Origin: Labrys monachus
GTDB taxonomy: Bacteria > Pseudomonadota > Alphaproteobacteria > Rhizobiales > Labraceae
NCBI RefSeq assembly: GCF_030814655.1
Contig: NZ_JAUSVK010000001.1
Coordinates: 6,455,001 to 6,519,000 of the forward strand
Length of the DNA: 64,000 nt
Direction of reading: 5' to 3'
Positions 1 through 64,000 of this stretch are shown piece after piece. Made by a program: the position numbers and the translations under genes. The notes under the pieces were generated by a model. That model did not search any database, was not told the origin of the DNA, and saw only the letters and a list, made by a program, of their open reading frames with translations. The stretch's first letter is position 1; every line of letters starts with the position of its first letter.

Positions 1-120
1 GTCGTAACGTCGTTCAAAGCGCGATCTCAGGTTGTATCAATAAATATAAGCAATCGATGCGCGTGTATTTGCAAGCGCATGTCGATGCCTCGTCGGCCTC
101 TTGCCAAAGGAGAACCCGCC

Positions 121-1659
121 ATGGTCGATCTCGCAGCGTCGCAACCGTCTGGACATGTCCGGTCGAGAACGGTCCAGGACCACATCGACGAATTGCCGAT
201 GTGGGCGGATGGCACCCATCTGCCCGCGGCGCCGATGACCGGCATGCAATGGCTGATCTGGTCGCTCGCCGCGGCTGGCAAATTCTTCGAAGGCTTCGTC
301 GTGTTCATGACGGGCGTGGCGCTGCCTCTCCTGTCGAACGAATTCGACATCGGCGCCGCCGAGCACGGCGTCATCGGCGCCGCGAGCCTCGCCGGCATCC
401 TGGTCGGCGCCGTCGCCCTCGGCGGCCTGTCCGACCGCTTCGGCCGCAAGCCGATGTTCGTCGCCGAGATGGTGCTGTTCTGCGCCTTCCTCGTCGGCCT
501 GGTGTTCTGCCCGAACTATCCGCTGCTGGTGGTCTTCCTGTTCGGCCTCGGGCTGTCGCTCGGCTGCGACTACCCGACCGCCCACATGATCATCTCCGAG
601 AGCATTCCCTCCACCAGCCGCGGCAGGCTCGTGCTCGGCGCCTTCGCCTTCCAGGCGGTCGGCGCCCTCGGCGGCACGGTGGTCGGCTATGCCGTGCTGT
701 CGACCCTGCCGGAGATCGGCGCCTGGCGCTGGATGTACGCCTCGGCGATCATCCCCGCGATCCTCGTGACGATCGGCCGTTTCTACATCGTGGAAAGCGC
801 CAATTGGCTCTCGTCGCGCGGCGAGATGGCCAAGGCCGAACAGGCGGTGAGGCGCCTGCTGGTGCGCAAGCCGCAATATCCGGCGGAGATCAGGCTGGCG
901 ACGCGGCACGGCGACGGCATGGGCCACGGCTCACCGGCCGGTCAGAGCTGGACGTCGCTGTTCAGCAAGGCCAACCGGCGCGCCACCATCCTCGCTTCCG
1001 TTCCCTGGTTCCTGCAGGATCTCGGCACCTACGGCATCGGCATCTTCACGCCGACCATCCTGGCCGTGGCGCTGGGCGCCAATTCCGATCACGCCCGCAG
1101 CGTCGCCGACCTCATCCTGAACGACATCGTGGCGGCCAAGGGCGCCGCCCTGATCACCACATTGCTGATCGTCGGCATCATCTTCGCCGTGCTGCTCGCC
1201 GATACGGTCGGCCGCATCGCGCTGCAGATCCTCGGCTTCATCGGCTGCGCTGCCGGCCTGTTCCTGGCTTCTCTCGCCTCGAGCTTTTCCGGCGGTACCT
1301 CGACCCTGCTGATCTTCGCCGGCTTCATGCTCTTCAACTTCATGACCAATCTCGGCCCGAACGCCCAGACCTACCTGCTCGCCGGCGAAGTCTTCCCGAC
1401 GGCGATCCGCGGCAAGGGTGCCGGATTCGCGGCCGCCTTCGCCAAGATCGGCGCAGTGGCGACCGCCTTCCTGTTCCCGATCCTTCTGGCGTCGATCGGC
1501 ACCACGGCCCTGCTCTACGGCCTGATCGTGGTCTCGATCCTCGGGGCGCTCGTGACCTGGCTCTACCGCATCGAGACCACGGGCGTGAACCTCGATCGCC
1601 TCGATCAGCCGTTCGAGGCCGCTTCGACGGGCGGCTCCGTGCCGGTGGCGGCCGAATAG
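121..1659 (+). CDS. MFS transporter, PHS/sugar-porter-like (possible phosphate or organic-anion symporter)
   Basis: A 512-residue inner-membrane carrier with about 12 hydrophobic segments. Seen: an MFS loop 2-3 signature (GLSDRFGRKP, near residue 102) and a GCDYPTAH motif near residue 150. The latter resembles the GGDYPLS motif of the phosphate:H+ symporter (PHS) branch. A tail motif, EVFPTAIRGKGAGFAA, matches the second MFS repeat. The ATG at 121 is chosen because AAAGGAGAA lies 7 bases upstream; an in-frame ATG at 79 lacks such a site. The next gene on the same strand, 185 bases on, is a PstS-like binding protein, which hints at phosphate. The substrate is inferred only; aromatic-acid or sugar carriers share the general fold. 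Confidence 0.85.
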   Translation: MVDLAASQPSGHVRSRTVQDHIDELPMWADGTHLPAAPMTGMQWLIWSLAAAGKFFEGFVVFMTGVALPLLSNEFDIGAAEHGVIGAASLAGILVGAVALGGLSDRFGRKPMFVAEMVLFCAFLVGLVFCPNYPLLVVFLFGLGLSLGCDYPTAHMIISESIPSTSRGRLVLGAFAFQAVGALGGTVVGYAVLSTLPEIGAWRWMYASAIIPAILVTIGRFYIVESANWLSSRGEMAKAEQAVRRLLVRKPQYPAEIRLATRHGDGMGHGSPAGQSWTSLFSKANRRATILASVPWFLQDLGTYGIGIFTPTILAVALGANSDHARSVADLILNDIVAAKGAALITTLLIVGIIFAVLLADTVGRIALQILGFIGCAAGLFLASLASSFSGGTSTLLIFAGFMLFNFMTNLGPNAQTYLLAGEVFPTAIRGKGAGFAAAFAKIGAVATAFLFPILLASIGTTALLYGLIVVSILGALVTWLYRIETTGVNLDRLDQPFEAASTGGSVPVAAE

Positions 1660-1844
1660 GGTCGCGGACCCGCCATGGACGCCGCGGGCTCGGCGATATC
1701 GAGACTGCGACGCCGGGCTGGCCGGACCGCGATATCCCTGATTTCCAGACAGGTTCCGACGGGCATCCGTCATGCGGGAGGCGGGGGCGCCCCGGCTCCG
1801 GCGGTCCGACGATGCGCCGCGGTCTTCACCCAGGAGAAACATCC

Positions 1845-2927
1845 ATGTCCGCCGATCGCCTGAAGAAGCTGAACGCGACGCTCGCCGCCGGAGGCCTTGG
1901 CGCCCTGCTCGTGTTCGGCCAGCCCGCCGTGCCGGCCCGCGCCGCCGACGTCACCCTGGCGGAGACCGGGTCGACGCTGCTCTACCCGCTGTTCGACATC
2001 TGGGCCACCGACTATGCCCGGACCCATGCCGGCGTGCACGTCACGACCGCCGGCACCGGATCGGGCGCTGGCATCGAGCAGGCGCTGGCGGGCAAGGTGC
2101 AGATCGGCGCATCCGACGCCTATATGTCGGACGCCCAGGCCCGCCATTATCCCGGCATCGTCAATGTGCCGATGGCGATCTCGGCGCTGACGGTGAATTA
2201 TGATATTCCCGGGCTCGCCGCCGACACCCATCTGAAGCTCGACGGCCCGACTCTGGCGGGCATCTATGCCGGCAAGGTCCGCATGTGGGACGACGCCGAG
2301 ATCGCCGCGCTCAATCCCGGCGTCACCCTGCCGCACCAGGGCATCGTCCCGGTGCATCGGGTCGAGGGCTCCGGCGATACCTTCGTCTTCACGCAGTACC
2401 TGACGTTCTCGACCCCGGCCTGGGAGAACGATATCGGTTACGGCACCACGGTCGCCTGGCCTGCCGTCCCGGGCACCGTGACCGCGACCGGCAATGCCGG
2501 CGTGCTGCAGGCGATCCGCCAGACGCCCTATTCGGTCGGCTATATCGGCATCAGCCTGCATGACGACATTGCCAAGGCCGGCATCGGCACCGCTGCCCTG
2601 AAGGGCTATTCGGGCGAGTTCCTGCTGCCGACGCCGGAAACGATCGCCGCCGCCGCCGCCTCGCTCGGGCCGCGCACGCCGGCCGACGAGCGCCTGACGC
2701 TGGTCAACGCGCCCGGCGCCGGCGCCTATCCGCTCGTCAACTACGAATACGCGATCGTCTCCACCCGGCAGGCCGATCCGCAGACGGCCGCGGCGATCCG
2801 CCGATTCCTGCTCTGGGCCATCGCGCCCGACGAGGCCAACGAGAAATATCTCGACGACGCCCATTTCATCGCGCTGCCGGCCCATATCTGGGTCCTCAGC
2901 CACGACCAGATCGAGACGATCCGGTAA
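1845..2927 (+). CDS. PstS-like phosphate-binding periplasmic protein
   Basis: 360 residues with a Sec signal peptide (hydrophobic run ending in ARAAD near residue 35), so exported to the periplasm. PstS-family features are visible: TGSTLLYPLF at the start of the mature protein, GTGSGAGI with GASDAYMSD further on, and HRVEGSGDTFVFTQYL in the second lobe. In known PstS proteins these loops bind phosphate. CAGGAGAAAC precedes the ATG. No pstC, pstA, pstB or phoU follows; the preceding gene is an MFS carrier. It could be an orphan PstS serving a distant ABC permease, or a partner of that carrier. The family assignment is firm; the ligand and partner are inferred. Confidence 0.85.
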   Translation: MSADRLKKLNATLAAGGLGALLVFGQPAVPARAADVTLAETGSTLLYPLFDIWATDYARTHAGVHVTTAGTGSGAGIEQALAGKVQIGASDAYMSDAQARHYPGIVNVPMAISALTVNYDIPGLAADTHLKLDGPTLAGIYAGKVRMWDDAEIAALNPGVTLPHQGIVPVHRVEGSGDTFVFTQYLTFSTPAWENDIGYGTTVAWPAVPGTVTATGNAGVLQAIRQTPYSVGYIGISLHDDIAKAGIGTAALKGYSGEFLLPTPETIAAAAASLGPRTPADERLTLVNAPGAGAYPLVNYEYAIVSTRQADPQTAAAIRRFLLWAIAPDEANEKYLDDAHFIALPAHIWVLSHDQIETIR

Positions 2928-2953
2928 GCCGGCCGTCCCCTGGCGGGAAGGAG

Positions 2954-2976
2954 GCCCGGCTCACGCCCCGGGCTTT
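2954..2976 (+). terminator. Weak candidate terminator after the PstS-like gene
   Basis: GCCCGG and CCGGGC can pair across an 8-base loop and are followed by TTT. It lies 27 bases past the stop codon. The T run is short, so termination is only suggested. Confidence 0.3.
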
Positions 2977-3121
2977 GCCTTTCGGGCGCGCCGACATCCT
3001 GCCCGGCCCTCGCTTGCCGCCGGCCGAAGCCGAACTGCCGCCTCGGCCCGCCCGCGGGAAATCGCGTGCATGACGGTAGGTTTCCAGCTTTGATGGGCTC
3101 CTTGCCGGACAGGGGGAAACA

Positions 3122-3553
3122 ATGACGGAAGACATCCGCATCGGTGCGATCGAACTTCGGTTCCTGCGCAGCAAGCACGAGACCGGCGGGGCGCTCGACA
3201 TGTTCGAGATGACCGTGCAGCCCGAGGGGCGCATGCCGGTGCCGCATTACCATCGCGACTGGGAGGAGACGGTCTACGGCCTTTCCGGGGTCCTGACCAT
3301 GACGGTCGACGGCCGCCCGATCGAGGTCGGTGCCGGCGACACCGTCTTCATCCCCCGCGGCGTCGTGCACGGCTTCGACAATCGCGGCACGGTTCCTGCC
3401 CGCTGCCTGTGCGTGCTGACGCCCGGCGTGCTCGGACCGGAATATTTCCGCGAGATTCGCGAGGCCCTGGCCGGGGGCGGCCCGCCCGACCCGGCGAAGA
3501 TGGCGGCGATCATGCAGCGGCACGGCCTGGTGCCGGTGCCGCCGGGCCGTTAG
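3122..3553 (+). CDS. Small cupin-domain protein
   Basis: 143 residues forming a single double-stranded beta-helix (cupin) domain. Motif 1 is PHYHRDWEETVYGLSG (about residues 40-55), with two His and a Glu as potential metal ligands. Motif 2 is GDTVFIPRGVVHGFDN (about residues 75-92), with one further His. Such proteins are metal-dependent dioxygenases, isomerases or sensors; the reaction cannot be told from sequence. GGGGGAAACA lies just before the ATG. It stands alone between the PstS-like gene and the large helicase gene, about 200 bases from each. There is no signal peptide, so it is cytoplasmic. Confidence 0.85.
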   Translation: MTEDIRIGAIELRFLRSKHETGGALDMFEMTVQPEGRMPVPHYHRDWEETVYGLSGVLTMTVDGRPIEVGAGDTVFIPRGVVHGFDNRGTVPARCLCVLTPGVLGPEYFREIREALAGGGPPDPAKMAAIMQRHGLVPVPPGR

Positions 3554-3755
3554 GGTATGCGGCCCGCCGTCCGGGACGGTGCCGGGGACGGGCCGAAGCC
3601 GATTTCGGCGCCCATGGGCGTGGCGCCGAGAGCGGATGCGGATAGACTGTCGGTGCGGCAGACCGCGCACCGATTCGGCCGCGGGCCCGACGGTCCGGCC
3701 TGCGGCCTTCGGTTTCGGCGGTCCGTTCCGACGGCAGGAAGCAAGGGGTAGCGGC

Positions 3756-6700
3756 GTGGACGATGAGGAGGCGGTCGCGGCGGACGGTGCCGCCACATCC
3801 TTGCCCGTTGTCGAGATCGAGGCGGATATCGCGCCGAGCTTCACCTATGCCTCGTTCCAGAACGCCATCCCCGTGCTACGCGCGGTCTCGATCCACAACC
3901 CGACCGCAGAGGGCTTCGAGCGCTGCACGCTCGAGATGACCTCGAGCCCGCCCTTCCTGCGGCCGAAGACCTGGACCGTCGACCGGCTGGCCGCCGGTGA
4001 CCGCCTGCCGCTGGCCGACCGCCGGGTGGATCTCGATTCGGCCTATCTCGCCGGGCTGGACGAAGCCGAGCGTGGCGAGATCGCGCTGAAGCTCTCGGCG
4101 GGCGGCGCCGTGCTGGCGGAGCGGCGCGTCCCGGTGCGCCTGCTGGCGCGCGACGAGTGGGGCGGCGTCGCCGACATGGCCCAGCTCCTGCCGGCCTTCG
4201 TCATGCCCAACGACCCGGCCGTCGCCAGGATCCTGAAGACCGCCGCCGAAAGGCTCGCCGCCCATGGCCATGCCTCCGGGCTGGACGGCTATCAGAGCGG
4301 CGATCCCCGGCGCGCCTTCCTGCTCGCGGCTTCCGTCTATTCGGCGGTGGCGGCGATGGCGCTGCACTATGCCGAGCCGCCGGCCAGCTTCGAGAGCCGG
4401 GGGCAGAAGATCCGCCGCCCCTCGACCATCGCGCAGGAGGGGCTCGCCACCTGCCTCGACACCGCGCTGCTGTTCGGCGCGGCGCTCGAGGCCGCCGGCC
4501 TCCATCCCGTCATGCTGCTCTTCGACGGCCATGCGGCCGCCGGCGTCTGGCTGACGAAGCGCACCCTGCCCAGCGCGATCGAGCGCGACGCGATGGAGAT
4601 CCGCAAGGCCCTGGCCTCGCGGGAACTGGTCGTCTTCGAGACGACGGGCGTCACCCACCGCCCGCCGCTGACGATGGAGCACGCGCAGCGCCTCGTCGAA
4701 CGCCGGCTTGAGGAGGGGCAGGCCGCCGCCTTCGTGGCGGCCATCGACGTCCGCCGCTCGCGCAGCGGCGGCATCACCCCGCTCGCCTCGCACGAGCCCG
4801 CCCCGGCCGACGGGGCGGACGAGGCCGGAGCGACCATCGAATTGCCGCTGCCGCCCGCGCCGGACCTGCCGGTCGAGGTCGTCGAGGTCAAGCCGACCAC
4901 CGCCGCCGGGCGCATCGACCGCTGGCAGAAGAAGCTGCTCGATCTCACGCTGCGCAACCGGCTGCTCAATTTCCCGGATACCAAGAAGACCATCCCCTTC
5001 CTGTGCACCGACATTTCCGCCCTGGAGGACCGGCTGGCGGCGGGTGCCTCGATCCGCCTGATCTCGCTGCCGGAGCACAACCCCCTCGGCGGGCGGGACC
5101 CGGGCCTCTACCGCGAGGTCAGCGGCCGGGACCTCGACCGGCATTTCGCCGCCGAGGCGCTGCAGCGCGACGAGCTCGCCTCGCCGCTCGATGCCCGCAC
5201 CCTCGAGACGCGCCTCGTCGACCTCTACCGCCAGGTCCGCAGCGACTTCGCCGAAGGCGGCGCCAACACGCTCTTCCTCGCCGTCGGCTTCCTGCGCTGG
5301 AAGAAGAAGCCGGAGGACGAGAGGAGCTATCGCGCGCCGCTGCTGCTGGTGCCGGTGAAGCTCGACCGGCGCAGCGCCTCCTCCCGCTTCGCCCTCAAGT
5401 TCCACGAGGACGAGCCGCGCTTCAACGCCACGCTGCTGCAGTTCCTGGAACGCGACTTCGACCTCGCGCTGAACCTGTTCGACGGCGGCCTGCCGCGCGA
5501 CGAGAGCGGCGTCGACGTGCCGCGCGTGCTCGGTGCGGTGCGCCACGCCGTCCGCGACGTGCCCGGCATGGAGGTCGTCGACGAGGCGGCGCTGTCGACC
5601 TTCTCCTTCGCCAAATATCTGATGTGGAAGGACCTCGTCGAGCGCAGCGGCGCGCTGCGCCAGAACCGCGTGGTCCGGCACCTCATCGAGACGCCCGACC
5701 AGGCCTTCGATCCCGGCGGCAAGCCCTTCGAGGACGAGCGGGAGCTCGACCGCCGCCACGCGCCGCAGGACGTCGTCTCGCTCCTGCCGGCCGATTCCTC
5801 GCAGATCGCGGCCAGCCTCGCCGCCGCCGAGGGGCGGGACTTCATCATCGTCGGGCCGCCCGGCACCGGCAAGAGCCAGACAATCGCCAACATGATCGCC
5901 AATTGCATGGCGGCCGGGCGCACGGTGCTGTTCGTCGCCGAGAAGACGGCGGCGCTCGACGTCGTCTATCGCCGCCTGCGCGAGCATGGCCTCGGCGACC
6001 ATTGCCTCGAACTCCATTCCAGCAAGGCGGACCGCCGCAGCTTCCTCGGCCAGCTCCGCAAGGCCTGGGAAAGCGGCGGCCAGGCCGACAATTCCGGCTG
6101 GATCGCCATCAACGAGAAGCTGCGGCTGCGGCGGGACGAATTGAACGCCTATGTCGAGGCGCTGCACCGGCCGCATGGCAACGGGCTGACCGCCTATGAG
6201 GCGCTCGGCATCGCCCTGCGCAACCAGGAGGCGCATGCGCCCGCTTTGTCCTGGCCGGCGCTCGACGCGCATGACGCGGCGGCCCTCGCCCGGCTGGAGG
6301 AGATCGCCGCCGAGATCGGTATCGTCCATGGCGCCGTCGACGACCGGCCCGCTTTGCGGCTGGTCGATGCCGGCGAATGGTCCTCGGCCTGGCAGGACGG
6401 GCTGCTCGCCGCCGCCGCCGCCCTGCGGAGCGCAGCGGGCGTTCTGCGCGCGGCGCTCGGGCGGTTCCTCGGCCGGATCGGCCTCGCCTTCAGGGACGAT
6501 GCCGGGCTGGCCGAGCTGAAGCGGCTGTCGGCCTTCGCCGAAGCCCTGCTCGCCGGCACCGGCAGCGACCATTTCATCCTGTTCGACCGTGATTTCGCGC
6601 AGCTGCGCCCGGCGCTCGCCGAGCTCGAAGCGGCGATCGAGGACTATGGCGCGGCCGAGGGCCGCCTGTCGGCCTCCTTCGCGCGGGACGAGGTGCCGCG

Positions 6701-9700
6701 CATTCCGGTCGGGGAGCTCGACGGCCAGTGGAAGGACGCCGCGGCGTCGCTGTGGCCGGTGCGCTGGGCCGGCCGCCGCCGCGTGCAGAAGCAGCTCCAG
6801 GCCCACGCCGCCGCCGGCGTCGCCGATCCGGAGACGGACCTGCCGCTCCTGCGCCGCATGCAGGACCGGCTGGCGGCGATCGACGGCAATCTCCTCGCCG
6901 GCAAGGCGGTGGCCTTCGCGGGGCTCGACACCGACGTCGCTGTGCTCAATCGCCGGCTCGCCCATGCGGCGCATCTGCGCGCCACGCTCCTCCAGCTCGG
7001 CCGGGAGCCCGAGGAGATCCGGGCGATCGGCCGCGCCGTGGCGCCCTTCGTGCGCGGCGCGATGGAGGACCCCGTCCATCCGGCGGCGCTGGACTATGCC
7101 GCGGCCTTCGCCGCCTTCCTGGCGGCGGCGGACGACTTCGCGCGGCTGGCAGGCCGCGACCCGGCCGGGCCGGAAGGCGATGCCCTGCTCGCCGGCCTGA
7201 TGGCGGCCATGGCGGGGCTCGCCGACGCGCGTCCGCTCCTGCGCGACTGGACGTCCTGGTGCCGGGTGCGCCGGTCGGCCGAGGCGCATGGGCTCGCCGG
7301 CCTCGTCGGCGACGTCGAAGCCGGCCGCGTCCGCCCCGACGCGACGAAGGCGGCGTTCCGGCTCGCCTATCGGCGCTGGTGGCTGCCGCTCGCCATCGAC
7401 GCCGACCCGGTGCTGCGCGAGTTCCGCCGCTTCCAGCACGAGCACGCCATCCGGGACTTCCGCGCCATCGACGCGATGGTGCGCGCGCAGGCGGCGGCGC
7501 GCGTCATCGGCGCCATCGCGCATGGGCTGCCCGCGGTGCAGGCGGTGCCGCGCCAATCGGAACTCGGCCTGCTGCGCCACCAGATGGAGCTGCAGCGCCC
7601 CAGCCGCTCGATCCGCGAGATGATCGGCGCCATGCCCGGCAGCTTCGCCAGGCTCGCGCCCTGCATGCTGATGTCGCCGCTCTCGATCGCCCAATATCTG
7701 CCGCCGGACCAGGCGCTGTTCGACGTGGTGATCTTCGACGAGGCCTCGCAGATCACCACCTGGGATGCGGTCGGCGCGATCGCCCGCGGCCGGCAGACCA
7801 TCATCGTCGGCGACCCCAAGCAGCTGCCGCCGACCAATTTCTTCGGCCGCAACGAGGCGGAGGACGAGGATGTCGCCGAGCATGAGCGCGACCTCGAAAG
7901 CATCCTCGACGAGGCCAAGGCGGCGGGCATCCCGATGCGGGACCTGCGCTGGCACTATCGCAGCCGCCACGAATCGCTGATCGCCTTCTCCAACAGCCAT
8001 TACTACCGCAACCGCCTGATCACCTTTCCCTCGCCGGCGGTGGAGGACCGGGCGGTGCGGCTGGTATCGGTGCCGGACGGCGTCTATGACCGCGGCAAGA
8101 GCCGCACCAACCGCATCGAGGCGCGCGCCGTCGTCGCCGAGGCGCTGGTCCGGCTGCGCGCCTGGCTGCAGCTGCCGGAAGCCGAGCGGCCGACCCTCGG
8201 CGTCATCACCTTCAACAGCCAGCAGCAGGGGCTGATCCAGGACCTGTTCGACGAGGCCCGCCGCGCCGCGCCCGCGCTCGAATGGTTCTTCGCCGACGAG
8301 CGCATCGAGCCGGCCATCGTCAAGAACCTCGAAAACGTGCAGGGCGACGAGCGCGACGTCATGCTGTTCTCGATCACCTTCTCCCAGGACGCCGCCGGCA
8401 AGCGCGTGATGGATTTCGGCGCGCTCAACCGCGAGGGCGGCGAGCGCCGGCTCAACGTGGCGGTGACCCGCGCGCGCCAGGAGCTGCTCGTCTTCTCCGG
8501 CTTCACCGCCGACCAGATCGATACCGGCCGTGTCAAGGCGGCGGGCATCCGCGACCTCAAGACCTTCCTCGATTTCGCCGAGCGTGGCGCCGTGGCGCTG
8601 CCGGCGCAGGACGAGGGTTCGGTCGGCGCGCTGGAATCGCCCTTCGAGGAGGCGGTGGCGGCCGAACTCGACCGGCTCGGCTGGCAGACGGTGCCGCAGG
8701 TCGGCATTTCCGGCTTCCGCGTCGATATCGGCATCCGCCATCCCGACCGGGCCGGCACCTATCTCGCCGGCGTCGAATGCGACGGCGCCACCTATCACAG
8801 CTCGGCGACGGCGCGCGACCGCGACCTGGTGCGCGAGCAGGTGCTGCGCGGCCTCGGCTGGGAGATCGTGCGCGTATGGTCGACCGACTGGTGGTTCGAC
8901 CCCAAGGGCACGGCCGAGCGCCTGCATGCGGCGCTCGCCATCCTCCTGGAGACGAGCCGCCAGAAGAGGGCGGCCGAGGAGGCGGCGGCGCTCGCCGCCC
9001 GCCTCGCGGCGGAGCCGCCGCCCGCCCCGGCCGAGCTCCCGGCGGCGGAAGAAAGCGCCTTGGAGCCGGAAGAGGCGCCGCCCGTTCCGGCCGGCCCGGC
9101 CGAGACGGACGAGACGGAGGCGAGGGAGGCGGAGCCGGTGCCCGAAAGCGCCCCCGACGCCGCGCGGCCGCTCGCCGAGGCACTGCCGGCCGTGGAAGAG
9201 GCCCCGCCGGTCTTGGAAGAGGTGCCGGTTTTGGAAGCAGTGCCGGTCTTGGAAGCAGTGCCGGTCTTGGAAGCAGTGCCGGTCTTGGAAGCAGTGCCGG
9301 TCTTGGAAGATCCGCCGGTCTTGGAAGAGCCGCCGCCGTTCCCGGCCAGCCCGATTCCCTACCGCCTGGCCGACTTCTCCGCCCATCGGCTCGAGCCCGA
9401 CCGGTTCCACGAGGCCGATTACCGCGGCACGCTCATGGCCATGGTCGAGGCGGTGCTCGAGGCCGAGGCGCCCCTGCGCGAGGATATCCTCGCGCAGCGC
9501 ATCGCCCGCGCCCATGGCTGGCTGCGCACCGGCGCCAAGATCCGCGAGCGCGTGGCCGCCCATCTCGGCGACGTCGAGCGCACGCGGGAGGCGGGCGGCG
9601 ACTTCATCTGGCGGCGCGGCACGGTGACGGAGATCATCGCCTATCGCGCGCCGCACGACATCGAGGGGCGCCGCGCCATCGCCGAGATCCCGCTGGCGGA

Positions 9701-9848
9701 ACTGGCCGGCGCCGTGCTCGCCAACCGCCATCTCCTCGCCGAGGAGGACCCGGCGCTCGAACTCGCCCGGCTGCTCGGCGTCGAGCGCCTGGCGGCCATC
9801 TCCCGGACCCGGCTCGACCAGGCGATCGCGCGGGCGAAGAGGGCCTGA
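3756..9848 (+). CDS. Giant DUF4011/DUF3320 SF1 helicase with MTES_1575 endonuclease-like domain
   Basis: 2030 residues from a GTG preceded by GGAAGCAAGGGG. Order of parts: an N-terminal region with a Cys...GHAxxGVW pattern (Cys233, His259) like the transglutaminase-like fold of DUF4011 helicases; Walker A GPPGTGKS at 700-707; a long insertion; Walker B FDEAS near 1327-1331; motif III GDPKQLPP near 1352; helicase motif VTRARQEL near 1570; a Vsr/MTES_1575-type restriction-endonuclease fold at about 1629-1720 (FRVDIGI, VECDG, LGWEIVRVWSTDWW); a Glu/Pro/Ala-rich linker with seven 6-residue repeats; and a DUF3320 domain from about 1875. The helicase motifs are complete, so it should be an active ATPase on nucleic acid. 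Relatives occur in bacterial genome islands, some linked to phage defence or DNA repair. No cognate methylase or second defence gene adjoins it, so a defence role is unproven. Confidence 0.9.
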   Translation: MDDEEAVAADGAATSLPVVEIEADIAPSFTYASFQNAIPVLRAVSIHNPTAEGFERCTLEMTSSPPFLRPKTWTVDRLAAGDRLPLADRRVDLDSAYLAGLDEAERGEIALKLSAGGAVLAERRVPVRLLARDEWGGVADMAQLLPAFVMPNDPAVARILKTAAERLAAHGHASGLDGYQSGDPRRAFLLAASVYSAVAAMALHYAEPPASFESRGQKIRRPSTIAQEGLATCLDTALLFGAALEAAGLHPVMLLFDGHAAAGVWLTKRTLPSAIERDAMEIRKALASRELVVFETTGVTHRPPLTMEHAQRLVERRLEEGQAAAFVAAIDVRRSRSGGITPLASHEPAPADGADEAGATIELPLPPAPDLPVEVVEVKPTTAAGRIDRWQKKLLDLTLRNRLLNFPDTKKTIPFLCTDISALEDRLAAGASIRLISLPEHNPLGGRDPGLYREVSGRDLDRHFAAEALQRDELASPLDARTLETRLVDLYRQVRSDFAEGGANTLFLAVGFLRWKKKPEDERSYRAPLLLVPVKLDRRSASSRFALKFHEDEPRFNATLLQFLERDFDLALNLFDGGLPRDESGVDVPRVLGAVRHAVRDVPGMEVVDEAALSTFSFAKYLMWKDLVERSGALRQNRVVRHLIETPDQAFDPGGKPFEDERELDRRHAPQDVVSLLPADSSQIAASLAAAEGRDFIIVGPPGTGKSQTIANMIANCMAAGRTVLFVAEKTAALDVVYRRLREHGLGDHCLELHSSKADRRSFLGQLRKAWESGGQADNSGWIAINEKLRLRRDELNAYVEALHRPHGNGLTAYEALGIALRNQEAHAPALSWPALDAHDAAALARLEEIAAEIGIVHGAVDDRPALRLVDAGEWSSAWQDGLLAAAAALRSAAGVLRAALGRFLGRIGLAFRDDAGLAELKRLSAFAEALLAGTGSDHFILFDRDFAQLRPALAELEAAIEDYGAAEGRLSASFARDEVPRIPVGELDGQWKDAAASLWPVRWAGRRRVQKQLQAHAAAGVADPETDLPLLRRMQDRLAAIDGNLLAGKAVAFAGLDTDVAVLNRRLAHAAHLRATLLQLGREPEEIRAIGRAVAPFVRGAMEDPVHPAALDYAAAFAAFLAAADDFARLAGRDPAGPEGDALLAGLMAAMAGLADARPLLRDWTSWCRVRRSAEAHGLAGLVGDVEAGRVRPDATKAAFRLAYRRWWLPLAIDADPVLREFRRFQHEHAIRDFRAIDAMVRAQAAARVIGAIAHGLPAVQAVPRQSELGLLRHQMELQRPSRSIREMIGAMPGSFARLAPCMLMSPLSIAQYLPPDQALFDVVIFDEASQITTWDAVGAIARGRQTIIVGDPKQLPPTNFFGRNEAEDEDVAEHERDLESILDEAKAAGIPMRDLRWHYRSRHESLIAFSNSHYYRNRLITFPSPAVEDRAVRLVSVPDGVYDRGKSRTNRIEARAVVAEALVRLRAWLQLPEAERPTLGVITFNSQQQGLIQDLFDEARRAAPALEWFFADERIEPAIVKNLENVQGDERDVMLFSITFSQDAAGKRVMDFGALNREGGERRLNVAVTRARQELLVFSGFTADQIDTGRVKAAGIRDLKTFLDFAERGAVALPAQDEGSVGALESPFEEAVAAELDRLGWQTVPQVGISGFRVDIGIRHPDRAGTYLAGVECDGATYHSSATARDRDLVREQVLRGLGWEIVRVWSTDWWFDPKGTAERLHAALAILLETSRQKRAAEEAAALAARLAAEPPPAPAELPAAEESALEPEEAPPVPAGPAETDETEAREAEPVPESAPDAARPLAEALPAVEEAPPVLEEVPVLEAVPVLEAVPVLEAVPVLEAVPVLEDPPVLEEPPPFPASPIPYRLADFSAHRLEPDRFHEADYRGTLMAMVEAVLEAEAPLREDILAQRIARAHGWLRTGAKIRERVAAHLGDVERTREAGGDFIWRRGTVTEIIAYRAPHDIEGRRAIAEIPLAELAGAVLANRHLLAEEDPALELARLLGVERLAAISRTRLDQAIARAKRA
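9207..9332 (+). repeat. Seven 18-bp in-frame tandem repeats inside the helicase gene
   Basis: The unit CCGGTCTTGGAAGCAGTG recurs seven times without gaps: three exact copies (9243-9296), one with a single change (9225), and three more divergent outer copies. It encodes a (P)VLEAV-type hexapeptide array in the linker between the nuclease-like domain and DUF3320. The near identity at DNA level suggests recent slippage expansion, and copy number may vary between strains without breaking the frame. Confidence 0.9.
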
Positions 9849-9880
9849 GCGCCCGACTGAAGGCTCGCAGGGCGACGCCC

Positions 9881-9923
9881 TTTGTCATTGCCGGGCCCGC
9901 CCCTGCAATCCAGGGGCGGGCAG
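9881..9923. repeat. REP-like palindrome downstream of the helicase gene
   Basis: A GTCATTGCCGGGC head is followed by a perfect 10-bp stem (CCCGCCCCTG, 5-base loop, CAGGGGCGGG) at 9896-9920. There is no T run, so it reads as a dispersed extragenic palindrome rather than a classical terminator. It separates the convergent helicase and aldo/keto reductase genes and may serve both as a transcript end. Confidence 0.6.
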
Positions 9924-9942
9924 GGCGCGATCAGGGCCCGCT

Positions 9943-10983
9943 CTACCAGCGGGTCGGCTTGGGGTTGCGCTCGTCGAAGTCCATCTGGTGCCAATAGGGA
10001 TAGACCGGCTGGCGGCGGCTGGCGGCATCGAGCCGGGCGACCTGGTCCGCCGTCAGGCTCCAGCCCAGGGCGCCGAGATTGGCGCGCAGCTGCGCCTCGT
10101 TGCGGGCGCCGACGACGATGTTGGCCACCGTCGGCCGGCCGAGCAGCCAGTTGAGCGCCACCTGCGGCACGGTCTTGCCGGTCTCCTGCGCGACCGCGTC
10201 CAGCACGTCCACCACGGTGTAGAGCAGCTCCTCGTCGACCTGCGGGCCGCCGGCGGCGCCGCCCGAGGCGATGCGCCCGCTCTGGTCGGGCTGGCCGCGC
10301 CGGATCTTGCCGGTGAGGCGGCCCCAGCCGAGCGGGCTCCACACCATCAGGCCGACGCCCTGGTCGAGGCCGAGCGGCATCAGCTCCCATTCATAATCGC
10401 GCCCGACCAGCGAATAATAGCCCTGATAGGCGACATAGCGGGCGAGGCCGTATTTCTCCGAGGTCGCCAGCGCCTTCATCAGGTGCCAGCCGGAGAAGTT
10501 GGAGGCGCCGATATAGCCGATCTTGCCGGACGTCACGAGGTCGTCCAGCGCGCGCAGCGTCTCCTCCACCGGCGTCGTCGCGTCGAAGCCGTGCATGAAA
10601 TAGAGGTCGATATGGTCGGTGCCGAGCCGCTTCAGGCTCGCCTCGCAGGCGCGGATGAGGTGGAAGCGCGACGAGCCGACGCCGTTCGGCCCCTCGGCGC
10701 TGCGGAAGGTCGCCTTGGTGGAGATCAAGGCCTTGTCGCGCCGGCCCTTCAGCGCCGCACCGAGCACCTGCTCGGAGCCGCCGGCCGAATAGACGTCCGC
10801 CGTGTCGAAGAAATTGACGCCCGCCTCCAGGCAGATGTCGACGAGCCGCGTCGCCTCCTCGATCCCGGTGCCGCCCCATTTGTCGAAGAATTCATTGCCG
10901 CCGGCGAAGGTGGCGGTGCCGAAGCTGAGAACCGGCACCTTGAGGCCCGAGCGCCCGAGCTGGCGATATTGCATGTCAGTCAT
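9943..10983 (-). CDS. Aldo/keto reductase
   Basis: 346 residues, cytoplasmic, a (beta/alpha)8 NADPH-dependent carbonyl reductase. The catalytic tetrad is visible: Asp and Tyr in FFDTADVYSAG, Lys in LISTKATF and His in YFMHGFD. The C-terminal cofactor-binding segment (NIVVGARNEAQLRANL) is present. Closest in type to the AKR families that include YajO/IolS-like proteins; the substrate is unknown. The start MTDMQY is 2 bases after the stop of the ArsR-type gene, so the two form one operon and the reductase is probably under that regulator. An in-frame ATG three codons later is an alternative start. Confidence 0.9.
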   Translation of the reverse strand: MTDMQYRQLGRSGLKVPVLSFGTATFAGGNEFFDKWGGTGIEEATRLVDICLEAGVNFFDTADVYSAGGSEQVLGAALKGRRDKALISTKATFRSAEGPNGVGSSRFHLIRACEASLKRLGTDHIDLYFMHGFDATTPVEETLRALDDLVTSGKIGYIGASNFSGWHLMKALATSEKYGLARYVAYQGYYSLVGRDYEWELMPLGLDQGVGLMVWSPLGWGRLTGKIRRGQPDQSGRIASGGAAGGPQVDEELLYTVVDVLDAVAQETGKTVPQVALNWLLGRPTVANIVVGARNEAQLRANLGALGWSLTADQVARLDAASRRQPVYPYWHQMDFDERNPKPTRW

Positions 10984-10985
10984 TC

Positions 10986-11294
10986 CTATGCTCCGGATTG
11001 GTTGAGGATGGCGGCGAGCAGGCCGGGAAAACGGCCCTCGATCTCCTCGCGGCGGACGACGTTGACCACCTCCACCCCGCGCTTCTCGGAGCGGATCAGC
11101 CCGCTTTCGCGCAGGATGCGATGGTGATGCGAGACGGTGGAAGGCGGCATGTCGGCGCAGCAGCGGCTGCAATTCATGCCGCCTTCCACCATCAGCTTGC
11201 GCACGATGGCACGCCGCGCCGGATCGGCCAGCGCATGGAGCACCCCGTCGAGCGTGATGTCGCCGGCGGCCGGATGGAGAAAGACTCGCGCCAT
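10986..11294 (-). CDS. ArsR-family winged-helix repressor with a Cys cluster
   Basis: 102 residues. The ArsR/SmtB fold is seen in LADPARRAIVRKLM (helices 1-2), the recognition helix PPSTVSHHHRILRESGLI and the beta wing (SEKRGVEVVNV). A cluster of three cysteines (NCSRCC) lies just before the recognition helix. In classical ArsR proteins the metalloid-binding cysteines lie in a comparable place, so thiol or metal sensing is possible. It is the first gene of a two-gene operon with the aldo/keto reductase. The 174 bases upstream hold the shared promoter region. DNA binding is confident; the inducer is inferred. Confidence 0.9.
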   Translation of the reverse strand: MARVFLHPAAGDITLDGVLHALADPARRAIVRKLMVEGGMNCSRCCADMPPSTVSHHHRILRESGLIRSEKRGVEVVNVVRREEIEGRFPGLLAAILNQSGA

Positions 11295-11468
11295 GCCGCG
11301 GTTATGGCAGGAAATTTCGGCGTTTCAAGAGTATTGAAATAGGGGGGCGTCGCGAATGCGTGTGCCCTTCGCTCGCTGCGAAGCGCCAGGCCAGCCCTGG
11401 AGCGGAAAGCGACTTTCCCAACTTCAGTTTCGGCCCTGCCATCCGCCACCGGCTGTGTCTGGGCGCCG

Positions 11469-12689
11469 CTACAGCCAGGGCGGCAGTTCGAACGCTGCGT
11501 CGGCGAACGGCTCCGGTGCGATGAGTGCCGGCGGATCTTCCGGTTCGCGCAGCTGGTAGAACAGATGGGGAAGGCCCAGAGAGGGATCGCGGGTGGCGTC
11601 GGGATAGGGAACGGCCGCCTGCCATTTCGGATGGTAGCGGACGGTGCCCGCGACGCTGCGATAGGGCAGGTTGAGCAGGACCTTCGCAATGCGGCGGTTG
11701 ATGGCGAACGCGCCCGGTCCGCCGGTGCCGCCCGCGACGGAAGCGGCGATGGCGTAATGGTGCATGGACGAATAGGGCTGGCAGCCGATCTCCGGCGTCG
11801 TGTGCGGGCCGAATTTCGCCTTGTAGGTCTGCGCGAAGTGCCGGCCCATCTCGTCGCGCGGCAGGCCGATGACGGTGCCGACGATGGCGCCTCGCCCCTT
11901 GTCGCCGACGATGTTGGAGAAGGTGCGGTGAAGCGCGCCATATTGCAGGTAGACGAGGCAGGACATCGGCGCCTCCATGAACTGCAGATGGAATTTGGCG
12001 AGATCGCCGGCATGGAACTGCGTGACGGCCAGCACGGCCGGGTCGTGCCGGCGGACCTCCTCGATGATCGGGCGCCAGTCATTCACCATGGTACGGATGA
12101 TTCGCGGCGGGAAGGGCAGTTGCCATCCGAATTCGGACGAGGCCGAGGCCATCGCATTGGCGATGACGATACTGTAGGGCTTGGGTCCCGAAAGGATGGC
12201 GATCCTGCGGTTGTGCGGCTTCCACTGGCCGCTCTCGCTCAGCCAGGAGAGGAATTTGATGAAGCCCTGGCCATACCAATATTCCGCCGGGTCTCCCATG
12301 AAGCAGCCGAAATAGCGGTCCGGATCGCTGGCGACCGTGTCGTGGTGCTGGAGAAGGGTGTTGTGATGGATGTAGATCACACCGGCATCGGCGATCGGCT
12401 CATATTCGGAATTCTGGGGCCCGATATTGTAGCCGTTGATGATGGCGTGGACCCGGTGCTCGCGGATGAGAATGCGCGCCGCGCGGACCACTTCTTCGGC
12501 CGTCTGCCGGCCGGAATCGATGAAGACCGGCCTGAGGGGGCGTCCCAGAATGCCGCCCTCCGCATTGATCTCGTCCACCGCGAGTGTCAGCCCGTTGCGG
12601 AATTCGCGGCCGTCATTGGCCGACGTGCCCGAGAGCGGAACCATGCTTCCGATCGGGATGGGCTCCTGCGTCGTCGAGGCCTCGGTCAT
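11469..12689 (-). CDS. Urea/amide-type periplasmic-binding-fold protein without signal peptide (probable cytosolic sensor)
   Basis: 406 residues of the type I binding-protein fold used by urea, amide and branched-chain amino-acid receptors. The protein starts MTEASTTQEPIPIGSMVPLSG, going straight into the first beta strand, with no Sec or Tat signal. Shared islands with the exported receptor encoded at 15279 (WKPxNxR, VNDWxPxI, LVYLQYG) show that they are paralogues. Its ATG overlaps the kinase stop as ATGA, so it is translated with the kinase. Known precedent: AmiC of Pseudomonas, a cytosolic amide sensor of this fold. I infer it reports internal amide to the adjacent soluble kinase. It could instead be a receptor whose signal was lost. 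Confidence 0.85.
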   Translation of the reverse strand: MTEASTTQEPIPIGSMVPLSGTSANDGREFRNGLTLAVDEINAEGGILGRPLRPVFIDSGRQTAEEVVRAARILIREHRVHAIINGYNIGPQNSEYEPIADAGVIYIHHNTLLQHHDTVASDPDRYFGCFMGDPAEYWYGQGFIKFLSWLSESGQWKPHNRRIAILSGPKPYSIVIANAMASASSEFGWQLPFPPRIIRTMVNDWRPIIEEVRRHDPAVLAVTQFHAGDLAKFHLQFMEAPMSCLVYLQYGALHRTFSNIVGDKGRGAIVGTVIGLPRDEMGRHFAQTYKAKFGPHTTPEIGCQPYSSMHHYAIAASVAGGTGGPGAFAINRRIAKVLLNLPYRSVAGTVRYHPKWQAAVPYPDATRDPSLGLPHLFYQLREPEDPPALIAPEPFADAAFELPPWL

Positions 12690-14242
12690 GATAGTTCCGG
12701 CACCAGTTCGGGCTCGAAAAGCAGATTGTGCATGACGACGCGCAGGCCCGAAGGGCTGACGGGCTTGATCAGGACAGGAAAGCCCTGTCCGCGGATGGAC
12801 GCAATCAGGTCCGGCGAGGTGTCGGCGGTGACCACGACGGCGGGGCACGGCAGTTCGAGCACGTCGTTGATCTGGTTGACGGCGTCGGTTCCCTGCACGC
12901 CGCCTCTCAGGCGGTAATCCGTGATGATGATGTCCGGCCGGCCCGCCAGGCCGGCGACGCGGGCCGCGATGTCGTCGAACACCTCGAGGGTCAGCACTTC
13001 GATTCCCCATCGCTCGAGGAGCGTGGTGAGGGCGTTGCGCAGATGGACGTCGTCCTCCAGCACGAGGCATGCGAGCCCGGCAAATTCCCCGCCGATCCTT
13101 TCGTTGATCTCCTGCACGCCGACGGTGCTGTGCCAGACATTGCCGATGGGCACGTCGATGGCGAACAGCGAGCCCATCCCCGGCCGGCTGTCGACGAGGA
13201 TGGGATGGCCCAGCACATGCGCGAGCCGCTTGGCGATGTTCAGCCCCAGGCCGAGGCTGTGCTTGCGATAGTCCTGCTGCTCGGCGATGCGGAAGAATTC
13301 GTCGAAGATCGCCTCGTGAAATTCCTTCGGGATGCCGCATCCGGTATCGTAGACCCCGATGCGCAGCAGGTGTCCGCGCCGCCGGCAGCCAACGAGCACG
13401 CGCCCCACCTCGGTGTAGCGCAGGGCATTGCCGAGGAAATTGCCGAGGACGCGCTCGAGCAGCACGCGATCGCTCTTCACCGCGGCCTTCGAAGGAAGGA
13501 TGCGCAGATCGAGGCCCTTCTCGCGGGCCTGGTGATCATATTGCACCCGCAGCCGTTCCAGCACCGAGGCCAGCTGGAACGTGGTGACATTGGCCTCGAC
13601 CTTTCCGGCGTCGAGCTGGCCGATGTTCAGCAGGGCGCCCAGAAGGTCCTCCATGATGGCGACCGACACGTCCATCGCATGGAGCGCCTGGCTGCGCTCC
13701 GCCTCGTTCGTCGAGGCGATGCAGCTGTAGATCAGGATCTTGAGGGACGCGAGCGGCTGGCGCAGATCATGGTTCGCTGCGCGCAGGAATCGCGATTTGG
13801 TCTGGTCCGCGGTCACCGCAGAGTCGCGGGCCCGTTCCAGGGCGCGGGCATTGCGCGTGGCGTCCGTCGCGTCGAGGCAGAGCGTGACCGTGCCGCCGCC
13901 GCGCGACGGCGAGCCCACGATGCGGCACACGGTGCCGTCGGAAAAGACCATCGTCCGGCCGGAGAGGATATCGAGGCGGCCGGCATCGGCAGGCTCGCCG
14001 CCCGCTTGGCTGGACTGCACGAGCAGGCCGGACTGCTCCACCAGGTCGAGGAACTGGCGCTGACCGATGCCCGCGGGAATCGACCCGGCGAAACAGTTGA
14101 ACAGCCGCGCGAAGGCCGGATTGCAGGTGAGGAGCGTGCCGTCCGGCGACCAGAGGGCGGCGCCATGGGCGAGGCCCATGAACGCTTCGGCATCATGAGC
14201 GAGATGCTGGGGTCCTGCTTGCTCCTCGCCGGGCTGTTCCAT
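12686..14242 (-). CDS. Soluble PAS hybrid histidine kinase (PAS-HisKA-HATPase-REC)
   Basis: 518 residues from MEQPGEE. Order: a PAS-like domain (about 20-140; MGLAHGAALWSPDG), HisKA with the phospho-acceptor His in NHDLRQPLASL, HATPase_c with the N box NFLGNALRYT and G1 box YDTGCGIP, then a receiver domain with the phospho-Asp in IIITDYRLRGG and the conserved Lys in VLIKPVS. No membrane segment is present, so it acts in the cytoplasm. An upstream TTG (14329) would extend it inside the preceding regulator gene; the ATG at 14242 already overlaps that gene by 50 bases. The co-translated binding-fold protein downstream is the likely sensory partner. Target: the LuxR-type regulator upstream (inferred). 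Confidence 0.88.
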   Translation of the reverse strand: MEQPGEEQAGPQHLAHDAEAFMGLAHGAALWSPDGTLLTCNPAFARLFNCFAGSIPAGIGQRQFLDLVEQSGLLVQSSQAGGEPADAGRLDILSGRTMVFSDGTVCRIVGSPSRGGGTVTLCLDATDATRNARALERARDSAVTADQTKSRFLRAANHDLRQPLASLKILIYSCIASTNEAERSQALHAMDVSVAIMEDLLGALLNIGQLDAGKVEANVTTFQLASVLERLRVQYDHQAREKGLDLRILPSKAAVKSDRVLLERVLGNFLGNALRYTEVGRVLVGCRRRGHLLRIGVYDTGCGIPKEFHEAIFDEFFRIAEQQDYRKHSLGLGLNIAKRLAHVLGHPILVDSRPGMGSLFAIDVPIGNVWHSTVGVQEINERIGGEFAGLACLVLEDDVHLRNALTTLLERWGIEVLTLEVFDDIAARVAGLAGRPDIIITDYRLRGGVQGTDAVNQINDVLELPCPAVVVTADTSPDLIASIRGQGFPVLIKPVSPSGLRVVMHNLLFEPELVPELS

Positions 14243-14957
14243 CGGAATCACTGCTCGCCGCCTGTGCGTCCAACGCCGTCTCATTTTCGACCGCAAATCG
14301 AATAGCGCTTTCTCTAGTGCTGACGTCAAGCTTTTTCATGGCATTGCCCAGATGTACGCGGACGGTCTGGCGGCTGATGTCAAGCGCTTCAGCTATATCG
14401 AGAACCGAACTTCCACGCCCGAGCAGGCCGAGGATTCGGCTCTCGCGCGGCGTCAGGGACGAGAGCCGCGCGTCTGCGCCGGCTATCGGCCTGGCGTCCG
14501 CATGGGTGTCGTCCGGCCTGGCGCGGGCGATGATCTCGCGCGGGAAGGAAACGCCGCCGGCGACGACCAGTTCGAGGGCCCGCTTGATCTCGTCGGCATT
14601 CGCCGATTTCGGGATGTAGCCGATCACGCCGTGCTGGATGGCGCGCAGGACATAGTCGGGATCCTCATGGATCGAGACGATGACGACAGGCACGGCGGGA
14701 TGCTTCCGGCGGATGACGCGCAGCCCGTCGAACTCGCTGAACCCGGGCATGACCAGGTCGAACAGAAGCAGATTGATGTCCGGATTGCTCTCGAGCATCT
14801 GCAGCGCTTCCTGAAACGTCGCTGCCTCGACGGTGCGGACGTCGGCTTGGAGGCTCGTGGCAACCTGCCTGAGCGATTCCCGCACGACCCAGTGGTCGTC
14901 GGCGATGAGGATCGTCAGGTCGGTGGCCCTTGCAGCGGTCGATTCGGAGGCAGTCAT
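14193..14957 (-). CDS. NarL/LuxR-type response regulator of the amide locus
   Basis: 254 residues. An N-terminal receiver holds the acidic pair in LIADDHWVVRE, the phospho-Asp in LLFDLVMPG and the Lys in GYIPKSA. A C-terminal GerE/LuxR helix-turn-helix follows: LTPRESRILGLLGRGSS, then ALDISRQTVRVHLGNAMKKL. It leads a three-gene minus-strand operon with the hybrid kinase and the binding-fold sensor, divergent from the transporter/DMFase operon. In Paracoccus a LuxR-type protein (DmfR) is reported to control dmfA1A2, which fits the location here. Start chosen at MTASES; an in-frame ATG at 15005 adds 16 residues unlike a receiver. A DNA target at 15109-15125 is proposed. Confidence 0.88.
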   Translation of the reverse strand: MTASESTAARATDLTILIADDHWVVRESLRQVATSLQADVRTVEAATFQEALQMLESNPDINLLLFDLVMPGFSEFDGLRVIRRKHPAVPVVIVSIHEDPDYVLRAIQHGVIGYIPKSANADEIKRALELVVAGGVSFPREIIARARPDDTHADARPIAGADARLSSLTPRESRILGLLGRGSSVLDIAEALDISRQTVRVHLGNAMKKLDVSTRESAIRFAVENETALDAQAASSDSDGTARRGASRTPASRS

Positions 14958-15108
14958 ACTGGTCTCATGGCAGACGTGCGCCGGGCGAAAAAGCTTCGCA
15001 GGCATACGCGCTTTCGCGGTCGTTTCTTCGCTTGAATGCCCAAACGGCAGTTCTCCATACCCGAGTGCCTAAAGCTTGACTATCCCCTGCCGAAAAAACC
15101 AGCACCGA

Positions 15109-15125
15109 AAGGACCCTGGGCCCTT
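15109..15125. promoter_or_regulatory. 17-bp palindrome, candidate operator
   Basis: AAGGACCC-T-GGGCCCTT is an 8-1-8 inverted repeat with one mismatched pair. It ends 11 bases before a TTGACA hexamer, which is where an activator site would lie. NarL-type dimers bind inverted repeats of about this size. Assignment to the neighbouring regulator is inference. Confidence 0.45.
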
Positions 15126-15136
15126 CCCTTTGCCTA

Positions 15137-15166
15137 TTGACATTAGAGAAAAAGGATTGCTACGTC
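15137..15166 (+). promoter_or_regulatory. Candidate sigma-70 promoter of the uptake operon
   Basis: TTGACA at 15137-15142, then an 18-base spacer and TACGTC at 15161-15166. The -35 box is perfect; the -10 box is poor, as expected for an activator-dependent promoter. It lies about 110 bases before the receptor start codon. Confidence 0.4.
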
Positions 15167-15278
15167 TAGATATAAGAACAGAACATTCAGTCCAGATGTC
15201 GTGTTAAATGTCTATAAAAAGCAATCGCTCGACCGCCGCCCTTGATGGCGGCGGCAGGCGAACCAGACGAGGGTGAAC

Positions 15279-16613
15279 ATGAACAATCCAGACCAAGCCG
15301 CCGCAGATCAAGCCGCCGCAGACCGGGGCGGCGTCACGCGGCGCATGGCGTTCAAGGTTGCAGCCGGGGCGGCCGTGGCCGGCATCGCGGCGCCCGCGAT
15401 CGCCCAGGGCATGAAGGACAAGATCCTGATCGGGGTGCCGTCCTCGCTCTCCACGCCCTACGGCGTCGCCGACGATACCGATCATCTCAACGGCACGAAG
15501 CTGGCCATCGAAGAGATCAACGCGGCGGGCGGCGTTCTCGGACGCGAGCTCGACATCTTCGTTCCCGATGTCGACAAGCTCTCCCCGGAGAGCTGCAGGC
15601 AGGCGATCGCAGCCTGCATCGACAAGAAGGTCCTGGCGATCTCGAACTCGTTCCTGTTCGCGCCCATCCCGGCGCTCGACGAGTCCGCCAAGTACAAGTG
15701 CCCCTATCTGCAGGGAAACACCCAGCGTCAGGCGACGGAGGCCTACAAGGCCAACCCCGACAAATACAGCCATGTCCTGCAGACCGACCCTTCCGAGGTG
15801 AACTATGGCTGGACCTATCCCGTCTGGCTCAAGAAGATGGAGGAAACCGGTGTCTGGAAGCCGAAGAACAAGCGGGTCCACATCGTCTCCGAGCAGGTCG
15901 GCTACAATCAGACCATCCTCCGGGCGGCCAAGGAAGCACTCGCCAAGCACGGTTTCGAGCCACCCATCCTCACCGACATCCAATATCCGGTGAACGACTG
16001 GAGCCCGGTCATCCAGAAGCTCAAGGAAGCGGATGCCGGCGCGATCATGATCAATCACTGGGTCGCGTCGGAATTCGCGGCCTTCTGCAAGCAATTCGTC
16101 GCCGATCCGGTTCCGGGCGCGCTGGTCTACCTGCAATACGGCCCGTCGCAGCCGGAATTCCTCGAACTGGGCGGCAGCGCGACGGAGGGCTTCTGCTGGA
16201 GCACCGTCCTCGGCGTCTACGGGGACCAGCGCGGACAGGACTTCCGCAAGAAGTACACCGCCAGATATCCGGAGTTCGCCGGGAATATGGGCCTCGTCTA
16301 TACCGGCAACGGCTATGACATCGTCCAATATCTCAAGCTCGCCTGGGAGGCCACCAAGGCGCCCGAGGATTTTGCCGCCAACGTCAAGTGGATCCGCAAC
16401 AATCCCTATCGCGGCGTCTGCGGCCTCATGAACATGAACAACGCCTATCAGGAGGCAGTGCACTATCCCGACAACGGCTTCGGCAATCAGGCCACCGAAC
16501 TCGAAAAGGGGATGAGCCAGCTCTTCGTGCAGGTCCAGGACGGCCACCACAAGATCATCTGGCCGAACGAGATTGCGGAATCGACCCTCAAGGCGGCCCC
16601 CTGGTGGGCCTGA
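15279..16613 (+). CDS. Tat-exported urea/amide-type ABC substrate-binding protein
   Basis: 444 residues. A twin-arginine signal (TRRMAFKVAAG, then a hydrophobic run to PAIAQG near residue 42) targets the folded protein to the periplasm. The mature part is a type I binding protein of the urea/short-chain amide (UrtA/FmdD-like) group, with NGTKLAIEEINAAGGVLGREL at the first lobe and NDWSPVIQKL and ALVYLQYG further on. The ATG at 15279 follows GACGAGGG; a GTG two codons earlier is less likely. It heads an operon with two ATPases, two permeases and a DMFase-like enzyme, so its ligand is probably the enzyme's amide substrate. Urea itself is less likely because no urease gene is present. Confidence 0.92.
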   Translation: MNNPDQAAADQAAADRGGVTRRMAFKVAAGAAVAGIAAPAIAQGMKDKILIGVPSSLSTPYGVADDTDHLNGTKLAIEEINAAGGVLGRELDIFVPDVDKLSPESCRQAIAACIDKKVLAISNSFLFAPIPALDESAKYKCPYLQGNTQRQATEAYKANPDKYSHVLQTDPSEVNYGWTYPVWLKKMEETGVWKPKNKRVHIVSEQVGYNQTILRAAKEALAKHGFEPPILTDIQYPVNDWSPVIQKLKEADAGAIMINHWVASEFAAFCKQFVADPVPGALVYLQYGPSQPEFLELGGSATEGFCWSTVLGVYGDQRGQDFRKKYTARYPEFAGNMGLVYTGNGYDIVQYLKLAWEATKAPEDFAANVKWIRNNPYRGVCGLMNMNNAYQEAVHYPDNGFGNQATELEKGMSQLFVQVQDGHHKIIWPNEIAESTLKAAPWWA

Positions 16614-16615
16614 CC

Positions 16616-17332
16616 ATGGCGGAGCCGCTCTTCGACTGCCGGAATCTCGCGCTCGACCTCGGCGGGCGTGAGGTTCTGCGCAACATCGGTTTCTCCCTCC
16701 GGCCCGGCGAGGTCCTGGGCATCATCGGGCCGAACGGGGCCGGCAAGACGAGCCTGCTCGAGATCCTGTCGGGGCGCTACCGGCCCAAGACCGGCACCGT
16801 CCGGTTCAAGGGGCGCGACGTCACCGGGCTCCCGCTCTTCGAGCGCGCGCGCCTCGGGCTGGGGCGGACCTACCAGACACCGATCATCTGCGAGGACCTG
16901 ACGGTGGGGGAGACGTTCAAGGCCGCCCGGCAGGCCTATCGGCCCTATCTCACCCGCTTCGATGCGGAATACGGCGCGGCGCTGGTGAATTTCGTCGCCC
17001 CCTACGACACGCCGAACACCCGGCTCAAGACATTCGAACGGCGCAAGCTGCTGATGGCCAACCTCCTGATGCGCAAGCCCGAGCTGTTGCTGATGGACGA
17101 GCCCGCCGCCGGCCTCATCAACGCCGAGATCGACCAGATCGACCAGATCCTGCGCATGCTCTCCAAGGAGATGAATGTCGCGGTCGTCATCGTCGAGCAC
17201 CGCATGGAACTGCTCGCCTCCATCGCCGACCGGGTGATCGTGATGGATGCGGGCGACATCATCGCGGAAGGGCCGATGCAGGACGTCATCAACAGCCCGG
17301 CCGTTCGTGCCGCGTATTTCGAGGCGCATTGA
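16616..17332 (+). CDS. ABC ATPase, LivG/UrtD type, with degenerate signature motif
   Basis: 238 residues. Walker A is GPNGAGKTS (near residue 40), the Q-loop lies in GRTYQTPII, Walker B is LLLMDEPAAGL and the switch His is in VVIVEHRME. The ABC signature expected as LSGGQ (LAYGxQ in LivG) reads LKTFERRK, so the Ser/Gly that contact ATP across the dimer are missing. The partner ATPase downstream has a normal LSGGE. One of the two composite ATP sites of the heterodimer is therefore probably impaired, as in asymmetric ABC transporters. The start ATG lies 2 bases after the receptor stop. It is the cytoplasmic energy subunit of the uptake system. Confidence 0.92.
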   Translation: MAEPLFDCRNLALDLGGREVLRNIGFSLRPGEVLGIIGPNGAGKTSLLEILSGRYRPKTGTVRFKGRDVTGLPLFERARLGLGRTYQTPIICEDLTVGETFKAARQAYRPYLTRFDAEYGAALVNFVAPYDTPNTRLKTFERRKLLMANLLMRKPELLLMDEPAAGLINAEIDQIDQILRMLSKEMNVAVVIVEHRMELLASIADRVIVMDAGDIIAEGPMQDVINSPAVRAAYFEAH

Positions 17333-17345
17333 GCGGAGGGTGGAC

Positions 17346-18053
17346 ATGTCCGACATTCTGGTGATCGACGGCCTCTCAGCCGGCTACGGACCGCTGCGCG
17401 TCATCCATGATCTCGACCTCGTCATCCGGTCGGGCGAGCGGGTCGGCATCGTCGGGCTGAACGGCCATGGCAAGACCACGCTGCTCTATGCCATCGCCGG
17501 CCTCACGGGGTGGCAGCGGGGATCGATCCTCCTGAACGGCGAGGAGATCGGCCGCACACGCAGCCAGGGGGCGGGGCGCTATACCCACCAGATCGTCCGC
17601 AAGGGCCTGGCGATCATGCCGCAGGGCGACGAGATCTTCAACGGATTGACGGTCGAGGAACATCTGGACAGCGGCGCCTTCACCCGCGAGGCCTGGCGCG
17701 ACCGCAAGGCCCGCAAGGAACGCGTCCTCGATCTGTTCCCGCCCCTCCGGAAGCTGACGAGGACGGCGGTGGGGCGGCTGTCCGGCGGCGAGCGGCGCAT
17801 GGTGTCGATCGGGCGCGGCCTGATGACGGATGCAAAGCTCTATCTCGTCGATGAGCCGTCGCTCGGGCTGGCGCCCAAGATCGGCCAGAGCGTGATGGAA
17901 GCCCTGCTCGCGCTCGACCTCAAGGACAGCGCCATGTTCATCGCCGAACAGAACGTCGCCCTGCTCGAAGGGCGCGTGGACCGCGTCATCGGCATGCATG
18001 CCGGCAAGCTCAAGGGGGAGGCGTCCTCCTCCTTCAATCTCACCAAGGCATGA
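17346..18053 (+). CDS. ABC ATPase, LivF/UrtE type
   Basis: 235 residues with a complete ATPase set: Walker A GLNGHGKTT, Q-loop in MPQGDEIFNGLTVEEHL, signature LSGGERRM, Walker B LYLVDEPSLGLAPK and switch His replaced by Gln (FIAEQNVAL), which is usual in LivF proteins. GCGGAGGG precedes the ATG. Thirteen bases separate it from the first ATPase gene. It forms the heterodimeric motor with that protein for the two permeases that follow. The assignment to the HAAT (amino-acid/amide) ABC family is firm; the amide substrate is inferred from the operon. Confidence 0.93.
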   Translation: MSDILVIDGLSAGYGPLRVIHDLDLVIRSGERVGIVGLNGHGKTTLLYAIAGLTGWQRGSILLNGEEIGRTRSQGAGRYTHQIVRKGLAIMPQGDEIFNGLTVEEHLDSGAFTREAWRDRKARKERVLDLFPPLRKLTRTAVGRLSGGERRMVSIGRGLMTDAKLYLVDEPSLGLAPKIGQSVMEALLALDLKDSAMFIAEQNVALLEGRVDRVIGMHAGKLKGEASSSFNLTKA

Positions 18054-18066
18054 TTGGAAAGCCGAG

Positions 18067-18948
18067 ATGGAACTGACGTTCGTTCTCATCAATGCCGTCG
18101 TGGTCGCGTGCATATACGGGCTGATCGCCGTCGCCGTGTCGATCACCTGGTCGAGCCTCGGCCTGATCAATCTCGGATACGGCTTCATCTTCTCCTTCGC
18201 CGGCTACGGCGCCTATGTCGTCGCGCTCTATCTCACCAGGATGCCTGTCCTCGTGGCGGCCGCCGGCATCCTCACCGGCGCCCTCGGCGGCATCCTGATG
18301 TGCCTCCTCGTCTTCATCCCCCTGCACGATAAGCCGAATTTCACCACCCGCGGCATGATCGGCACGCTCGCCATCAGCCTGATGGGCTCCCAGGCCCTGC
18401 TGCTGCAGTTCGGCCCGCGTGCGAAGTCGCTGCCGGAACTCTTCGGCTCGAAGAGCATCCATATCGGCGCAACGGTGCTCACCGCCGACAAGATCGGCAT
18501 CGTCGTGTGCTCCGTCGCCATGCTCTCCTTCGTCGTCGCCTGGATGAAGGGCAGCCGCCGCGGCCTGGAGATACGGGCGATGATGATGAATCCGCATGCC
18601 GCCTCGATCGTCGGCATCGGCATCCGCAAGACCGGCCTCTATGTCATGGCGGTGACCGGCGCCATGGGGGGGCTTGCCGCCGTGCTGCTCTCGCAGACCT
18701 ACTACGTTTCCCCCTTCAGCGGGCTCACGCCTCTGATCAAGGGGGTCTCGATCGCGCTCTGCGGCGGTCTCGGCAGCGTCCAGGGCGCGGTGATCGCCGC
18801 CGCCATCCTCGGGCTCACCGAGGCCGTGACCTCGCGCTATCTCGGCGGCCAATACGTCCTGATCACCCAGTTCCTCGTCATCATCTGCATTCTGATCATC
18901 CGGCCCCGCGGCATTTCGGGCCTGCTCGACAAGGGGCGCGAACAGTGA
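18067..18948 (+). CDS. ABC permease, LivH/UrtB type
   Basis: 293 residues, hydrophobic throughout with about 8 membrane spans. It begins MELTFVLINAVVVACIYGLIA and carries the conserved GLINLGYGFIFSFAGYGAYV stretch of the LivH family near residues 35-55. The C-terminal ISIALCGGLGSVQGAVIAA-like segment couples to the ATPase. The stop codon overlaps the next gene's GTG start as GTGA, so the two permeases are translationally coupled. Role: half of the translocation pore. Confidence 0.92.
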   Translation: MELTFVLINAVVVACIYGLIAVAVSITWSSLGLINLGYGFIFSFAGYGAYVVALYLTRMPVLVAAAGILTGALGGILMCLLVFIPLHDKPNFTTRGMIGTLAISLMGSQALLLQFGPRAKSLPELFGSKSIHIGATVLTADKIGIVVCSVAMLSFVVAWMKGSRRGLEIRAMMMNPHAASIVGIGIRKTGLYVMAVTGAMGGLAAVLLSQTYYVSPFSGLTPLIKGVSIALCGGLGSVQGAVIAAAILGLTEAVTSRYLGGQYVLITQFLVIICILIIRPRGISGLLDKGREQ

Positions 18949-20603
18949 GCGACGCATTCAAGAAAGAACCCCTGACCTGGCACAACCCGCTGTCGGCCTG
19001 GGGCACGGCCGAGGGGCTCGACGAAGTCCCATCCGTCACCGTGCCGGATCCGCGCGAGGCTTGGGATGCCAATACGCGCTACAAGGTCAAGACCCACAAG
19101 GTCGGCCGGCTCAAGCACTACGTCGTCTGGCCCCATCACGGCGAGAAGCTGTGGTCGCGCTGGCGCTGGTGGCCGACGCGGCGCAATGTCCTGCACATTC
19201 ACGGCCTCTACAACCGCAAGACGCTCGCGGCAGAGAAGAAGATCGACGATCGCCGGCCCATCTACTGGATGATCTGCCTGCTTCTCCTGGCGCTCGGTCC
19301 GTTCCTCTTCCCCGAAAGCATGCAGAACACCCTGCTTTCCGCCGGGGCGATCTTCGGCATCTTCGCGGCCATCAATGTGTGTTGGACGCTGATCCTCGGC
19401 ACCGCCAGCATCTTCTCCCTCGCCACCTACGCCGTGGTCGGGGTCGCGGCCTTCATCACCACCTGGCTTTCCATCCGGCTCGGATTGCCCTGGTACCTGC
19501 TGCCGCCGATCGGCACGGCGCTCGGCTTCGTCATGGGGGCGCTCATCGCCGTTCCGGCGCTGCGCCTCGACGGTTTCTATTATGCCCTGCTCACCCTGGG
19601 GCTCAACGAACTCTGCCGCGTCTTCTTCACCACCTCCAAGCTTTTCGGCTCGGCGTCCGGCGGGCTCTACGGCGCCGACTCCTACATCCCCGACTGGCTG
19701 TCCCCGATGGGGCAGTCCTGGCTCGGCTATTACGGGGCTTTCGCCCTGCTGCTGGCCGCGCTCTTCCTCTTCCGCTTCATCAACGGCAAGCGGCTCGGGC
19801 GCATCCTGCGCATGGCGCCCGAGAAGCGCGAGGCCTTCGCCCAGGCCTGCGGCGTCGACTACCGGCGCGCCCGCGTGCAGATCTTCCTGATCACCTCGGC
19901 GGCGTTCGGCTTCATCGGCGGGTTCTACGCGGCGCAATATCGCGGCGTCGCCTTCTCGATCTTCGGCTTCGACACCGTGCTGCTCGGCCTGGCGATGCTG
20001 ACCATCGGCGGCATCGGCAAGGCCGAAGGGGCGATTCTCGGAACGCTCGTCGTCACCTTCCTCGACAAGGTTCTCATCGATCTCGGCCCGCTGCGCCACT
20101 TCCTCATCGGCCTCATCATGCTGGGCGTCGTGCTCTTCCTCAACAAGGGCTATTTCGGCATCAAGAAGCAGTTCGACGCCTGGCGCGACAAGAAGCGCGG
20201 CGAGTGGCGCTCGCTGCGCTCGGAGAAGGGCGGCGAGGCGCTCCCGGAGGAGGCGACCGAGATCGACGACAAGGACGAGTTGTTCTTCCGCCGCTTCGAC
20301 AAGGTGCAGCGCGACCATCTGAAGAAAATGATCTGCCCGGAGATCATCGAGGAGCATCGCCGCCGGCCGCTCGGCCAGCACAGCGAGGCGCTCGAACGGG
20401 TGCTCTATTATTTCAGGCGCTCGCCGATGGAGGACAAATATGCGCTTCACCACATCGCGGCGACGGACCGCTACCGCATCATCGCCTTCTCCGGCAAGCG
20501 AGGCGTGTCCCCCCGCGTGGTGGAGGACAGGGAATATGTCACGATCGAGGACGCCTATCACGGCATCTTCATGCGCCGCATCCACGACCTCATGGAGTCG
20601 TGA
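18945..20603 (+). CDS. LivM-type ABC permease fused to a DMFase small-subunit-like C-terminal domain
   Basis: 552 residues, far longer than usual LivM permeases (about 300-400). Residues 1-104 are a soluble Trp/Arg-rich extension; the membrane part starts at PIYWMICLLLLALG (about 105) and holds the LivM core (IFSLATYAVVGVAAF, GLAMLTIGGIGKAEGAILGT); a charged cytoplasmic linker follows at about 405-450. Residues 451-552 align with the stand-alone DMFase small subunit encoded next: both have FDK, EEHRRRPxGxHSEAL, RVLxYFRR, RYRI and an AYHGxFxRxxxDLME end. The tail probably docks the hydrolase to the membrane complex (inference). The GTG start overlaps the upstream stop. I know of no described permease with this tail, though I cannot search. 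Confidence 0.9.
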   Translation: MSDAFKKEPLTWHNPLSAWGTAEGLDEVPSVTVPDPREAWDANTRYKVKTHKVGRLKHYVVWPHHGEKLWSRWRWWPTRRNVLHIHGLYNRKTLAAEKKIDDRRPIYWMICLLLLALGPFLFPESMQNTLLSAGAIFGIFAAINVCWTLILGTASIFSLATYAVVGVAAFITTWLSIRLGLPWYLLPPIGTALGFVMGALIAVPALRLDGFYYALLTLGLNELCRVFFTTSKLFGSASGGLYGADSYIPDWLSPMGQSWLGYYGAFALLLAALFLFRFINGKRLGRILRMAPEKREAFAQACGVDYRRARVQIFLITSAAFGFIGGFYAAQYRGVAFSIFGFDTVLLGLAMLTIGGIGKAEGAILGTLVVTFLDKVLIDLGPLRHFLIGLIMLGVVLFLNKGYFGIKKQFDAWRDKKRGEWRSLRSEKGGEALPEEATEIDDKDELFFRRFDKVQRDHLKKMICPEIIEEHRRRPLGQHSEALERVLYYFRRSPMEDKYALHHIAATDRYRIIAFSGKRGVSPRVVEDREYVTIEDAYHGIFMRRIHDLMES

Positions 20604-20633
20604 CCATGGCCGTCCGCGTGGGGATTGATGAAC

Positions 20634-21014
20634 ATGAGTGAGATGGCAGCGCCGTCCGCCGACGACCAGACCGACCGCGACGTCGTCTACCGTGCCTATT
20701 TCGACAAGATGACACGCACCTATCTGCGCCGCCTCGTCGACGACGGCCTGATTGAGGAGCACCGCCGCAGGCCCGTGGGACGCCACAGCGAGGCACTCGG
20801 CCGGGTGCTCGCCTATTTCAGGCGCCTGCCCGCATCCCGGCAATATCTGCTCCACCGGCTTGCCGACGGCAGATACCGGATCATGGCGATGACGCGTGCG
20901 GCGCGAGACCGCCCGGAAGACGGGGAAGGAGCCGTCTTCGATACGCTGGAGGCCGCCTACCACGGCGTATTTCTCAGGAAAGTCAAAGATCTGATGGAAC
21001 TCGACAATGGCTGA
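20634..21014 (+). CDS. dmfA1: N,N-dimethylformamidase small (alpha) subunit
   Basis: 126 residues, helical and charged, matching the about 15-kDa light chain of bacterial DMFases. The core EEHRRRPVGRHSEALGRV, YRIMAM and YHGVFLRKVKDLMEL resemble what I recall of the Paracoccus/Alcaligenes light chain (HP...LQRV.NYFR, YRIA, AVFLRRIEDV). ATG 20634 is preferred because GGGGA lies about 9 bases upstream; ATG 20628 is an alternative. The gene overlaps the large-subunit gene by 8 bases (ATGGCTGA), so the two chains are made together. It is also homologous to the tail of the preceding permease. Whether the substrate is DMF, formamide or another amide is not settled by sequence. Confidence 0.85.
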   Translation: MSEMAAPSADDQTDRDVVYRAYFDKMTRTYLRRLVDDGLIEEHRRRPVGRHSEALGRVLAYFRRLPASRQYLLHRLADGRYRIMAMTRAARDRPEDGEGAVFDTLEAAYHGVFLRKVKDLMELDNG

Positions 21015-23328
21015 ACAGAAACTGTTCGGATACGCGAACAAGATAACCGTCAAACCGGGCGAAACGATCACCCTGCACGTCAACGCGGACGGAGCCGATT
21101 TCGCCGACGCCCATCTGGTCCGCCTCGTCCATGGCGACGGCCACAAGGACGGGCCGGGCTTTGTCGAGCGCGAGATCTCCCATCCCGACAACGGGCGCTG
21201 GGCCGTGAAGAAGCAGTTCACCCAGCTGGGCAATTTCCTGTCGGTCGACGACCCCCGGCAAACCCTGAAGATGGAGGGGTCGCTGACCATGTTCGCCTAT
21301 GTCTGGCCGACGATGCCGAAGAAGGGCAAGCGCCAGACGATCATGGGCCGCTGGGACACGCTCACCAATGAGGGCTTCGCCCTCGGCATCAATCCGCAGG
21401 GCTATCTCGAATTCTGGGTGGGCGACGGCAAGAACGTCGACTACGTCACGGCCGAATTGCCGCTGATCAAGATGGTCTGGTACTTCGTGGCGGTATCCTT
21501 CGACGTGACCACCAGGACGGCGACGCTCTACCAGGAGGGCGTGCTCAACCGCTATAATTCCCTGATCGGCACGGTGGTGCCCTACGAGTTCGCCTCGCAT
21601 GTCCGCACGACCTTCCGTTTCGTGCAGCACAACAGGCCCGATACCCCCTTCGTCATAGGGGGCGCGCGCGACCGCCACGAATTACGCGGACCGTTCATCA
21701 ACGACCTGTATTCCGGCAAGATCGATCGGCCGGGCTTGTGCAGCCGCGTGCTGACGCGCGGGGAACTCGATGCCTGCCGCGGCGGAGCCGCGGCCCCGTC
21801 CGATGCCCTGGTGGCCTTCTGGGACACCTCGGCCGGCTATTCGGAGAACGGCATCGGCAACAGGGTGGTCGACACCGGTCCTAACGGGCTTCACGCCGTG
21901 GGCGTCAACCATCCGGTGCGCGGCATGACCGGGTGGAACTGGAAGGGCAAGAACGATTGCTTCCGGCTCGCGCCCGAGGAATTCGGCGGCATCGAATTCC
22001 ATGCGGACGCGGTCACCGACTGCCGATGGGACGTTACCCGCACGATGACGATCCCGCTGGATCTGGCGAGCGGCATCTATGCCGTCCGCCTGCGCATCGG
22101 TGCGGGAACGGGGCTCGGCGAGGACTATATCGTCTTCGTCGTGCGGCCCGCCAAGCCCTCGGCCAAGCTGTGCTTCCTGGTGCCGACGGCGAGCTATCTC
22201 GCCTATGGCAACGAGACGCTCAGTTTCGACGCGCAGATCATCCAGCCGATGACGGGGCAGCCGCCGGTCGTCACCGACATCGACATCGAGACCTACGAAC
22301 ACGGCGAATTCGGCTTCTCCACCTACAATAATTTCGAGGACGGTGCAGGTGTCTGCTTCAGTTCCTACAAGCGGCCCGTGATCAACATGCGTCCCAAATA
22401 CCGCATGTCGAGCATGAACATCACCTGGCAGTTCCCCGCCGATCTCTCGATCGTCGCCTGGATCGATCACTGCGGCTATGAGTGCGACTTCATCACCGAC
22501 GAGGATCTGCATCGCGACGGCCTGGAGGCGATCAGCGCCTACAACTGCGTGCTGACCGGCACCCATCCCGAATATGTGTCGGAGCGCATGCTCGACGCCC
22601 AGGAGGATTTCGTCGCGCAGGGAGGGCGCCTCGTCTACATGGGCGGCAACGGCTATTATTGGTGCGTCGGCTTCACCCCGGACGACCCGGCCTGCATGGA
22701 GGTCCGCAAGCTCGATTCGGGGATGCGGGCCTGGGCGGCGAAATCAGGCGAGCATTATCTGCAGTCCACCGGCGAGAAGAGCGGGCTGTGGCGCAATCGC
22801 GGGCGCGCGCCGCAGAAGCTCCTGGGCGTCGGGATGATTTCGGAGGGCTTCGAGACCTGCGCGCCCTACCGCAAGATGCCGGATGCGTATCATCGCACCG
22901 TCGCCTGGATCACCGAAGGAATCGACGGCGAGATCATCGGCGATGCGGGCCTCGCTTACGGCGCCGCCGCCGGCATCGAGATCGACCGCTACGATCTCAG
23001 TCTCGGCACGCCGCCGCACACGAAGATCATCGCATCCTCCGGCGGACATTCGGACAATTACGTGCTGGTCACCGAGGAGATCCTCTATGCCTATGCGGGA
23101 ATGGTGGGATCGATCGACTACCGTATCCGGGCCGATATGACCTACTTCACCAGCAAGGGCGATGGTGCGGTGTTTTCGACGGGCTCCATCGCCTTCGGCC
23201 AGTCCCTGCCTGCCCACGGCTTCCGGAACAATGCTTCCAGGCTGCTCCGGAACGTGGTCGACGCCTTCATCAAGGATGGCCCGCTGCCCGGCAAGCGGTG
23301 GACCCTCGAAGAGAAGCTCTGGCGGTAG
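21007..23328 (+). CDS. dmfA2: N,N-dimethylformamidase large (beta) subunit
   Basis: 773 residues, close to the about 760 of known DMFase heavy chains. The N-terminal half contains a concanavalin-like beta sandwich (about 85-270; SLTMFAYVWPT, GFALGINPQGYLEFWVGDG). The C-terminal half is the hydrolytic domain (LCFLVPTASYLAYGNETLSF, FITDEDLH, VLTGTHPEYVSERM, GGNGYYW). In the Paracoccus enzyme a mononuclear iron is held by two Tyr and a Glu; by position Tyr400, Tyr440 and Glu522 are the candidates here. It hydrolyses N-substituted formamides to formate and amine in family members. No signal peptide, so cytoplasmic. It is the last gene of the uptake operon; no formate or dimethylamine catabolic gene follows. 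Confidence 0.9.
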   Translation: MAEQKLFGYANKITVKPGETITLHVNADGADFADAHLVRLVHGDGHKDGPGFVEREISHPDNGRWAVKKQFTQLGNFLSVDDPRQTLKMEGSLTMFAYVWPTMPKKGKRQTIMGRWDTLTNEGFALGINPQGYLEFWVGDGKNVDYVTAELPLIKMVWYFVAVSFDVTTRTATLYQEGVLNRYNSLIGTVVPYEFASHVRTTFRFVQHNRPDTPFVIGGARDRHELRGPFINDLYSGKIDRPGLCSRVLTRGELDACRGGAAAPSDALVAFWDTSAGYSENGIGNRVVDTGPNGLHAVGVNHPVRGMTGWNWKGKNDCFRLAPEEFGGIEFHADAVTDCRWDVTRTMTIPLDLASGIYAVRLRIGAGTGLGEDYIVFVVRPAKPSAKLCFLVPTASYLAYGNETLSFDAQIIQPMTGQPPVVTDIDIETYEHGEFGFSTYNNFEDGAGVCFSSYKRPVINMRPKYRMSSMNITWQFPADLSIVAWIDHCGYECDFITDEDLHRDGLEAISAYNCVLTGTHPEYVSERMLDAQEDFVAQGGRLVYMGGNGYYWCVGFTPDDPACMEVRKLDSGMRAWAAKSGEHYLQSTGEKSGLWRNRGRAPQKLLGVGMISEGFETCAPYRKMPDAYHRTVAWITEGIDGEIIGDAGLAYGAAAGIEIDRYDLSLGTPPHTKIIASSGGHSDNYVLVTEEILYAYAGMVGSIDYRIRADMTYFTSKGDGAVFSTGSIAFGQSLPAHGFRNNASRLLRNVVDAFIKDGPLPGKRWTLEEKLWR

Positions 23329-23769
23329 CGGCGCCGTCGCCCGGCCGGCGCGCGGCGCCCGAATGATCGTGCCGCCGGTCTTGCCGCGAAGCGTTGCGAA
23401 GGTCTCCGCAGGCATCCCGAGCGAACGGCAATGCCCGATGGCCAGACACCGGGCGCGCCGGCTTCGCGTGCTCGTCCGGCCGGGGGCACCGGGAGTCTCG
23501 CGGGGGCGCACGCGGGAGGCGAATGCGCCGCCGACCGCGATGGTGGCCGCACAGGGCGTCCATCGCATCGGCAGCAGGTCCCGCGCCCCGCACGGCGCGG
23601 CCGGCATGAATCCAGGACAGCGAGTTCGGGTTCATTCTCAACAGGCATCGTGTCCGTCATCCCCGGCGAGCGAAGCGCGGGGATCCATGCCGTAGGGTGG
23701 CGTCCCGGCCCATGGGTCCTATGCGGACGAACGATGGGCGAGAAAGCTGGTATCACCGGGCGCAACGAT
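23329..23769. other. Non-coding stretch downstream of the DMFase operon
   Basis: About 440 bases without a convincing gene. It opens with a GC-rich palindromic stretch (around 23328-23360) that could end the operon transcript and contains the REP-like element listed at 23656. No homology to a protein family is apparent in any frame. Confidence 0.5.
23656..23691. repeat. REP-like dispersed palindrome
   Basis: GTCATCCCCGGCGAGCG, then a short centre and GCGGGGATCCATGCC. This wording (GTCATCCCCG...CGGGGATCCATG) is a common extragenic palindrome in alphaproteobacteria. Relatives in this window begin GTCATTGCCGG (9885) and GTCATCCCGAG (40020). Confidence 0.6.
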
Positions 23770-24048
23770 ATGCGAAGCAAAGAGCTGGCGAGCCCGGACT
23801 ATTCAACGCAGGAAGTCTGCAAGGCCCTCGCGTTCGCTTCAGCGAAAGATAATATCGAGTATCGATTGATAGCCCGACACGGCCAAATGATCGGCAGGAT
23901 GATCAGCTCTCATGGTGTGGACGGGAAAACCGAGTCGGGCCGCTTGCTGAATGCCATGTATCCAGCCGAGCCGCAGCAGAGACCCCGACCGGCAGTGGTA
24001 CAAATCTTTACAAACAGGCACGACGTCCTGTGCGTTCTTCGCCCATAA
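23770..24048 (+). CDS. Unrecognised small ORF beside tRNA-Leu
   Basis: A possible 92-residue protein starting MRSKELASPDYSTQEVCKAL. It has no domain I recognise, no signal peptide and no membrane segment. Base composition is visibly more A/T-rich than its neighbours, as is the DNA up to the tRNA. No clear ribosome-binding site precedes the ATG. It may be a decayed fragment of a transferred gene rather than an active one. Confidence 0.25.
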   Translation: MRSKELASPDYSTQEVCKALAFASAKDNIEYRLIARHGQMIGRMISSHGVDGKTESGRLLNAMYPAEPQQRPRPAVVQIFTNRHDVLCVLRP

Positions 24049-24089
24049 GGGCTTGAATTTATTGAAAGTCTGGTTTCTCGAAGAAGAGT

Positions 24090-24174
24090 TGGTGCCCCTA
24101 GCCGGAATCGAACCAGCACTCCTTGCGGAATCCGATTTTGAGTCGGACGCGTCTACCAGTTCCGCCATAGGGGC
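24090..24174 (-). tRNA. tRNA-Leu (CAA anticodon)
   Basis: An 85-base gene with an encoded CCA end. Read on the minus strand the acceptor starts GCCCCTATGG and pairs with CTAGGGGCA-CCA; the D arm contains CTGGTAGACGCG; the anticodon stem TCCGA/TCGGA encloses the loop CTCAAAA with anticodon CAA; a long class II variable arm (TTCCGCAAGGAG) follows; the T arm is GGTTCGAATCC. It decodes UUG. The 3' end faces an A/T-rich stretch of about 300 bases without a recognisable gene. Confidence 0.97.
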
Positions 24175-24264
24175 AACGCGGGCGGCACTATAGCGGGCGG
24201 GGGTGGCGCGTCAATCGGGGAGTGCGGATTGCCGGGGGCGAATCGGGCACGGTGCGCGTTTGGG

Positions 24265-24290
24265 GTGGACGGGACGTCCGCGCACCCGGG
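24265..24290. repeat. Third copy of the 26-bp arm of the 26752-26885 element
   Basis: GTGGACGGGACGTCC-GCGCACCCGGG here differs at one base from the arms at 26860-26885 and, inverted, 26752-26777. It lies just downstream of the VOC gene's stop codon. Confidence 0.8.
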
Positions 24291-24302
24291 CCATCCTCAG
24301 CC

Positions 24303-24680
24303 TCAGCCGCTGGCGAGGCCGTGGATGTTGCCGTCGGGGTCCTTGAACCAGGCCAGCTTGAGGTCGCCGGCGACGTGGATGTCGCCCTCCACCGTCAGGC
24401 CGGGCATGTCGTAATGCTCGAAGGCGACGCCCTTGTCCTTGAGCGAGCGGACCACCGCCTCCATGTCGTCGCCGACGATCCAGGTCACGGCGGTGGCGTC
24501 GTTGGTGCCGGCATTGGCGGATTCATAGACGAACAACGTGGAATCGCCGGTCTTGTAGGCGATGGCACCGGGCTCGTGCACGAAGGCCGTTTCGAGGCCG
24601 ACGGCGTCCTCGTAGAAGCGCCGGGCCGCCGCGAGGTCCTTCACCGCGAGGGTGGCGATGGCGATCTTGCTGCCCAGCAT
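24303..24680 (-). CDS. VOC-family (glyoxalase/bleomycin-resistance fold) protein
   Basis: 125 residues forming two beta-alpha-beta-beta-beta modules. Seen: IAIATLAVKDLAAARRFYEDAVGLE at the N terminus and WFKDPDGNIHGLASG at the C terminus, both typical of the vicinal oxygen chelate superfamily. Members are isomerases, dioxygenases or drug-binding proteins. The usual metal-binding His near the N terminus is not evident, so it may bind a ligand without metal chemistry. It is a single gene on the minus strand, divergent from the downstream peptide-binding protein gene. Confidence 0.88.
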   Translation of the reverse strand: MLGSKIAIATLAVKDLAAARRFYEDAVGLETAFVHEPGAIAYKTGDSTLFVYESANAGTNDATAVTWIVGDDMEAVVRSLKDKGVAFEHYDMPGLTVEGDIHVAGDLKLAWFKDPDGNIHGLASG

Positions 24681-24857
24681 GGCTGTTCCTTCCGATGTCG
24701 GCGCGTCGACGGCGTAGAGTACGCATAAGAGCGCGCGGCGGGAAGCGCCATGCCGGCCGGCATCGCCGCCATTCTTATTTCAGCCAATTTGCCCTATGAA
24801 AGTGGCGGGTCTCGCCCCGCCGGGCGTTCGGCGGGGAGGACGATCGCCATATCCGGA

Positions 24858-26735
24858 ATGCCCATGCGCCGTATCCTCTCGCCTCTCGCCGGCCTCGCCG
24901 TTCTCTGTCTCGCCGCCCTCTGCCTGCCGCCGGCCGCCGCCGCCGACGAGGCGCCGCCCTGGCGCACGGGCGTCTCGCTGCTGGGCGACCTCAAGCATCC
25001 CGGGCCGTTCGACCATTTCGACTATGTGAACCCCGATGCGCCCAAGGGCGGGCGGGTGCGCCAGGCGGTGCCCGGCTCCTACGACAATTTCAACCCGGTG
25101 CCGCCCAAGGGCGTGTCCGCCATGGGGCTCGACGGCGTCTACCAGACGCTGATGGCGCCGGCGCTGGACGAGCCCTCCTCCGAATATGGCGAGATCGCCG
25201 AGGCGCTGCGCTACCCCGCCGACTATTCCTCCGTCACCTACCGCCTCAACCCCAAGGCGCGCTGGAACGACGGGCAGCCGGTGACGCCGGAGGACGTCGT
25301 GTGGTCCTTCGAGGTGCAGAAGCAGAACAATCCGCGCTGGGGCTACTACTACAAGGACGTGACCAAGGCCGAGAAGACCGGCGAGCGCGAGGTGACGTTC
25401 ACCTTCGACACCAAGGGCAATCGCGAGCTGCCGCAGATCGTCGGCCAGCTCACCGTGCTGCCGAAGCATTGGTGGCTCGCCAACGGGCCGGACGGCAAGC
25501 CGCGCGACGTCACCAAGACGAGCCTTGAGGCCCCGCTCGGCTCCGGGCCCTACCGCATCAAGCGGTTCGATGCCGGGCACACCGTCGTCTATGAGCGCGT
25601 GAAGGATTGGTGGGGGACCGACCTGCCGACCGCCAAGGGCCAGTATAATTTCGACGAGATGCGCTACGATTATTACCTCAACGCCCAGCAGCTGCCGGAC
25701 TTCTTCAAGAGCGATTCCTATGATTTCCGCCTGGAGAACATCGCGGCGAACTGGGCGACGCTCTATGGCGACGATGTCGCGCCGATCAAGCAGGGCCGCA
25801 TCGTCAAGCAGGATTTCCCGAGCACGTCGTCCGGCCGCATGCAGGCCTTCATCTTCAATCTGCGCCGGCCGAAATTCCAGGATCGGCGCGTAAGGCAGGC
25901 CCTCAACGACGTCTTCGATTTCGAGGAGATGAACCGCACTCTGTTCTACGGGCTCTACACCCGCATCGATTCCTATTTCGCCGGGCTGGACCTCGCTTCG
26001 AGCGGTCTGCCGCAGGGCGAGGAACTCGCCATCCTGGACAGCGTGAAGGACAAGGTGCCGCCCGAGGTGTTCACCACGCCCTACACCAATCCCGTCAACG
26101 GCACCGACGAGAACCGCCGCGCCAATTTCCGCGCCGCGCTCGACCTGTTCAAGCAGGCGGGCTGGGAGATCCGCGACAGGAAGCTCGTCAACGCCAAGAC
26201 CGGCGAGCCGATGAAGTTCGAGATCCTCATCGATAACGAGGCCTTCACCCGGGTGGCGCTCGTCTACCAGCAGGCGCTCAAGCGCATCGGCATCGACGTC
26301 GACATCCGCCTCGTCGACGATTCGCAGCTCCAGCAGCGCCAGGACAACCGCGACTTCGACATGATGGTCTATCTGTGGGGCGAATCGCAGTCGCCCGGCA
26401 ACGAGCAGCGCGAATATTGGGGTTCGGCCGCCGCCGACCGGCCGGCCTCCCAGAACCTGATGGGGATCAAGGATCCGGCGGTCGACGCCCTGATCGACCG
26501 CGTCGTCTACGCCAAGGACCGGCCCGAACTGGTCGCCGCCACCAGGGCGCTCGACCGCGTCCTGCTGGCGGGCGACTATCTCGTGCCGATGTGGCGCTCG
26601 CCCGTCTGGCACACGCTGCGCTGGGACCGCTTCGGCCAGCCGGCGACGCTGCCCTCCCAGAGCCCGACCGGCGGCTTCCCGGACGTCTGGTGGTACGATC
26701 CGGCCAAGGTCGCCAAGGTGGGGCCGGGACGGTGA
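24858..26735 (+). CDS. YejA-like peptide ABC transporter substrate-binding protein (copy 1)
   Basis: 625 residues with a Sec signal peptide (RILSPLAGLAVLCLAALCL, cleaved near AAADEAPPW). Cluster C binding-protein (SBP_bac_5) features: YVNPDAPKGGRVRQ, a YRLNPKARWNDGQPVTPEDVV-type stretch near residue 135, GSGPYRIKRFD and a long C-terminal lobe. The length matches YejA-type receptors for oligopeptides or peptide-like compounds. It is followed by a second, homologous receptor gene but no permease or ATPase genes are within reach. MPMRRILS is chosen as start although the GGGGAGGA upstream is rather distant (about 16 bases). It is probably an orphan receptor for a transporter encoded elsewhere. 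Confidence 0.9.
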   Translation: MPMRRILSPLAGLAVLCLAALCLPPAAAADEAPPWRTGVSLLGDLKHPGPFDHFDYVNPDAPKGGRVRQAVPGSYDNFNPVPPKGVSAMGLDGVYQTLMAPALDEPSSEYGEIAEALRYPADYSSVTYRLNPKARWNDGQPVTPEDVVWSFEVQKQNNPRWGYYYKDVTKAEKTGEREVTFTFDTKGNRELPQIVGQLTVLPKHWWLANGPDGKPRDVTKTSLEAPLGSGPYRIKRFDAGHTVVYERVKDWWGTDLPTAKGQYNFDEMRYDYYLNAQQLPDFFKSDSYDFRLENIAANWATLYGDDVAPIKQGRIVKQDFPSTSSGRMQAFIFNLRRPKFQDRRVRQALNDVFDFEEMNRTLFYGLYTRIDSYFAGLDLASSGLPQGEELAILDSVKDKVPPEVFTTPYTNPVNGTDENRRANFRAALDLFKQAGWEIRDRKLVNAKTGEPMKFEILIDNEAFTRVALVYQQALKRIGIDVDIRLVDDSQLQQRQDNRDFDMMVYLWGESQSPGNEQREYWGSAAADRPASQNLMGIKDPAVDALIDRVVYAKDRPELVAATRALDRVLLAGDYLVPMWRSPVWHTLRWDRFGQPATLPSQSPTGGFPDVWWYDPAKVAKVGPGR

Positions 26736-26751
26736 GGGGCCTGACGCACGT

Positions 26752-26885
26752 CCCGGGTGCGCGGACGTCCCGTCCGCTTCTGCCTGGACGTGCAGGCAGG
26801 CGGAGATCTCTTTGGCCGTCGCCCGTCGACGCAGCTGTTGCGCCCAGCCGAAGGCAAGAGCGGACGGGACGTCCGCGCACCCGGG
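26752..26885. repeat. 134-bp element with perfect 26-bp terminal inverted repeats
   Basis: The left arm 26752-26777 (CCCGGGTGCGCGGACGTCCC...) and the right arm 26860-26885 are exact reverse complements over 26 bases. The centre has no obvious ORF. Each arm contains the palindromic core GGACGTCC. The element fills the gap between the two YejA-like genes. Size and ends resemble a MITE or BIME; no target-site duplication is evident. Confidence 0.85.
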
Positions 26886-26898
26886 AAGCGAGCCCCTC

Positions 26899-28749
26899 TT
26901 GAAAAGCCATCAGCCCCCATCAATCCCCCTCGACCGCCGCACCCTGCTCAAGGCCGGCTTCGCCGGTGCCGCCAGCGCCCTGCTGCCGGCAGGGGCGCGC
27001 GGTGCCGAGATCGAAAGCCATGGCCTGTCGAGCTTCGGCGACCTCAAATATCCGCCGGGCTTCAAGGCCTTCGCCTATGTCCGCCCCGACGCGCCGAAGG
27101 GCGGCGTGTTTTCGCAGCAATTGTCCCAGACGATCTACAATCAGGGCTTCAACACCTTCGACAGCCTGCACATCTACATCCTCAAGGGCGACGGCGCGGC
27201 CGGCATGGATGCCTGCTTCGCCACGCTGCTCGCCCGCGCCTGGGACGAGCCGGACGCGATGTACGGCTATGCGGCGCAGTCGGTCGCCGTCTCGGCCGAC
27301 CGGCTGACCTACCGCTTCCGCCTCCGGCCGGGCCTTTCCTTCCATGACGGCTCGCCGCTGACGGCGGCGGACTGCGCCTGGTCCTTCAACACGCTGAAGG
27401 CGCAGGGCCATCCCTATCTCGGCGAGGCGCTGCGCGCCTTCGTCGAGGCGGTGGCGGAGGCGCCGGACCTGGTCCGCGTCACCCTGGCGCCGGGGCGAGG
27501 GCGCGATCTGCCGCTGGTGGTCGCCGGCCTGCCTATCTTCTCCAAGGCCTGGTGGGCGGGGCGGGATTTCGGCCGGTCCTCCCTCGACGTGCCGCTCGGC
27601 AGCGGGCCCTACAAGGTCGGCCGGGTCGCTCCCGGCCAGGCGATCGCCTTTGAGCGGGTGACGGACTGGTGGGGCGCGGCACTGCCGAGCCAGGTCGGCT
27701 CCCACAATTTCGACCGGCTCGTCTATGAATATTACCGCGACCGGGCGAGCGCCTTTCTCGGCTTCACCGCCCGCAACTTCCTGTTCCGCGAGGAGGTCAA
27801 CTCGATCAACTGGGCGACGGGGTATAATTTCCCGGCGGCCAAGGACGGGCGGGTCCGGCGCGAGTCGGTGCCGGACTACACGCCGTCGGGCGCGCAGGGT
27901 TGGCATTTCAACACGCGCCGCGACAAATTCGCCGATCCGCGCGTGCGCCGGGCGATCGGCATGGCCTTGGACTTCGAATGGACCAACAAGTCCATCATGT
28001 TTTCGTCCTACCAGCGCACCACCTCGATCTTCGAGAATTCGCCGCTGAAGGCGACGGGCCTGCCCTCGTCGGAGGAGCGCGCCATCCTGGAGGAATTCCG
28101 CGGCAAGGTGCCGGAAGCGGCGTTCGGCGAGGCGGTGCTGCCGCCGGTCTCGGACGGCTCGGGCGCCGACCGCGCTTTGCTGCAGGCGGCCGGCCGCCTG
28201 CTGGCCGAGGCGGGCTGGACCGTCATCGATCGGGCGCGGCGCAACGCCAAGGGCGAGGCGCTCACCGTCGAGTTCCTCGACGACAGCGACGCCCTGCTCA
28301 AGCACACGCAGCCCTTCATCCAGAATCTCGGCCGCCTCGGCATCGCCGCGAGCTACCGCATCGTCGACGCCGCGCAATACCAGCTGCGCACCGACAATTT
28401 CGACTATGACGTCATGGGCCGGCGGGTCTCGTTCGACCTCACGCCCGGGGAGGGGATGCGCGGCTATTTCTCGAGCCGGGCCGCCGCCATGCCGGGCTCG
28501 CTCAACGCCGCAGGCATCGCCGACCCGGTGGTCGACGCGCTGATCGACAGGATCGTCGCGGCGCAGAGCCGGGCCGAGCTGACGACGCTCTGCCGCGTGC
28601 TCGATCGCGTGCTGCGGGCAGGCTATTACTGGGTGCCGCAATGGTTCCGGCCGAACCACTGGCTCGCTTACTGGGACCTGTTCGAGCGCCGCGATCCGGG
28701 CGTGATCTACATGCTCGGCGCGACCGAGCTGTGGTGGTCGAAGGGGTGA
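26899..28749 (+). CDS. YejA-like peptide ABC transporter substrate-binding protein (copy 2, Tat-type signal)
   Basis: 616 residues if started at the TTG at 26899, which leaves a DRRTLLKAGFAGAASALLPAG leader resembling a twin-arginine signal. No ATG is in frame between the inverted-repeat element and this leader, so the start is uncertain. The mature part parallels copy 1 (FAYVRPDAPKGGVFSQ, LRPGLSFHDGSPLTAADCAWSF, GSGPYKVGRVAPGQ). The two proteins are diverged tandem paralogues, presumably binding different peptides for one importer. No yejB, yejE or yejF lies nearby. GGGAAGCGAG upstream may serve as ribosome-binding site and overlaps the edge of the repeat. Confidence 0.88.
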   Translation: MKSHQPPSIPLDRRTLLKAGFAGAASALLPAGARGAEIESHGLSSFGDLKYPPGFKAFAYVRPDAPKGGVFSQQLSQTIYNQGFNTFDSLHIYILKGDGAAGMDACFATLLARAWDEPDAMYGYAAQSVAVSADRLTYRFRLRPGLSFHDGSPLTAADCAWSFNTLKAQGHPYLGEALRAFVEAVAEAPDLVRVTLAPGRGRDLPLVVAGLPIFSKAWWAGRDFGRSSLDVPLGSGPYKVGRVAPGQAIAFERVTDWWGAALPSQVGSHNFDRLVYEYYRDRASAFLGFTARNFLFREEVNSINWATGYNFPAAKDGRVRRESVPDYTPSGAQGWHFNTRRDKFADPRVRRAIGMALDFEWTNKSIMFSSYQRTTSIFENSPLKATGLPSSEERAILEEFRGKVPEAAFGEAVLPPVSDGSGADRALLQAAGRLLAEAGWTVIDRARRNAKGEALTVEFLDDSDALLKHTQPFIQNLGRLGIAASYRIVDAAQYQLRTDNFDYDVMGRRVSFDLTPGEGMRGYFSSRAAAMPGSLNAAGIADPVVDALIDRIVAAQSRAELTTLCRVLDRVLRAGYYWVPQWFRPNHWLAYWDLFERRDPGVIYMLGATELWWSKG

Positions 28750-28762
28750 CCGAGGAGAGCCC

Positions 28763-29013
28763 CCGGGACCGCAGGCTTCCAGCCCATATGCGCTAACTTT
28801 GCCGACCATAGCGCGATTTTCCTTCTCCCATGCGGGAGAAGGTGGCGCGAAGCGCCGGATGAGGGTCTGGACTTCTGCAATTCCAGCGCGACCCTTGAGC
28901 TATCTGCGTTGAAGTTTAGACCCTCATCCCCCTGCCGGGACCTTCTCCCGAACAGGGAGAAGGCGGGTCTTGCCCATATTTAGCGCTATGGGCTGGAAGC
29001 CTGCGGTCCCGGG
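28763..29013. repeat. Nested 250-bp inverted-repeat element
   Basis: Outer arms of about 33 bases (28763-28795 and 28981-29013; GACCGCAGGCTTCCAGCCCAT and its complement) match except for a one-base indel and the outermost base. Inside are further inverted segments: TTCTCCCATGCGGGAGAAGG then GATGAGGGTCT on the left; AGACCCTCATCCCC, GGGACCTTCTCCCG and GGGAGAAGG on the right. The inner parts belong to the CTTCTCCC...GGATGAGGGT repeat common in rhizobia and resemble 31615-31753. The element occupies most of the 322-base gene-free interval between the YejA-like gene and rplS. Confidence 0.85.
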
Positions 29014-29015
29014 AA

Positions 29016-29048
29016 CGCAAAACGCCGGCCTGGTGAACCAGGCCGGCG
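29016..29048 (-). terminator. Rho-independent terminator of the ffh-rplS operon
   Basis: Perfect 11-bp stem CGCCGGCCTGG / CCAGGCCGGCG with a 4-base loop (29023-29048), followed on the minus strand by GTTTTG. It lies 23 bases beyond the rplS stop codon. Confidence 0.85.
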
Positions 29049-29071
29049 CCGGAAACGCGTGAAGGGACCGC

Positions 29072-29440
29072 TTACTTCTTGTAGTCGGTGCGTTCGGCGA
29101 TACGGGCCGACTTGCCGCGGCGGTCGCGCAGGTAATAGAGCTTGGCGCGGCGGACCTTGCCGCGGCGGACCACCTTGATGGAATCGATCATCGGCGAGTA
29201 GAGCGGGAACACGCGCTCGACGCCTTCGCCATAGGAGATCTTGCGAACCGTGAAGCTTTCCTGCAGGCCGCCGCCGTCACGGGCGATGCACACGCCCTCA
29301 TAGGCCTGAACGCGGCTGCGCTCGCCTTCCACGACCTTGACGTTCACGATGACCGTGTCGCCGGGCTGGAATTCCGGAATGGTCTTGCCGGCCGAGAGGC
29401 GGGCAACTTCTTCCTGCTCGATAGTCTGAATCAAGTTCAT
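29072..29440 (-). CDS. rplS: Ribosomal protein L19 (bL19)
   Basis: 122 residues, typical for bL19. Starts [15 protein letters not shown] with GGAGATCG upstream. Seen: [62 protein letters not shown] and a basic C terminus. It lies at the 30S-50S interface of the ribosome. Last gene of the ffh-rpsP-rimM-HAD-trmD-rplS series, 84 bases after trmD and directly before a strong terminator. Confidence 0.98.
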
Positions 29441-29524
29441 CGTCGATCTCCGCGCGCACCCTTTGGGCGCATCTTGCTCTTGCTTGAGTGGAGGCGAGCC
29501 AATACGCCAATTCCTCACCGGAGT

Positions 29525-30226
29525 CTATTTATTTCGCGGCCTCGTCGGGACGCGTTTTTCCCACAGGTCGGGCCGCCGCGCCTGCGTCAGCGCCTCGGAC
29601 TGGGCGCGCCGCCAGGCCGCGATGTTGCGGTGATGGCCGGAGCGCAGCACGTCCGGGATGTCGCGGCCCTCGAAGCCGAGGGGGCGGGTATAATGGGGAT
29701 ATTCGAGCAGGCCGTTCTCGAAGCTCTCCTCCTCGCCCGAGGTCTCGCCGCCCATGACGCCCGGCAGCAGCCGGACGCAGGCGTCGATCAGCACCATGGC
29801 GCCGAGTTCGCCGCCGGACAGCACATAGTCGCCGATCGAGACCTCCTGCAGCGACCGCGCCTCGATCACCCGCTGGTCGACGCCCTCGAAGCGGCCGCAG
29901 ACGATCACCGCCCCCTCGCCCGCCGCCAGCGCCCGCACATGGGGCTGGGTGAGCGGGGTGCCGCGCGGCGACATCAGGAGGCGCGGCCGGCCGTCGTCGC
30001 CGAGCGCATCGATCGCCTGGGCGAGGACGTCGGCGCGGATCACCATGCCCGGCCCGCCGCCGGCCGGGGTGTCGTCGACCGCCCGATGCCGGCCCTGGCC
30101 GAAATCACGGATGTTGCGCGTCTCCAGCGCCCATTTTCCCCCGGCCAGCGCCTCGCCGCTGAGCGAGACGCCGAGCGGGCCGGGGAACATCTCGGGATAG
30201 AGGGTGAGGATCGAGGCGCGCCACAT
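29525..30226 (-). CDS. trmD: tRNA (guanine-N1-)-methyltransferase
   Basis: 233 residues of the SPOUT class with a trefoil knot. Methylates G37 of tRNAs with SAM, preventing +1 frameshifts. Motifs: [13 protein letters not shown] at the N terminus, [12 protein letters not shown] (substrate loop), [12 protein letters not shown], and the SAM knot [20 protein letters not shown]. Start MWRASIL is chosen (GAGAG just upstream); in-frame ATGs at 30238 and 30241 exist. It follows the HAD gene by about 110 bases and precedes rplS, its usual neighbour. Confidence 0.97.
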
Positions 30227-30335
30227 GGCAGCTCTCATCATTCGCGAGAAGAAAGGATCAGCTGCCTTCTCCCGCATGGGGGAAGGGACTCGCGTTGCTT
30301 TCTGCAAGGCCCGTGCCGGTTTGTTGCGTTCCCGA

Positions 30336-31031
30336 CTACAGCCCCAGCAGGGGCTTCAGCCGAGGATCGGTGAAGTCGGCGACGGAGAAGACGACATTGG
30401 ATGCGTCGAGTATCGCCGCCTCCAGCATGGTGGTGACGCCGACGGCCCGCATGCCGGCCCGCTCGGCCGCCTCGATGCCGAGCGGCGCGTCCTCGAAGAC
30501 GATGCAATGCGCCGGATCGAGTTTCATCGCCTCGGCGGCGGCGAGGAAGAGATCGGGATGCGGCTTGCCGCGATAGCCCATCGAGGGCGAGACCACGGTG
30601 ACGAAATGGCGGCGCAGGTCGAGCCCGTCGAGCACCAGCGCGGCGTTCTCGGGCGGGGCGGCGGTGGCGACGGACATCGGGCGTCCGGCGCCCAGGCACA
30701 GGTCGATGAAGTCGAGCAGGCCGGGCATCGGCGCCATGCGGCCGCTGTAGATCTCGCGGTAGATCGTCTCCTTGTCGAGGCCGAGCGTGTCGAGCTCCAG
30801 TTCGGACGCGTCCGGCATCGCGGCGCGGACGACCTCGCGGTTGGCCCGCCCCGCCGTCGCCTGGAAGAAGGTGGCGCGGTCGAACGGCAGGCCGCGGCGC
30901 TGGTGCCAGACCTCCCAGGCGTCGTTGTGGACATGCATGTTGTCGACGAGCGTGCCGTCCATGTCGAAGATGAGGCCGGCCACCGGGGCCGGGGCATGCA
31001 GGACGGTTTCGAAGGGAGTGTCAGCGCTCAT
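30336..31031 (-). CDS. HAD-superfamily phosphatase (beta-PGM/GPH-like) embedded in the rimM-trmD operon
   Basis: 231 residues. Motif I is [15 protein letters not shown] (nucleophile Asp), motif [11 protein letters not shown], motif III Lys in [11 protein letters not shown] and motif [19 protein letters not shown] helical cap sits between motif I and II. Family members dephosphorylate phosphoglycolate, sugar phosphates or damaged metabolites; the substrate here is unknown. Its start overlaps the end of rimM by 11 bases, so it is co-translated with a ribosome-maturation gene. The usual order is rpsP-rimM-trmD-rplS, so this gene is an insertion in the block. Confidence 0.9.
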
Positions 31032-31581
31032 CGGTCTTTCCTGTGGGATCTTCGCTCTCGGTGTCTATTTCCTCGGGCAGGACGACGAGAATATGTCCGG
31101 CCTTGACGTCGACCTGCGGCACGATCTGCCGGGTGAAGGGCAGGAGCCAGGGCTTGGCGCCGGTGCCGGCGGGCGTGACCTCGACGATGTCGCCGGCGCC
31201 GAAGTCGAACAGGGCGGTCACCGTGCCGATGACCGTGCCGTCCTCCCGGCGGGCGAGGAGCCCGACCAGGTCGGCATGGAAGAACTCGTCCTCGTCCTCG
31301 GGCGTGCCCAGCGCCTCGCGCTCGGCGAAGAGCTGGAGGTTGACCAGCGCCTCGGCGCCGTTGCGGTCGTTCACGCCCTCGACGCGGGCGATCAGCAGGT
31401 CGTCCTTGAGCGGGCGCAGGCCGGCGAGCCTGATCACTCGTCCCGACTTGGTGGCGAGCGGGCCGTAATCGGCGATGGCGAGCGGCTCTTTGGTATAGGA
31501 TTTCAGCCGCACCTCGCCCTTGAGGCCATGGGCCGCGCCGAAAACGCCGAGCAGAACGAGGTTCTTCGGGGTGGGGGGCAT
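31021..31581 (-). CDS. rimM: 16S rRNA processing / 30S maturation factor RimM
   Basis: 186 residues. An N-terminal beta barrel (LVLLGVFGAAHGLKGEVRLKSYT) binds S19, and a C-terminal PRC-barrel (EFFHADLVGLLARREDGTVIGTVTAL; GHILVVLPEEI) supports folding of the 30S head. Start MPPTPKN; an upstream extension in frame lies within a repeat element and is unlikely. It lies between rpsP and the HAD gene. A repeat element (31615-31753) separates it from rpsP, so the operon may be processed or re-initiated here. Confidence 0.96.
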   Translation of the reverse strand: MPPTPKNLVLLGVFGAAHGLKGEVRLKSYTKEPLAIADYGPLATKSGRVIRLAGLRPLKDDLLIARVEGVNDRNGAEALVNLQLFAEREALGTPEDEDEFFHADLVGLLARREDGTVIGTVTALFDFGAGDIVEVTPAGTGAKPWLLPFTRQIVPQVDVKAGHILVVLPEEIDTESEDPTGKTDER

Positions 31582-31614
31582 GGGATGCCTTGCGTGGAAA
31601 GAGGCACCGAATTT

Positions 31615-31753
31615 CCTTCTCCCGGATGAGGGTCTGGCGTTCGACAAGTCGAGTGCGATTGACCGCACTCTCTCGTCCACGCTTAACCCCTCATCCGCCT
31701 GCCGGGACCCCGAGCATTTCCAAAGGAAATGCGGAGTCCCGATCGGGAGAAGG
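31615..31753. repeat. Composite extragenic repeat between rpsP and rimM
   Basis: CCTTCTCCCGGATGAGGGTCTGG at the left is inverted at the right (CCCTCATCC...CCGGGACC, then GGGAGAAGG). The centre holds a perfect 8-bp hairpin GCATTTCC-AAA-GGAAATGC at 31714-31732. Related in wording to the 28763-29013 element. Position within a ribosomal operon suggests mRNA processing or stabilisation. Confidence 0.75.
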
Positions 31754-31767
31754 CTGCTGATGACCTA

Positions 31768-32127
31768 TCACGCCGCTTCGGCGGCGGCGGCGGCCTTCTT
31801 GGCCTTCTCGGCGGCGCGTTCCTGCGCCTTCTTGCCGGGCTCGGCCTTCTGCGGGTTGCTGCGGGTCTCGCGCGCCAGGACGCCCTGGTCGGCGAGGTGG
31901 CGCAGCACGCGGTCGGTCGGCGTCGCGCCCTTGGCGATCCAGGCCTTCACGGCGTCGAGATCGACGGTCCACCGCGGCTTGTCGCCGTCCTTGGCGAGCA
32001 TCGGGTCGTAGGTGCCGACCTTCTCGATGAAGCGGCCGTCGCGCGGCGAGCGCGAATCGGCGACCACGACCGCATAGAACGGGCGCTTCTTGGCGCCGCG
32101 GCGGGCGAGGCGGATCTTCAGGGACAT
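31768..32127 (-). CDS. rpsP: Ribosomal protein S16 (bS16)
   Basis: 119 residues. Core: [40 protein letters not shown] and a [13 protein letters not shown]-type segment. Beyond residue about 85 there is a Lys/Ala/Glu-rich tail, an extension common in alphaproteobacterial S16. An early-assembly protein of the 30S subunit. It follows ffh by 54 bases on the minus strand. Confidence 0.98.
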
Positions 32128-32181
32128 GGGATACTCCGTTTCTGTCGTTCTGGGTTGAGAGTCGTAAAGCGGCCGGCGGCG

Positions 32182-33741
32182 CTATTTCTTCTTGCCGCCG
32201 CCGAAGGGGAAGCCCGGCAGGCCGCCGGGCGGTTTCGGGCCGCCGAGGCCGGGAAGGCCCGGCGGCTTGGGCGCGCCGCCGCCGGTGAAGTTCGGCAGCT
32301 GCGGCGGCAGATTGGGCATTGGCGGCATGCCGGGCGGCATCTGCCCCTTCGAGAGGGCCTCCATGGCGCCGGGCGGCAGGGCCGGCATGCCGCCGCCGCC
32401 GAGCCCGAACATCGAGGCCATCTTGCCGAGGCCGCCCTTCTTGGCGCCGCCCATCTTCTTCATCATGTCGGCCATCTGCATATGCATCTTCAGCAGCCGG
32501 TTGATCTGTTCGGGCGTGGTGCCGGAGCCCGCCGCGATGCGGCGCTTGCGCGAGGCCTTGAGGATCTCCGGCTTGCGGCGCTCCTCCGGCGTCATCGAAT
32601 CGATGATGGCGCGCTGGCGCTTGAACACCTTGTCGTCGATGTTGGCGCCGGCGATCTGCTCCTTGATCTTGCCCATGCCGGGCAGGAGGCCGAGCACGCC
32701 GGACATGCCGCCGATCTTCTCCATCTGGATGAGCTGGTCGCGCAGGTCCTCCAGATCGAAATGGCCCTTCTGCATCTTGGCGGCGATCTTGGCCGCCTTC
32801 TCGGCGTCGATCGTCTCGGCCGCGCGCTCGACGAGCGAGACGATGTCGCCCATGCCGAGGATGCGGTTGGCGATGCGGGTGGGATGGAAATCCTCGATCG
32901 CATCGACCTTCTCGCCGGTGCCGACCAGCTTGATCGGCTTGCCGGTGACGGCGCGCATCGACAGCGCGGCGCCGCCGCGGCCGTCGCCGTCGAGACGGGT
33001 CAGCACGATGCCGGTGATGCCGAGGCGGCTGTCGAAGGCGCGGGCGGTGTTGACGGCGTCCTGGCCGGTGAGGGCATCGGCGACCAGCAGCACCTCGTGC
33101 GGATTGGTGGCGGCCTTGACCTCGGCGGCCTCCGTCATCAGCGCCTCGTCGACCGTGGTGCGGCCGGCGGTGTCGAGGAGGACGACGTCGTAGCCGCCGA
33201 AGCGGGCGGCATCCATGGCGCGGCGGGCGATCTGCACGGCGGACTGCCCGGCGACGATCGGCAGCACGGAGACGCCGACCTGCTGGCCGAGCACGGCGAG
33301 CTGCTCCATCGCCGCCGGACGGCGCGTGTCGAGCGAGGCGAGCAGCACCTTCTTCTTGAAGCGGTCGGTCAGGCGCTTGGCGATCTTGGCGGTGGTGGTG
33401 GTCTTGCCCGAGCCCTGCAGGCCGACCATCAGGATCGGCACCGGCGGCACGGCCTCGAGGTCGATCGACTGCTGGTCGGCGCCGAGCGTCTCGATCAGCA
33501 CGTCGTTGACGATCTTGACGACCATCTGGCCGGGCGTCACCGATTTCAGCACCTCGGCGCCGACGGCGCGGGCGCGCACCTTGTCGGTGAAGGAGCGGAC
33601 GACGTCGAGCGCGACGTCCGCCTCGATCAGGGCACGGCGGATCTCGCGCATCGCCTCGCCGACGTCGCCCTCGGTGAGGGAGCCGCGGCGCGTGAGCTTG
33701 TCGAGCACGTCGGACAGACGGGCGGAGAGACCATCGAACAT
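32182..33741 (-). CDS. ffh: Signal recognition particle protein Ffh
   Basis: 519 residues. N domain (MFDGLSARLSDVLDKL), GTPase G domain (G1 GLQGSGKTTTTAKIA near 105, DTRRPAA, G3 DTAGRTTVDEALM, TRLDGDGRGGAAL) and a Met-rich M domain (RKRRIAAGSGTTPEQINRLLKMHMQMADMMKKM) that binds 4.5S RNA and signal sequences. The last 70 residues or so are an unusually Gly/Pro/Met-rich tail (PPGMPPMPNLPPQ) ending GGGKKK. It targets inner-membrane proteins co-translationally with FtsY. First gene of the minus-strand ribosomal operon. Confidence 0.98.
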   Translation of the reverse strand: MFDGLSARLSDVLDKLTRRGSLTEGDVGEAMREIRRALIEADVALDVVRSFTDKVRARAVGAEVLKSVTPGQMVVKIVNDVLIETLGADQQSIDLEAVPPVPILMVGLQGSGKTTTTAKIAKRLTDRFKKKVLLASLDTRRPAAMEQLAVLGQQVGVSVLPIVAGQSAVQIARRAMDAARFGGYDVVLLDTAGRTTVDEALMTEAAEVKAATNPHEVLLVADALTGQDAVNTARAFDSRLGITGIVLTRLDGDGRGGAALSMRAVTGKPIKLVGTGEKVDAIEDFHPTRIANRILGMGDIVSLVERAAETIDAEKAAKIAAKMQKGHFDLEDLRDQLIQMEKIGGMSGVLGLLPGMGKIKEQIAGANIDDKVFKRQRAIIDSMTPEERRKPEILKASRKRRIAAGSGTTPEQINRLLKMHMQMADMMKKMGGAKKGGLGKMASMFGLGGGGMPALPPGAMEALSKGQMPPGMPPMPNLPPQLPNFTGGGAPKPPGLPGLGGPKPPGGLPGFPFGGGKKK

Positions 33742-34143
33742 TCAAATCTTCCCTTGTGCATGAGCCCGAACGCCCGGCGGGGCCTTCGGGCGGGATCATG
33801 CGCCAAACAAGAGTGTCGGCTGCAACGGCTGATGTTGGAGCCTGCCTTCCAAAGAGCAAGACGCACAACGCAAAACGCGCCCGCGGGCGCATCGCGCTGG
33901 CGGGCGTTGGCCTCCATTCTCCGGGAATGGTCGGCGAGCTGGCGTCTTACCGATGTAAGAACGGCCGGCAGATAGGGGAAAAACCCGCCCGAGTCAATGA
34001 AACCATGCGTTTCGCCGCGCAGGGCCGCCGGCCGGCGCCATCCGCCGCCGCCCGAGCCGGGGCAGGAGGACAGGCGAACGGGCTCGGAAACACTATGGTG
34101 CGGGTCAGGGCATGACGCTATCCTCGGTTGCATTCGCGGCCGA
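33742..34143. other. Divergent intergenic region between ffh and the cyclase gene
   Basis: About 400 bases without a credible gene. It must contain the ffh operon promoter (reading left) and any promoter of the cyclase-TPR gene (reading right). No clear -35/-10 pair, palindrome or RNA motif stands out by eye. Confidence 0.4.
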
Positions 34144-35886
34144 ATGCCGCCCCTCTCGCCGCCCGCCATGGAAGCCGATCGCCATCCCGTCATCGACCGG
34201 CCCGCGCCGACGAGCCGCATCGCCGCCATCCTCGCCGCGGATGCGTCCGGCTACAGCCGGGCGATGAGCCAGGACGAGGCGCGCGCCTTGGCCGCCCTGG
34301 CGGCGAGCCGTTCCATCATCGATCGTTCGGTCGCCTCGCGGCAGGGGCGCATCTTTTCCACCGGCGGCGACAGCGTGCTGGCCGAGTTCGCCTCCGGCGA
34401 GCAGGCCGTCCGCTGCGGACGGGAGATCCAGGCGGCCCTCGCCGGCGCCGCGAAGACGGGCGAGGAGGTCCTGTCCTACCGCATCGGCATCCATGCCGGC
34501 CGCGTCCATCTCAGCGGCGGCGATCTTCTCGGCGAGACCGTCAACATCGCGGCGCGGCTGGAGAGCATCGCCAATCCCGGCGGCATCTGCATTTCCAAGA
34601 CGATCCGCGACGGCCTCGATGTCGAGAAGCTCGACATCGAGGACATGGGAGCCCGGCTGCTGAAAGGCATCCGGGAACCGATCGAAGTCGCCCGCATCCG
34701 CCTCGGCGAGCCCGGGCAGGCCCGCGGGCTGGAAGGGAAGTTCAGCATCGCCGTCCCGCCCTTCGCCTGCGCCGGCGCGGACGATTATTGGGGCGAGGGC
34801 CTGGCGGACGACCTGATCGCGGCGTTGTCGCGCTTCAAGAACATCGCGGTGCTCGCGGCGGCGCCCCGGCCGGCGGCCGAGAGGGAGGATCCGCGGCGTG
34901 TGGCGGCCGCCCTCGGCGTGCGCTTCGTCCTCGCCGGCGCCGTCCGCGTCGAGGCCGGCCGGTTCCGCCTGTCGGTCCGGCTCCTCGACGGCGCCTCGGG
35001 GGTCGTCCTGTGGGCGCATCGCTACGACGAGCGCTCGGAGGGGCTCCTCAACGCACAGGACCGGCTGGTGGAGAGCGTCGCCGGCATCCTGGCGGGGCGC
35101 CTGGCCGAGGCCGGCGCCGACACGGCGCAGCGCAAGCGCACCGAGAGCCTCGACGCCTTCGACCTGATGCTGCAGGGCACCCGCCACGCCAACCGCCTGG
35201 ACCCGGCCTCGAGCGCGCTCGCGCTCGGCTGCTTCGAGAAGGCGCTGGCGATCGATCCCGATTATGCGGGGGCGCTGGCGATGCTGGCCCTGATGCGCCT
35301 GCGGGCCTGGGCGCTGCATCCGGGCAGCGGCGACCTCGCGCCGGTGGCGGACCTCGCCGGACGCGCTTTGGCTCTCGATCCGGCCGATGGCTGGAGCCAT
35401 CTCGTCATGGGTCAGATCGCCCTCTACCGGCGCCAGCTCGACATCGCCGAGGTCCATCACAAGAAGGCGCATGCGCTCAACCCCTACGACGCCCGCATCC
35501 TGGCGTTGCGCTCGCCGCTGGCGACCTATCTCGGCAAGCCGGAGGAGGGGAGGGCCTGGATCGAACGGGCCATGCGGCTCGATCCGCTCCACCCCGCCTG
35601 GTACGCCACCAATCTCGGCCTCGCCTGCTACTGCGCCCGCGACTATGCCGACGGCGCCGCGGCCTATGCCGGCGTGGCCGGGCCCCAGGCCGGCGTGCTC
35701 GCCGGGCTGGCCGCCTGCCGGGCCCAGCTCGGCGACGCCGACGGCGCCGGACGGGCGCGGGCGGCGCTGCTCGCGGCCAAGCCCGATTTCTCCGCGCGCA
35801 TCTTCATCGCCGCCCGGCCCTTCAAATACGAGCTCGACAGCGACCACCTGCTCGAAGGGCTCCGCAAGGCCGGGCTGCCGGACTGA
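34144..35886 (+). CDS. Class III adenylate cyclase with C-terminal TPR region
   Basis: 580 residues (579 after initiator removal). An N-terminal CHD cyclase domain (about 20-190): first metal-binding Asp in LAADASGYSRAM, GGDSVLAEFA, and the transition-state Asn/Arg in NIAARLESIANPGG. A middle region (VPPFACAGADDYWGEGLADDLIAALSRF, about 210-350) resembles the OmpR/TolB-like module common in these proteins. The rest is TPR-like helices (LDAFDLMLQGTRHANRLD, FEKALAIDPDYAGALAMLAL). Hyphomicrobiales carry many such proteins, thought to make cAMP on unknown cues. ATG 34168 is an alternative start; neither has a good ribosome-binding site. Convergent with pnkp, 15 bases apart. Confidence 0.9.
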   Translation: MPPLSPPAMEADRHPVIDRPAPTSRIAAILAADASGYSRAMSQDEARALAALAASRSIIDRSVASRQGRIFSTGGDSVLAEFASGEQAVRCGREIQAALAGAAKTGEEVLSYRIGIHAGRVHLSGGDLLGETVNIAARLESIANPGGICISKTIRDGLDVEKLDIEDMGARLLKGIREPIEVARIRLGEPGQARGLEGKFSIAVPPFACAGADDYWGEGLADDLIAALSRFKNIAVLAAAPRPAAEREDPRRVAAALGVRFVLAGAVRVEAGRFRLSVRLLDGASGVVLWAHRYDERSEGLLNAQDRLVESVAGILAGRLAEAGADTAQRKRTESLDAFDLMLQGTRHANRLDPASSALALGCFEKALAIDPDYAGALAMLALMRLRAWALHPGSGDLAPVADLAGRALALDPADGWSHLVMGQIALYRRQLDIAEVHHKKAHALNPYDARILALRSPLATYLGKPEEGRAWIERAMRLDPLHPAWYATNLGLACYCARDYADGAAAYAGVAGPQAGVLAGLAACRAQLGDADGAGRARAALLAAKPDFSARIFIAARPFKYELDSDHLLEGLRKAGLPD

Positions 35887-35901
35887 CCGGGCTCAAACCC
35901 C

Positions 35902-38472
35902 TCACAGCCTCGGGTCGATCGGCTCGCTCTCCAGCGCCAGGATGGCGAACACGCATTCATGCACCTTGCGCAGCGGCGCCCCTGCGACGAAGCGCGACAG
36001 CGCCTCATGGCCGAGCGCGAATTCGCGCAGGGCAAGGGCCCGCTTGCCGCCGAGCCCGCGGGAGCGCAGGCGCTGCAGATTTTCCGGCAGGTCGTATTCC
36101 GGCCCGTAGACGATGCGCAGATAGTCCGGGCCGCGCACCTTGAGGGCGGGCTGGATCAGACCCTTGGCACCGCGCGGCGCGAAAGCGAGCGGCTTCACCA
36201 CCATGCCCTCGGCGCCCGCGGCGACCAGCCCTTGCCACCAGGCCGCCGCGGCGGCGCAGGCCTGGGCGTCGTCGAGGTCGAGAACATGCATCGCAGTGGC
36301 GACCAAGGCGGGTTCCCCGGATGCGGCCAGCCGCCGGGCGACGCCCATGTGCCACAGATGATCCTTGTCGAAGTGCACCGCGCCCTCGCTCGCGAGGAGG
36401 TGGAAAGGCGCGACCTTGAGGTCGTCGACATTCGTGACCGGCCAGACATAAGGCGCCCAGGTCTCGGCATAGCGTTCGGCCTTGTCGGCGCGCAGGCGCA
36501 GGCGGGCCTGCAGCGCCTCCGCGCCGGCGACCCGTCCCAGCATGCGCGTCGCCGCGTCGAGCGCGGCCTGAAGCCCGGCGCGCGCCGAAACGCCCACCGG
36601 CTCGTATTGCTCCGCGATCAGGCCCGATGCCTTCGCCGACCACGGCATGATCTCCGCATCGAGCAGCAGCCAATCGGTGCCGAGCTCCTCCCACAGGCCG
36701 GCGGCGTCGGCTGCGCGGCGGATGCGGCCGAGCAGGGCCGCGGTGGTGGCGCCGTCGTCGAAGAAGGCGCGCCCCGTCCGGGTCCAGATCGCCCCACCCT
36801 CATCGCCGCGCAGGCCGAAGCGGCGCCGGACCACCGTTTCGTCGCGGCAGAGCGCGATGACGGCGCGCGAGCCCATATGCTTTTCTTCCAGCACCACGGT
36901 CTGCTGGCCGCGTTCCCGGAAGAACGCGAAGGCTTCCTCGGGCCGCTCCAGCCAGCCTTCGTCCCGGCTGGTCTCGACCGGCGACATGGTCGGCGGCAGA
37001 TAGGCCAGCCATTGCGGCGGGATGGCGAAGCGGCTCATCACCTCCAATGCGGCCGCGGCGTTCTCCTCGGGAACGGCGATGCGCCGCATCATGGCGGTAT
37101 CGATCCAGCGCCGGCCGGAGACGTCGGCATAGTCGAGCAGATGGTCCGCCTCGGCCTGCACGCTCGTCTCGGCGGCGACGGCGGCGGGAGCGGGCCGCAG
37201 GGGCTCGGCATAGATGCGTTCGGCGGCGACGGCGACGATTTCGCGCTCCGGCCAGCGCAAAGCGGTGAGCTCGCCGCCGAAGACGCAGCCGGTATCGATG
37301 CAGAGCGTGTTGTTCAGCCATTCGGGTTCGACGACCGGCGTATGGCCGTAGACGACGGCCGTCTTGCCGCGGTAGCTCGCCGCCCAGTCGATCCGGACGG
37401 GAACGCCGAGATCGTCGGTCTCGCCCGTCGTCTCGCCGTAAAGGGCGAATTCCCGCACCGCGGGGGAGCCGCGGCCGATCATGTCCTCCCTGAGGCCGGC
37501 ATGGGCGACGGCCAGCCTGCCGCCGTCGAGCCAGTAATGGCTGCGCAGGTCGCCCAGGAGGGCCTTGACGCGGGCGACGAAGTCCGGCGGCTCGGCGGTG
37601 ATCTGGTCGATCGAGGCCTGCAGGCCATGGTTGACCGTCACCTTGCGGCCCGCCAGCCAGCGGCTGAACTTGTTGTCGTGGTTGCCCTCCGTCACATAGG
37701 CATGGCCAGCCGCCACCGCGGCCATCACGATGCGCAGCACCTCCGGCGTCTTCGGGCCGCGATCGACGAGATCGCCGACGAAGACGAGCTTGCGCCCCGC
37801 GGGCGAGGCGACCGAGAGCGTGTCGCCCGATCCCGTCACCGCGTAGCCGAGCTTGTCGAGCAAGGCCCGCAATTCGTCGGCGCAGCCATGTACGTCGCCG
37901 ATGATGTCGAAGGGCCCGTGATCCATGCGCTTGTCGGTCCAGAGCGGCTTGCGCGCGATCACGGCCGCCTCGACCGCCGCCTCCGAGGACAGTTTCCAGA
38001 CCTGCCGGAAGCCTTCCCTCGGCAGGTTCCTGAGGCCGCTGCGGATTTCCTGCACCATGCGGCGAGGAACGCCCGGGCCGAACGGCCGGTCCGGCCGATG
38101 GCTGTTGCGCTCGATGCAGACGTCGATACCGGGATCGATGACGATCGCCACCGGCAAAGCGTGCCAGCGGCGCGCGAGTTCGATCCAGGCCTTGCGCTCG
38201 GCCGCTCGGACATTGGTGGCGTCGATGACGGCGAGGCGCCGGTTCTTCAGGCGCTTCTCCGCGATGGCACGGACGAGATCGAAGGCGTCGCCGGACACCG
38301 TCTGGTCGTTTTCGTCGTCGCTGACGAGGCCGCGGCAACGGTCGGAGGAGACGATCTCGGTCGGTGCGAACCAGCGGGAGGCGAAGGTCGACTTGCCCGA
38401 CCCGGTCGCGCCGATCAGCACCACGAGCGAGAAGTCGGGAATGTCCAGGAGGGTGGGGTCGGGAAGCCTCAT
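35902..38472 (-). CDS. pnkp: Bacterial polynucleotide kinase-phosphatase-ligase (RNA repair)
   Basis: 856 residues with three modules. Kinase: Walker A GATGSGKST at 21-29, heals 5'-OH ends. Binuclear metallophosphatase (about 185-420): GDVHGCADEL, FVGDLVDRGP, EGNHDNKF and YGHTPV, removes 2',3'-cyclic or 3' phosphate. Ligase/adenylyltransferase (about 490-850): EEKHMGSRAVI with the nucleotidyl-accepting Lys, and MVVKPL. This is the order of Clostridium Pnkp, which seals RNA cut by ribotoxins, with Hen1 as partner. Its ATG overlaps the Hen1 stop as ATGA. Active-site residues look complete. No toxin or restriction gene is adjacent. Confidence 0.95.
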   Translation of the reverse strand: MRLPDPTLLDIPDFSLVVLIGATGSGKSTFASRWFAPTEIVSSDRCRGLVSDDENDQTVSGDAFDLVRAIAEKRLKNRRLAVIDATNVRAAERKAWIELARRWHALPVAIVIDPGIDVCIERNSHRPDRPFGPGVPRRMVQEIRSGLRNLPREGFRQVWKLSSEAAVEAAVIARKPLWTDKRMDHGPFDIIGDVHGCADELRALLDKLGYAVTGSGDTLSVASPAGRKLVFVGDLVDRGPKTPEVLRIVMAAVAAGHAYVTEGNHDNKFSRWLAGRKVTVNHGLQASIDQITAEPPDFVARVKALLGDLRSHYWLDGGRLAVAHAGLREDMIGRGSPAVREFALYGETTGETDDLGVPVRIDWAASYRGKTAVVYGHTPVVEPEWLNNTLCIDTGCVFGGELTALRWPEREIVAVAAERIYAEPLRPAPAAVAAETSVQAEADHLLDYADVSGRRWIDTAMMRRIAVPEENAAAALEVMSRFAIPPQWLAYLPPTMSPVETSRDEGWLERPEEAFAFFRERGQQTVVLEEKHMGSRAVIALCRDETVVRRRFGLRGDEGGAIWTRTGRAFFDDGATTAALLGRIRRAADAAGLWEELGTDWLLLDAEIMPWSAKASGLIAEQYEPVGVSARAGLQAALDAATRMLGRVAGAEALQARLRLRADKAERYAETWAPYVWPVTNVDDLKVAPFHLLASEGAVHFDKDHLWHMGVARRLAASGEPALVATAMHVLDLDDAQACAAAAAWWQGLVAAGAEGMVVKPLAFAPRGAKGLIQPALKVRGPDYLRIVYGPEYDLPENLQRLRSRGLGGKRALALREFALGHEALSRFVAGAPLRKVHECVFAILALESEPIDPRL

Positions 38473-39851
38473 CGTGTGAACACCACCATCTGCGAGGGGG
38501 CGCCGAATTCGGGGTGGGCCTCGCCGAGGCCGGAATGCACGGCGGCATAGCCATATTGCTCGCCGATGCGGCCGGCCCAGGCCTGCATCTCCGCCCGGCT
38601 CCATTCGAAGCGATGGTCGGGATGGCGGAAGGCACCCGCTCTCAGCCCGTCGAACAGCACGTTGTGATCGGCGTTCGGCGTGGTGACGATCACGGTACGC
38701 GGCTTGGCGGCGCCGAAGACGACCTCTTCGAGGGCCGGCAGGCGATCGGGGTCGAGATGCTCGATCACCTCGACGAGGGCGACGGCCTCGGCCCCGTGCC
38801 AGCGGTCGTCGCGATAGGTGAGGGCGCCGTGGAGCAGGACGACACGCTCCGCCCGCGGCCCGGTGGCCTGTTCGAGCCCGAGGCGTTCGCTGGCCCGCTG
38901 CAGCGAGGCGGAGGAGGCGTCGAGCCCGATGATCGTCCTGAACTGCCGCATCTTGACGAGCCGCATCAGCAACCGGCCCTCGCCGCAGCCTAGATCGGCG
39001 ACGACGGAGGCGCCGCTGGCGGCGAGCGCCCCGGCGACGGCATCGAGGCGGACGTCGTGCAGGCGCAGCGGCGCTTCCAGCCTTTCCTCGCGGCCCGGCT
39101 GCGCCGCGGGTCGCCCGGCCCCTGTCTCCTCTTCCGCCTCTTCGGGGGCGAGGCGGGCCAGGGCGGCGCGCACGAGCCCGCGCCGGCGCTTGAGGTAGCG
39201 CGTTGCGATGATCTCCCGCGCCGGGTGGCCGTGCAGCCAGGCGCCGCCCTTGGCGATGAGCTTGTCCACCTCGTCCTCGCCGATCCAGTAATGCTTGTCG
39301 GTATCGAGCACGGGAATGAGGACGTAGAGGTGGTTGAGGGCGTCCGCGAGCGTCAGCGTTCCCGACAGGCGCAGCGTGGCATAGGCCGACGGTCCGGCCC
39401 GGCCTGCGACGACATCGAGGTCGACGCGCCAGCCGAGCGGCTCGAACAGCTGCCGCACCAAGGTTTCCGATCCCCTGACGCGCAGCGGCGTGACCGTGAT
39501 CTCGAGCGGGATCGCCGTCGCCGCGAGGTCCGGCCTTTCGCGGGAGCTGCCCGCCATGGCGGAACGGAAGGCGCGGTTGATCGCCACAGACAGGAAGGAC
39601 GAAGCCGCATAGGGCCGGTCGTTGACATAATGGTCGAGCGGTCCGTCGGAGGCTCCGTGCCCGCGCACCAGGCCGACCGGATCGATGTCGAGCACCAGCG
39701 CCGCTTCGCAGCGCGCCTCGTCCGATTGCGGAAACAGGACGAAGGCCCTCCCGAAGGCGAGCTCGAATTCGTGCACGCGGTCGGGATGCTTCATCAAGAG
39801 GTAGCCGAGGTCGGTGGCGGGCCTATGGGTCGTGGCGAGCGAGAGGAACAT
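38469..39851 (-). CDS. hen1: Hen1 3'-terminal RNA ribose 2'-O-methyltransferase
   Basis: 460 residues. The N-terminal half (about 1-245) is the Hen1-N domain that activates Pnkp ligase in characterised pairs. The C-terminal half (about 260-460) is a SAM methyltransferase: VVADLGCGEGRLLMRL (SAM site), GLDASSASLQRA, and the metal-binding set EVIEHLDPDRL plus a downstream His in HPDHRFEWSR. It marks repaired RNA ends by 2'-O-methylation so the same site resists re-cleavage. First gene of the two-gene operon. Start ATG at 39851 has a poor ribosome-binding site; the protein end matches family length. Confidence 0.95.
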   Translation of the reverse strand: MFLSLATTHRPATDLGYLLMKHPDRVHEFELAFGRAFVLFPQSDEARCEAALVLDIDPVGLVRGHGASDGPLDHYVNDRPYAASSFLSVAINRAFRSAMAGSSRERPDLAATAIPLEITVTPLRVRGSETLVRQLFEPLGWRVDLDVVAGRAGPSAYATLRLSGTLTLADALNHLYVLIPVLDTDKHYWIGEDEVDKLIAKGGAWLHGHPAREIIATRYLKRRRGLVRAALARLAPEEAEEETGAGRPAAQPGREERLEAPLRLHDVRLDAVAGALAASGASVVADLGCGEGRLLMRLVKMRQFRTIIGLDASSASLQRASERLGLEQATGPRAERVVLLHGALTYRDDRWHGAEAVALVEVIEHLDPDRLPALEEVVFGAAKPRTVIVTTPNADHNVLFDGLRAGAFRHPDHRFEWSRAEMQAWAGRIGEQYGYAAVHSGLGEAHPEFGAPSQMVVFTR

Positions 39852-40271
39852 GGCGGGGCGCGACTCGAACAGGGACCGGTATCATGGTCCGCGGGGGGAT
39901 TTTCCTAACGGTAAATGCCCGAAAAGCCCATAGCGATATCATCCATCCCGGCCGGATGGTCCATGTCTGAGCGCCGAGCCCGAGGGCGCAGCCCAAGCTG
40001 ATCGCATTTGATCCAGACATGTCATCCCGAGCGCACTGCATCCTGGAGAGGATGCGGTGCAGACACGGGATCGCACGCAGAACGAGCCTTATCCTGCGCG
40101 AGATCCCGGATCTGCGATGCACCACTGGCGTGCTGCATCGCGTCCGGGATGACCAACATTTCCAAATGCGATCGCCCTCAGGGGCGCCCCGCTTTCCCTC
40201 GCCACGCGCGCGCCGTTCCGTGTTAGGAACGCGGCCCCGCGGCGATGCCGCTCCCATGGCGGAATGTGACG
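39852..40271. other. Intergenic region with extragenic repeat
   Basis: About 420 bases without a gene, separating divergent hen1 and DUF1993 genes. It holds the repeat at 40019-40155. The hen1 promoter should lie within 39852-40000, where the A/T content rises (around 39893-39950), but no clear boxes are visible. Confidence 0.5.
40019..40155. repeat. REP-type composite palindrome
   Basis: Outer inverted ends TGTCATCCCGAGCG and CGTCCGGGATGACCA enclose imperfect hairpins (TGCATCCTGGAGAGGATGC at the left; GAGATCCCGGATCTGCGATGC at the right). The ends match the GTCATCCC wording of other dispersed repeats in the window. Confidence 0.65.
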
Positions 40272-40784
40272 ATGCCCTTCTCGATCGATCAGGCCAGCGT
40301 GCCGGTATTCATCCAGTTCCTCGAAAGCCTCGCAGCCATGCTCGGCAAGGCGGCGGCGCATGCGGAGGCCCGGAAGGTCGAGCCGGCGGTGTTCTGCCAA
40401 CTGCGGCTCTTTCCCGACATGCTGCCCCTTTCCCGCCAGGTTTCGCTCGCCTGCGACTTCGCCAAGCTGGCGACCGCCCGGCTCGCCGCCGTCGAGGCGC
40501 CGAAATATGCCGACGACGAGCGCGATTTCGCCCAGTTGCAGGAGCGCATCGCCCGCACGCTGGACTTCATCCGCTCGGTGCCGAAGGCAGCCGTGGCGGC
40601 GGGTGCCGAGCGCATCGTCACCATGAAGCTGGCGAAGGGCGAGCACAGCTTCGCCGGGCCGGTCTATCTCATGCATATGGCGCTGCCGAACTTCTTCTTC
40701 CACATCGCGACGGCCTATGCGATTCTGCGCAGCAATGGCGTCGAACTGGGCAAGTTCGATTTCATCGGATCCCTTCCCGCCTGA
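40272..40784 (+). CDS. DUF1993 family protein
   Basis: 170 residues, all-helical, with the DUF1993 look: a start of the form MPFSIDQASVPVFIQFLESLAAML, DMLPLSRQVSLACDFAK in the middle and FFFHIATAYAILRSNGVELGKFDF at the end. The family resembles DinB-like four-helix bundles; function unknown. The three metal-binding His of DinB are not clear. Start chosen at 40272 with GGAATG upstream. The nuclease gene begins 6 bases after its stop, so it may be transcribed with the nuclease-ATPase pair. Confidence 0.85.
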   Translation: MPFSIDQASVPVFIQFLESLAAMLGKAAAHAEARKVEPAVFCQLRLFPDMLPLSRQVSLACDFAKLATARLAAVEAPKYADDERDFAQLQERIARTLDFIRSVPKAAVAAGAERIVTMKLAKGEHSFAGPVYLMHMALPNFFFHIATAYAILRSNGVELGKFDFIGSLPA

Positions 40785-40790
40785 GCCGCG

Positions 40791-42056
40791 ATGCGCTTTC
40801 GCTTCATCCACGCCGCTGACCTGCATCTCGACAGTCCGATGCACGGGCTCACCGCCCGCCAGCCGCATCTGGCGTCGCTGTTCGCCGATGCGGCGCGCAA
40901 CGCCTTCGTCGCGCTGGTGTCGGAGGCGATCGAGCGCGACGCCGCCTTCCTGATCATCGCCGGCGACGTCTATGACGGCGACTGGCGCGACTACCACACC
41001 GGCCTGTTCTTCGCCGGCCAGCTGGCGCGGCTGACGCGCGCCGGCATTCCCGCCTATCTCATCCGCGGAAATCATGACGCCGACAGCATCATCTCCCGTT
41101 CGCTGACCCTGCCGGCCGACGTGCATCTGTTCGGCACGCGCAAGGCCGAGACGGTGGAACTGCCGGCGCTCAAGGTGGCGCTGCACGGACGCAGCTTCGC
41201 CGAGCGGGCGGTGAGCGAGAACATGGTGCGCAGCTACCCCCAGGCCGTTCCCGGCTGGTTCAACATCGGCGTTCTCCACACCTCGCTCGACGGGCGCGCC
41301 GGCCACGCCTCCTACGCGCCCTGCACGCTCGCCGACCTCCGGGCCAAGCAGTACGACTATTGGGCGCTCGGCCACATCCATGCCGCCGAGATCGTCTGCG
41401 AGGACCCCTATGTGGTGTTCCCCGGCAATCTGCAGGGCCGCCATATCCGCGAGACCGGCGCCAAGGGCGCGATGCTGGTCGAGGTCGAGGACGGCGCCAT
41501 CGTCGGCGTCGAGCCGCTGACGCTGGACAGAGCGCGCTGGGCTCATATCCGCGTCGACGTCGGCGCCGCCGCCTCGCTGGACGAGGTCGTGCGCCGGGTC
41601 GAGCCGGCGTTGCGCCGCGAAGCGCTGGCGGCGGGCGAGCGCCCGCTCGCCCTGCGGCTCACCCTCGACGGGGAGACGCCGGTCCATCACGGGCTGGCGG
41701 CATCCGGCCCGCATGTGCAGGCCGAGCTCCAGGCCGCAGCGGACAGGGTCAGCGACCGGCTCTATGTCGAGCGCGTCGTGCTCGCCACCACGCCGCCCCG
41801 GACAGAGCCGGCCGATGCCGGCATCGGCTTCGCCGACCCCGAGGCGCTGCTCTCCGGCGTCGAGGGGGAGCCGGGCTTCGCGGCCGCCTTCGCCGCCGCC
41901 TTCGAGGACATCGCCGCGAGGCTGCCCGACGAGCTGCGCCCGCTGCTGGCCGAAGGCGGGGAGGAGGCGCGGTCGGGGCTGCTCGACGAGGCGCGCTCCA
42001 TCGCGCTCGGCCGGCTGCGGCAGGGCCGGGGTTCCGGCGGGGAGCCGGGCGCATGA
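40791..42056 (+). CDS. YhaO/SbcD-like metallophosphoesterase (DNA exonuclease subunit)
   Basis: 421 residues. The calcineurin-like fold shows all metal motifs: HAADLHLDSPMHGL, AGDVYDGD, RGNHDAD and LGHIHA, with the substrate His in HTSLDG. Similar to YhaO, SbcD and Mre11, the Mn-dependent nuclease half of Mre11/Rad50-type complexes. The C-terminal part (about 300-421) probably binds the partner ATPase. It ends in ATGA overlap with the next gene, so nuclease and ATPase are made as a pair. Likely role: processing of DNA ends during repair. Confidence 0.92.
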   Translation: MRFRFIHAADLHLDSPMHGLTARQPHLASLFADAARNAFVALVSEAIERDAAFLIIAGDVYDGDWRDYHTGLFFAGQLARLTRAGIPAYLIRGNHDADSIISRSLTLPADVHLFGTRKAETVELPALKVALHGRSFAERAVSENMVRSYPQAVPGWFNIGVLHTSLDGRAGHASYAPCTLADLRAKQYDYWALGHIHAAEIVCEDPYVVFPGNLQGRHIRETGAKGAMLVEVEDGAIVGVEPLTLDRARWAHIRVDVGAAASLDEVVRRVEPALRREALAAGERPLALRLTLDGETPVHHGLAASGPHVQAELQAAADRVSDRLYVERVVLATTPPRTEPADAGIGFADPEALLSGVEGEPGFAAAFAAAFEDIAARLPDELRPLLAEGGEEARSGLLDEARSIALGRLRQGRGSGGEPGA

Positions 42057-45000
42057 GGCTGACGCGGCTCGATCTCGACCGCTACGGCCCGTTCACGGGG
42101 ACGGTGCTGGAGCTGCGGCCCGACGCCGCGCTGCATATCGTCCACGGCGCCAACGAGGCGGGCAAGAGCTCCGCCCTCGCCGCGATCACCGACCTCCTCT
42201 ACGGCTTCGAGCTGCGCAGTCCCGCCAATTTCCGCCATCGCTACGAGGATCTGCGCATCGGAGCCCATATGCGCGGGGCGGATGGCCGCGAACTCCGCTT
42301 CTGGCGCCGCAAGCGCAACCGCAACTCGCTCACCGACGACCAGGACGCGCCGCTCGACGAGGCGCTGCTTGAGCCGATGCTGGGCGGCATCTCGCGCGAC
42401 GTCTTCCTGGCGGCGTTCGGCCTCGGCCAGAGCGGGCTGCGCGAGGGCGCCCGCCAGATGCTGGCGGCGCAGGGCGAGGTCGGCGAAAGCCTGTTCGCGG
42501 CGGCGTCGGGGCTCCGGACGCTGATCGCCGTGCGCGCCGGGCTCGACGCGGAGGCCGACGGGCTGTTCGGGGTGCGCCGGTCGAGCAAGCGCGCCTTCTA
42601 CGAGGCGCAGGACCGCTACGACGCGGCCCGCAAGGCCCTGCGCGAACAGTCGTTGCGCGCCGACGACGTGCGCGAGCTCGATGCCGGCATCGCCGCCGGC
42701 GAGGCGCGCGCCGCGGCCCTGGCCGAACGGCTGAAGGAGGCCGGTGCACGCCGTTCCCGCATCGACCGCGTGCGGCGCGTCGCGCCGCTGCTCGCCGGTG
42801 TCGCAAGGGCGGAGGAAGGGCTCGCGGCCCTGGCCGGGGTGCCTGACCTGCCGCCGGGCTCCGCCGCCCGGATCGAAACGGCCCTCGCGGCCGCGGCGGC
42901 GGGCCGGGAGACCCTGGCACGGATCGCCCGCGAGGTGGCGGACGCCGAGGCGGCGCTGGCGGCGATCGCCGTCGACGAGGCCGTGCTCGCCGCCGGCGAG
43001 GCGATCGTCGCGCTCAATGACGAACGCGCGGCCCTCGCCAAGGCGCTGCAGGATCTGGCGCGGCGCCAGGAGGAGGCCCGCGAGGCCGCCGCGGCGCTCG
43101 ACGATTTCGCCCGCCGCCTCGGCCAGGCCGACCGCACGGCGCTCGCTCGGCTGCAGCCGAGCGACCTTGCGCTGGAGCGCATCCGCGTCCTGGCGGAACG
43201 GCGGCGCGCCGCCGAGCTCTCAGCCGCCGAGAGCGATCGCGCCGCACGGCGCGCCGGGGAAGCCATCGGCACGCTGGCGCAGAAGAGGGACGGGCTCGGG
43301 GCGGGCGGCGATCCTGAGCCGCTGCGCCGCCGCCTGCAGGCGATGCGTCCCGCGCTGGCCGAAGCGGCGGCGGCGCGCGACCGCGAAGCCGATCTCGCCC
43401 GTCGGCGCAGCCAGTTCGACGAGCGCCTCGCCCGCCTCTCTCCCGCCATCGGCGATCGGACGGCGCTGTGGTCATGGCCGGCGCCGCCCGAGGAGACCGT
43501 CGCGGCCTTCGAGCAGCGCTTTTCCGGGCTTGAGGCCGGGCAGCGGCAGGACGCCGCCGAGGCGGCCCGGCTCGAGGGCGTGATCGCCGCCAGCCGCCAG
43601 ACCATGGCCGCGGAGGGCGGCGAAGGGGATCTGGTGGACGACGCCCTGCTCGCCCGCCGGCGCGCGGAGCGCGACGACCTGTTCGACGTCGCGCTGGCCG
43701 ATCCGAGGACGGCATCGGTGAACGCCTATCGCCGGGCGGTGATGCAGGTCGACGACCTCGCGGACCGGCGCCTCGGCCAGGTCGAAAGGCTGGCGCGCCG
43801 CGACATGGCGGCCCATGCGCAGGCGGAAGCCGCGGCCGCGCTCGAAGCGGTGCGGGCGCGGCAGGCCCTGCGCAGCGCCGAGGAGAAGGAGATCCGCGAC
43901 CGCTGGCAGGCGCTGTTCGCGCCGCTGGGCTGTGCGGCAGAGGCCCCTGCGGTGATGCGCCGCTTCCTGGCCGAGGTCGTGCGCCTGCGCGAATTGCGGG
44001 CGGAACTCGCCGAGGCGGCGGCGACGGCGGCGCGGGCCGTCCGCCTGCTGGAGGAGGAGCGGCCGGCGCTCGAGGCGATCGCCGCGGAGGCCGGGCTGGC
44101 CGGTACGGCCGCGCAGAGCCTCCCCAGCCTGATCCGGCTCGTCGAGGACAGGCTGGACGGCCTGGACCAGTGGGCACGCGAAGCCCGTTCGCTGGACGAC
44201 CGCCTCGCGGCGGCGCGGCTGGATCTCGCCCGCGCCGAGACCGAGGCCGCGGAGGCCCGGGCGGCGCTGTCGGCGACGCAGGAGGGATGGACCGCGGCGC
44301 TCGCCGCGATCGGACTCATCGGCGGGGCCGGTGCGCAGGAGGCCGCCAAGGCGACCGAACTCTGGCTGGGCGTGCAGGGCAAGCTCGCCCAGCTCGCCAG
44401 CCTCGAACACCGCATCGCCGCCATTCTCGAAGACCGCGAGGGCTTTGTCGCCCGTGCGGCAGAGCTTGCGGGGCGGCTGCTTCCGGGCGGGCCGGCCGAG
44501 GCGATGCCGGCGGCGGCGGCGCTGATGGCCGCGCTCAACGGCGCGCGCGAGGCCGCCGCCCGGCGCCATGCGGCGCGCCAGCTTCTCGCCCGTCACCGCG
44601 CTGCCCTGGGAGAAGCCGCCGAGGCCCAGCGCGGGCGCGACGAGGCGCTGGCGGCGCTCGCGGCGGAGGCCGGGTGCGAGGCGGCGGGCCTGGCCGCGCT
44701 CGCCGGAGACCTCAATGCGCGCCTCCTGCTGCAGGAGGCGCTGCGCGAGGCGCGGGACAGCCTCGCGGCGCAGGGCGACGGCCTCGACGAGGCGGCGCTC
44801 CGGCAGGAGGCGGCCTCCATCGGCGCGGACCAGGCGGCCGGCGAGATCGCGGTGGTGCAGGCCGAACTCGCCGCCCTTGCGGAGGAGGACAAGCAGGCGG
44901 CGCTCGCGCTGGTCGAACTGAGGCGCCGGCGCGAGGCGATCGAGCGCGAGGCGGGCGCCGCCGGGGCGGCCCAGCGGCTGCAGGATGCGCGCAGCGACCT

Positions 45001-45499
45001 CGAGCGCATCGCCCGCGACTATCTCGTCCTCAAGGCTGCTTCGCTGCTGATCGACACCGGCCTGGAGCGTCAGCTCCGGACGGAGCAGGGGCCGCTGATC
45101 GCAGCCGCCGGCGCCCTCTTCGCGACCATCACCGAGAATGCCTTCGCCGGCATCGCCACGCTGTACGACGACGATGACAGGCTGCGCCTGGCGGCCCGGC
45201 GGCCGGGCGGCGAGACGATCGCGATCGAAGGCCTGAGCGAGGGCACGCGCGACCAGCTCTACCTCGCTCTGCGCCTCGCCAACCTCGAAGCCATGGCGGC
45301 GCGGCGCGTCGTGCCGCCCTTCATCGGCGACGACCTCGTCATCACCTTCGACGAGAGGCGCGTCGCCGCCACGCTCGCAGTCCTCGCCGCCGGCGGATCG
45401 CCTCTGCAGAAGATTCTCTTCACCCATCACCGGCATGTCGCAGAGATCGCAAAGGAACGGCTGGGAGACGCCGTCGATGTCGTAACGCTCGATCGCTAG
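42053..45499 (+). CDS. YhaN-like SMC/Rad50-type ATPase (AAA_27) with long coiled coil
   Basis: 1148 residues. The N terminus holds Walker A in HGANEAGKSS (near residue 33) and the YEDLRIGAHMRG region. Residues about 170-1000 are Ala/Glu/Arg-rich heptad sequence, a long coiled coil. The C terminus has the ABC signature LSEGTRDQLYLALRLA, Walker B PFIGDDLVITFDERR and the switch His in FTHHRHV. It resembles YhaN and the Rad50/SbcC group but lacks an evident zinc-hook CxxC. Partner of the preceding nuclease. Translationally coupled by ATGA. Probably acts in DNA end processing. Confidence 0.92.
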   Translation: MRLTRLDLDRYGPFTGTVLELRPDAALHIVHGANEAGKSSALAAITDLLYGFELRSPANFRHRYEDLRIGAHMRGADGRELRFWRRKRNRNSLTDDQDAPLDEALLEPMLGGISRDVFLAAFGLGQSGLREGARQMLAAQGEVGESLFAAASGLRTLIAVRAGLDAEADGLFGVRRSSKRAFYEAQDRYDAARKALREQSLRADDVRELDAGIAAGEARAAALAERLKEAGARRSRIDRVRRVAPLLAGVARAEEGLAALAGVPDLPPGSAARIETALAAAAAGRETLARIAREVADAEAALAAIAVDEAVLAAGEAIVALNDERAALAKALQDLARRQEEAREAAAALDDFARRLGQADRTALARLQPSDLALERIRVLAERRRAAELSAAESDRAARRAGEAIGTLAQKRDGLGAGGDPEPLRRRLQAMRPALAEAAAARDREADLARRRSQFDERLARLSPAIGDRTALWSWPAPPEETVAAFEQRFSGLEAGQRQDAAEAARLEGVIAASRQTMAAEGGEGDLVDDALLARRRAERDDLFDVALADPRTASVNAYRRAVMQVDDLADRRLGQVERLARRDMAAHAQAEAAAALEAVRARQALRSAEEKEIRDRWQALFAPLGCAAEAPAVMRRFLAEVVRLRELRAELAEAAATAARAVRLLEEERPALEAIAAEAGLAGTAAQSLPSLIRLVEDRLDGLDQWAREARSLDDRLAAARLDLARAETEAAEARAALSATQEGWTAALAAIGLIGGAGAQEAAKATELWLGVQGKLAQLASLEHRIAAILEDREGFVARAAELAGRLLPGGPAEAMPAAAALMAALNGAREAAARRHAARQLLARHRAALGEAAEAQRGRDEALAALAAEAGCEAAGLAALAGDLNARLLLQEALREARDSLAAQGDGLDEAALRQEAASIGADQAAGEIAVVQAELAALAEEDKQAALALVELRRRREAIEREAGAAGAAQRLQDARSDLERIARDYLVLKAASLLIDTGLERQLRTEQGPLIAAAGALFATITENAFAGIATLYDDDDRLRLAARRPGGETIAIEGLSEGTRDQLYLALRLANLEAMAARRVVPPFIGDDLVITFDERRVAATLAVLAAGGSPLQKILFTHHRHVAEIAKERLGDAVDVVTLDR

Positions 45500-45660
45500 A
45501 TCGACGGTGCCTGGCCGGGGGGATAGTGTTGCGGCAAATAATACCACTTTTGCGTGTTCATCATCCATTCAGTTCGAATCAGGTAATCTTCGTCCTCAAG
45601 TTAAGGATATCGGTGTCTTCGACGGACCGTATCGCTTGAACAGCCCTTGAGGAGTTGACC

Positions 45661-45975
45661 ATGTTCGGGAAGATCATTGCTTCGGGCCTGGTTCTGGCCA
45701 CTGTCGCGGGCGCTTCGCTTGCGGCAACCGGAACGGCGGAAGCGCGCTATGGCCGCAACGGCGCCTTCGCCGGCGGCGCGGCGGCCGGTGTCGTCGGCGG
45801 CCTGCTGCTCGGCGGCGCGATCGCCAACCAGAACCGCTATGAGGACGAGGGTCCTGCCTATTACGAGGATCCGGCGCCTGTGTATGTCGAGCCCCGCTGC
45901 TATTTCCAGCGCCAGCGCGTGCCGAACGAATATGACCCGGGCTGGCATATCGAGCGCGTGCGGGTCTGCCAGTAG
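45661..45975 (+). CDS. Small exported Gly-rich (glycine-zipper) protein
   Basis: 104 residues. Sec signal peptide (FGKIIASGLVLATVAGASLAA, cleavage near AEA-RY). A glycine-zipper segment GAFAGGAAAGVVGGLLLGGAIA follows, then an acidic Tyr/Pro-rich part and a C-terminal CYFQRQRVPNEYDPGW...RVC with two Cys that could form a disulfide. GAGGAG lies 7 bases before the ATG. An A/T-rich promoter region (45500-45650) precedes it and a strong terminator follows, so it is a single-gene unit. Similar small proteins are abundant in the envelope of Hyphomicrobiales; function unknown. Confidence 0.85.
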   Translation: MFGKIIASGLVLATVAGASLAATGTAEARYGRNGAFAGGAAAGVVGGLLLGGAIANQNRYEDEGPAYYEDPAPVYVEPRCYFQRQRVPNEYDPGWHIERVRVCQ

Positions 45976-46013
45976 CACGCCCCGGACGGATCGCCGGCGC
46001 GATGCATCGGAAA

Positions 46014-46038
46014 GCCCCGCCCTTCGGGCGGGGTTTTT
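46014..46038 (+). terminator. Rho-independent terminator
   Basis: Perfect 8-bp stem CCCCGCCC / GGGCGGGG with a 3-base loop (or UUCG-type tetraloop) followed by TTTTT. It lies 39 bases after the stop of the Gly-rich protein gene. Confidence 0.92.
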
Positions 46039-46125
46039 GCTATAAGCGCCTTCCCATTATCCGCCGGACGGGTCGAACGCGCGGAGCGAACAGGCTGACC
46101 GGATCGCTGCCCGCGGTCGCCGTCC

Positions 46126-46262
46126 GGCTCTGAGCCGCATCAGGCCGTCGTCGACCACCAGCGTCTGGCCAGTGACGAAGCGCGCATCTGCGCTGGTGAG
46201 GAAGGCGACGGGGCCCGCGATATCGGTGGGCCTGGAGGCGCCGCTCGGCGTCACCTTGTTCG
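46126..46262 (-). pseudogene. C-terminal fragment of a short-chain dehydrogenase (SDR)
   Basis: The minus strand encodes about 45 residues typical of SDR C termini: RPTDIAGPVAFLTSADARFVTGQTLVVDDG. No Rossmann start (TGxxxGIG) or YxxxK catalytic site is found upstream in any minus frame before the hisN gene, and the other frames are interrupted. It is therefore a truncated relic. The rest of the 728-base interval 45976-46703 holds the terminator and no other recognisable gene. Confidence 0.65.
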
Positions 46263-46703
46263 AGAGGGCCGGGCGGTACCCTCGGTTGGTCGCCCAGGGA
46301 GAGAACCTGCTGGCCGATGATCTCCCGCCGGGGCGTCTCGCCCGTATCGAGCTGGAGGGGCCGGCAGCCGGCATGATGCCGTTCCAGGCGGTCTATCCCG
46401 TCGACAGGATGCCCGGTCCGGCCGGAAGGTGGCTGCTGCAGCGCTTCTGTCCTCACGAGCGCGCCGGCGAGGTCATTTTTCAGAAAAAGGTGGCGGACTT
46501 CTCGACCAGGGGGGCGCGTCAAACCAATTTGCTCCGGCCTTGCCGCCGCAAAATCTCCGTGCGACGCCGGCGGCTCAGGGGGCCTGCGCATTTCCGCCCG
46601 GCGGCGGCCCGCTGCAAAAAGGTGTTTCCGCGCATAGGGGTTTGCTCTAGTGGAAGTCGGCGCGGGCTGCCGGATGCAGCGTCCGGGAGCGGGAGAAAAA
46701 GCG

Positions 46704-47498
46704 ATGGCGCCGGTGGATTTCGAAGCTTTTGTGGATGAGCTGGCGAACGTCTCGGGCACGACGATCATGCCGTTCTTCCGTTCGGCTCTCGGCGTCGAGG
46801 ACAAGTCGGGCGGGGTCGATTTCGATCCGGTCACCGAGGCCGACCGCGCGGCCGAGGCGGCGATCCGCCAGAAGATCCGGGCGACCTTTCCCACCCATGG
46901 CGTGATGGGGGAGGAATATGGCTCCGAGCGGCTCGATGCCGAGTTCGTCTGGGTGCTCGACCCGATCGACGGCACCAAATCCTTCATTTCCGGCATGGTC
47001 GGCTGGGGCACGCTGATCGGGCTGCTGCGCAACGGGCAGCCCTGCTACGGCATGATGCATCAGCCCTTCACCCGCGAGCGCTTTTCGGGCGACGGCGGTT
47101 CGGCCAAATATCGCGGTCCCGGCGGCGAACGCGTGCTGCGCACCCGTCCCTGCGCCACCCTCGCCGACGCGGTGCTCTACACCACCACGCCGCGCCTGAT
47201 GGCGCCCGCCGAGCAGGTGCGCTTTTCCGTCATCGAGGAGAAGGTGAAGCTCTCGCGCTATGGCGGCGACTGCTACGCCTATGCCATGCTGGCGATGGGG
47301 CTCGTCGACCTCATCATCGAGGCCAGCCTCCAGCCTTACGACATCACTGCCCTGATTCCGATCATCGAGGGGGCGGGCGGCGTCATCACCACCTGGGACG
47401 GCGGTCCGGCCCAGGCAGGCGGGCGCATCGTCGCCGCCGGGGATGCGCGGGTCCATGCGGCAGCGCTCGCTTTGCTGCAGGCCTCGTTCGAGGCCTGA
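46704..47498 (+). CDS. hisN: Histidinol-phosphatase of the inositol monophosphatase family
   Basis: 264 residues. IMPase motifs: Glu/Asp pair GEEYGSE (metal 1), WVLDPIDGTKSF (metal 1/2 Asp, catalytic Thr) and QPYDITALIPIIEGAGG (third metal Asp). The wording matches alphaproteobacterial HisN (YGGDCYAYAMLAMG; GRIVAAGD), which removes phosphate from L-histidinol phosphate, the penultimate step of histidine synthesis. GGGAGAAAAAGCG precedes the ATG at 46704. Convergent with the hydrolase gene. Other IMPase activities cannot be fully excluded. Confidence 0.88.
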   Translation: MAPVDFEAFVDELANVSGTTIMPFFRSALGVEDKSGGVDFDPVTEADRAAEAAIRQKIRATFPTHGVMGEEYGSERLDAEFVWVLDPIDGTKSFISGMVGWGTLIGLLRNGQPCYGMMHQPFTRERFSGDGGSAKYRGPGGERVLRTRPCATLADAVLYTTTPRLMAPAEQVRFSVIEEKVKLSRYGGDCYAYAMLAMGLVDLIIEASLQPYDITALIPIIEGAGGVITTWDGGPAQAGGRIVAAGDARVHAAALALLQASFEA

Positions 47499-47532
47499 GG
47501 CATCGCAGGGCAGCGGCCCCGGCCCTCCCGCT

Positions 47533-48471
47533 TCAGGGCTGCGATCCCGGCACGAAGGCGTCGAAGGCGGCCCAGAAGGCGTTCCGGATGTCGTCGCGTT
47601 CCTGCATGATCTCGTGCCGGGCTCCCGGCAGCGTCAGCGTGCGGGACGCGCGCAGCCTTGCGGTGAAATGCTCGGCCGCCGAGGACGACACCACCCGGTC
47701 CTCGCCGGCGAGGAAGGCCAGCACGGGGATGCGCCAGTCCGCGCCGAAGCGGGGATCCAGCAGCCGGTCCATCGCCACGAATGCCGCCCGGACCCAGCCG
47801 ATGGTCGGCCCGCCGATGGCGAGCGCGGGCGCGCGCTCGGCGACGATAGCGGCCCGGCCATAGCGCAGCGGGTCCGAGGTGACGGGATTGCCCAGGAACG
47901 GCTTCAGCGCGACCGGATGCGGCGACCAGCCCGGCACGATGCGCTCCGACAGGCCGGCGAGGCTGAGCACACGGGCCGTCAGCCGGGCGGCGGGCGGCTT
48001 GCCGCCGATGTCGATCATCGGCGCAGTGACGGCGAGGCGCTCGAACCAGGACGCCCCGGGTGGCAGGGTGTCGAAGAGGATGGCGGCACCCATCGAATGG
48101 GCGAGCCCGTAGAAGGGCGGCGGACATTCGGGCAGGGCGATCTGGCGGACGAAAGCCTCGACGTCCCGGCCGAAATCCCGGAAGTCGCCGATATGGCCGA
48201 GCCGAGGATCGCTCAGCAGGCGGTCCGATCCGCCCTGGCCGCGCCAGTCGAGCGTCGCCACCGCGAAGCCGCGGGCGCGCAGGTCGCGGATCACCTCGAA
48301 ATATTTCTCGATGAATTCCGACCGGCCCTGGAACAGGCAGACCGTTCCCTTCGGCCGGGGGGACAGCGAAGCCCAGCGCGCAGTGCGCAGCGTGATGCCG
48401 TCCCGCGCTTTGATCATCTCGACCACGGCACCGGCGGGACAGGGATTTTCGGGGCAGTCGAACAGCGGCAT
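47533..48471 (-). CDS. Alpha/beta hydrolase, lysophospholipase (PldB)-like
   Basis: 312 residues. Alpha/beta-hydrolase core: VCLFQGRSEFIEKYFEV (oxyanion strand), ATLDWRGQGGSD, nucleophile elbow GLAHSMGAAI with the catalytic Ser, an acid in FLAGEDRVV and the His in GARHEIMQE. The arrangement and MPLFDCPENP start match the alphaproteobacterial lysophospholipase L2-like family. An upstream ATG (48510) would add 13 residues. No signal peptide. Substrate probably lysophospholipid or monoacylglycerol, inferred from family. Confidence 0.88.
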   Translation of the reverse strand: MPLFDCPENPCPAGAVVEMIKARDGITLRTARWASLSPRPKGTVCLFQGRSEFIEKYFEVIRDLRARGFAVATLDWRGQGGSDRLLSDPRLGHIGDFRDFGRDVEAFVRQIALPECPPPFYGLAHSMGAAILFDTLPPGASWFERLAVTAPMIDIGGKPPAARLTARVLSLAGLSERIVPGWSPHPVALKPFLGNPVTSDPLRYGRAAIVAERAPALAIGGPTIGWVRAAFVAMDRLLDPRFGADWRIPVLAFLAGEDRVVSSSAAEHFTARLRASRTLTLPGARHEIMQERDDIRNAFWAAFDAFVPGSQP

Positions 48472-48614
48472 GAAACCCCGGAGGCGAGGAGGGAAGCCGC
48501 TCCATAGCATCTTTCAGGCCGGCCGCGCACCCATGCTGAGGGCGAACGAGCCCGCCTGCACCGAGGGCGCAGGCGGGCTGCCGGACCGCTCCGGAATCAC
48601 GCCGTACAGACATC

Positions 48615-49064
48615 TTACCAGCGTGGACCACTCCAGGGCCGCGGCGGCGACCAATCGTCGTCGCTCCATTGGCGGGGCGGATGATCCCAGCCGATCCGCC
48701 GCAGGCCCGTAATCTCGGTGGTGCGGCCGTCGACCACGATCAGGACGCGACCGCCGTCCTGATCGCCGGCGACGACGATATAGCTGCCGCCCCGCACGCG
48801 CTTGATCTCGACATCGCGATAGCCGCGCCGGAACAGGCTGCCGATGATGGCGCGTGGCGGCAGCAGGTCGGCATAGGCCGGCGGGGGCCCTCCGCCCCGC
48901 GGGAGGGGAGGCGGCGGCAATTCGTCGGCCGGAGGCGGCGGCAGGGCAGGCAGTCGGCGGATCAAGCCGAAGGGAGCGCCTCGGAAGAGGGGGGCGTCCT
49001 GAGCCAGGGCCACCCCGGTCAGGAAGAGGCCGGCAATGACGCCGAGCAGAGCTCTGCGGAACAT
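48615..49064 (-). CDS. Exported Pro-rich protein with PepSY-like C-terminal region
   Basis: 149 residues. Signal peptide FRRALLGVIAGLFLTGVALAQD. A proline-rich stretch (ALPPPPADELPPPPLPRGGG) is followed by a small alpha/beta unit PPRAIIGSLFRRGYRDVEIKRVRGGSYIVVAGDQDGGRVLIVVDGRT, like PepSY-type domains. The end is Trp/Pro-rich. GGAGAT precedes the ATG. Periplasmic or envelope protein of unknown function, common in Hyphomicrobiales. Confidence 0.8.
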   Translation of the reverse strand: MFRRALLGVIAGLFLTGVALAQDAPLFRGAPFGLIRRLPALPPPPADELPPPPLPRGGGPPPAYADLLPPRAIIGSLFRRGYRDVEIKRVRGGSYIVVAGDQDGGRVLIVVDGRTTEITGLRRIGWDHPPRQWSDDDWSPPRPWSGPRW

Positions 49065-49133
49065 GATGCATCTCCAGACCGGACCGATCGCCATCCTAGC
49101 GGCCGCTGTGTGAATGCCGCCGCAAGTGTCCGT

Positions 49134-50012
49134 TCAGCCTGCGTTCATCAACGACAGCGGCCGGACGGGGAGGGGGGCGGCGAGATCCCGCAGGAACGCC
49201 GCGGTGGCGTGGGGCTGGATGGACGCGCTCCGCACGATGTCGTCGAAGCGGCGGGTCAGCATGCGGATATGCTCGCTCGCATTGAGCACGAGATAGGTCG
49301 GGCCGAGATAGACCGCCGCCCGCGAATGGCCGAACACGGTGAAGGGCGCCGAATAGGTCTGCCTGAGATCGTAGAGGTGGAGGCGCAGGGTCGGATAGAG
49401 CTCGTCCGTCAGCGCCGCCATGGCATTGAGCTGGGCGTGGCGGGCCGGGGCGTCGAGCCCCTGCCACTGGCTGCGGCCTTCGGCGAAGGCCTGCAGCGCC
49501 TGGAGGGAGACGCAGGCTTCCATCTCGCCGCCGTCGCGGATGGAGGCGATGATATGGCGGCGGCGCTCCGTCAGCAGCGGATTGGGCTCCGGGCCCAGCG
49601 CCGCGGCATATTCGAACCGCATCACCTCGTCGGTCTTCATGAAGTCGGGGAAGGACATCGGCACGGTGCGCAGCTTCCGCCCGGCGGCTTCGGCGTGCCA
49701 GCGCAGGAAGCGCTCGTCGAAGGGAGCGTGGGCCTGGGTCTCGATGGTGAGGACGGCCTCCACCAGTTCCGCACCGACCTGCTCGCGCTGGCTGAGGCCC
49801 AGAAGCCAGTCGATGGAGATGCGGCAGCCCTTGGCGATGGCCACCAGGGTCTCCGCCCGGGGCAGGCGGTCATTGTCGGCCGACAGCAGCTGCGACAGCG
49901 TCGAGCGGTCGATTCCCACATGCCGGGCGAAGCCCGCCTGATTGAGGCCGGCCTGCGCGATCACGCGTTCGAGCCTGTCGCGGAAGCCTTGCGCAGCCGT
50001 CGGATGAGCCAT
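49134..50012 (-). CDS. XRE-family helix-turn-helix regulator with large C-terminal domain
   Basis: 292 residues. N-terminal HTH_XRE (about 10-75): RLERVIAQAGLNQAGFARHVGIDRSTLSQLLS. The remaining 220 residues are an unrecognised, probably ligand- or oligomer-forming domain (RFEYAAALGPEPNPLLTERRRHIIASI; YDLRQTYSAPFTVFGHSRAAVYLG). It is divergent from the fatty-acid desaturase gene, 151 bases apart in an A/T-rich interval, and likely controls it and itself. No membrane segment. Confidence 0.88.
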   Translation of the reverse strand: MAHPTAAQGFRDRLERVIAQAGLNQAGFARHVGIDRSTLSQLLSADNDRLPRAETLVAIAKGCRISIDWLLGLSQREQVGAELVEAVLTIETQAHAPFDERFLRWHAEAAGRKLRTVPMSFPDFMKTDEVMRFEYAAALGPEPNPLLTERRRHIIASIRDGGEMEACVSLQALQAFAEGRSQWQGLDAPARHAQLNAMAALTDELYPTLRLHLYDLRQTYSAPFTVFGHSRAAVYLGPTYLVLNASEHIRMLTRRFDDIVRSASIQPHATAAFLRDLAAPLPVRPLSLMNAG

Positions 50013-50163
50013 GGTGTGTGCCGATGTTTATGAAAATCAACAAAGAGGACGATAACCAACACTTAGAAACAGAAGGCGACAAATGTCAATGTTCAGAGAT
50101 AACAGCATCCTTGTGTGATTTAGCGATTCGTCCCATTCTGCCTTGTATTCTGGAGCAATTTGA
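50013..50163. promoter_or_regulatory. Divergent promoter interval of XRE regulator and desaturase
   Basis: 151 bases, markedly A/T-rich compared with the flanks (ATGAAAATCAACAAAGAGG, ACACTTAGAAACAGAAGG). GGAG 9 bases before the ATG at 50164 serves the desaturase. No long palindrome is visible. Confidence 0.5.
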
Positions 50164-51138
50164 ATGCGTAAGGCGGGAATGCGGATTGCGCGGGTCCGGC
50201 GGCCGATCGAATGGCCGACGGTGGCGCTGGCGGGGACAATCTATGGTTTTTGGGGGGTGTTGACCTATTTTCACACCCTTTTCCCGCTATGGTTGTGGAT
50301 TCCGCTCGGCGCATGGACGGTCGCCTGGCACGCGTCGCTGCAGCATGAGATCATCCACGGCCACCCCACCGCCAGCCGGGCCGTCAACCGCCTCGTCGGC
50401 TGCTGGCCGCTCCTGCTGTGGCTGCCCTACGAATCCTACCGCATCAGCCATCTGGTGCATCATCGGGACGAAAGGCTGACCGATCCCCTCGACGATCCGG
50501 AATCGCATTACTGGACGCAGGAGCAGTGGGACCGGCTCGGCCTGCTGCATGCGCTGGCGGTGCGGGCCAACGCGACCTTCCTGGGGCGGATCACCATCGG
50601 CCCGGCGCGCTCGATCTATTGCTTCGTGCAGCGCGAGGCCCGCCTCGTCTGGCAGGGAAATGCGATGCATCGCCGCATCTGGGCGGGGCATGCGCTGCAG
50701 CTGGCCGTCGTGCTGGCGTGGCTGGTCTTCGCCTGCGGCCTCAACCCGCTGCTGTATTTCGTCGCCATCGTCTATCCGGGCACGGCGCTGATGCTGGTGC
50801 GCTCCTATGCCGAGCACCGCGCCGAAAGCGAGGTCGACGAACGCACCGCCATCGTCGAGAACGCGCCGGTGCTCGGGCTGCTGTTCCTCTACAACAACCT
50901 TCATGTCGTGCATCACGAACAGCCGACGATGCCCTGGTACCAGATCCCGGCATGGTATCGCGCCCATCGCGCCAGGCTGGTGAGGGACAATGGCGGCCTG
51001 GTCTATGACGGCTATCTCGATGTCGCCCGGCGCTATTTCCTGACCGCGCACGACACCCTGATCCATCCGCTCGGCCGCGTCCCGGCGCTGGACGCCGAGA
51101 GGCCGGAAACACCGGCGCCGGCCCTTGCGGGGGCGTGA
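50164..51138 (+). CDS. Membrane fatty acid desaturase / hydroxylase
   Basis: 324 residues with four or more membrane spans. The three His boxes of the di-iron membrane desaturase family are complete: HEIIHGH, HLVHHR and HVVHHE. The last box sits in LYNNLHVVHHEQPTMPWYQIP, seen in alphaproteobacterial desaturases of the beta-carotene hydroxylase/fatty-acid group. It introduces a double bond or hydroxyl in a lipid chain using O2 and an electron donor. Likely regulated by the divergent XRE protein, perhaps in response to temperature or lipid state (inference). Confidence 0.9.
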   Translation: MRKAGMRIARVRRPIEWPTVALAGTIYGFWGVLTYFHTLFPLWLWIPLGAWTVAWHASLQHEIIHGHPTASRAVNRLVGCWPLLLWLPYESYRISHLVHHRDERLTDPLDDPESHYWTQEQWDRLGLLHALAVRANATFLGRITIGPARSIYCFVQREARLVWQGNAMHRRIWAGHALQLAVVLAWLVFACGLNPLLYFVAIVYPGTALMLVRSYAEHRAESEVDERTAIVENAPVLGLLFLYNNLHVVHHEQPTMPWYQIPAWYRAHRARLVRDNGGLVYDGYLDVARRYFLTAHDTLIHPLGRVPALDAERPETPAPALAGA

Positions 51139-51464
51139 CCGGCGCGCGCAAGCGCGTTTGGAAATTGAAGGTCATTCCGGGCGCGACGGCCACAGGTCAG
51201 GAACGCATCGGGCGCGACCCAGGATGTTGCGCGGAAGGCTCTTCACCGATGGCGGGAGGCCGCGCAAAGCGAGGTTGGAAGGGGCGGGCCGGCAGCCTCC
51301 GTCCCGACAAGACAGATCTGCCGGGCGGCACCCGAATCCGTCAATTTTTCGAAATGACACCTTCCCCCGGCCTCGACGGCGATGGCGGGTGGCGCCTCTC
51401 CCTGCCCGCCTCGAAGGGCGCGACGTTCGCGCGCCCATTTCCGCGGGACGGCGGAGCGGCCTTG
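51139..51464. other. Gene-free interval between convergent desaturase and Omp19-like genes
   Basis: 326 bases. No frame shows family features. Short self-complementary pieces (GCGCGCAAGCGCG at 51142) may end transcripts. Nothing else is seen. Confidence 0.4.
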
Positions 51465-52040
51465 CTACCGGGTCATGCGGATCTTGGCGCCCGACATGGT
51501 GGCAGCGCCCTCATAGGCGCCGTCGCTGGTCGGGAACAGGCGCACCGCCGTGCGTCCCCCGGGCTCGAGGAGATCGATCTCCTGTCCCCGCTGCTGCCAG
51601 GCGTTCACCTTGGCGAGCGAGCCTGCCTGACACCCCGAGGGGGTGGCGCGATAGACGTCGAGCAGGGTCTGGCGCGTCAAGGAGATGCCGCAGCTGCCGC
51701 GGGCCGCGTCCGAGATCCTCCAGCTGCCGGCGATGCCGCCCGTCGAGACCGGCGGCGGGGGCGCCTGCAGGGCGACCTGATTCTGGGAAGACGGCGCCAT
51801 GCCGCCGGGCTGCACGGCAACGGAGGACCCCGGTGCCACGCTGCCGCCGACGGGCGGCAGCGGTTCGGAGGAAACCGGTTCCGTAGGGGCCGCGATCAGC
51901 GGTTCCGGCGCCCCGACAGGATGCGGACGTGAAGCGACGGGACGGGGAGACGAACCGAACATGCCATCGAAACGGCTCGTCGACTCGCATGAGGCGAGAG
52001 CCAAGGCACAGGGAATAATCGCCAGGGCAGAAAGCTTCAT
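51465..52040 (-). CDS. Omp19/Inh-type protease inhibitor lipoprotein
   Basis: 191 residues. A lipoprotein signal: hydrophobic run and lipobox ALASC at Cys18. A Pro/Ser-rich linker follows (about 20-95), then a C-terminal Inh/Omp19 beta-barrel domain (AGSWRISDAARGSCGISLTRQ, CQAGSLAKVNAWQQRGQEIDLLEPGG). In Brucella Omp19 this domain inhibits host proteases; AprI/Inh inhibit self-made metalloproteases. It is probably anchored in the outer membrane. No protease gene is adjacent. Confidence 0.9.
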   Translation of the reverse strand: MKLSALAIIPCALALASCESTSRFDGMFGSSPRPVASRPHPVGAPEPLIAAPTEPVSSEPLPPVGGSVAPGSSVAVQPGGMAPSSQNQVALQAPPPPVSTGGIAGSWRISDAARGSCGISLTRQTLLDVYRATPSGCQAGSLAKVNAWQQRGQEIDLLEPGGRTAVRLFPTSDGAYEGAATMSGAKIRMTR

Positions 52041-52321
52041 TGATCCATCCGGTCCAAATCAGGGGCACGATGCGTCAATACCAGATTGCAATGCGCTTCG
52101 ACAGCGGGAATGGAAGGTTTGGCACCGCCGTCCTCCCTCGGCCCGTCCAGGCCGCCGCCATGCCGATCCGCCTCGGAGGCAGGGGCCGTGCGCCGGATGC
52201 GCCGACGGTGAATGACCGGCGGATTCAGTCATAATTCCTGCCGACCAGCGCCCGCGGTAACCATCCATTCATTCCGTTCCGCGATAATTCGGCCGGTTGC
52301 GATGAATGCCGGAGATGTTCG

Positions 52322-52531
52322 ATGGCCGCCTCGGGTGCCTATGCCGTGCTGGTCGCCCTGTCGACCCTGGCCACCGCGTCGCCGGCGGACCGCGTCGAGA
52401 CGGCGCTGCATCTGCCCAAGCTCACCTTGCACGTCCCCGCCACCGTGCCCGCGGCCCCTTCGCCGCGCCTGCAGCCGCGCCGATCCGCCGAACCCGAGGC
52501 CGATGTCGACATCACGGGTCCGACGCATTAG
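52322..52531 (+). CDS. Possible small exported protein
   Basis: 69 residues. The first 20 (MAASGAYAVLVALSTLATAS) look like a weak signal peptide; the rest is Pro/Ala-rich (VPAAPSPRLQPRRSA). GGAGATG lies about 9 bases upstream of the ATG. No family recognised. The size, low-complexity tail and GC-rich context mean it could be chance; the surrounding 52041-52554 has no other candidate. Confidence 0.3.
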   Translation: MAASGAYAVLVALSTLATASPADRVETALHLPKLTLHVPATVPAAPSPRLQPRRSAEPEADVDITGPTH

Positions 52532-52554
52532 CGCAGCCATCGGCGGCCGCCGGG

Positions 52555-53334
52555 TCAGACCTGCCGCGTCACCATCAGCTTCTTGACCTCGGCGATCGCC
52601 TTGGCCGGGTTGAGGCCCTTCGGGCAGGTCTGCGCGCAATTCATGATGGTGTGGCAGCGATAGAGGCGGAAGGGGTCCTCGAGATCGTCGAGACGCTCGC
52701 CGGTCGCCTCGTCGCGGCTGTCGATCAGCCAGCGATAGGCCTGGAGCAGCACTGCCGGGCCGAGATAGCGCTCGCCGTTCCACCAGTAGCTCGGGCAGGA
52801 GGTCGAGCAGCAGGCGCACAGGATGCATTCGTAGAGCCCGTCCAGCTTCTCGCGATCCTCGCGGGACTGGCGCCACTCCTTCTCGGGCATCGCCGTATCG
52901 GTCTTCAGCCAGGGCTCGATGGAGGCATGCTGGGCATAGAAGCGGGTGAGGTCGGGCACGAGGTCCTTGACCACCGGCAGATGCGGCAGCGGATAGATCT
53001 TGATCGTGCCCTTGATGTCGCTCATCGCCTTGGTGCAGGCGAGCGTGTTGGCGCCGTCGATGTTCATGGCGCAGGAGCCGCAGATGCCTTCGCGGCAGGA
53101 ACGGCGGAAGGTCAGGGTCGGGTCGACATTGTTCTTGATCCAGATGATCGCGTCCAGGACCATCGGCCCGCAATCGCCGAGGTCGACGAAATAGGTATCG
53201 GTCCGCGGATTGGCGCCGGTATCGGGATCGTAGCGATAGATCCTGAATTCCTTCAGATGGTCCTGGTTCTCGGGCTTGGGCCAGACCTTGCCGTCCGTGA
53301 CGCGCGAATTCTTGGGAAGTGTCAGCTGAACCAT
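52555..53334 (-). CDS. sdhB: Succinate dehydrogenase iron-sulfur subunit
   Basis: 259 residues. Three Fe-S clusters are visible: [2Fe-2S] in [15 protein letters not shown], [4Fe-4S] in [16 protein letters not shown] and [3Fe-4S] in [17 protein letters not shown]. It passes electrons from the FAD subunit to ubiquinone in complex II. Last gene of sdhC-D-A-B, 75 bases after sdhA. Confidence 0.98.
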
Positions 53335-53409
53335 GGATCAGGTCTCTTCGGGATCTGCGGCAAGGTGTCTTGAAATATCGATGGAAGGATGACGTCCGCC
53401 CGCGGGAAT

Positions 53410-55236
53410 TCAGTAAACGCGGGCCTTCGGTTCGATGTACTGGATATCGTTCGACATCGTGTAGGCATGCACCGGCCGATAGTCGATGGTCACCGTCCGG
53501 CTGTGGCCGTCGGCCCAGGCCAGCGTGTGCTTCATCCAGTCCTTGTCGTTGCGGTCCGGGAAGTCCTCGCGCGCATGGGCGCCGCGGCTTTCGGTGCGGT
53601 TCTCCGCGCCGTCCATGGTGACGACGGCCTGCGCGATCAGATTGTCGAACTCCAGCGTCTCGATGAGATCGGAATTCCAGATCAGCGAGCGGTCGGTGAC
53701 GCGGACATCGTCGGCGGCCTGCCACACGTCGTGGATCTTGGCCTTGCCTTCGGCGAGCGATTCGCCGGTGCGGTAGACGGCGCAGTCGTTCTGCATGACG
53801 CGCTGCATGCTCAGGCGCAGTTCCGCCGTGGCGGTGCTGCCCGACGCGTAGCGCAGGCGGTCGAGGCGCGACAGCGCCAGCTCGGCCGAATTGGCCGGCA
53901 AATCGGCGTGCTTCTCGCCGGGCTTCAGCATCTCGGCGCAGCGCAGGCCCGCCGCCCGCCCGAACACCACCAGGTCGATCAGCGAGTTCGAGCCGAGGCG
54001 GTTAGCGCCGTGGACCGAGACGCAGGCCGCTTCCCCGAGCGCCATCAGCCCGGGCACCACGGCGTCCGGATCGCTGCCCTTCTTGGTCAGGACCTCGCCG
54101 TGATAATTGGTGGGGATGCCGCCCATGTTGTAGTGCACGGTCGGCAGCACGGGGATCGGCTCCTTGGTCAGGTCCACGCCGGCGAAGATGCGGGCGGATT
54201 CGGAGATGCCCGGCAGGCGCTCATGCAGGATCTTCGGATCGAGATGGTCGAGATGGAGATGGATGTGGTCGTTGAGCTTGCCGACGCCACGGCCCTCGCG
54301 GATCTCCATCGTCATGGCGCGCGAGACCATGTCGCGCGGGGCGAGGTCCTTCACCGACGGGGCGTAGCGCTCCATGAAGCGCTCGCCTTCGGAATTGGTG
54401 AGATAGCCGCCTTCGCCGCGCGCGCCTTCGGTGATCAGGCAGCCGGCGCCGTAGATGCCGGTCGGATGGAACTGCACGAACTCCATGTCCTGCAGCGGCA
54501 GGCCGGCGCGCAGCACCATGGCGTTGCCGTCGCCGGTGCAGGTATGGGCCGAGGTGGCGGTGAAATAGGCGCGGCCATAGCCGCCGGTGGCGAGGATGGT
54601 GCGGTGCGAGCGGAAACGGTGGAGGGTGCCATCGTCCATCTTGAGCGCGACGACGCCGCGGCACGCGCCTTCCTCGTCCATGATGAGGTCGATGGCGAAA
54701 TATTCGACGAAGAACTCAGCACTGTGCTTGAGGGCGGCGCCGTAGAGCGTGTGCAGGATGGCGTGGCCGGTGCGGTCGGCGGCGGCGCAGGTGCGCTGGG
54801 CGATGCCCTTGCCGAAATCGGTGGTCATGCCGCCGAAGGGACGCTGGTAGATGCGCCCGTCCTCGGTGCGCGAGAAGGGCACGCCCCAATGCTCGAGCTC
54901 GTAGACGGCGGCCGGCGCGTTGCGGACCAGATATTCGATGGCGTCCTGGTCGCCCAGCCAGTCCGAACCCTTGACGGTGTCGTACATGTGGAAGCGCCAG
55001 TCGTCGCGGCCCATATTGCCGAGCGAGGCGGCGACGCCGCCCTGGGCGGCGACGGTGTGGGAGCGGGTCGGGAACACCTTGGTGATGCAGGCGGTGCGCA
55101 ATCCCGCCTCCGAGCAGCCGACCACGGCGCGCAGTCCCGCGCCGCCGGCTCCGACGACCACGACATCGTAGGTATGGTCGGTGATGTCATATGCTTTGCC
55201 GCCATAGGCAGGCTGATTGACGGAGCCGTCGGCCAT
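53410..55236 (-). CDS. sdhA: Succinate dehydrogenase flavoprotein subunit
   Basis: 608 residues from [14 protein letters not shown]-binding GxGxxG ([13 protein letters not shown]), the covalent-FAD His in [10 protein letters not shown], and catalytic-site sequence including [21 protein letters not shown] and [12 protein letters not shown]. Oxidises succinate to fumarate in the TCA cycle on the cytoplasmic face. A TTG three codons upstream is in frame, but the ATG matches family starts. It begins 5 bases after the sdhD stop. Confidence 0.98.
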
Positions 55237-55241
55237 CTGGG

Positions 55242-55634
55242 TCAAATCCCGAAATTCAATTTCAGCAAGGCGTAGATGCAGGCCGCACCCACGAGGAGCG
55301 AAAAGAAGGTGTTGGCCATGACAGCGACGATCTTCATCGTCTCGTCATGGACATAATCCTCGATGATCACCTGCATGCCGATCCGCATATGGACGATGCC
55401 GGCGACAATGAACAAAAACAAAAGGATCGCGATCAGCGGCGAGCTCAGCGTGGCGATCGCGGTGGCTTGGCTCGCCCGGGCGAGATAGATCACCGTCAGC
55501 ACGAAGGCGACGGTGAGCGGCACCATGGCGACGCCGGTCAGGCGCTGGCGCCAGAAATCGCGGGTGCCGGACCGGGCCGAGCCGAGGCCGCGCACGCGGC
55601 CGAGAGGGGTCTTCAGGCTGGGCGTCTTCGACAT
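55242..55634 (-). CDS. sdhD: Succinate dehydrogenase membrane anchor subunit
   Basis: 130 residues with three membrane helices. The start is [23 protein letters not shown], typical of alphaproteobacterial SdhD. The heme-ligand His is in [21 protein letters not shown]. With SdhC it binds heme b and ubiquinone. Eight bases separate it from sdhC. Confidence 0.96.
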
Positions 55635-55642
55635 GTCGTGCC

Positions 55643-56074
55643 TCAATTCGTGCCGCCGAGGGCCCAGTAGCCGACGATCCACAACAGCAGCGTCAGCACG
55701 ATCGAGCCGATCAGATTGGCCCTGGCGATGCGGTCGCGGTCACCCGGGCCGAGGCCATGGCCGAGATCCCAGATGAAATGCCGGATCCCGCCCAGCGCGT
55801 GGTGCATCAGCGCCCAGGTATAGCCGAGGAGGATGAGGAGGCCGATGGGACTGCCGATGAACCATTGCATCAGGCCGAAGGCCTGCGAACTGGTCGCGGC
55901 GGCGAGCAGCCACCAGGCCAGCAGCAGCGTTCCGGCATAGAGGGCGATCCCGGTGGCGCGATGCAGGATCGACATCGTCATGGTGATGGGCCAGCGATAG
56001 ACCTGAAGATGCGGAGACAGGGGCCTGTCCGCCCAGGCCCTGGGACGGTCGGCTGGCACGTTTGGATCGGCCAT
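55643..56074 (-). CDS. sdhC: Succinate dehydrogenase cytochrome b556 subunit
   Basis: 143 residues with three membrane helices. RPLSPHLQVYRWPITMTMSILHRATGIALY carries the conserved SxxHR quinone-site sequence; the heme His lies in MHHALGGIRHFIWD. First gene of the operon; its promoter should lie in 56075-56200, divergent from the YkvA-like gene. Confidence 0.97.
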   Translation of the reverse strand: MADPNVPADRPRAWADRPLSPHLQVYRWPITMTMSILHRATGIALYAGTLLLAWWLLAAATSSQAFGLMQWFIGSPIGLLILLGYTWALMHHALGGIRHFIWDLGHGLGPGDRDRIARANLIGSIVLTLLLWIVGYWALGGTN

Positions 56075-56268
56075 CGGGAAAAAGCCTCCAGTTTCGATCC
56101 GTTATAATCTCGTTGCGATGCGATATCCCTTCATACCGCCGGACGCAATGCAAAGCGTCGCAAATCTGTCCTGCCCTTCCGATTTTGCATGCAGTCGCAG
56201 CGGGCGCGGCGGCGCCGGTCTTGAATCCGCTGCCGCGGGGGCCACATCGTGAGTCGAAGGAGCGGCGA

Positions 56269-56637
56269 ATGGCGAACCATGGTCATGGCGAGAATGCGTC
56301 GGATGCCGGCTTCGCGCGGCGCGAGGAGGCGTTGCGCGCCGACTTCCTCCCCAAGCTGAGGCGCGTGCTGGCGCATGTGCCTTTCGCCGCCGACCTGCTC
56401 GCCGCCTATTATGCGGTGCTCGACCGCCAGACGCCGCTGCGGGTCCGCGTCGTGCTCGCGTCGGCGCTCGCCTATTTCGTGTTTCCCGTCGACGTCATTC
56501 CCGATTTCGTCGTCGGGCTCGGCTATACCGACGATGCGGCGATCCTCTATGCCGCGCTGCGCATGATCGCCGGCTCGATCCATCCGCGCCACCGCGAGGC
56601 GGCCGAGCGCTGGCTCGACGAAGCGAAGGCGCGCTGA
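56269..56637 (+). CDS. YkvA-like DUF1232 membrane protein
   Basis: 122 residues. The DUF1232 signature is FPVDVIPDFVVGLGYTDDAAILY (about 75-97), preceded by a helix VRVVLASALAYFV. GAAGGAG lies before the ATG. A small inner-membrane protein of unknown function, widespread in bacteria. Divergent from sdhC. Confidence 0.9.
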   Translation: MANHGHGENASDAGFARREEALRADFLPKLRRVLAHVPFAADLLAAYYAVLDRQTPLRVRVVLASALAYFVFPVDVIPDFVVGLGYTDDAAILYAALRMIAGSIHPRHREAAERWLDEAKAR

Positions 56638-56666
56638 ATCCTCTGCGGCCGTCGCTCGGCAATCCC

Positions 56667-56768
56667 ATGGCGCTCGTCCACGCCATGACGGTGGTGACGA
56701 GGAACGTGAAGGATTTCATGCCCATGGGCGTCGGGACGCTCGACCCCTGGGCGGCACGGCCGGTGTGA
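56667..56768 (+). pseudogene. C-terminal remnant of a VapC-type PIN toxin
   Basis: 34 codons read MALVHAMTVVTRNVKDF, then MGVGTLDPW and a stop. The wording VTRNxxDFxxxGVxxLxPW is the usual end of VapC ribonucleases and includes a late catalytic-site Asp. The N-terminal acidic residues of the PIN fold are absent upstream, where the frame reads unlike VapC and enters the DUF1232 gene. No antitoxin gene adjoins. A truncated relic. Confidence 0.7.
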
Positions 56769-56770
56769 CG

Positions 56771-57859
56771 TCACCGCGCGTCGATCGACGCGGCCTTGAT
56801 CATCGCCACCACGTCCCCGCCTTGGGCGAGGCCGAGTTCGTCGACGGCGTTGCGCGTGACGAAGGCCGAAAGCCTGTCGCCGCCGGCCAAAGCGAGGTCG
56901 ACGCGGGCGACCGGGCCTTCGTCGACGGCGATCCCGGTGACGCGGCCGGCGAGCATGGTGCGGATGCTGACGTCCTGCGGCGCGCGCATGGCGAGGGACA
57001 CGTCGCTGCCGCGCACCACCACGCGCATGGCCGCGCCGGGAGGCCCGGCCCGCCCGGGAATGCTGATCCGGCCCGCCGGATGGTCGAGCGTGCTCAATCC
57101 GTAGCGCTCGTCATAGGACAGCACCCGTGCCGTGAGCAGCGATACCGCATCGAAACGGGCGTTCAGCAGCGATCCCGCCGGCGGCTGCCCGGACAGCGGC
57201 GCCAGCACGTCCTGCGGCGATCCGACGCGCGCCACCCGGCCTGCCTCGAGCAGCACGATGCGGCTGGCGAGGCGCGCCACCTCCTCCACGGCATGCGACA
57301 CATAAAGGATGGGTACGCGCATCTCGTCGCGGACGCGCTCGATCAGCGGCAGGATCTCGAGCTTGCGCGGCGCGTCGAGGGCGGCGAGCGGCTCGTCCAT
57401 CAACAGGAGCCGGGGCGCAGCCAGCAGGGCCCGGCCGATCGCCACGCGTTGCTTCTCGCCGCCGGACAGGGAGCCGGGCCGCCGGCCGAGCAGGGGCGCG
57501 ATGCCGAGCACGCCGACCACCATGTCGAAGTCGAGCCGTTCGGACCGCGCCCGGCCGAACCAGCTGCTGAAGTCGAGGTTCTGCCGCACGGTGAGGTGCG
57601 GAAAGAGCTGGGCGTCCTGGAAGACGAGGCCGATGCGCCGGCGGTGCGGCGGCACGAAGACCCTGCCGGCTTCGAACAAAGCCGTGCCGCCGACGCGGAT
57701 ATGGCCGCGTTCGGGCCGGACGAGGCCGGCCACGGCGTTGAGCAGGGTCGACTTGCCCGAGCCCGAGCGGCCGAATAGCGCTGTGAGCCCGCCATCCGCG
57801 GTGAAGGCGGCATCGAGCACGAAGCCGGCGCGGCGGATGGTGATGTCGACGTCGATCAT
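56771..57859 (-). CDS. modC: ModC-like molybdate ABC transporter ATP-binding protein
   Basis: 362 residues. ABC domain: Walker A GRSGSGKST, Q-loop in FQDAQLFPHLTV, signature LSGGEKQRV, Walker B LLLMDEPLAALD and switch His in YVSHAVEEV. The C-terminal 130 residues are a TOBE/Mop-type molybdate-binding domain (VRGSDVSLAMRAPQDVSIRTMLAGRVTGI). Starts MIDVDITIRRAGF, overlapping the stop of the DCC gene as ATGA. modA and modB are not adjacent, which is unusual; they may lie elsewhere. Role: powering molybdate uptake for molybdoenzymes (family inference). Confidence 0.9.
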   Translation of the reverse strand: MIDVDITIRRAGFVLDAAFTADGGLTALFGRSGSGKSTLLNAVAGLVRPERGHIRVGGTALFEAGRVFVPPHRRRIGLVFQDAQLFPHLTVRQNLDFSSWFGRARSERLDFDMVVGVLGIAPLLGRRPGSLSGGEKQRVAIGRALLAAPRLLLMDEPLAALDAPRKLEILPLIERVRDEMRVPILYVSHAVEEVARLASRIVLLEAGRVARVGSPQDVLAPLSGQPPAGSLLNARFDAVSLLTARVLSYDERYGLSTLDHPAGRISIPGRAGPPGAAMRVVVRGSDVSLAMRAPQDVSIRTMLAGRVTGIAVDEGPVARVDLALAGGDRLSAFVTRNAVDELGLAQGGDVVAMIKAASIDAR

Positions 57860-58326
57860 GCCGCAGCGGCCGTGCCGGTGCCGGCGAGGGCCGCCGGATC
57901 GTCGATGAAGCGGCCGCGCTCGCCGGGCCCCGGCAGGAGGCAAGCCTGGCGCCGGCCGAACCAGCGGTAGCGGTTGCGGGCGACGCGATCATAGGCAAAG
58001 TCGCGGATCGGACGCGGCACTCCCCTGAGGATCCGCGTCCATCGCCACCCCGGCAGATGGTCCAGGACCGCGAGCAGGGCGTCGCCCTTGAAATGGACGA
58101 GGCCGCCGCCGACCACGGCGACGGTCTGCGGATCGCCGGGTGACAGGCCGAAGCGCTCGGCGAGGACGAGGCCGGCCGCGCTCTGGACGGCGACGAAGCG
58201 GAAATGTCCGGCCGGATCGCGCGGCAGGATGAAATGGACCCAGCCCGAGCACAGCACGCACACGCCGTCGAACAGGACGAGCCCGTCGGGCAGGCCACCG
58301 GCCGGGCGCGGCTTCCATCCGCTCAC
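57856..58326 (-). CDS. DCC-family (DUF393) thiol-disulfide oxidoreductase-like protein
   Basis: 156 residues. The DxxCxxC motif that names the family is FDGVCVLC at about residues 19-26; RYRWFGRRQACLLP near the end is also typical. Predicted thioredoxin-like redox protein, partner unknown. Co-translated with the ModC-like gene through an ATGA overlap. The start MSGWKPRP is supported by the family's short leader; no strong ribosome-binding site. Confidence 0.88.
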   Translation of the reverse strand: MSGWKPRPAGGLPDGLVLFDGVCVLCSGWVHFILPRDPAGHFRFVAVQSAAGLVLAERFGLSPGDPQTVAVVGGGLVHFKGDALLAVLDHLPGWRWTRILRGVPRPIRDFAYDRVARNRYRWFGRRQACLLPGPGERGRFIDDPAALAGTGTAAAA

Positions 58327-58476
58327 GATGCGCGCTCCCCCGGCCGGCCTTCCGTCAGGGGAAGCATCGGCATGGGAGCGGTGCGGTCATGGAAGCACTT
58401 GCGCGATGCCATGCCGCGATCATAGGAAAACGGGCCGGCGCCCGCAACGTCCGGCTTTCTCACAGGCAGGCTCGAC

Positions 58477-59652
58477 GTGACATCCTCCTCTTCCGACATC
58501 GTGATCATCGGCGGCGCGGCCATCGGCTCGGCCACCGCCTATTTCCTCAAGGCGAAGCTGGGCTATGCCGGCTCGGTCACGGTGGTCGAACGCGATCCGA
58601 CCTACGCCTTCTCCTCGACGACGCTCTCGGCCGCCTCGATCCGCCAGCAGTTCTCGACGCCGGAGAACATCCGCATGAGCCTGTTCGGGCTCGAGGTCAT
58701 CCGCACCCTCAAGGAGCGCTTTGGGCCCTCGGCGGATGTCGGTTTCCACGAGGGCGGCTATCTGCTCCTCGCCACCGAGGCGGGCAAGCCGATCCTGGAA
58801 CAGAACTGGCGCGTCCAGCAGGCGGAGGGAGCCGATGTGGTGCTGCTCGGGCCGGAGGCGCTCAAGCAGCGCTTCGCCTGGCTGAATGTCGAGGACATCG
58901 CCGCCGGCGCCTATGGGCAGAGCGGGGAGGGCTGGTTCGACGCCCATTCCCTGCTCGATCTCTTCCGCAAGGCGGCGCGCGAGGCGGGCGCCGTCTATCT
59001 GCGCGACGAAGTGGTGGGCATCGAGCACGAGGCCGGACGGGCGAGCGCGGTGAGGCTGAAATCGGGTGGGCGGCTGGCCTGCGGCGTGCTCGTCGACGCC
59101 GCCGGCCCGCAGGCCGGCACCGTCGCCGCCATGGCGGGGCTGGCGCTGCCGGTCGAGCCGCGCAAGCGCTCGGTGTTCGTGGTGCGCTGCCGCACGCCGC
59201 TGCCGGGCATGCCGATGCTGGTCGATCCCGGCGGCATCTACATCCGGCCGGAAGGCGAGGTCTATATCTGCGGCGGCGCCGAGGACGAGACGCAGGATCC
59301 GCGGGCGGACGGCGATTTCGACGTGAACCATGCCCTGTTCGAGGACGTCATCTGGCCGGCGCTCGCCGCCCAGGTCCCGGCAATGGAGGAGCTCAGGCTC
59401 GTGCGGGCCTGGGCCGGGCATTACGAATACAACACGCTCGACCAGAACGCGATCATCGGCCCGCATCCGGCGATGCCGAACTTCTATTTCGCCAACGGGT
59501 TTTCCGGCCATGGCCTGCAGCAGTCGCCCGCCGCCGGCCGCGCGCTCGCCGAACTGATCACCGCCGGCCGCTTCGAGACGCTGGATCTCGGCGTGTTCGG
59601 CTATGGGCGCGTGGTCGAGAACCGGCCGGTGTTCGAGCTCAACGTGATCTGA
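58477..59652 (+). CDS. FAD-dependent oxidoreductase (DAO family, sarcosine/glycine-oxidase or FOXRED1-like)
   Basis: 391 residues from a GTG preceded by CAGGCAGG. Rossmann FAD site DIVIIGGAAIGSATAYFL at the N terminus; second FAD segment VDAAGPQAGTVAAMAGL (about 205-220); C-terminal GPHPAMPNFYFANGFSGHGLQQSPAAGRALAEL (about 328-360). Oxidises an amine or amino-acid C-N bond in related enzymes. No signal peptide. It stands alone; substrate unknown. Confidence 0.9.
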   Translation: MTSSSSDIVIIGGAAIGSATAYFLKAKLGYAGSVTVVERDPTYAFSSTTLSAASIRQQFSTPENIRMSLFGLEVIRTLKERFGPSADVGFHEGGYLLLATEAGKPILEQNWRVQQAEGADVVLLGPEALKQRFAWLNVEDIAAGAYGQSGEGWFDAHSLLDLFRKAAREAGAVYLRDEVVGIEHEAGRASAVRLKSGGRLACGVLVDAAGPQAGTVAAMAGLALPVEPRKRSVFVVRCRTPLPGMPMLVDPGGIYIRPEGEVYICGGAEDETQDPRADGDFDVNHALFEDVIWPALAAQVPAMEELRLVRAWAGHYEYNTLDQNAIIGPHPAMPNFYFANGFSGHGLQQSPAAGRALAELITAGRFETLDLGVFGYGRVVENRPVFELNVI

Positions 59653-59667
59653 CGCGCCGGGTGGCGA

Positions 59668-60195
59668 TCACCGCGCCTTGGCGGTCCGCCACGCCCCATG
59701 GAGGGTGACGACGACGAGCACGGCCATCACCACCGCGTTCCAGCCGGCCAGCGAGACGCCGAGGATGCGCAGGCGCGGATTGGTGCAGGACACCACGGTG
59801 GAGGTGTTGATGGCATCGAGCAGGCCGCCGACATCCGACGGGTTGGCACCGGAATTGCCGGCCGAGCAGTCGCTCGGCCCGAGCCAGAAGTTCCACTCGG
59901 CACCGGCCTGGTAGACGCCGAGCGCGGCGCCATACGCGAAGAGCGCGGCCAGCAGCACCAGCAGCGCGGCCATGACCTTCGGCGGCAGGTTGCCGCCGAA
60001 CAGGCCGAGGAGGATGGCCACCGGCGCGCCGATGTAATAGGGCCAGCGCTGCTGCAGGCAGAGGGGGCAGGGCGCGTAGCCGAAGCCGTATTGCAGCACC
60101 AGGGCCGCGAGGATGACGGCAAGGGCGATCAAGCCCGCGAGAAGGGCGGCATAGGCGCCGGTTCGGCTGCGGGGCTGGGCGGGCGCTAATGGCAT
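59668..60195 (-). CDS. dsbB: Disulfide bond formation protein B
   Basis: 175 residues with four membrane helices. First redox pair CPLC (about 40-43, YAPCPLCLQQRWPYY); second pair in the periplasmic loop around SDCSAG and VVSCTNP. Reoxidises a DsbA-type thiol oxidase using quinone. Its start overlaps the end of the DedA gene by 10 bases. No dsbA in the window. Confidence 0.9.
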   Translation of the reverse strand: MPLAPAQPRSRTGAYAALLAGLIALAVILAALVLQYGFGYAPCPLCLQQRWPYYIGAPVAILLGLFGGNLPPKVMAALLVLLAALFAYGAALGVYQAGAEWNFWLGPSDCSAGNSGANPSDVGGLLDAINTSTVVSCTNPRLRILGVSLAGWNAVVMAVLVVVTLHGAWRTAKAR

Positions 60196-60788
60196 GTGGT
60201 TCCCGGCGTGAACAGATAATGGGAAGCGAGAACGCCGGCGCCGAGGAACAGCACGAAGCCGATGACGACCGGCGTCAGGTGTTTTTCGATGAAGGCCCGC
60301 AGCGGCGCTCCGAAATAGTTGAGGATGCCGGCGAGGATGAAGAAACGGGCGCCGCGGGTGATCGCGGAGAACACCACGAACCAGAACAGGCTGTAGCCGG
60401 CGAAGCCGGAGGTGATCGTCACGATCTTGTAGGGGATCGGGGTCAGGCCCTTGATGAGGATGATCCAGGTGCCCCATTCCGCATAGAGGCAGCGGAACTG
60501 CTCGACGCCGTTCTCATAGCCGTAGGCGCTGATCAGCCAGGCTCCGAGCGTCTCGTAGAGCAGGGCGCCGATCGCATAGCCGACGATGCCGCCCGCCACG
60601 GAGGTGATGGTGCAGACGGTGGCATAGAACCAGGCCTTCCTGGGCTGCGCCACCGACATCGGCACCAGCATGATGTCGGGCGGGAACGGAAAGAACGAGC
60701 TTTCGGCGAAGGAGATGAAACCCAGCACCCAGACCGCGAAGCGACTCTCGGAGAGATGGATCATCCAGTCATAGAAGCGGCGCAGCAT
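60186..60788 (-). CDS. DedA/SNARE-associated (VTT-domain) membrane protein
   Basis: 200 residues. Begins MLRRFYDWMIHLSESRFAVWVLGFISFAESSFFPFPPDIMLVPM; the VTT-type ESSFFPFPPD and WGTWIILIKGLTPIPYKIVTI segments are characteristic of the YqaA-like DedA branch. DedA proteins flip lipid carriers or phospholipids across the inner membrane and affect proton balance. Co-transcribed with dsbB. Confidence 0.9.
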   Translation of the reverse strand: MLRRFYDWMIHLSESRFAVWVLGFISFAESSFFPFPPDIMLVPMSVAQPRKAWFYATVCTITSVAGGIVGYAIGALLYETLGAWLISAYGYENGVEQFRCLYAEWGTWIILIKGLTPIPYKIVTITSGFAGYSLFWFVVFSAITRGARFFILAGILNYFGAPLRAFIEKHLTPVVIGFVLFLGAGVLASHYLFTPGTTCH

Positions 60789-60987
60789 GGGGTTCCCGCA
60801 TGATTTCCTGTCCTGTACCGGCATTGCCGCCGGAAATCCATCGGGGCACGTCCGTTCGCGATCAACTTCCCGTTCGGGGCCGGCCCGTCCGGCGGCGCTC
60901 ATCACGCCCCATAAAAGACCCGATGGCGGGCCAGCATAGAGGCAGCGAGTGAAGGTTCGTTAATCATATCGGCTGCATTTATTCGGC

Positions 60988-62370
60988 ATGGATGGATTCT
61001 GCGCATTTCGAAGGCTGGGGTTGGCCGGCACGGTGATGGCCGCGCTCGCAGGCACGATGCCGGCCGCCACGGCCGACCCGCTTGCCGCGGCGCCCGCCCA
61101 AACCCCTTCCGATCCGGCCCGGGACGTCGCTGCCCGGCGCGGCGACCTCGCGCTGATCCAGGGCCAGATGAAGCTCTCGGACGAGACGGTTGCACGCCTG
61201 CGCAGGGAGATCCAGGCCCTGGGGGCCGATCGCGACAAATTGCACCAGCAGCTGGTCGATACCGGCAACCGCACGCAGGACACCGAGGCGAAGGCCCTGA
61301 CGGCCGAGGCCCGCCTGGCCTCGCTCGACAGCAACGAGGACAATATCCGCGTCTCCCTCCAGAGCCGGCGCGGCCTGCTGGTCGAGGTGCTCGCCTCGCT
61401 CGAACGCATGGGGCGCAATCCGCCGCCGGCGATGCTGGTCAGCCCCGACGACGCCCTCCAGGCGGTGCGGACGGCGATGCTGCTCGGCATCGTCCTGCCC
61501 GAGATGCGCCAGGAGACCGAGGTGCTGATCGGCAATCTGAAGGAATTGGCGCGGGTGCGCGCCGAGATCACGGCCCAGCGCGACACGCTGAGGCAGGCGC
61601 TGGAGGCGCTCGCCGAGAACCGCACGCGCACCGAACTATTGGTGGAGGAACGCCAGAAGGTGCTGGCGCAGGAGGAGACGACGCTGGCTGCCGAGCAGGC
61701 CCACGCCTCCTCCCTCGCCCAGCAGGCCGCCAATCTCAAAGATTTGATTGCCCGCATGGAGCGCGACAACGGCCCGGCGCAGCAGGCGGCCAGGAGCGCC
61801 GGCGCCGCCACGGCGAACCAGAATGCCGGCGCGCCGCCGTCCAAGGCCTCGCTGGCGGCCCTGCACGATCCGAGCCGCCTGGCACCGGCCCTGCCGTTCG
61901 AACAGGCGAAGGGAATGCTGAATCTGCCGGTTTCCGGCACGGTCCTGCGCGATTTCGGCGCCGATGACGGCAGTGGCGGCCAGGAGAAGGGCCTGACGAT
62001 CGCCACCGCGCCGGAGGCGGGCGTCACCGCGCCCTGCGACGGCTGGGTTGTCTTCGCCGGCACATTCCGCTCTTATGGGCGGCTCTTGATCATCAATGCG
62101 GGTGGCGGGTACCATGTCGTGATGGCCGGCATGGACAAAATCAATGTCGGCCTTGGTCAGTTCGTCTTGACGGGCGAACCGGTTGCCGCCATGGGAGCTG
62201 ACAAAATCGTGGGAAACGGGACGATCTCCGACGCCGATGTGGCGAAAGTGGCGCTGACGGGTGCTTCAAGCGCCGCCAAGCCCACCCTATATATCGAGTT
62301 CAGGAAAGACGGCGTTTCCATAGATCCCACCCCCTGGTGGTCCAATCAAGGCGAGAAGGCACGCGGATGA
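60988..62370 (+). CDS. EnvC-like murein hydrolase activator (degenerate LytM)
   Basis: 460 residues. Signal peptide (RLGLAGTVMAALAGTMPAATA), coiled coil at about 45-275 (LALIQGQMKLSDETVARLRREIQALG), then a LytM/M23-like domain at about 310-455 (GLTIATAPEAGVTAPCDGWVVFAGTFRSYGRLLIINAGGGYHVV; LYIEFRKDG). The His/Asp zinc ligands of active M23 peptidases are missing (YIEFRK where HxH is expected), as in EnvC, so it probably activates amidases at the septum. ATGA overlap with ctpA. Confidence 0.93.
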   Translation: MDGFCAFRRLGLAGTVMAALAGTMPAATADPLAAAPAQTPSDPARDVAARRGDLALIQGQMKLSDETVARLRREIQALGADRDKLHQQLVDTGNRTQDTEAKALTAEARLASLDSNEDNIRVSLQSRRGLLVEVLASLERMGRNPPPAMLVSPDDALQAVRTAMLLGIVLPEMRQETEVLIGNLKELARVRAEITAQRDTLRQALEALAENRTRTELLVEERQKVLAQEETTLAAEQAHASSLAQQAANLKDLIARMERDNGPAQQAARSAGAATANQNAGAPPSKASLAALHDPSRLAPALPFEQAKGMLNLPVSGTVLRDFGADDGSGGQEKGLTIATAPEAGVTAPCDGWVVFAGTFRSYGRLLIINAGGGYHVVMAGMDKINVGLGQFVLTGEPVAAMGADKIVGNGTISDADVAKVALTGASSAAKPTLYIEFRKDGVSIDPTPWWSNQGEKARG

Positions 62371-63692
62371 TTCGCAAGCTTCCCATTCTATTCTGCGGTG
62401 TCGCACTCGGCGCTGTCGTGACAATCGCGGCGACGCAGCCGCTTGCCCTGATGGGCGGCGCCAATGCTGCCGTCACGGACACCTACAAGCAGCTCAACCT
62501 CTTCGGCGACGTCTTCGAGCGGGTGCGGACCGACTATGTCGAGCAGCCCGACGACTCCAAGCTGATCGAAGCCGCCATCAACGGCATGCTCTCCTCGCTG
62601 GACCCGCATTCCAGCTACATGGATGCCAAGAGCTTCCAGGACATGCAGGTTCAGACGAAGGGCGAATTCGGCGGCCTCGGCATCGAGGTGACGATGGAGG
62701 ACAATGTCCTCAAGGTCGTCTCGCCGATCGACGATTCGCCGGCGTCCAAGGCGGGCGTCCTGGCCGGTGACGTCATCACCGCCCTGGACGGCGAAGCGAT
62801 CCAGGGCATGACGCTGCAGCAGGCGGTCGACAAGATGCGCGGCGCGGTCAACAGCCCGATCACCCTCAAGATCCAGCGCGGCAAGGACAAGCCGTTCGAC
62901 GTCAAGATCGTGCGCGACGTCATCAAGGTCAAATCGGTCCGTTCGAAGAAGATCGGCGACGATATCGGCTATATCCGCATCACCCAGTTCACCGAGCAGA
63001 CCTTCGACGGCCTGAAGAAGAGCCTGGACAGCCTCAGCAAGGATATCGGCCAGGACAAGATCAAGGGCTATGTCGTCGACCTGCGCAACAATCCCGGCGG
63101 CCTGCTCGACCAGGCGATCGAAGTCTCGGATGCGTTCCTCGAGCGCGGCGAGATCGTGTCGACGCGCGGGCGCAGCCCGGACGACATCCAGCGCTTCACC
63201 GCCCGGGCCGGCGACCTGACCAACGGCAAGCCGGTGATCGTGCTGGTGAACGGCGGTTCGGCTTCGGCGTCCGAGATCGTCGCCGGCGCCCTGCAGGATC
63301 ACAAGCGCGCCACCATCCTGGGCACGCGCTCCTTCGGCAAGGGGTCGGTGCAGACCATCATCCCGCTGCAGGGCAACGGCGCCCTGCGGCTGACCACGGC
63401 GCGCTACTACACCCCGTCGGGCCGCTCGATCCAGGCCAAGGGCATCGAGCCCGAGATCGTGGTGCAGGAGAATGTGCCGGCCGATCTGCAGGGCAAGGAC
63501 CAGACCAAGGGCGAAGCCGGCCTCAAGGGCCATCTGGAAAGCTCGGACAAGGCGGAGGAGGGCGGTTCGTCGGCCTATGTCCCGGCCGAGGAGAAGGACG
63601 ACACCCAGCTCAATGCCGCGATCGCGCTGCTGCGCGGGACGCAGAAGAGCGCCTTCTTCCCGCCCAATCCGAAGATGGCCATCCCGAACTGA
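62367..63692 (+). CDS. ctpA: C-terminal processing peptidase (S41)
   Basis: 441 residues. Membrane/signal leader (RKLPILFCGVALGAVVTIAATQP), PDZ domain (about 90-170; GGLGIEVTMEDNVLKVVSPIDDSPASKAGV), S41 protease core with catalytic Ser in NGGSASASEIV and Lys in FGKGSVQ. A Lys/Glu-rich C-terminal tail. Processes periplasmic substrates, including murein hydrolases; the coupling with an EnvC-like activator fits cell-wall control. Confidence 0.95.
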   Translation: MIRKLPILFCGVALGAVVTIAATQPLALMGGANAAVTDTYKQLNLFGDVFERVRTDYVEQPDDSKLIEAAINGMLSSLDPHSSYMDAKSFQDMQVQTKGEFGGLGIEVTMEDNVLKVVSPIDDSPASKAGVLAGDVITALDGEAIQGMTLQQAVDKMRGAVNSPITLKIQRGKDKPFDVKIVRDVIKVKSVRSKKIGDDIGYIRITQFTEQTFDGLKKSLDSLSKDIGQDKIKGYVVDLRNNPGGLLDQAIEVSDAFLERGEIVSTRGRSPDDIQRFTARAGDLTNGKPVIVLVNGGSASASEIVAGALQDHKRATILGTRSFGKGSVQTIIPLQGNGALRLTTARYYTPSGRSIQAKGIEPEIVVQENVPADLQGKDQTKGEAGLKGHLESSDKAEEGGSSAYVPAEEKDDTQLNAAIALLRGTQKSAFFPPNPKMAIPN

Positions 63693-63718
63693 CGGGACCG
63701 CCCATCTCCTCGTGCTTG

Positions 63719-63749
63719 CAACGCCGGGCTCGTCCCGGCGTTGCCGTTT
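63719..63749 (+). terminator. Candidate terminator after ctpA
   Basis: Perfect 10-bp stem CAACGCCGGG / CCCGGCGTTG around a 5-base loop (63719-63743), 27 bases after the ctpA stop. Only three T residues follow (CCGTTTG), so termination is moderately supported. Confidence 0.6.
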
Positions 63750-63817
63750 GAGATTCCCGCTTGAATCGCGACCGCAACGGTCTATTTGGAAGCACGTCTT
63801 CCCGTGAAGGATCTCCC

Positions 63818-64000
63818 ATGCGCCTGACAGATCTCCTGGCCCAGAAGCCCGTGCTGCTCGCCGACGGTGCGACCGGAACCAATCTGTTCGAGATGGGGCT
63901 GATGTCCGGTGACCCGCCGGAGATCTGGAACATCGAGCATCCCGACCGCATCCTCGCGCTGCACCAGTCCTTCGTCGATGCCGGGGCCGACATCATCCTC
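63818..64000 (+). CDS. bmt: Homocysteine S-methyltransferase family (betaine-homocysteine type), 5' part
   Basis: The first 61 codons, cut by the window end: MRLTDLLAQKPVLLADGATG, then TNLFEMGLMSGDPPEIWNIE and HPDRILALHQSFVDAGADII. LADGATGTNL and the AGADIIL step match betaine/methylmethionine-homocysteine methyltransferases. Transfers a methyl group to homocysteine to make methionine; three zinc-binding Cys expected downstream are outside the window. AAGGATCTCCC precedes the ATG. Confidence 0.85.
   Translation, partial: MRLTDLLAQKPVLLADGATGTNLFEMGLMSGDPPEIWNIEHPDRILALHQSFVDAGADIIL

Follow-up and report, generated by a model that had tools for sequence, protein, structure and literature searches.

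A dimethylformamidase small-subunit domain at the C-terminus of a LivM-type permease, and the probable assembly of an iron amidase on its own ABC importer

Introduction

Why would the permease of an ABC importer end in the small subunit of an amidase? The question is raised by a 64,000-nucleotide stretch of the Labrys monachus genome (hereafter the window), in which a LivM-type permease carries at its C-terminus a domain resembling the small subunit of N,N-dimethylformamidase (DMFase). FmdDEF is an amide importer of the Liv/Urt type. Transport is linked at the membrane to cytoplasmic partners in the pairs FocA with pyruvate formate-lyase and AmtB with GlnK, and in PTS group translocation. In these three cases, however, the partners are separate proteins or parts of dedicated phosphotransfer systems, whereas in the window the hydrolase subunit and an ABC importer permease are covalently one chain. 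The literature that we searched for enzyme–importer fusions held no description of one.

Results and Discussion

The locus encodes a complete importer together with both chains of a DMFase-like enzyme, and its genes are as follows.

15273..16613, + strand: substrate-binding protein (Peripla_BP_6; Pfam, 1.2e-28)
16616..17332, + strand: LivG-type ATPase (open reading frame; label from gene order and cross-locus homology, start inferred from the frame)
17346..18053, + strand: LivF-type ATPase (open reading frame; label and start obtained likewise)
18067..18948, + strand: LivH-type permease (BPD_transp_2, 4.8e-27; 4-base overlap with the start of the fused gene)
18945..20603, + strand: fused LivM-type permease and DMFase small-subunit tail (GTG start, 552 aa)
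20244..20600, + strand: the tail within it, a DMFase small-subunit domain (permease residues 434-552, 119 aa; phmmer and Foldseek)
20628..21014, + strand: free DMFase small-subunit copy (6lvb_B, E 2.6e-9; 8-base overlap with the large-subunit gene)
21007..23328, + strand: DMFase-like large subunit, 773 aa (6lvb_A, E 1.9e-167; DMFA2_C, 5.9e-89)

The Liv/HAAT importer set is thus complete in one gene run, with a substrate-binding protein, two ATPases, and two BPD_transp_2 permeases; the binding protein and permeases were assigned by Pfam, and the ATPases by gene order and by similar ATPases in the same position in related loci. The solved structure nearest in sequence to the binding protein is 3h5l_A (E 5.8e-44), a putative ABC transporter for branched-chain amino acids. 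While the gene set, the BPD_transp_2 permeases and Peripla_BP_6 are common to Liv/Urt-type importers (LivJFGHM and UrtABCDE), the window differs from them in the enzyme subunit at the permease C-terminus and in that the importer permeases stay below the NCBIfam cut-offs for LivM (50.9 against 366 bits), UrtC (38.8 against 296.2 bits), LivH, and UrtB.

The first-pass annotation assigned the free small protein, which starts at ATG 20628 or 20634 (128 or 126 aa), and its 773-residue neighbour to the two chains of DMFase, and the matches to 6lvb_B and 6lvb_A given above bear this out. In sequence, the large subunit aligns to 6lvb_A over residues 6-762 and keeps Y400, Y440, H520, and E522 at the iron-site positions of the alignment. 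In DMFase of Paracoccus (DmfA1/DmfA2; PDB 6LVB), the iron is held by Y399, Y440, and E521, and H519 is essential (PMC7686228); this site of two tyrosines and one glutamate with an essential histidine lies at matching positions in the window. The DMFase pocket residue F693 is aligned with Tyr in the window. The folds of both subunits are also common to the two systems; for the three-domain fold of the large subunit, the model of a Methylocella relative (L057) has a TM-score of 0.95 to 6lvb_A, the window protein having been compared by sequence. The Paracoccus small subunit is nonetheless encoded on its own and not as a permease tail, and the stretch of pAMI2 examined has no ABC importer genes beside dmfA1. 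According to a review passage (PMC11573777), the two-subunit acetamiprid amidase AceAB is highly similar to DMFase and showed no activity on DMF, so that homology alone does not settle the substrate; the passage does not describe AceAB as a transporter fusion.

In the fused permease, BPD_transp_2 covers only residues 137-395 of 552 (Pfam). Residues 451-552 had been noticed to share motifs with the free protein encoded next; namely, FDK (451-453), EEHRRRPLGQHSEAL, YRI, and AYHGIF...DLME occur in this order in the permease tail, at the positions originally given, and the agreement is far beyond chance. Indeed, the tail and the free protein are identical at 53 of 116 positions (46%; 99.8 bits, E 3e-33), and the tail aligns with 6lvb_B, the DMFase small subunit of known structure, at E 1.1e-9 (phmmer); these matches and that of the free protein to 6lvb_B rule out chance or low complexity as the source of the repeat. 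A model of the whole permease was matched to 6lvb_B by Foldseek (E 8.4e-5, TM 0.80, 2.5 Å, 119 columns), and the structural similarity proposed earlier as a check is therefore present. The helices and strands of the modelled tail lie near those published for the DMFase small subunit (PMC7686228), and the tail retains the residues that do not vary among ten compared sequences (five fused tails, five free chains). Neither the tail nor the free small domain is matched above cut-off by any model of Pfam or NCBIfam. The full permease model has a pTM of 0.62, which leaves the position of the tail relative to the membrane part uncertain; from a basic linker and the topology of the family, the tail would be located in the cytoplasm.

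We then asked how widespread the fusion is by scanning 84,980 species genomes with fused tails as seeds. Among the 80 loci kept, 74 have the domain on a permease; they come from Alpha-, Beta- and Gammaproteobacteria as well as from one Gemmatimonadales contig, with soil bacteria and oceanic SAR11 both represented. An assembly accident in the Labrys monachus genome is ruled out by these 74 loci of other records. A search for LivM fusions beside a large-subunit gene, suggested in the first-pass annotation, is answered by the same set: a large-subunit gene follows in 73, and the remaining locus stops at the contig end. The substrate-binding protein, LivG, LivF, LivH, the LivM-tail fusion, and the large subunit are all present in 60 of the 74. 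In 50 fused loci the fetched stretch showed no further small subunit, and 44 of these loci extend at least 1 kb beyond the complete large-subunit gene; a tblastn search with 12 small-subunit queries at E 0.01 produced a single marginal match in these tail-only loci (63 residues, L052). Since the large subunit of DMFase was inactive when purified without the small subunit (PMC7686228), a tail-only operon would need its tail, if the family behaves alike and no copy is encoded elsewhere in the genome.

By alignment, all four catalytic positions are intact in 64 of 64 complete large subunits from loci with one large-subunit gene, and 73 of 82 large subunits overall have all four iron-site or catalytic residues; a rigid motif count, with all three motifs in 33 of 82, overlooked variants and gave way to the alignment. 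Where an operon has two large subunits, the iron site of one of them is broken (9 of 9 scan loci), and the same is seen on the Aminobacter plasmid pMDW2. This may point to an asymmetric complex with one docked non-catalytic and one catalytic chain. As to the substrate, a methylamine/ammonium module adjoins the fused locus in SAR11, suggesting an amide that releases an amine; outside SAR11, the neighbours of the loci examined include nothing consistent that points to a substrate.

Selection on the parts of the system was compared in 89 close pairs (85-99.5% permease identity), which are not independent and include many from SAR11. With dS restricted to 0.05-2, the median dN/dS was 0.035 for the tail (n = 81), 0.052 for the permease core (n = 81), 0.052 for LivH (n = 74), 0.067 for the large subunit (n = 77), and 0.158 for free copies (n = 26); second large subunits gave n = 21. 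In the group with two large subunits, constraint on the tail is weaker than on the permease (L087 pairs, 0.077-0.106 vs 0.042-0.050 for the core). In both groups that have gained a free copy, the tail is more constrained than the copy among the pairs listed, and between the window and Ensifer M8 the tails are 91% and the free chains 58% identical. Values from all 1300 pairs (tail 0.279, core 0.299, large 0.266, free 0.419) were set aside with saturated dS. Computation shows the tail to be a conserved small-subunit domain that folds separately and is subject to strong purifying selection.

In a tree of 120 columns and 122 rows (midpoint root), free copies of the window type nest among fused tails, with deep forks weak and long free branches possibly misplaced. 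Distances among tails track the large-subunit distances (partial r 0.42) more closely than those of the rest of the transporter (0.10); this signal is weakened by equal-column resampling, where the tail favours the large subunit in 20 of 40 draws of 119 columns and in 30 of 40 of 330. Given the 50 loci with no second small subunit found, the lowest dN/dS, and the nesting in the tree, it appears that the tail is the primary small subunit and that the free chain arose later as a copy. The first-pass annotation had regarded the tail as a docking copy of the light chain; its light-chain fold stands, but on the same three grounds it does not look like an extra beside the real one.

We consider it probable that a DMFase-like iron amidase assembles on the cytoplasmic face of its own Liv/HAAT importer. 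The LivM-type permease would carry the amidase small subunit as a C-terminal cytoplasmic domain, to which the large catalytic subunit from the same gene run would bind, placing the hydrolase on the inner face of the importer and tethering the enzyme to the membrane in the cell. When the tail and large subunit of L057 were modelled by AlphaFold as one chain of 929 residues, with the stop codon read as glycine to join them, the pTM was 0.87, so that the model is confident as a whole, being judged by this global value only; by our arithmetic, the ceiling would be about 0.83 if tail and linker (156 residues) were floating. The tail may be pictured as docking to the large subunit as in 6LVB. DMFase is an alpha2beta2 enzyme with the small subunit wedged between the large subunits (PMC7686228); as one importer would supply one tail, the free chain in the clade of the window would occupy the other small-subunit site in the dimer of large subunits. 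The benefit may be trapping, in which a small, leaky, neutral amide is hydrolysed fast before it diffuses back.

Tethering is not required for catalysis, as judged from free-standing relatives and from an acylase with no small chain named. Free small subunits occur with no annotated ABC permease alongside in relatives from Paracoccus, Caballeronia, and Rhodococcus; Methylobacterium DM1 has a free chain and, downstream, an unfused LivM-like gene (26% identical); and the large chain of N-acetyl-(R)-beta-phenylalanine acylase is related, no small chain being named in the entries of that enzyme.

Alternatively, the small-subunit fold might have been recruited as a gate by which the importer is slowed or opened in response to hydrolase occupancy or substrate level, with tethering secondary. 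Tail and permease do share one chain, and other ABC importers are regulated by C-terminal cytoplasmic domains; we nonetheless find a gate unlikely, because the tail retains the residues invariant between fused tails and free chains, a large-subunit gene that a pure gate would not need is linked to it in all but one locus, and most fused loci have no second small subunit found nearby. It is also quite improbable that the fusion serves expression only, fixing stoichiometry or coupling translation with no spatial role: in these operons the fused gene is often separated from the next by a short gap or overlaps it slightly, and free-standing versions exist, but a subunit fixed to a membrane permease must sit at the membrane whatever the reason, and the tail is the more constrained in both groups with an added copy, among the pairs listed. 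That the tail is a functionless relic and the free chain the working subunit, as the presence of both in the window could imply, is very improbable and was rejected, mainly on the tail having the lowest median dN/dS of the parts measured, and also on the Ensifer M8 comparison and the loci where a free chain was not found.

Conclusion

Assembly of the amidase on its importer, if true, would provide a case of a natural ABC importer built covalently into a catabolic enzyme, one that occurs across several proteobacterial classes, with SAR11 among the carriers. A stronger version, which we regard as possible though not the expected outcome, is that the permease doubles as translocation subunit and obligate enzyme subunit, import and amide cleavage being one vectorial step in a widespread class of ABC importers. 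The system offers a clean genetic test of whether the physical coupling of import and hydrolysis matters, and some small-subunit homologues appear to be misnamed as membrane proteins in databases. It also gives a lead to dissolved amides as a marine nitrogen source; on the stronger version, amine from such amides would in SAR11 be fed directly into the adjoining methylamine/ammonium module.

Gene content of the operon

The fused permease lies in a single tight gene run, which was delineated by ORF reading and Pfam.

Genes of the run at window positions 15273-23328, strand +
First gene of the run, +, substrate-binding protein (Pfam)
Within the run, +, LivG-type and LivF-type ATPases (ORFs)
Within the run, +, LivH-type permease (Pfam)
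18945-20603, +, fused LivM-type permease of 552 residues (ORF, Pfam)
Ending at 21014, +, free protein of 126 or 128 residues (ORF)
21007-23328, +, large subunit of 773 residues, like that of N,N-dimethylformamidase (DMFase) (match to 6lvb_A)

Pfam recognized only the permease domain (residues 137-395) in the fused permease, and its tail (residues 434-552) shares 46% identity with the free protein. In a sequence search, both matched 6lvb_B, the small subunit of DMFase from Paracoccus (parDMFase), and residues 6-762 of the 773-residue protein matched the large subunit, 6lvb_A. In the alignment, the iron-site residues are conserved in the window large subunit, as is the essential histidine; the pocket residue F693 is changed to Tyr. 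The second-best match of the permease core inside the same genome is only 30% identical. That genome also has a second DMFase-like pair (L017; G000 C1:784000-800000), where the large subunit is 36% identical, the small chain is free, and distantly Liv-like ABC genes adjoin without fusion. Furthermore, a hybrid histidine kinase and a LuxR-type response regulator are encoded divergently from the operon (window 12686-15005, minus strand) and are possible regulators of it; a histidine kinase is also found near a Methylocella locus, L057.

Predicted structures

In the AlphaFold2 model of the window permease, built from 45 aligned sequences (mean pLDDT 79.5, pTM 0.62), the tail is folded into helices at 443-462, 465-473, 481-492, and 534-551 and strands at 497-504, 509-516, and 524-531, and its top PDB match was 6lvb_B (E 8.4e-5, TM 0.80 over the target, with 119 columns aligned at 2.5 A). 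The modelled tail is thus close to the DMFase small subunit as described in PMC7686228: namely, two strands and four helices with a long helix at each end. The tail and large subunit of L057 were also modelled as one chain of 929 residues by reading the intervening stop as Gly (72 rows), giving pLDDT 86.2 and pTM 0.87, with pLDDT below 50 in three stretches: 842-858, 924-929, and the artificial linker at 121-157. Superposed on 6lvb_A, the large-subunit part gives TM 0.95. We infer that the tail is packed against the large subunit in this model, given that pTM could reach only about 0.83 if tail and linker were floating.

Distribution of the fusion

The tail matched 37 records of the plasmid collection, 26 of them over its whole length at identity of at least 60% (24 annotated as branched-chain permease, two unannotated there). 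All four of the 26 that were examined (L022, L023, L024, and L030) are fused, and all seven examined among the remaining 11 (L025-L029, L031, and L032) are free. A genome_contigs scan of 84,980 species, in which the use of five fused tails as queries biases the fused share upward, gave 84 relatives, and 80 were kept: 50 loci with the order fused-large, 14 with fused-free-large (the type of the window), nine with fused-large-free-large, one fused at a contig end, and six unfused (L062 and L108-L112). In L062, the permease occupies a separate frame adjacent to the unfused small subunit. The whole transporter and the large subunit were within the fetched stretch at 60 of the 74 fused loci. When the fetched stretches of the 50 fused-large loci were searched by tblastn with 12 small-subunit sequences (E 0.01), no second small subunit was found except for one marginal match in L052 (63 residues, E 0.005); at least 1 kb of DNA lies beyond a complete large-subunit gene in 44 of the 50, and in L059 and L071 that gene is cut off by the contig end.

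By record title, the taxa are Rhodobacter, Roseovarius, Bradyrhizobium, Rhodopseudomonas, Methylocella, Hyphomicrobium, Methyloligella, Pelagibacteraceae, Beta- and Gammaproteobacteria, and one Gemmatimonadales MAG. Among relatives of the window's genome, the domain was present in 11 of 100 genomes (its own counted); one of the four others examined (G042) is fused, and six further ones have the domain in frames too short (103-194 residues) to encode a fused permease. Six of 147 SAR11-family genomes have the domain, namely the centre genome, picked for being fused, and five in which the frame is 123-143 residues long. Given these counts in plasmids, species, relatives, and SAR11-family genomes, the fusion is patchy yet wide in distribution.

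Two fused loci have host titles that look like contamination or misassignment: L033, titled Oceanobacillus (tail 83% identical to the window), and L071, a 3,457-base contig titled Klebsiella pneumoniae MAG. A fused operon is also borne on the Aminobacter plasmid pMDW2 (L023), typed as conjugative, where it adjoins propionyl-CoA synthetase and haloacid dehalogenase genes; its host, strain MDW-2, is reportedly mentioned in a review on methomyl degradation.

Evolution of the tail and free copies

A tree was built from 80 fused and 42 free small-subunit domains (122 in all); it has few columns, a midpoint root, and long free branches. All fused tails fall within a single block (107 rows, 99/90), which also takes in 27 free domains. 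Sixteen of these are the window-type free copies, which form one group (96/90); the others are the second copies of the nine fused-large-free-large loci, grouped as well (82/91, the fork not being firm), and the free domains of L026 (Caballeronia, on a long branch) and L062. The fused/free label needs five changes on the tree, four of them forced by firm branches, and is most simply read as a single fusion event after which a free copy was regained more than once.

Median dN/dS over 89 close pairs, which are non-independent and include many from SAR11, was 0.035 for the tail (81 usable comparisons), 0.052 for the core (81), 0.052 for LivH (74), 0.067 for the large subunit (77), and 0.158 for the free chain (26). 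The group with two large subunits departs from this order; in pairs with L087, values were 0.077-0.106 for the tail, 0.042-0.050 for the core, and 0.144-0.253 for the free chain. Between Ensifer adhaerens M8 and the window, identity is 91% for the tail versus 58% for the free chain. At the 50 one-large loci with all parts, furthermore, tail distances showed a partial r of 0.42 with the large subunit versus 0.10 with the concatenated transporter. With columns equalized at 119, 200, and 330, the tail preferred the large subunit in 20, 26, and 30 of 40 draws, respectively; 119-column transporter pieces as controls did so in 2-16 of 40 at 330 columns. The distance signal thus moderately favours the large subunit over the transporter.

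Operons with two large subunits

All four catalytic residues are present in 73 of the 82 whole large subunits of the scan, and the nine incomplete ones are distributed exactly one to each of the nine two-large operons.

Two-large operons, each with one broken and one intact iron site
L085, L087, L091, L092, L096-L098, L102, L106, and L023

The defective chain adjoins the fused tail in eight of the nine operons of the scan (Tyr399 to Phe or Leu, His519 to Arg) and is the second large subunit in L085 (Tyr440 to Cys); on pMDW2 (L023), the second has Ala in place of the iron-site glutamate. These substitutions suggest that each such operon encodes a non-catalytic chain, which may form a mixed dimer; such a dimer would fit a split of roles between docking and catalysis.

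Free small subunits and their annotation

A plasmid of Methylobacterium DM1 carries an unfused LivM-like gene (L028:13231-14079; core 26% identical) downstream of a DMFase pair (free small subunit and large subunit), possibly an arrangement like that before fusion. Halalkalicoccus jeotgali has a 180-aa free small subunit (L025:9779-10321) annotated as an inner-membrane translocator; no membrane segment was evident in its sequence by eye, and the name was perhaps carried over from fused permeases. A free pair also occurs beside a second rhodopsin in a SAR11 genome.

Cluster L130 (G102, C1:20000-39000)
5742-12562, minus, second rhodopsin and DMFase genes
8122-8541, minus, free DMFase small subunit
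5742-8099, minus, DMFase large subunit, recognized by eye

The second rhodopsin, with a 662-residue neighbour that fits the published flotillin in place and size, is followed by the two subunits. PMC10308929 lists an inner membrane translocator and N,N-dimethylformamidase in this rhodopsin cluster and draws a membrane link; that "translocator" may be the soluble DMFase small subunit, misnamed.

Substrate

According to Table 1 of PMC7686228, parDMFase prefers N-methylformamide to DMF (catalytic efficiency 6166.7 versus 256.5), and DMF is not a substrate of AceAB according to PMC11573777. At the SAR11 loci, glutamine synthetase of type III is encoded downstream in nine of 11, the contigs of the remaining two ending before that point, and seven of 11 have a gene resembling the GXGXG-domain gene of L068. 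The order in L065 is glutamine amidotransferase, L068-like GXGXG-domain gene, glutamate-synthase-like gene, and glutamine synthetase; in L064, glutamine synthetase directly follows the large subunit. An Amt gene is upstream in four of the five SAR11 loci with upstream DNA, other genes being there in L067. Since these neighbours resemble glxBCD-glnT, the SAR11 methylamine module proposed in PMC3160333, we expect the substrate to be an amide yielding ammonia or methylamine. No such nitrogen-module neighbour was seen among the few flanking genes checked in the window.

Discussion

By computation, the tail is a genuine small-subunit domain under constraint, and it stays linked to the gene of the large subunit. 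Enzymes of this sort, importers of this type, and transporter coupling are all known already; in the open-licence literature on dimethylformamidase and importer-enzyme coupling, as far as its accessible text goes, we found no description of a DMFase-importer fusion, and the covalent union appears to be new.

We consider it probable that an iron amidase is assembled on the cytoplasmic face of the importer via the permease tail, the large subunit docking on the tail beneath the pore. Because the DMFase large chain by itself is inactive (PMC7686228), the enzyme of tail-only operons would depend on the permease as an obligate subunit, barring a free copy elsewhere in the genome. Each importer would supply one tail for an enzyme dimer with room for two small subunits; one dimer might therefore be common to two importers, or alternatively, the free chain might occupy the second place, perhaps so in the window. 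The likely gain from such assembly is that an amide able to cross the membrane would be trapped; substrate channelling in the strict sense goes further than the evidence.
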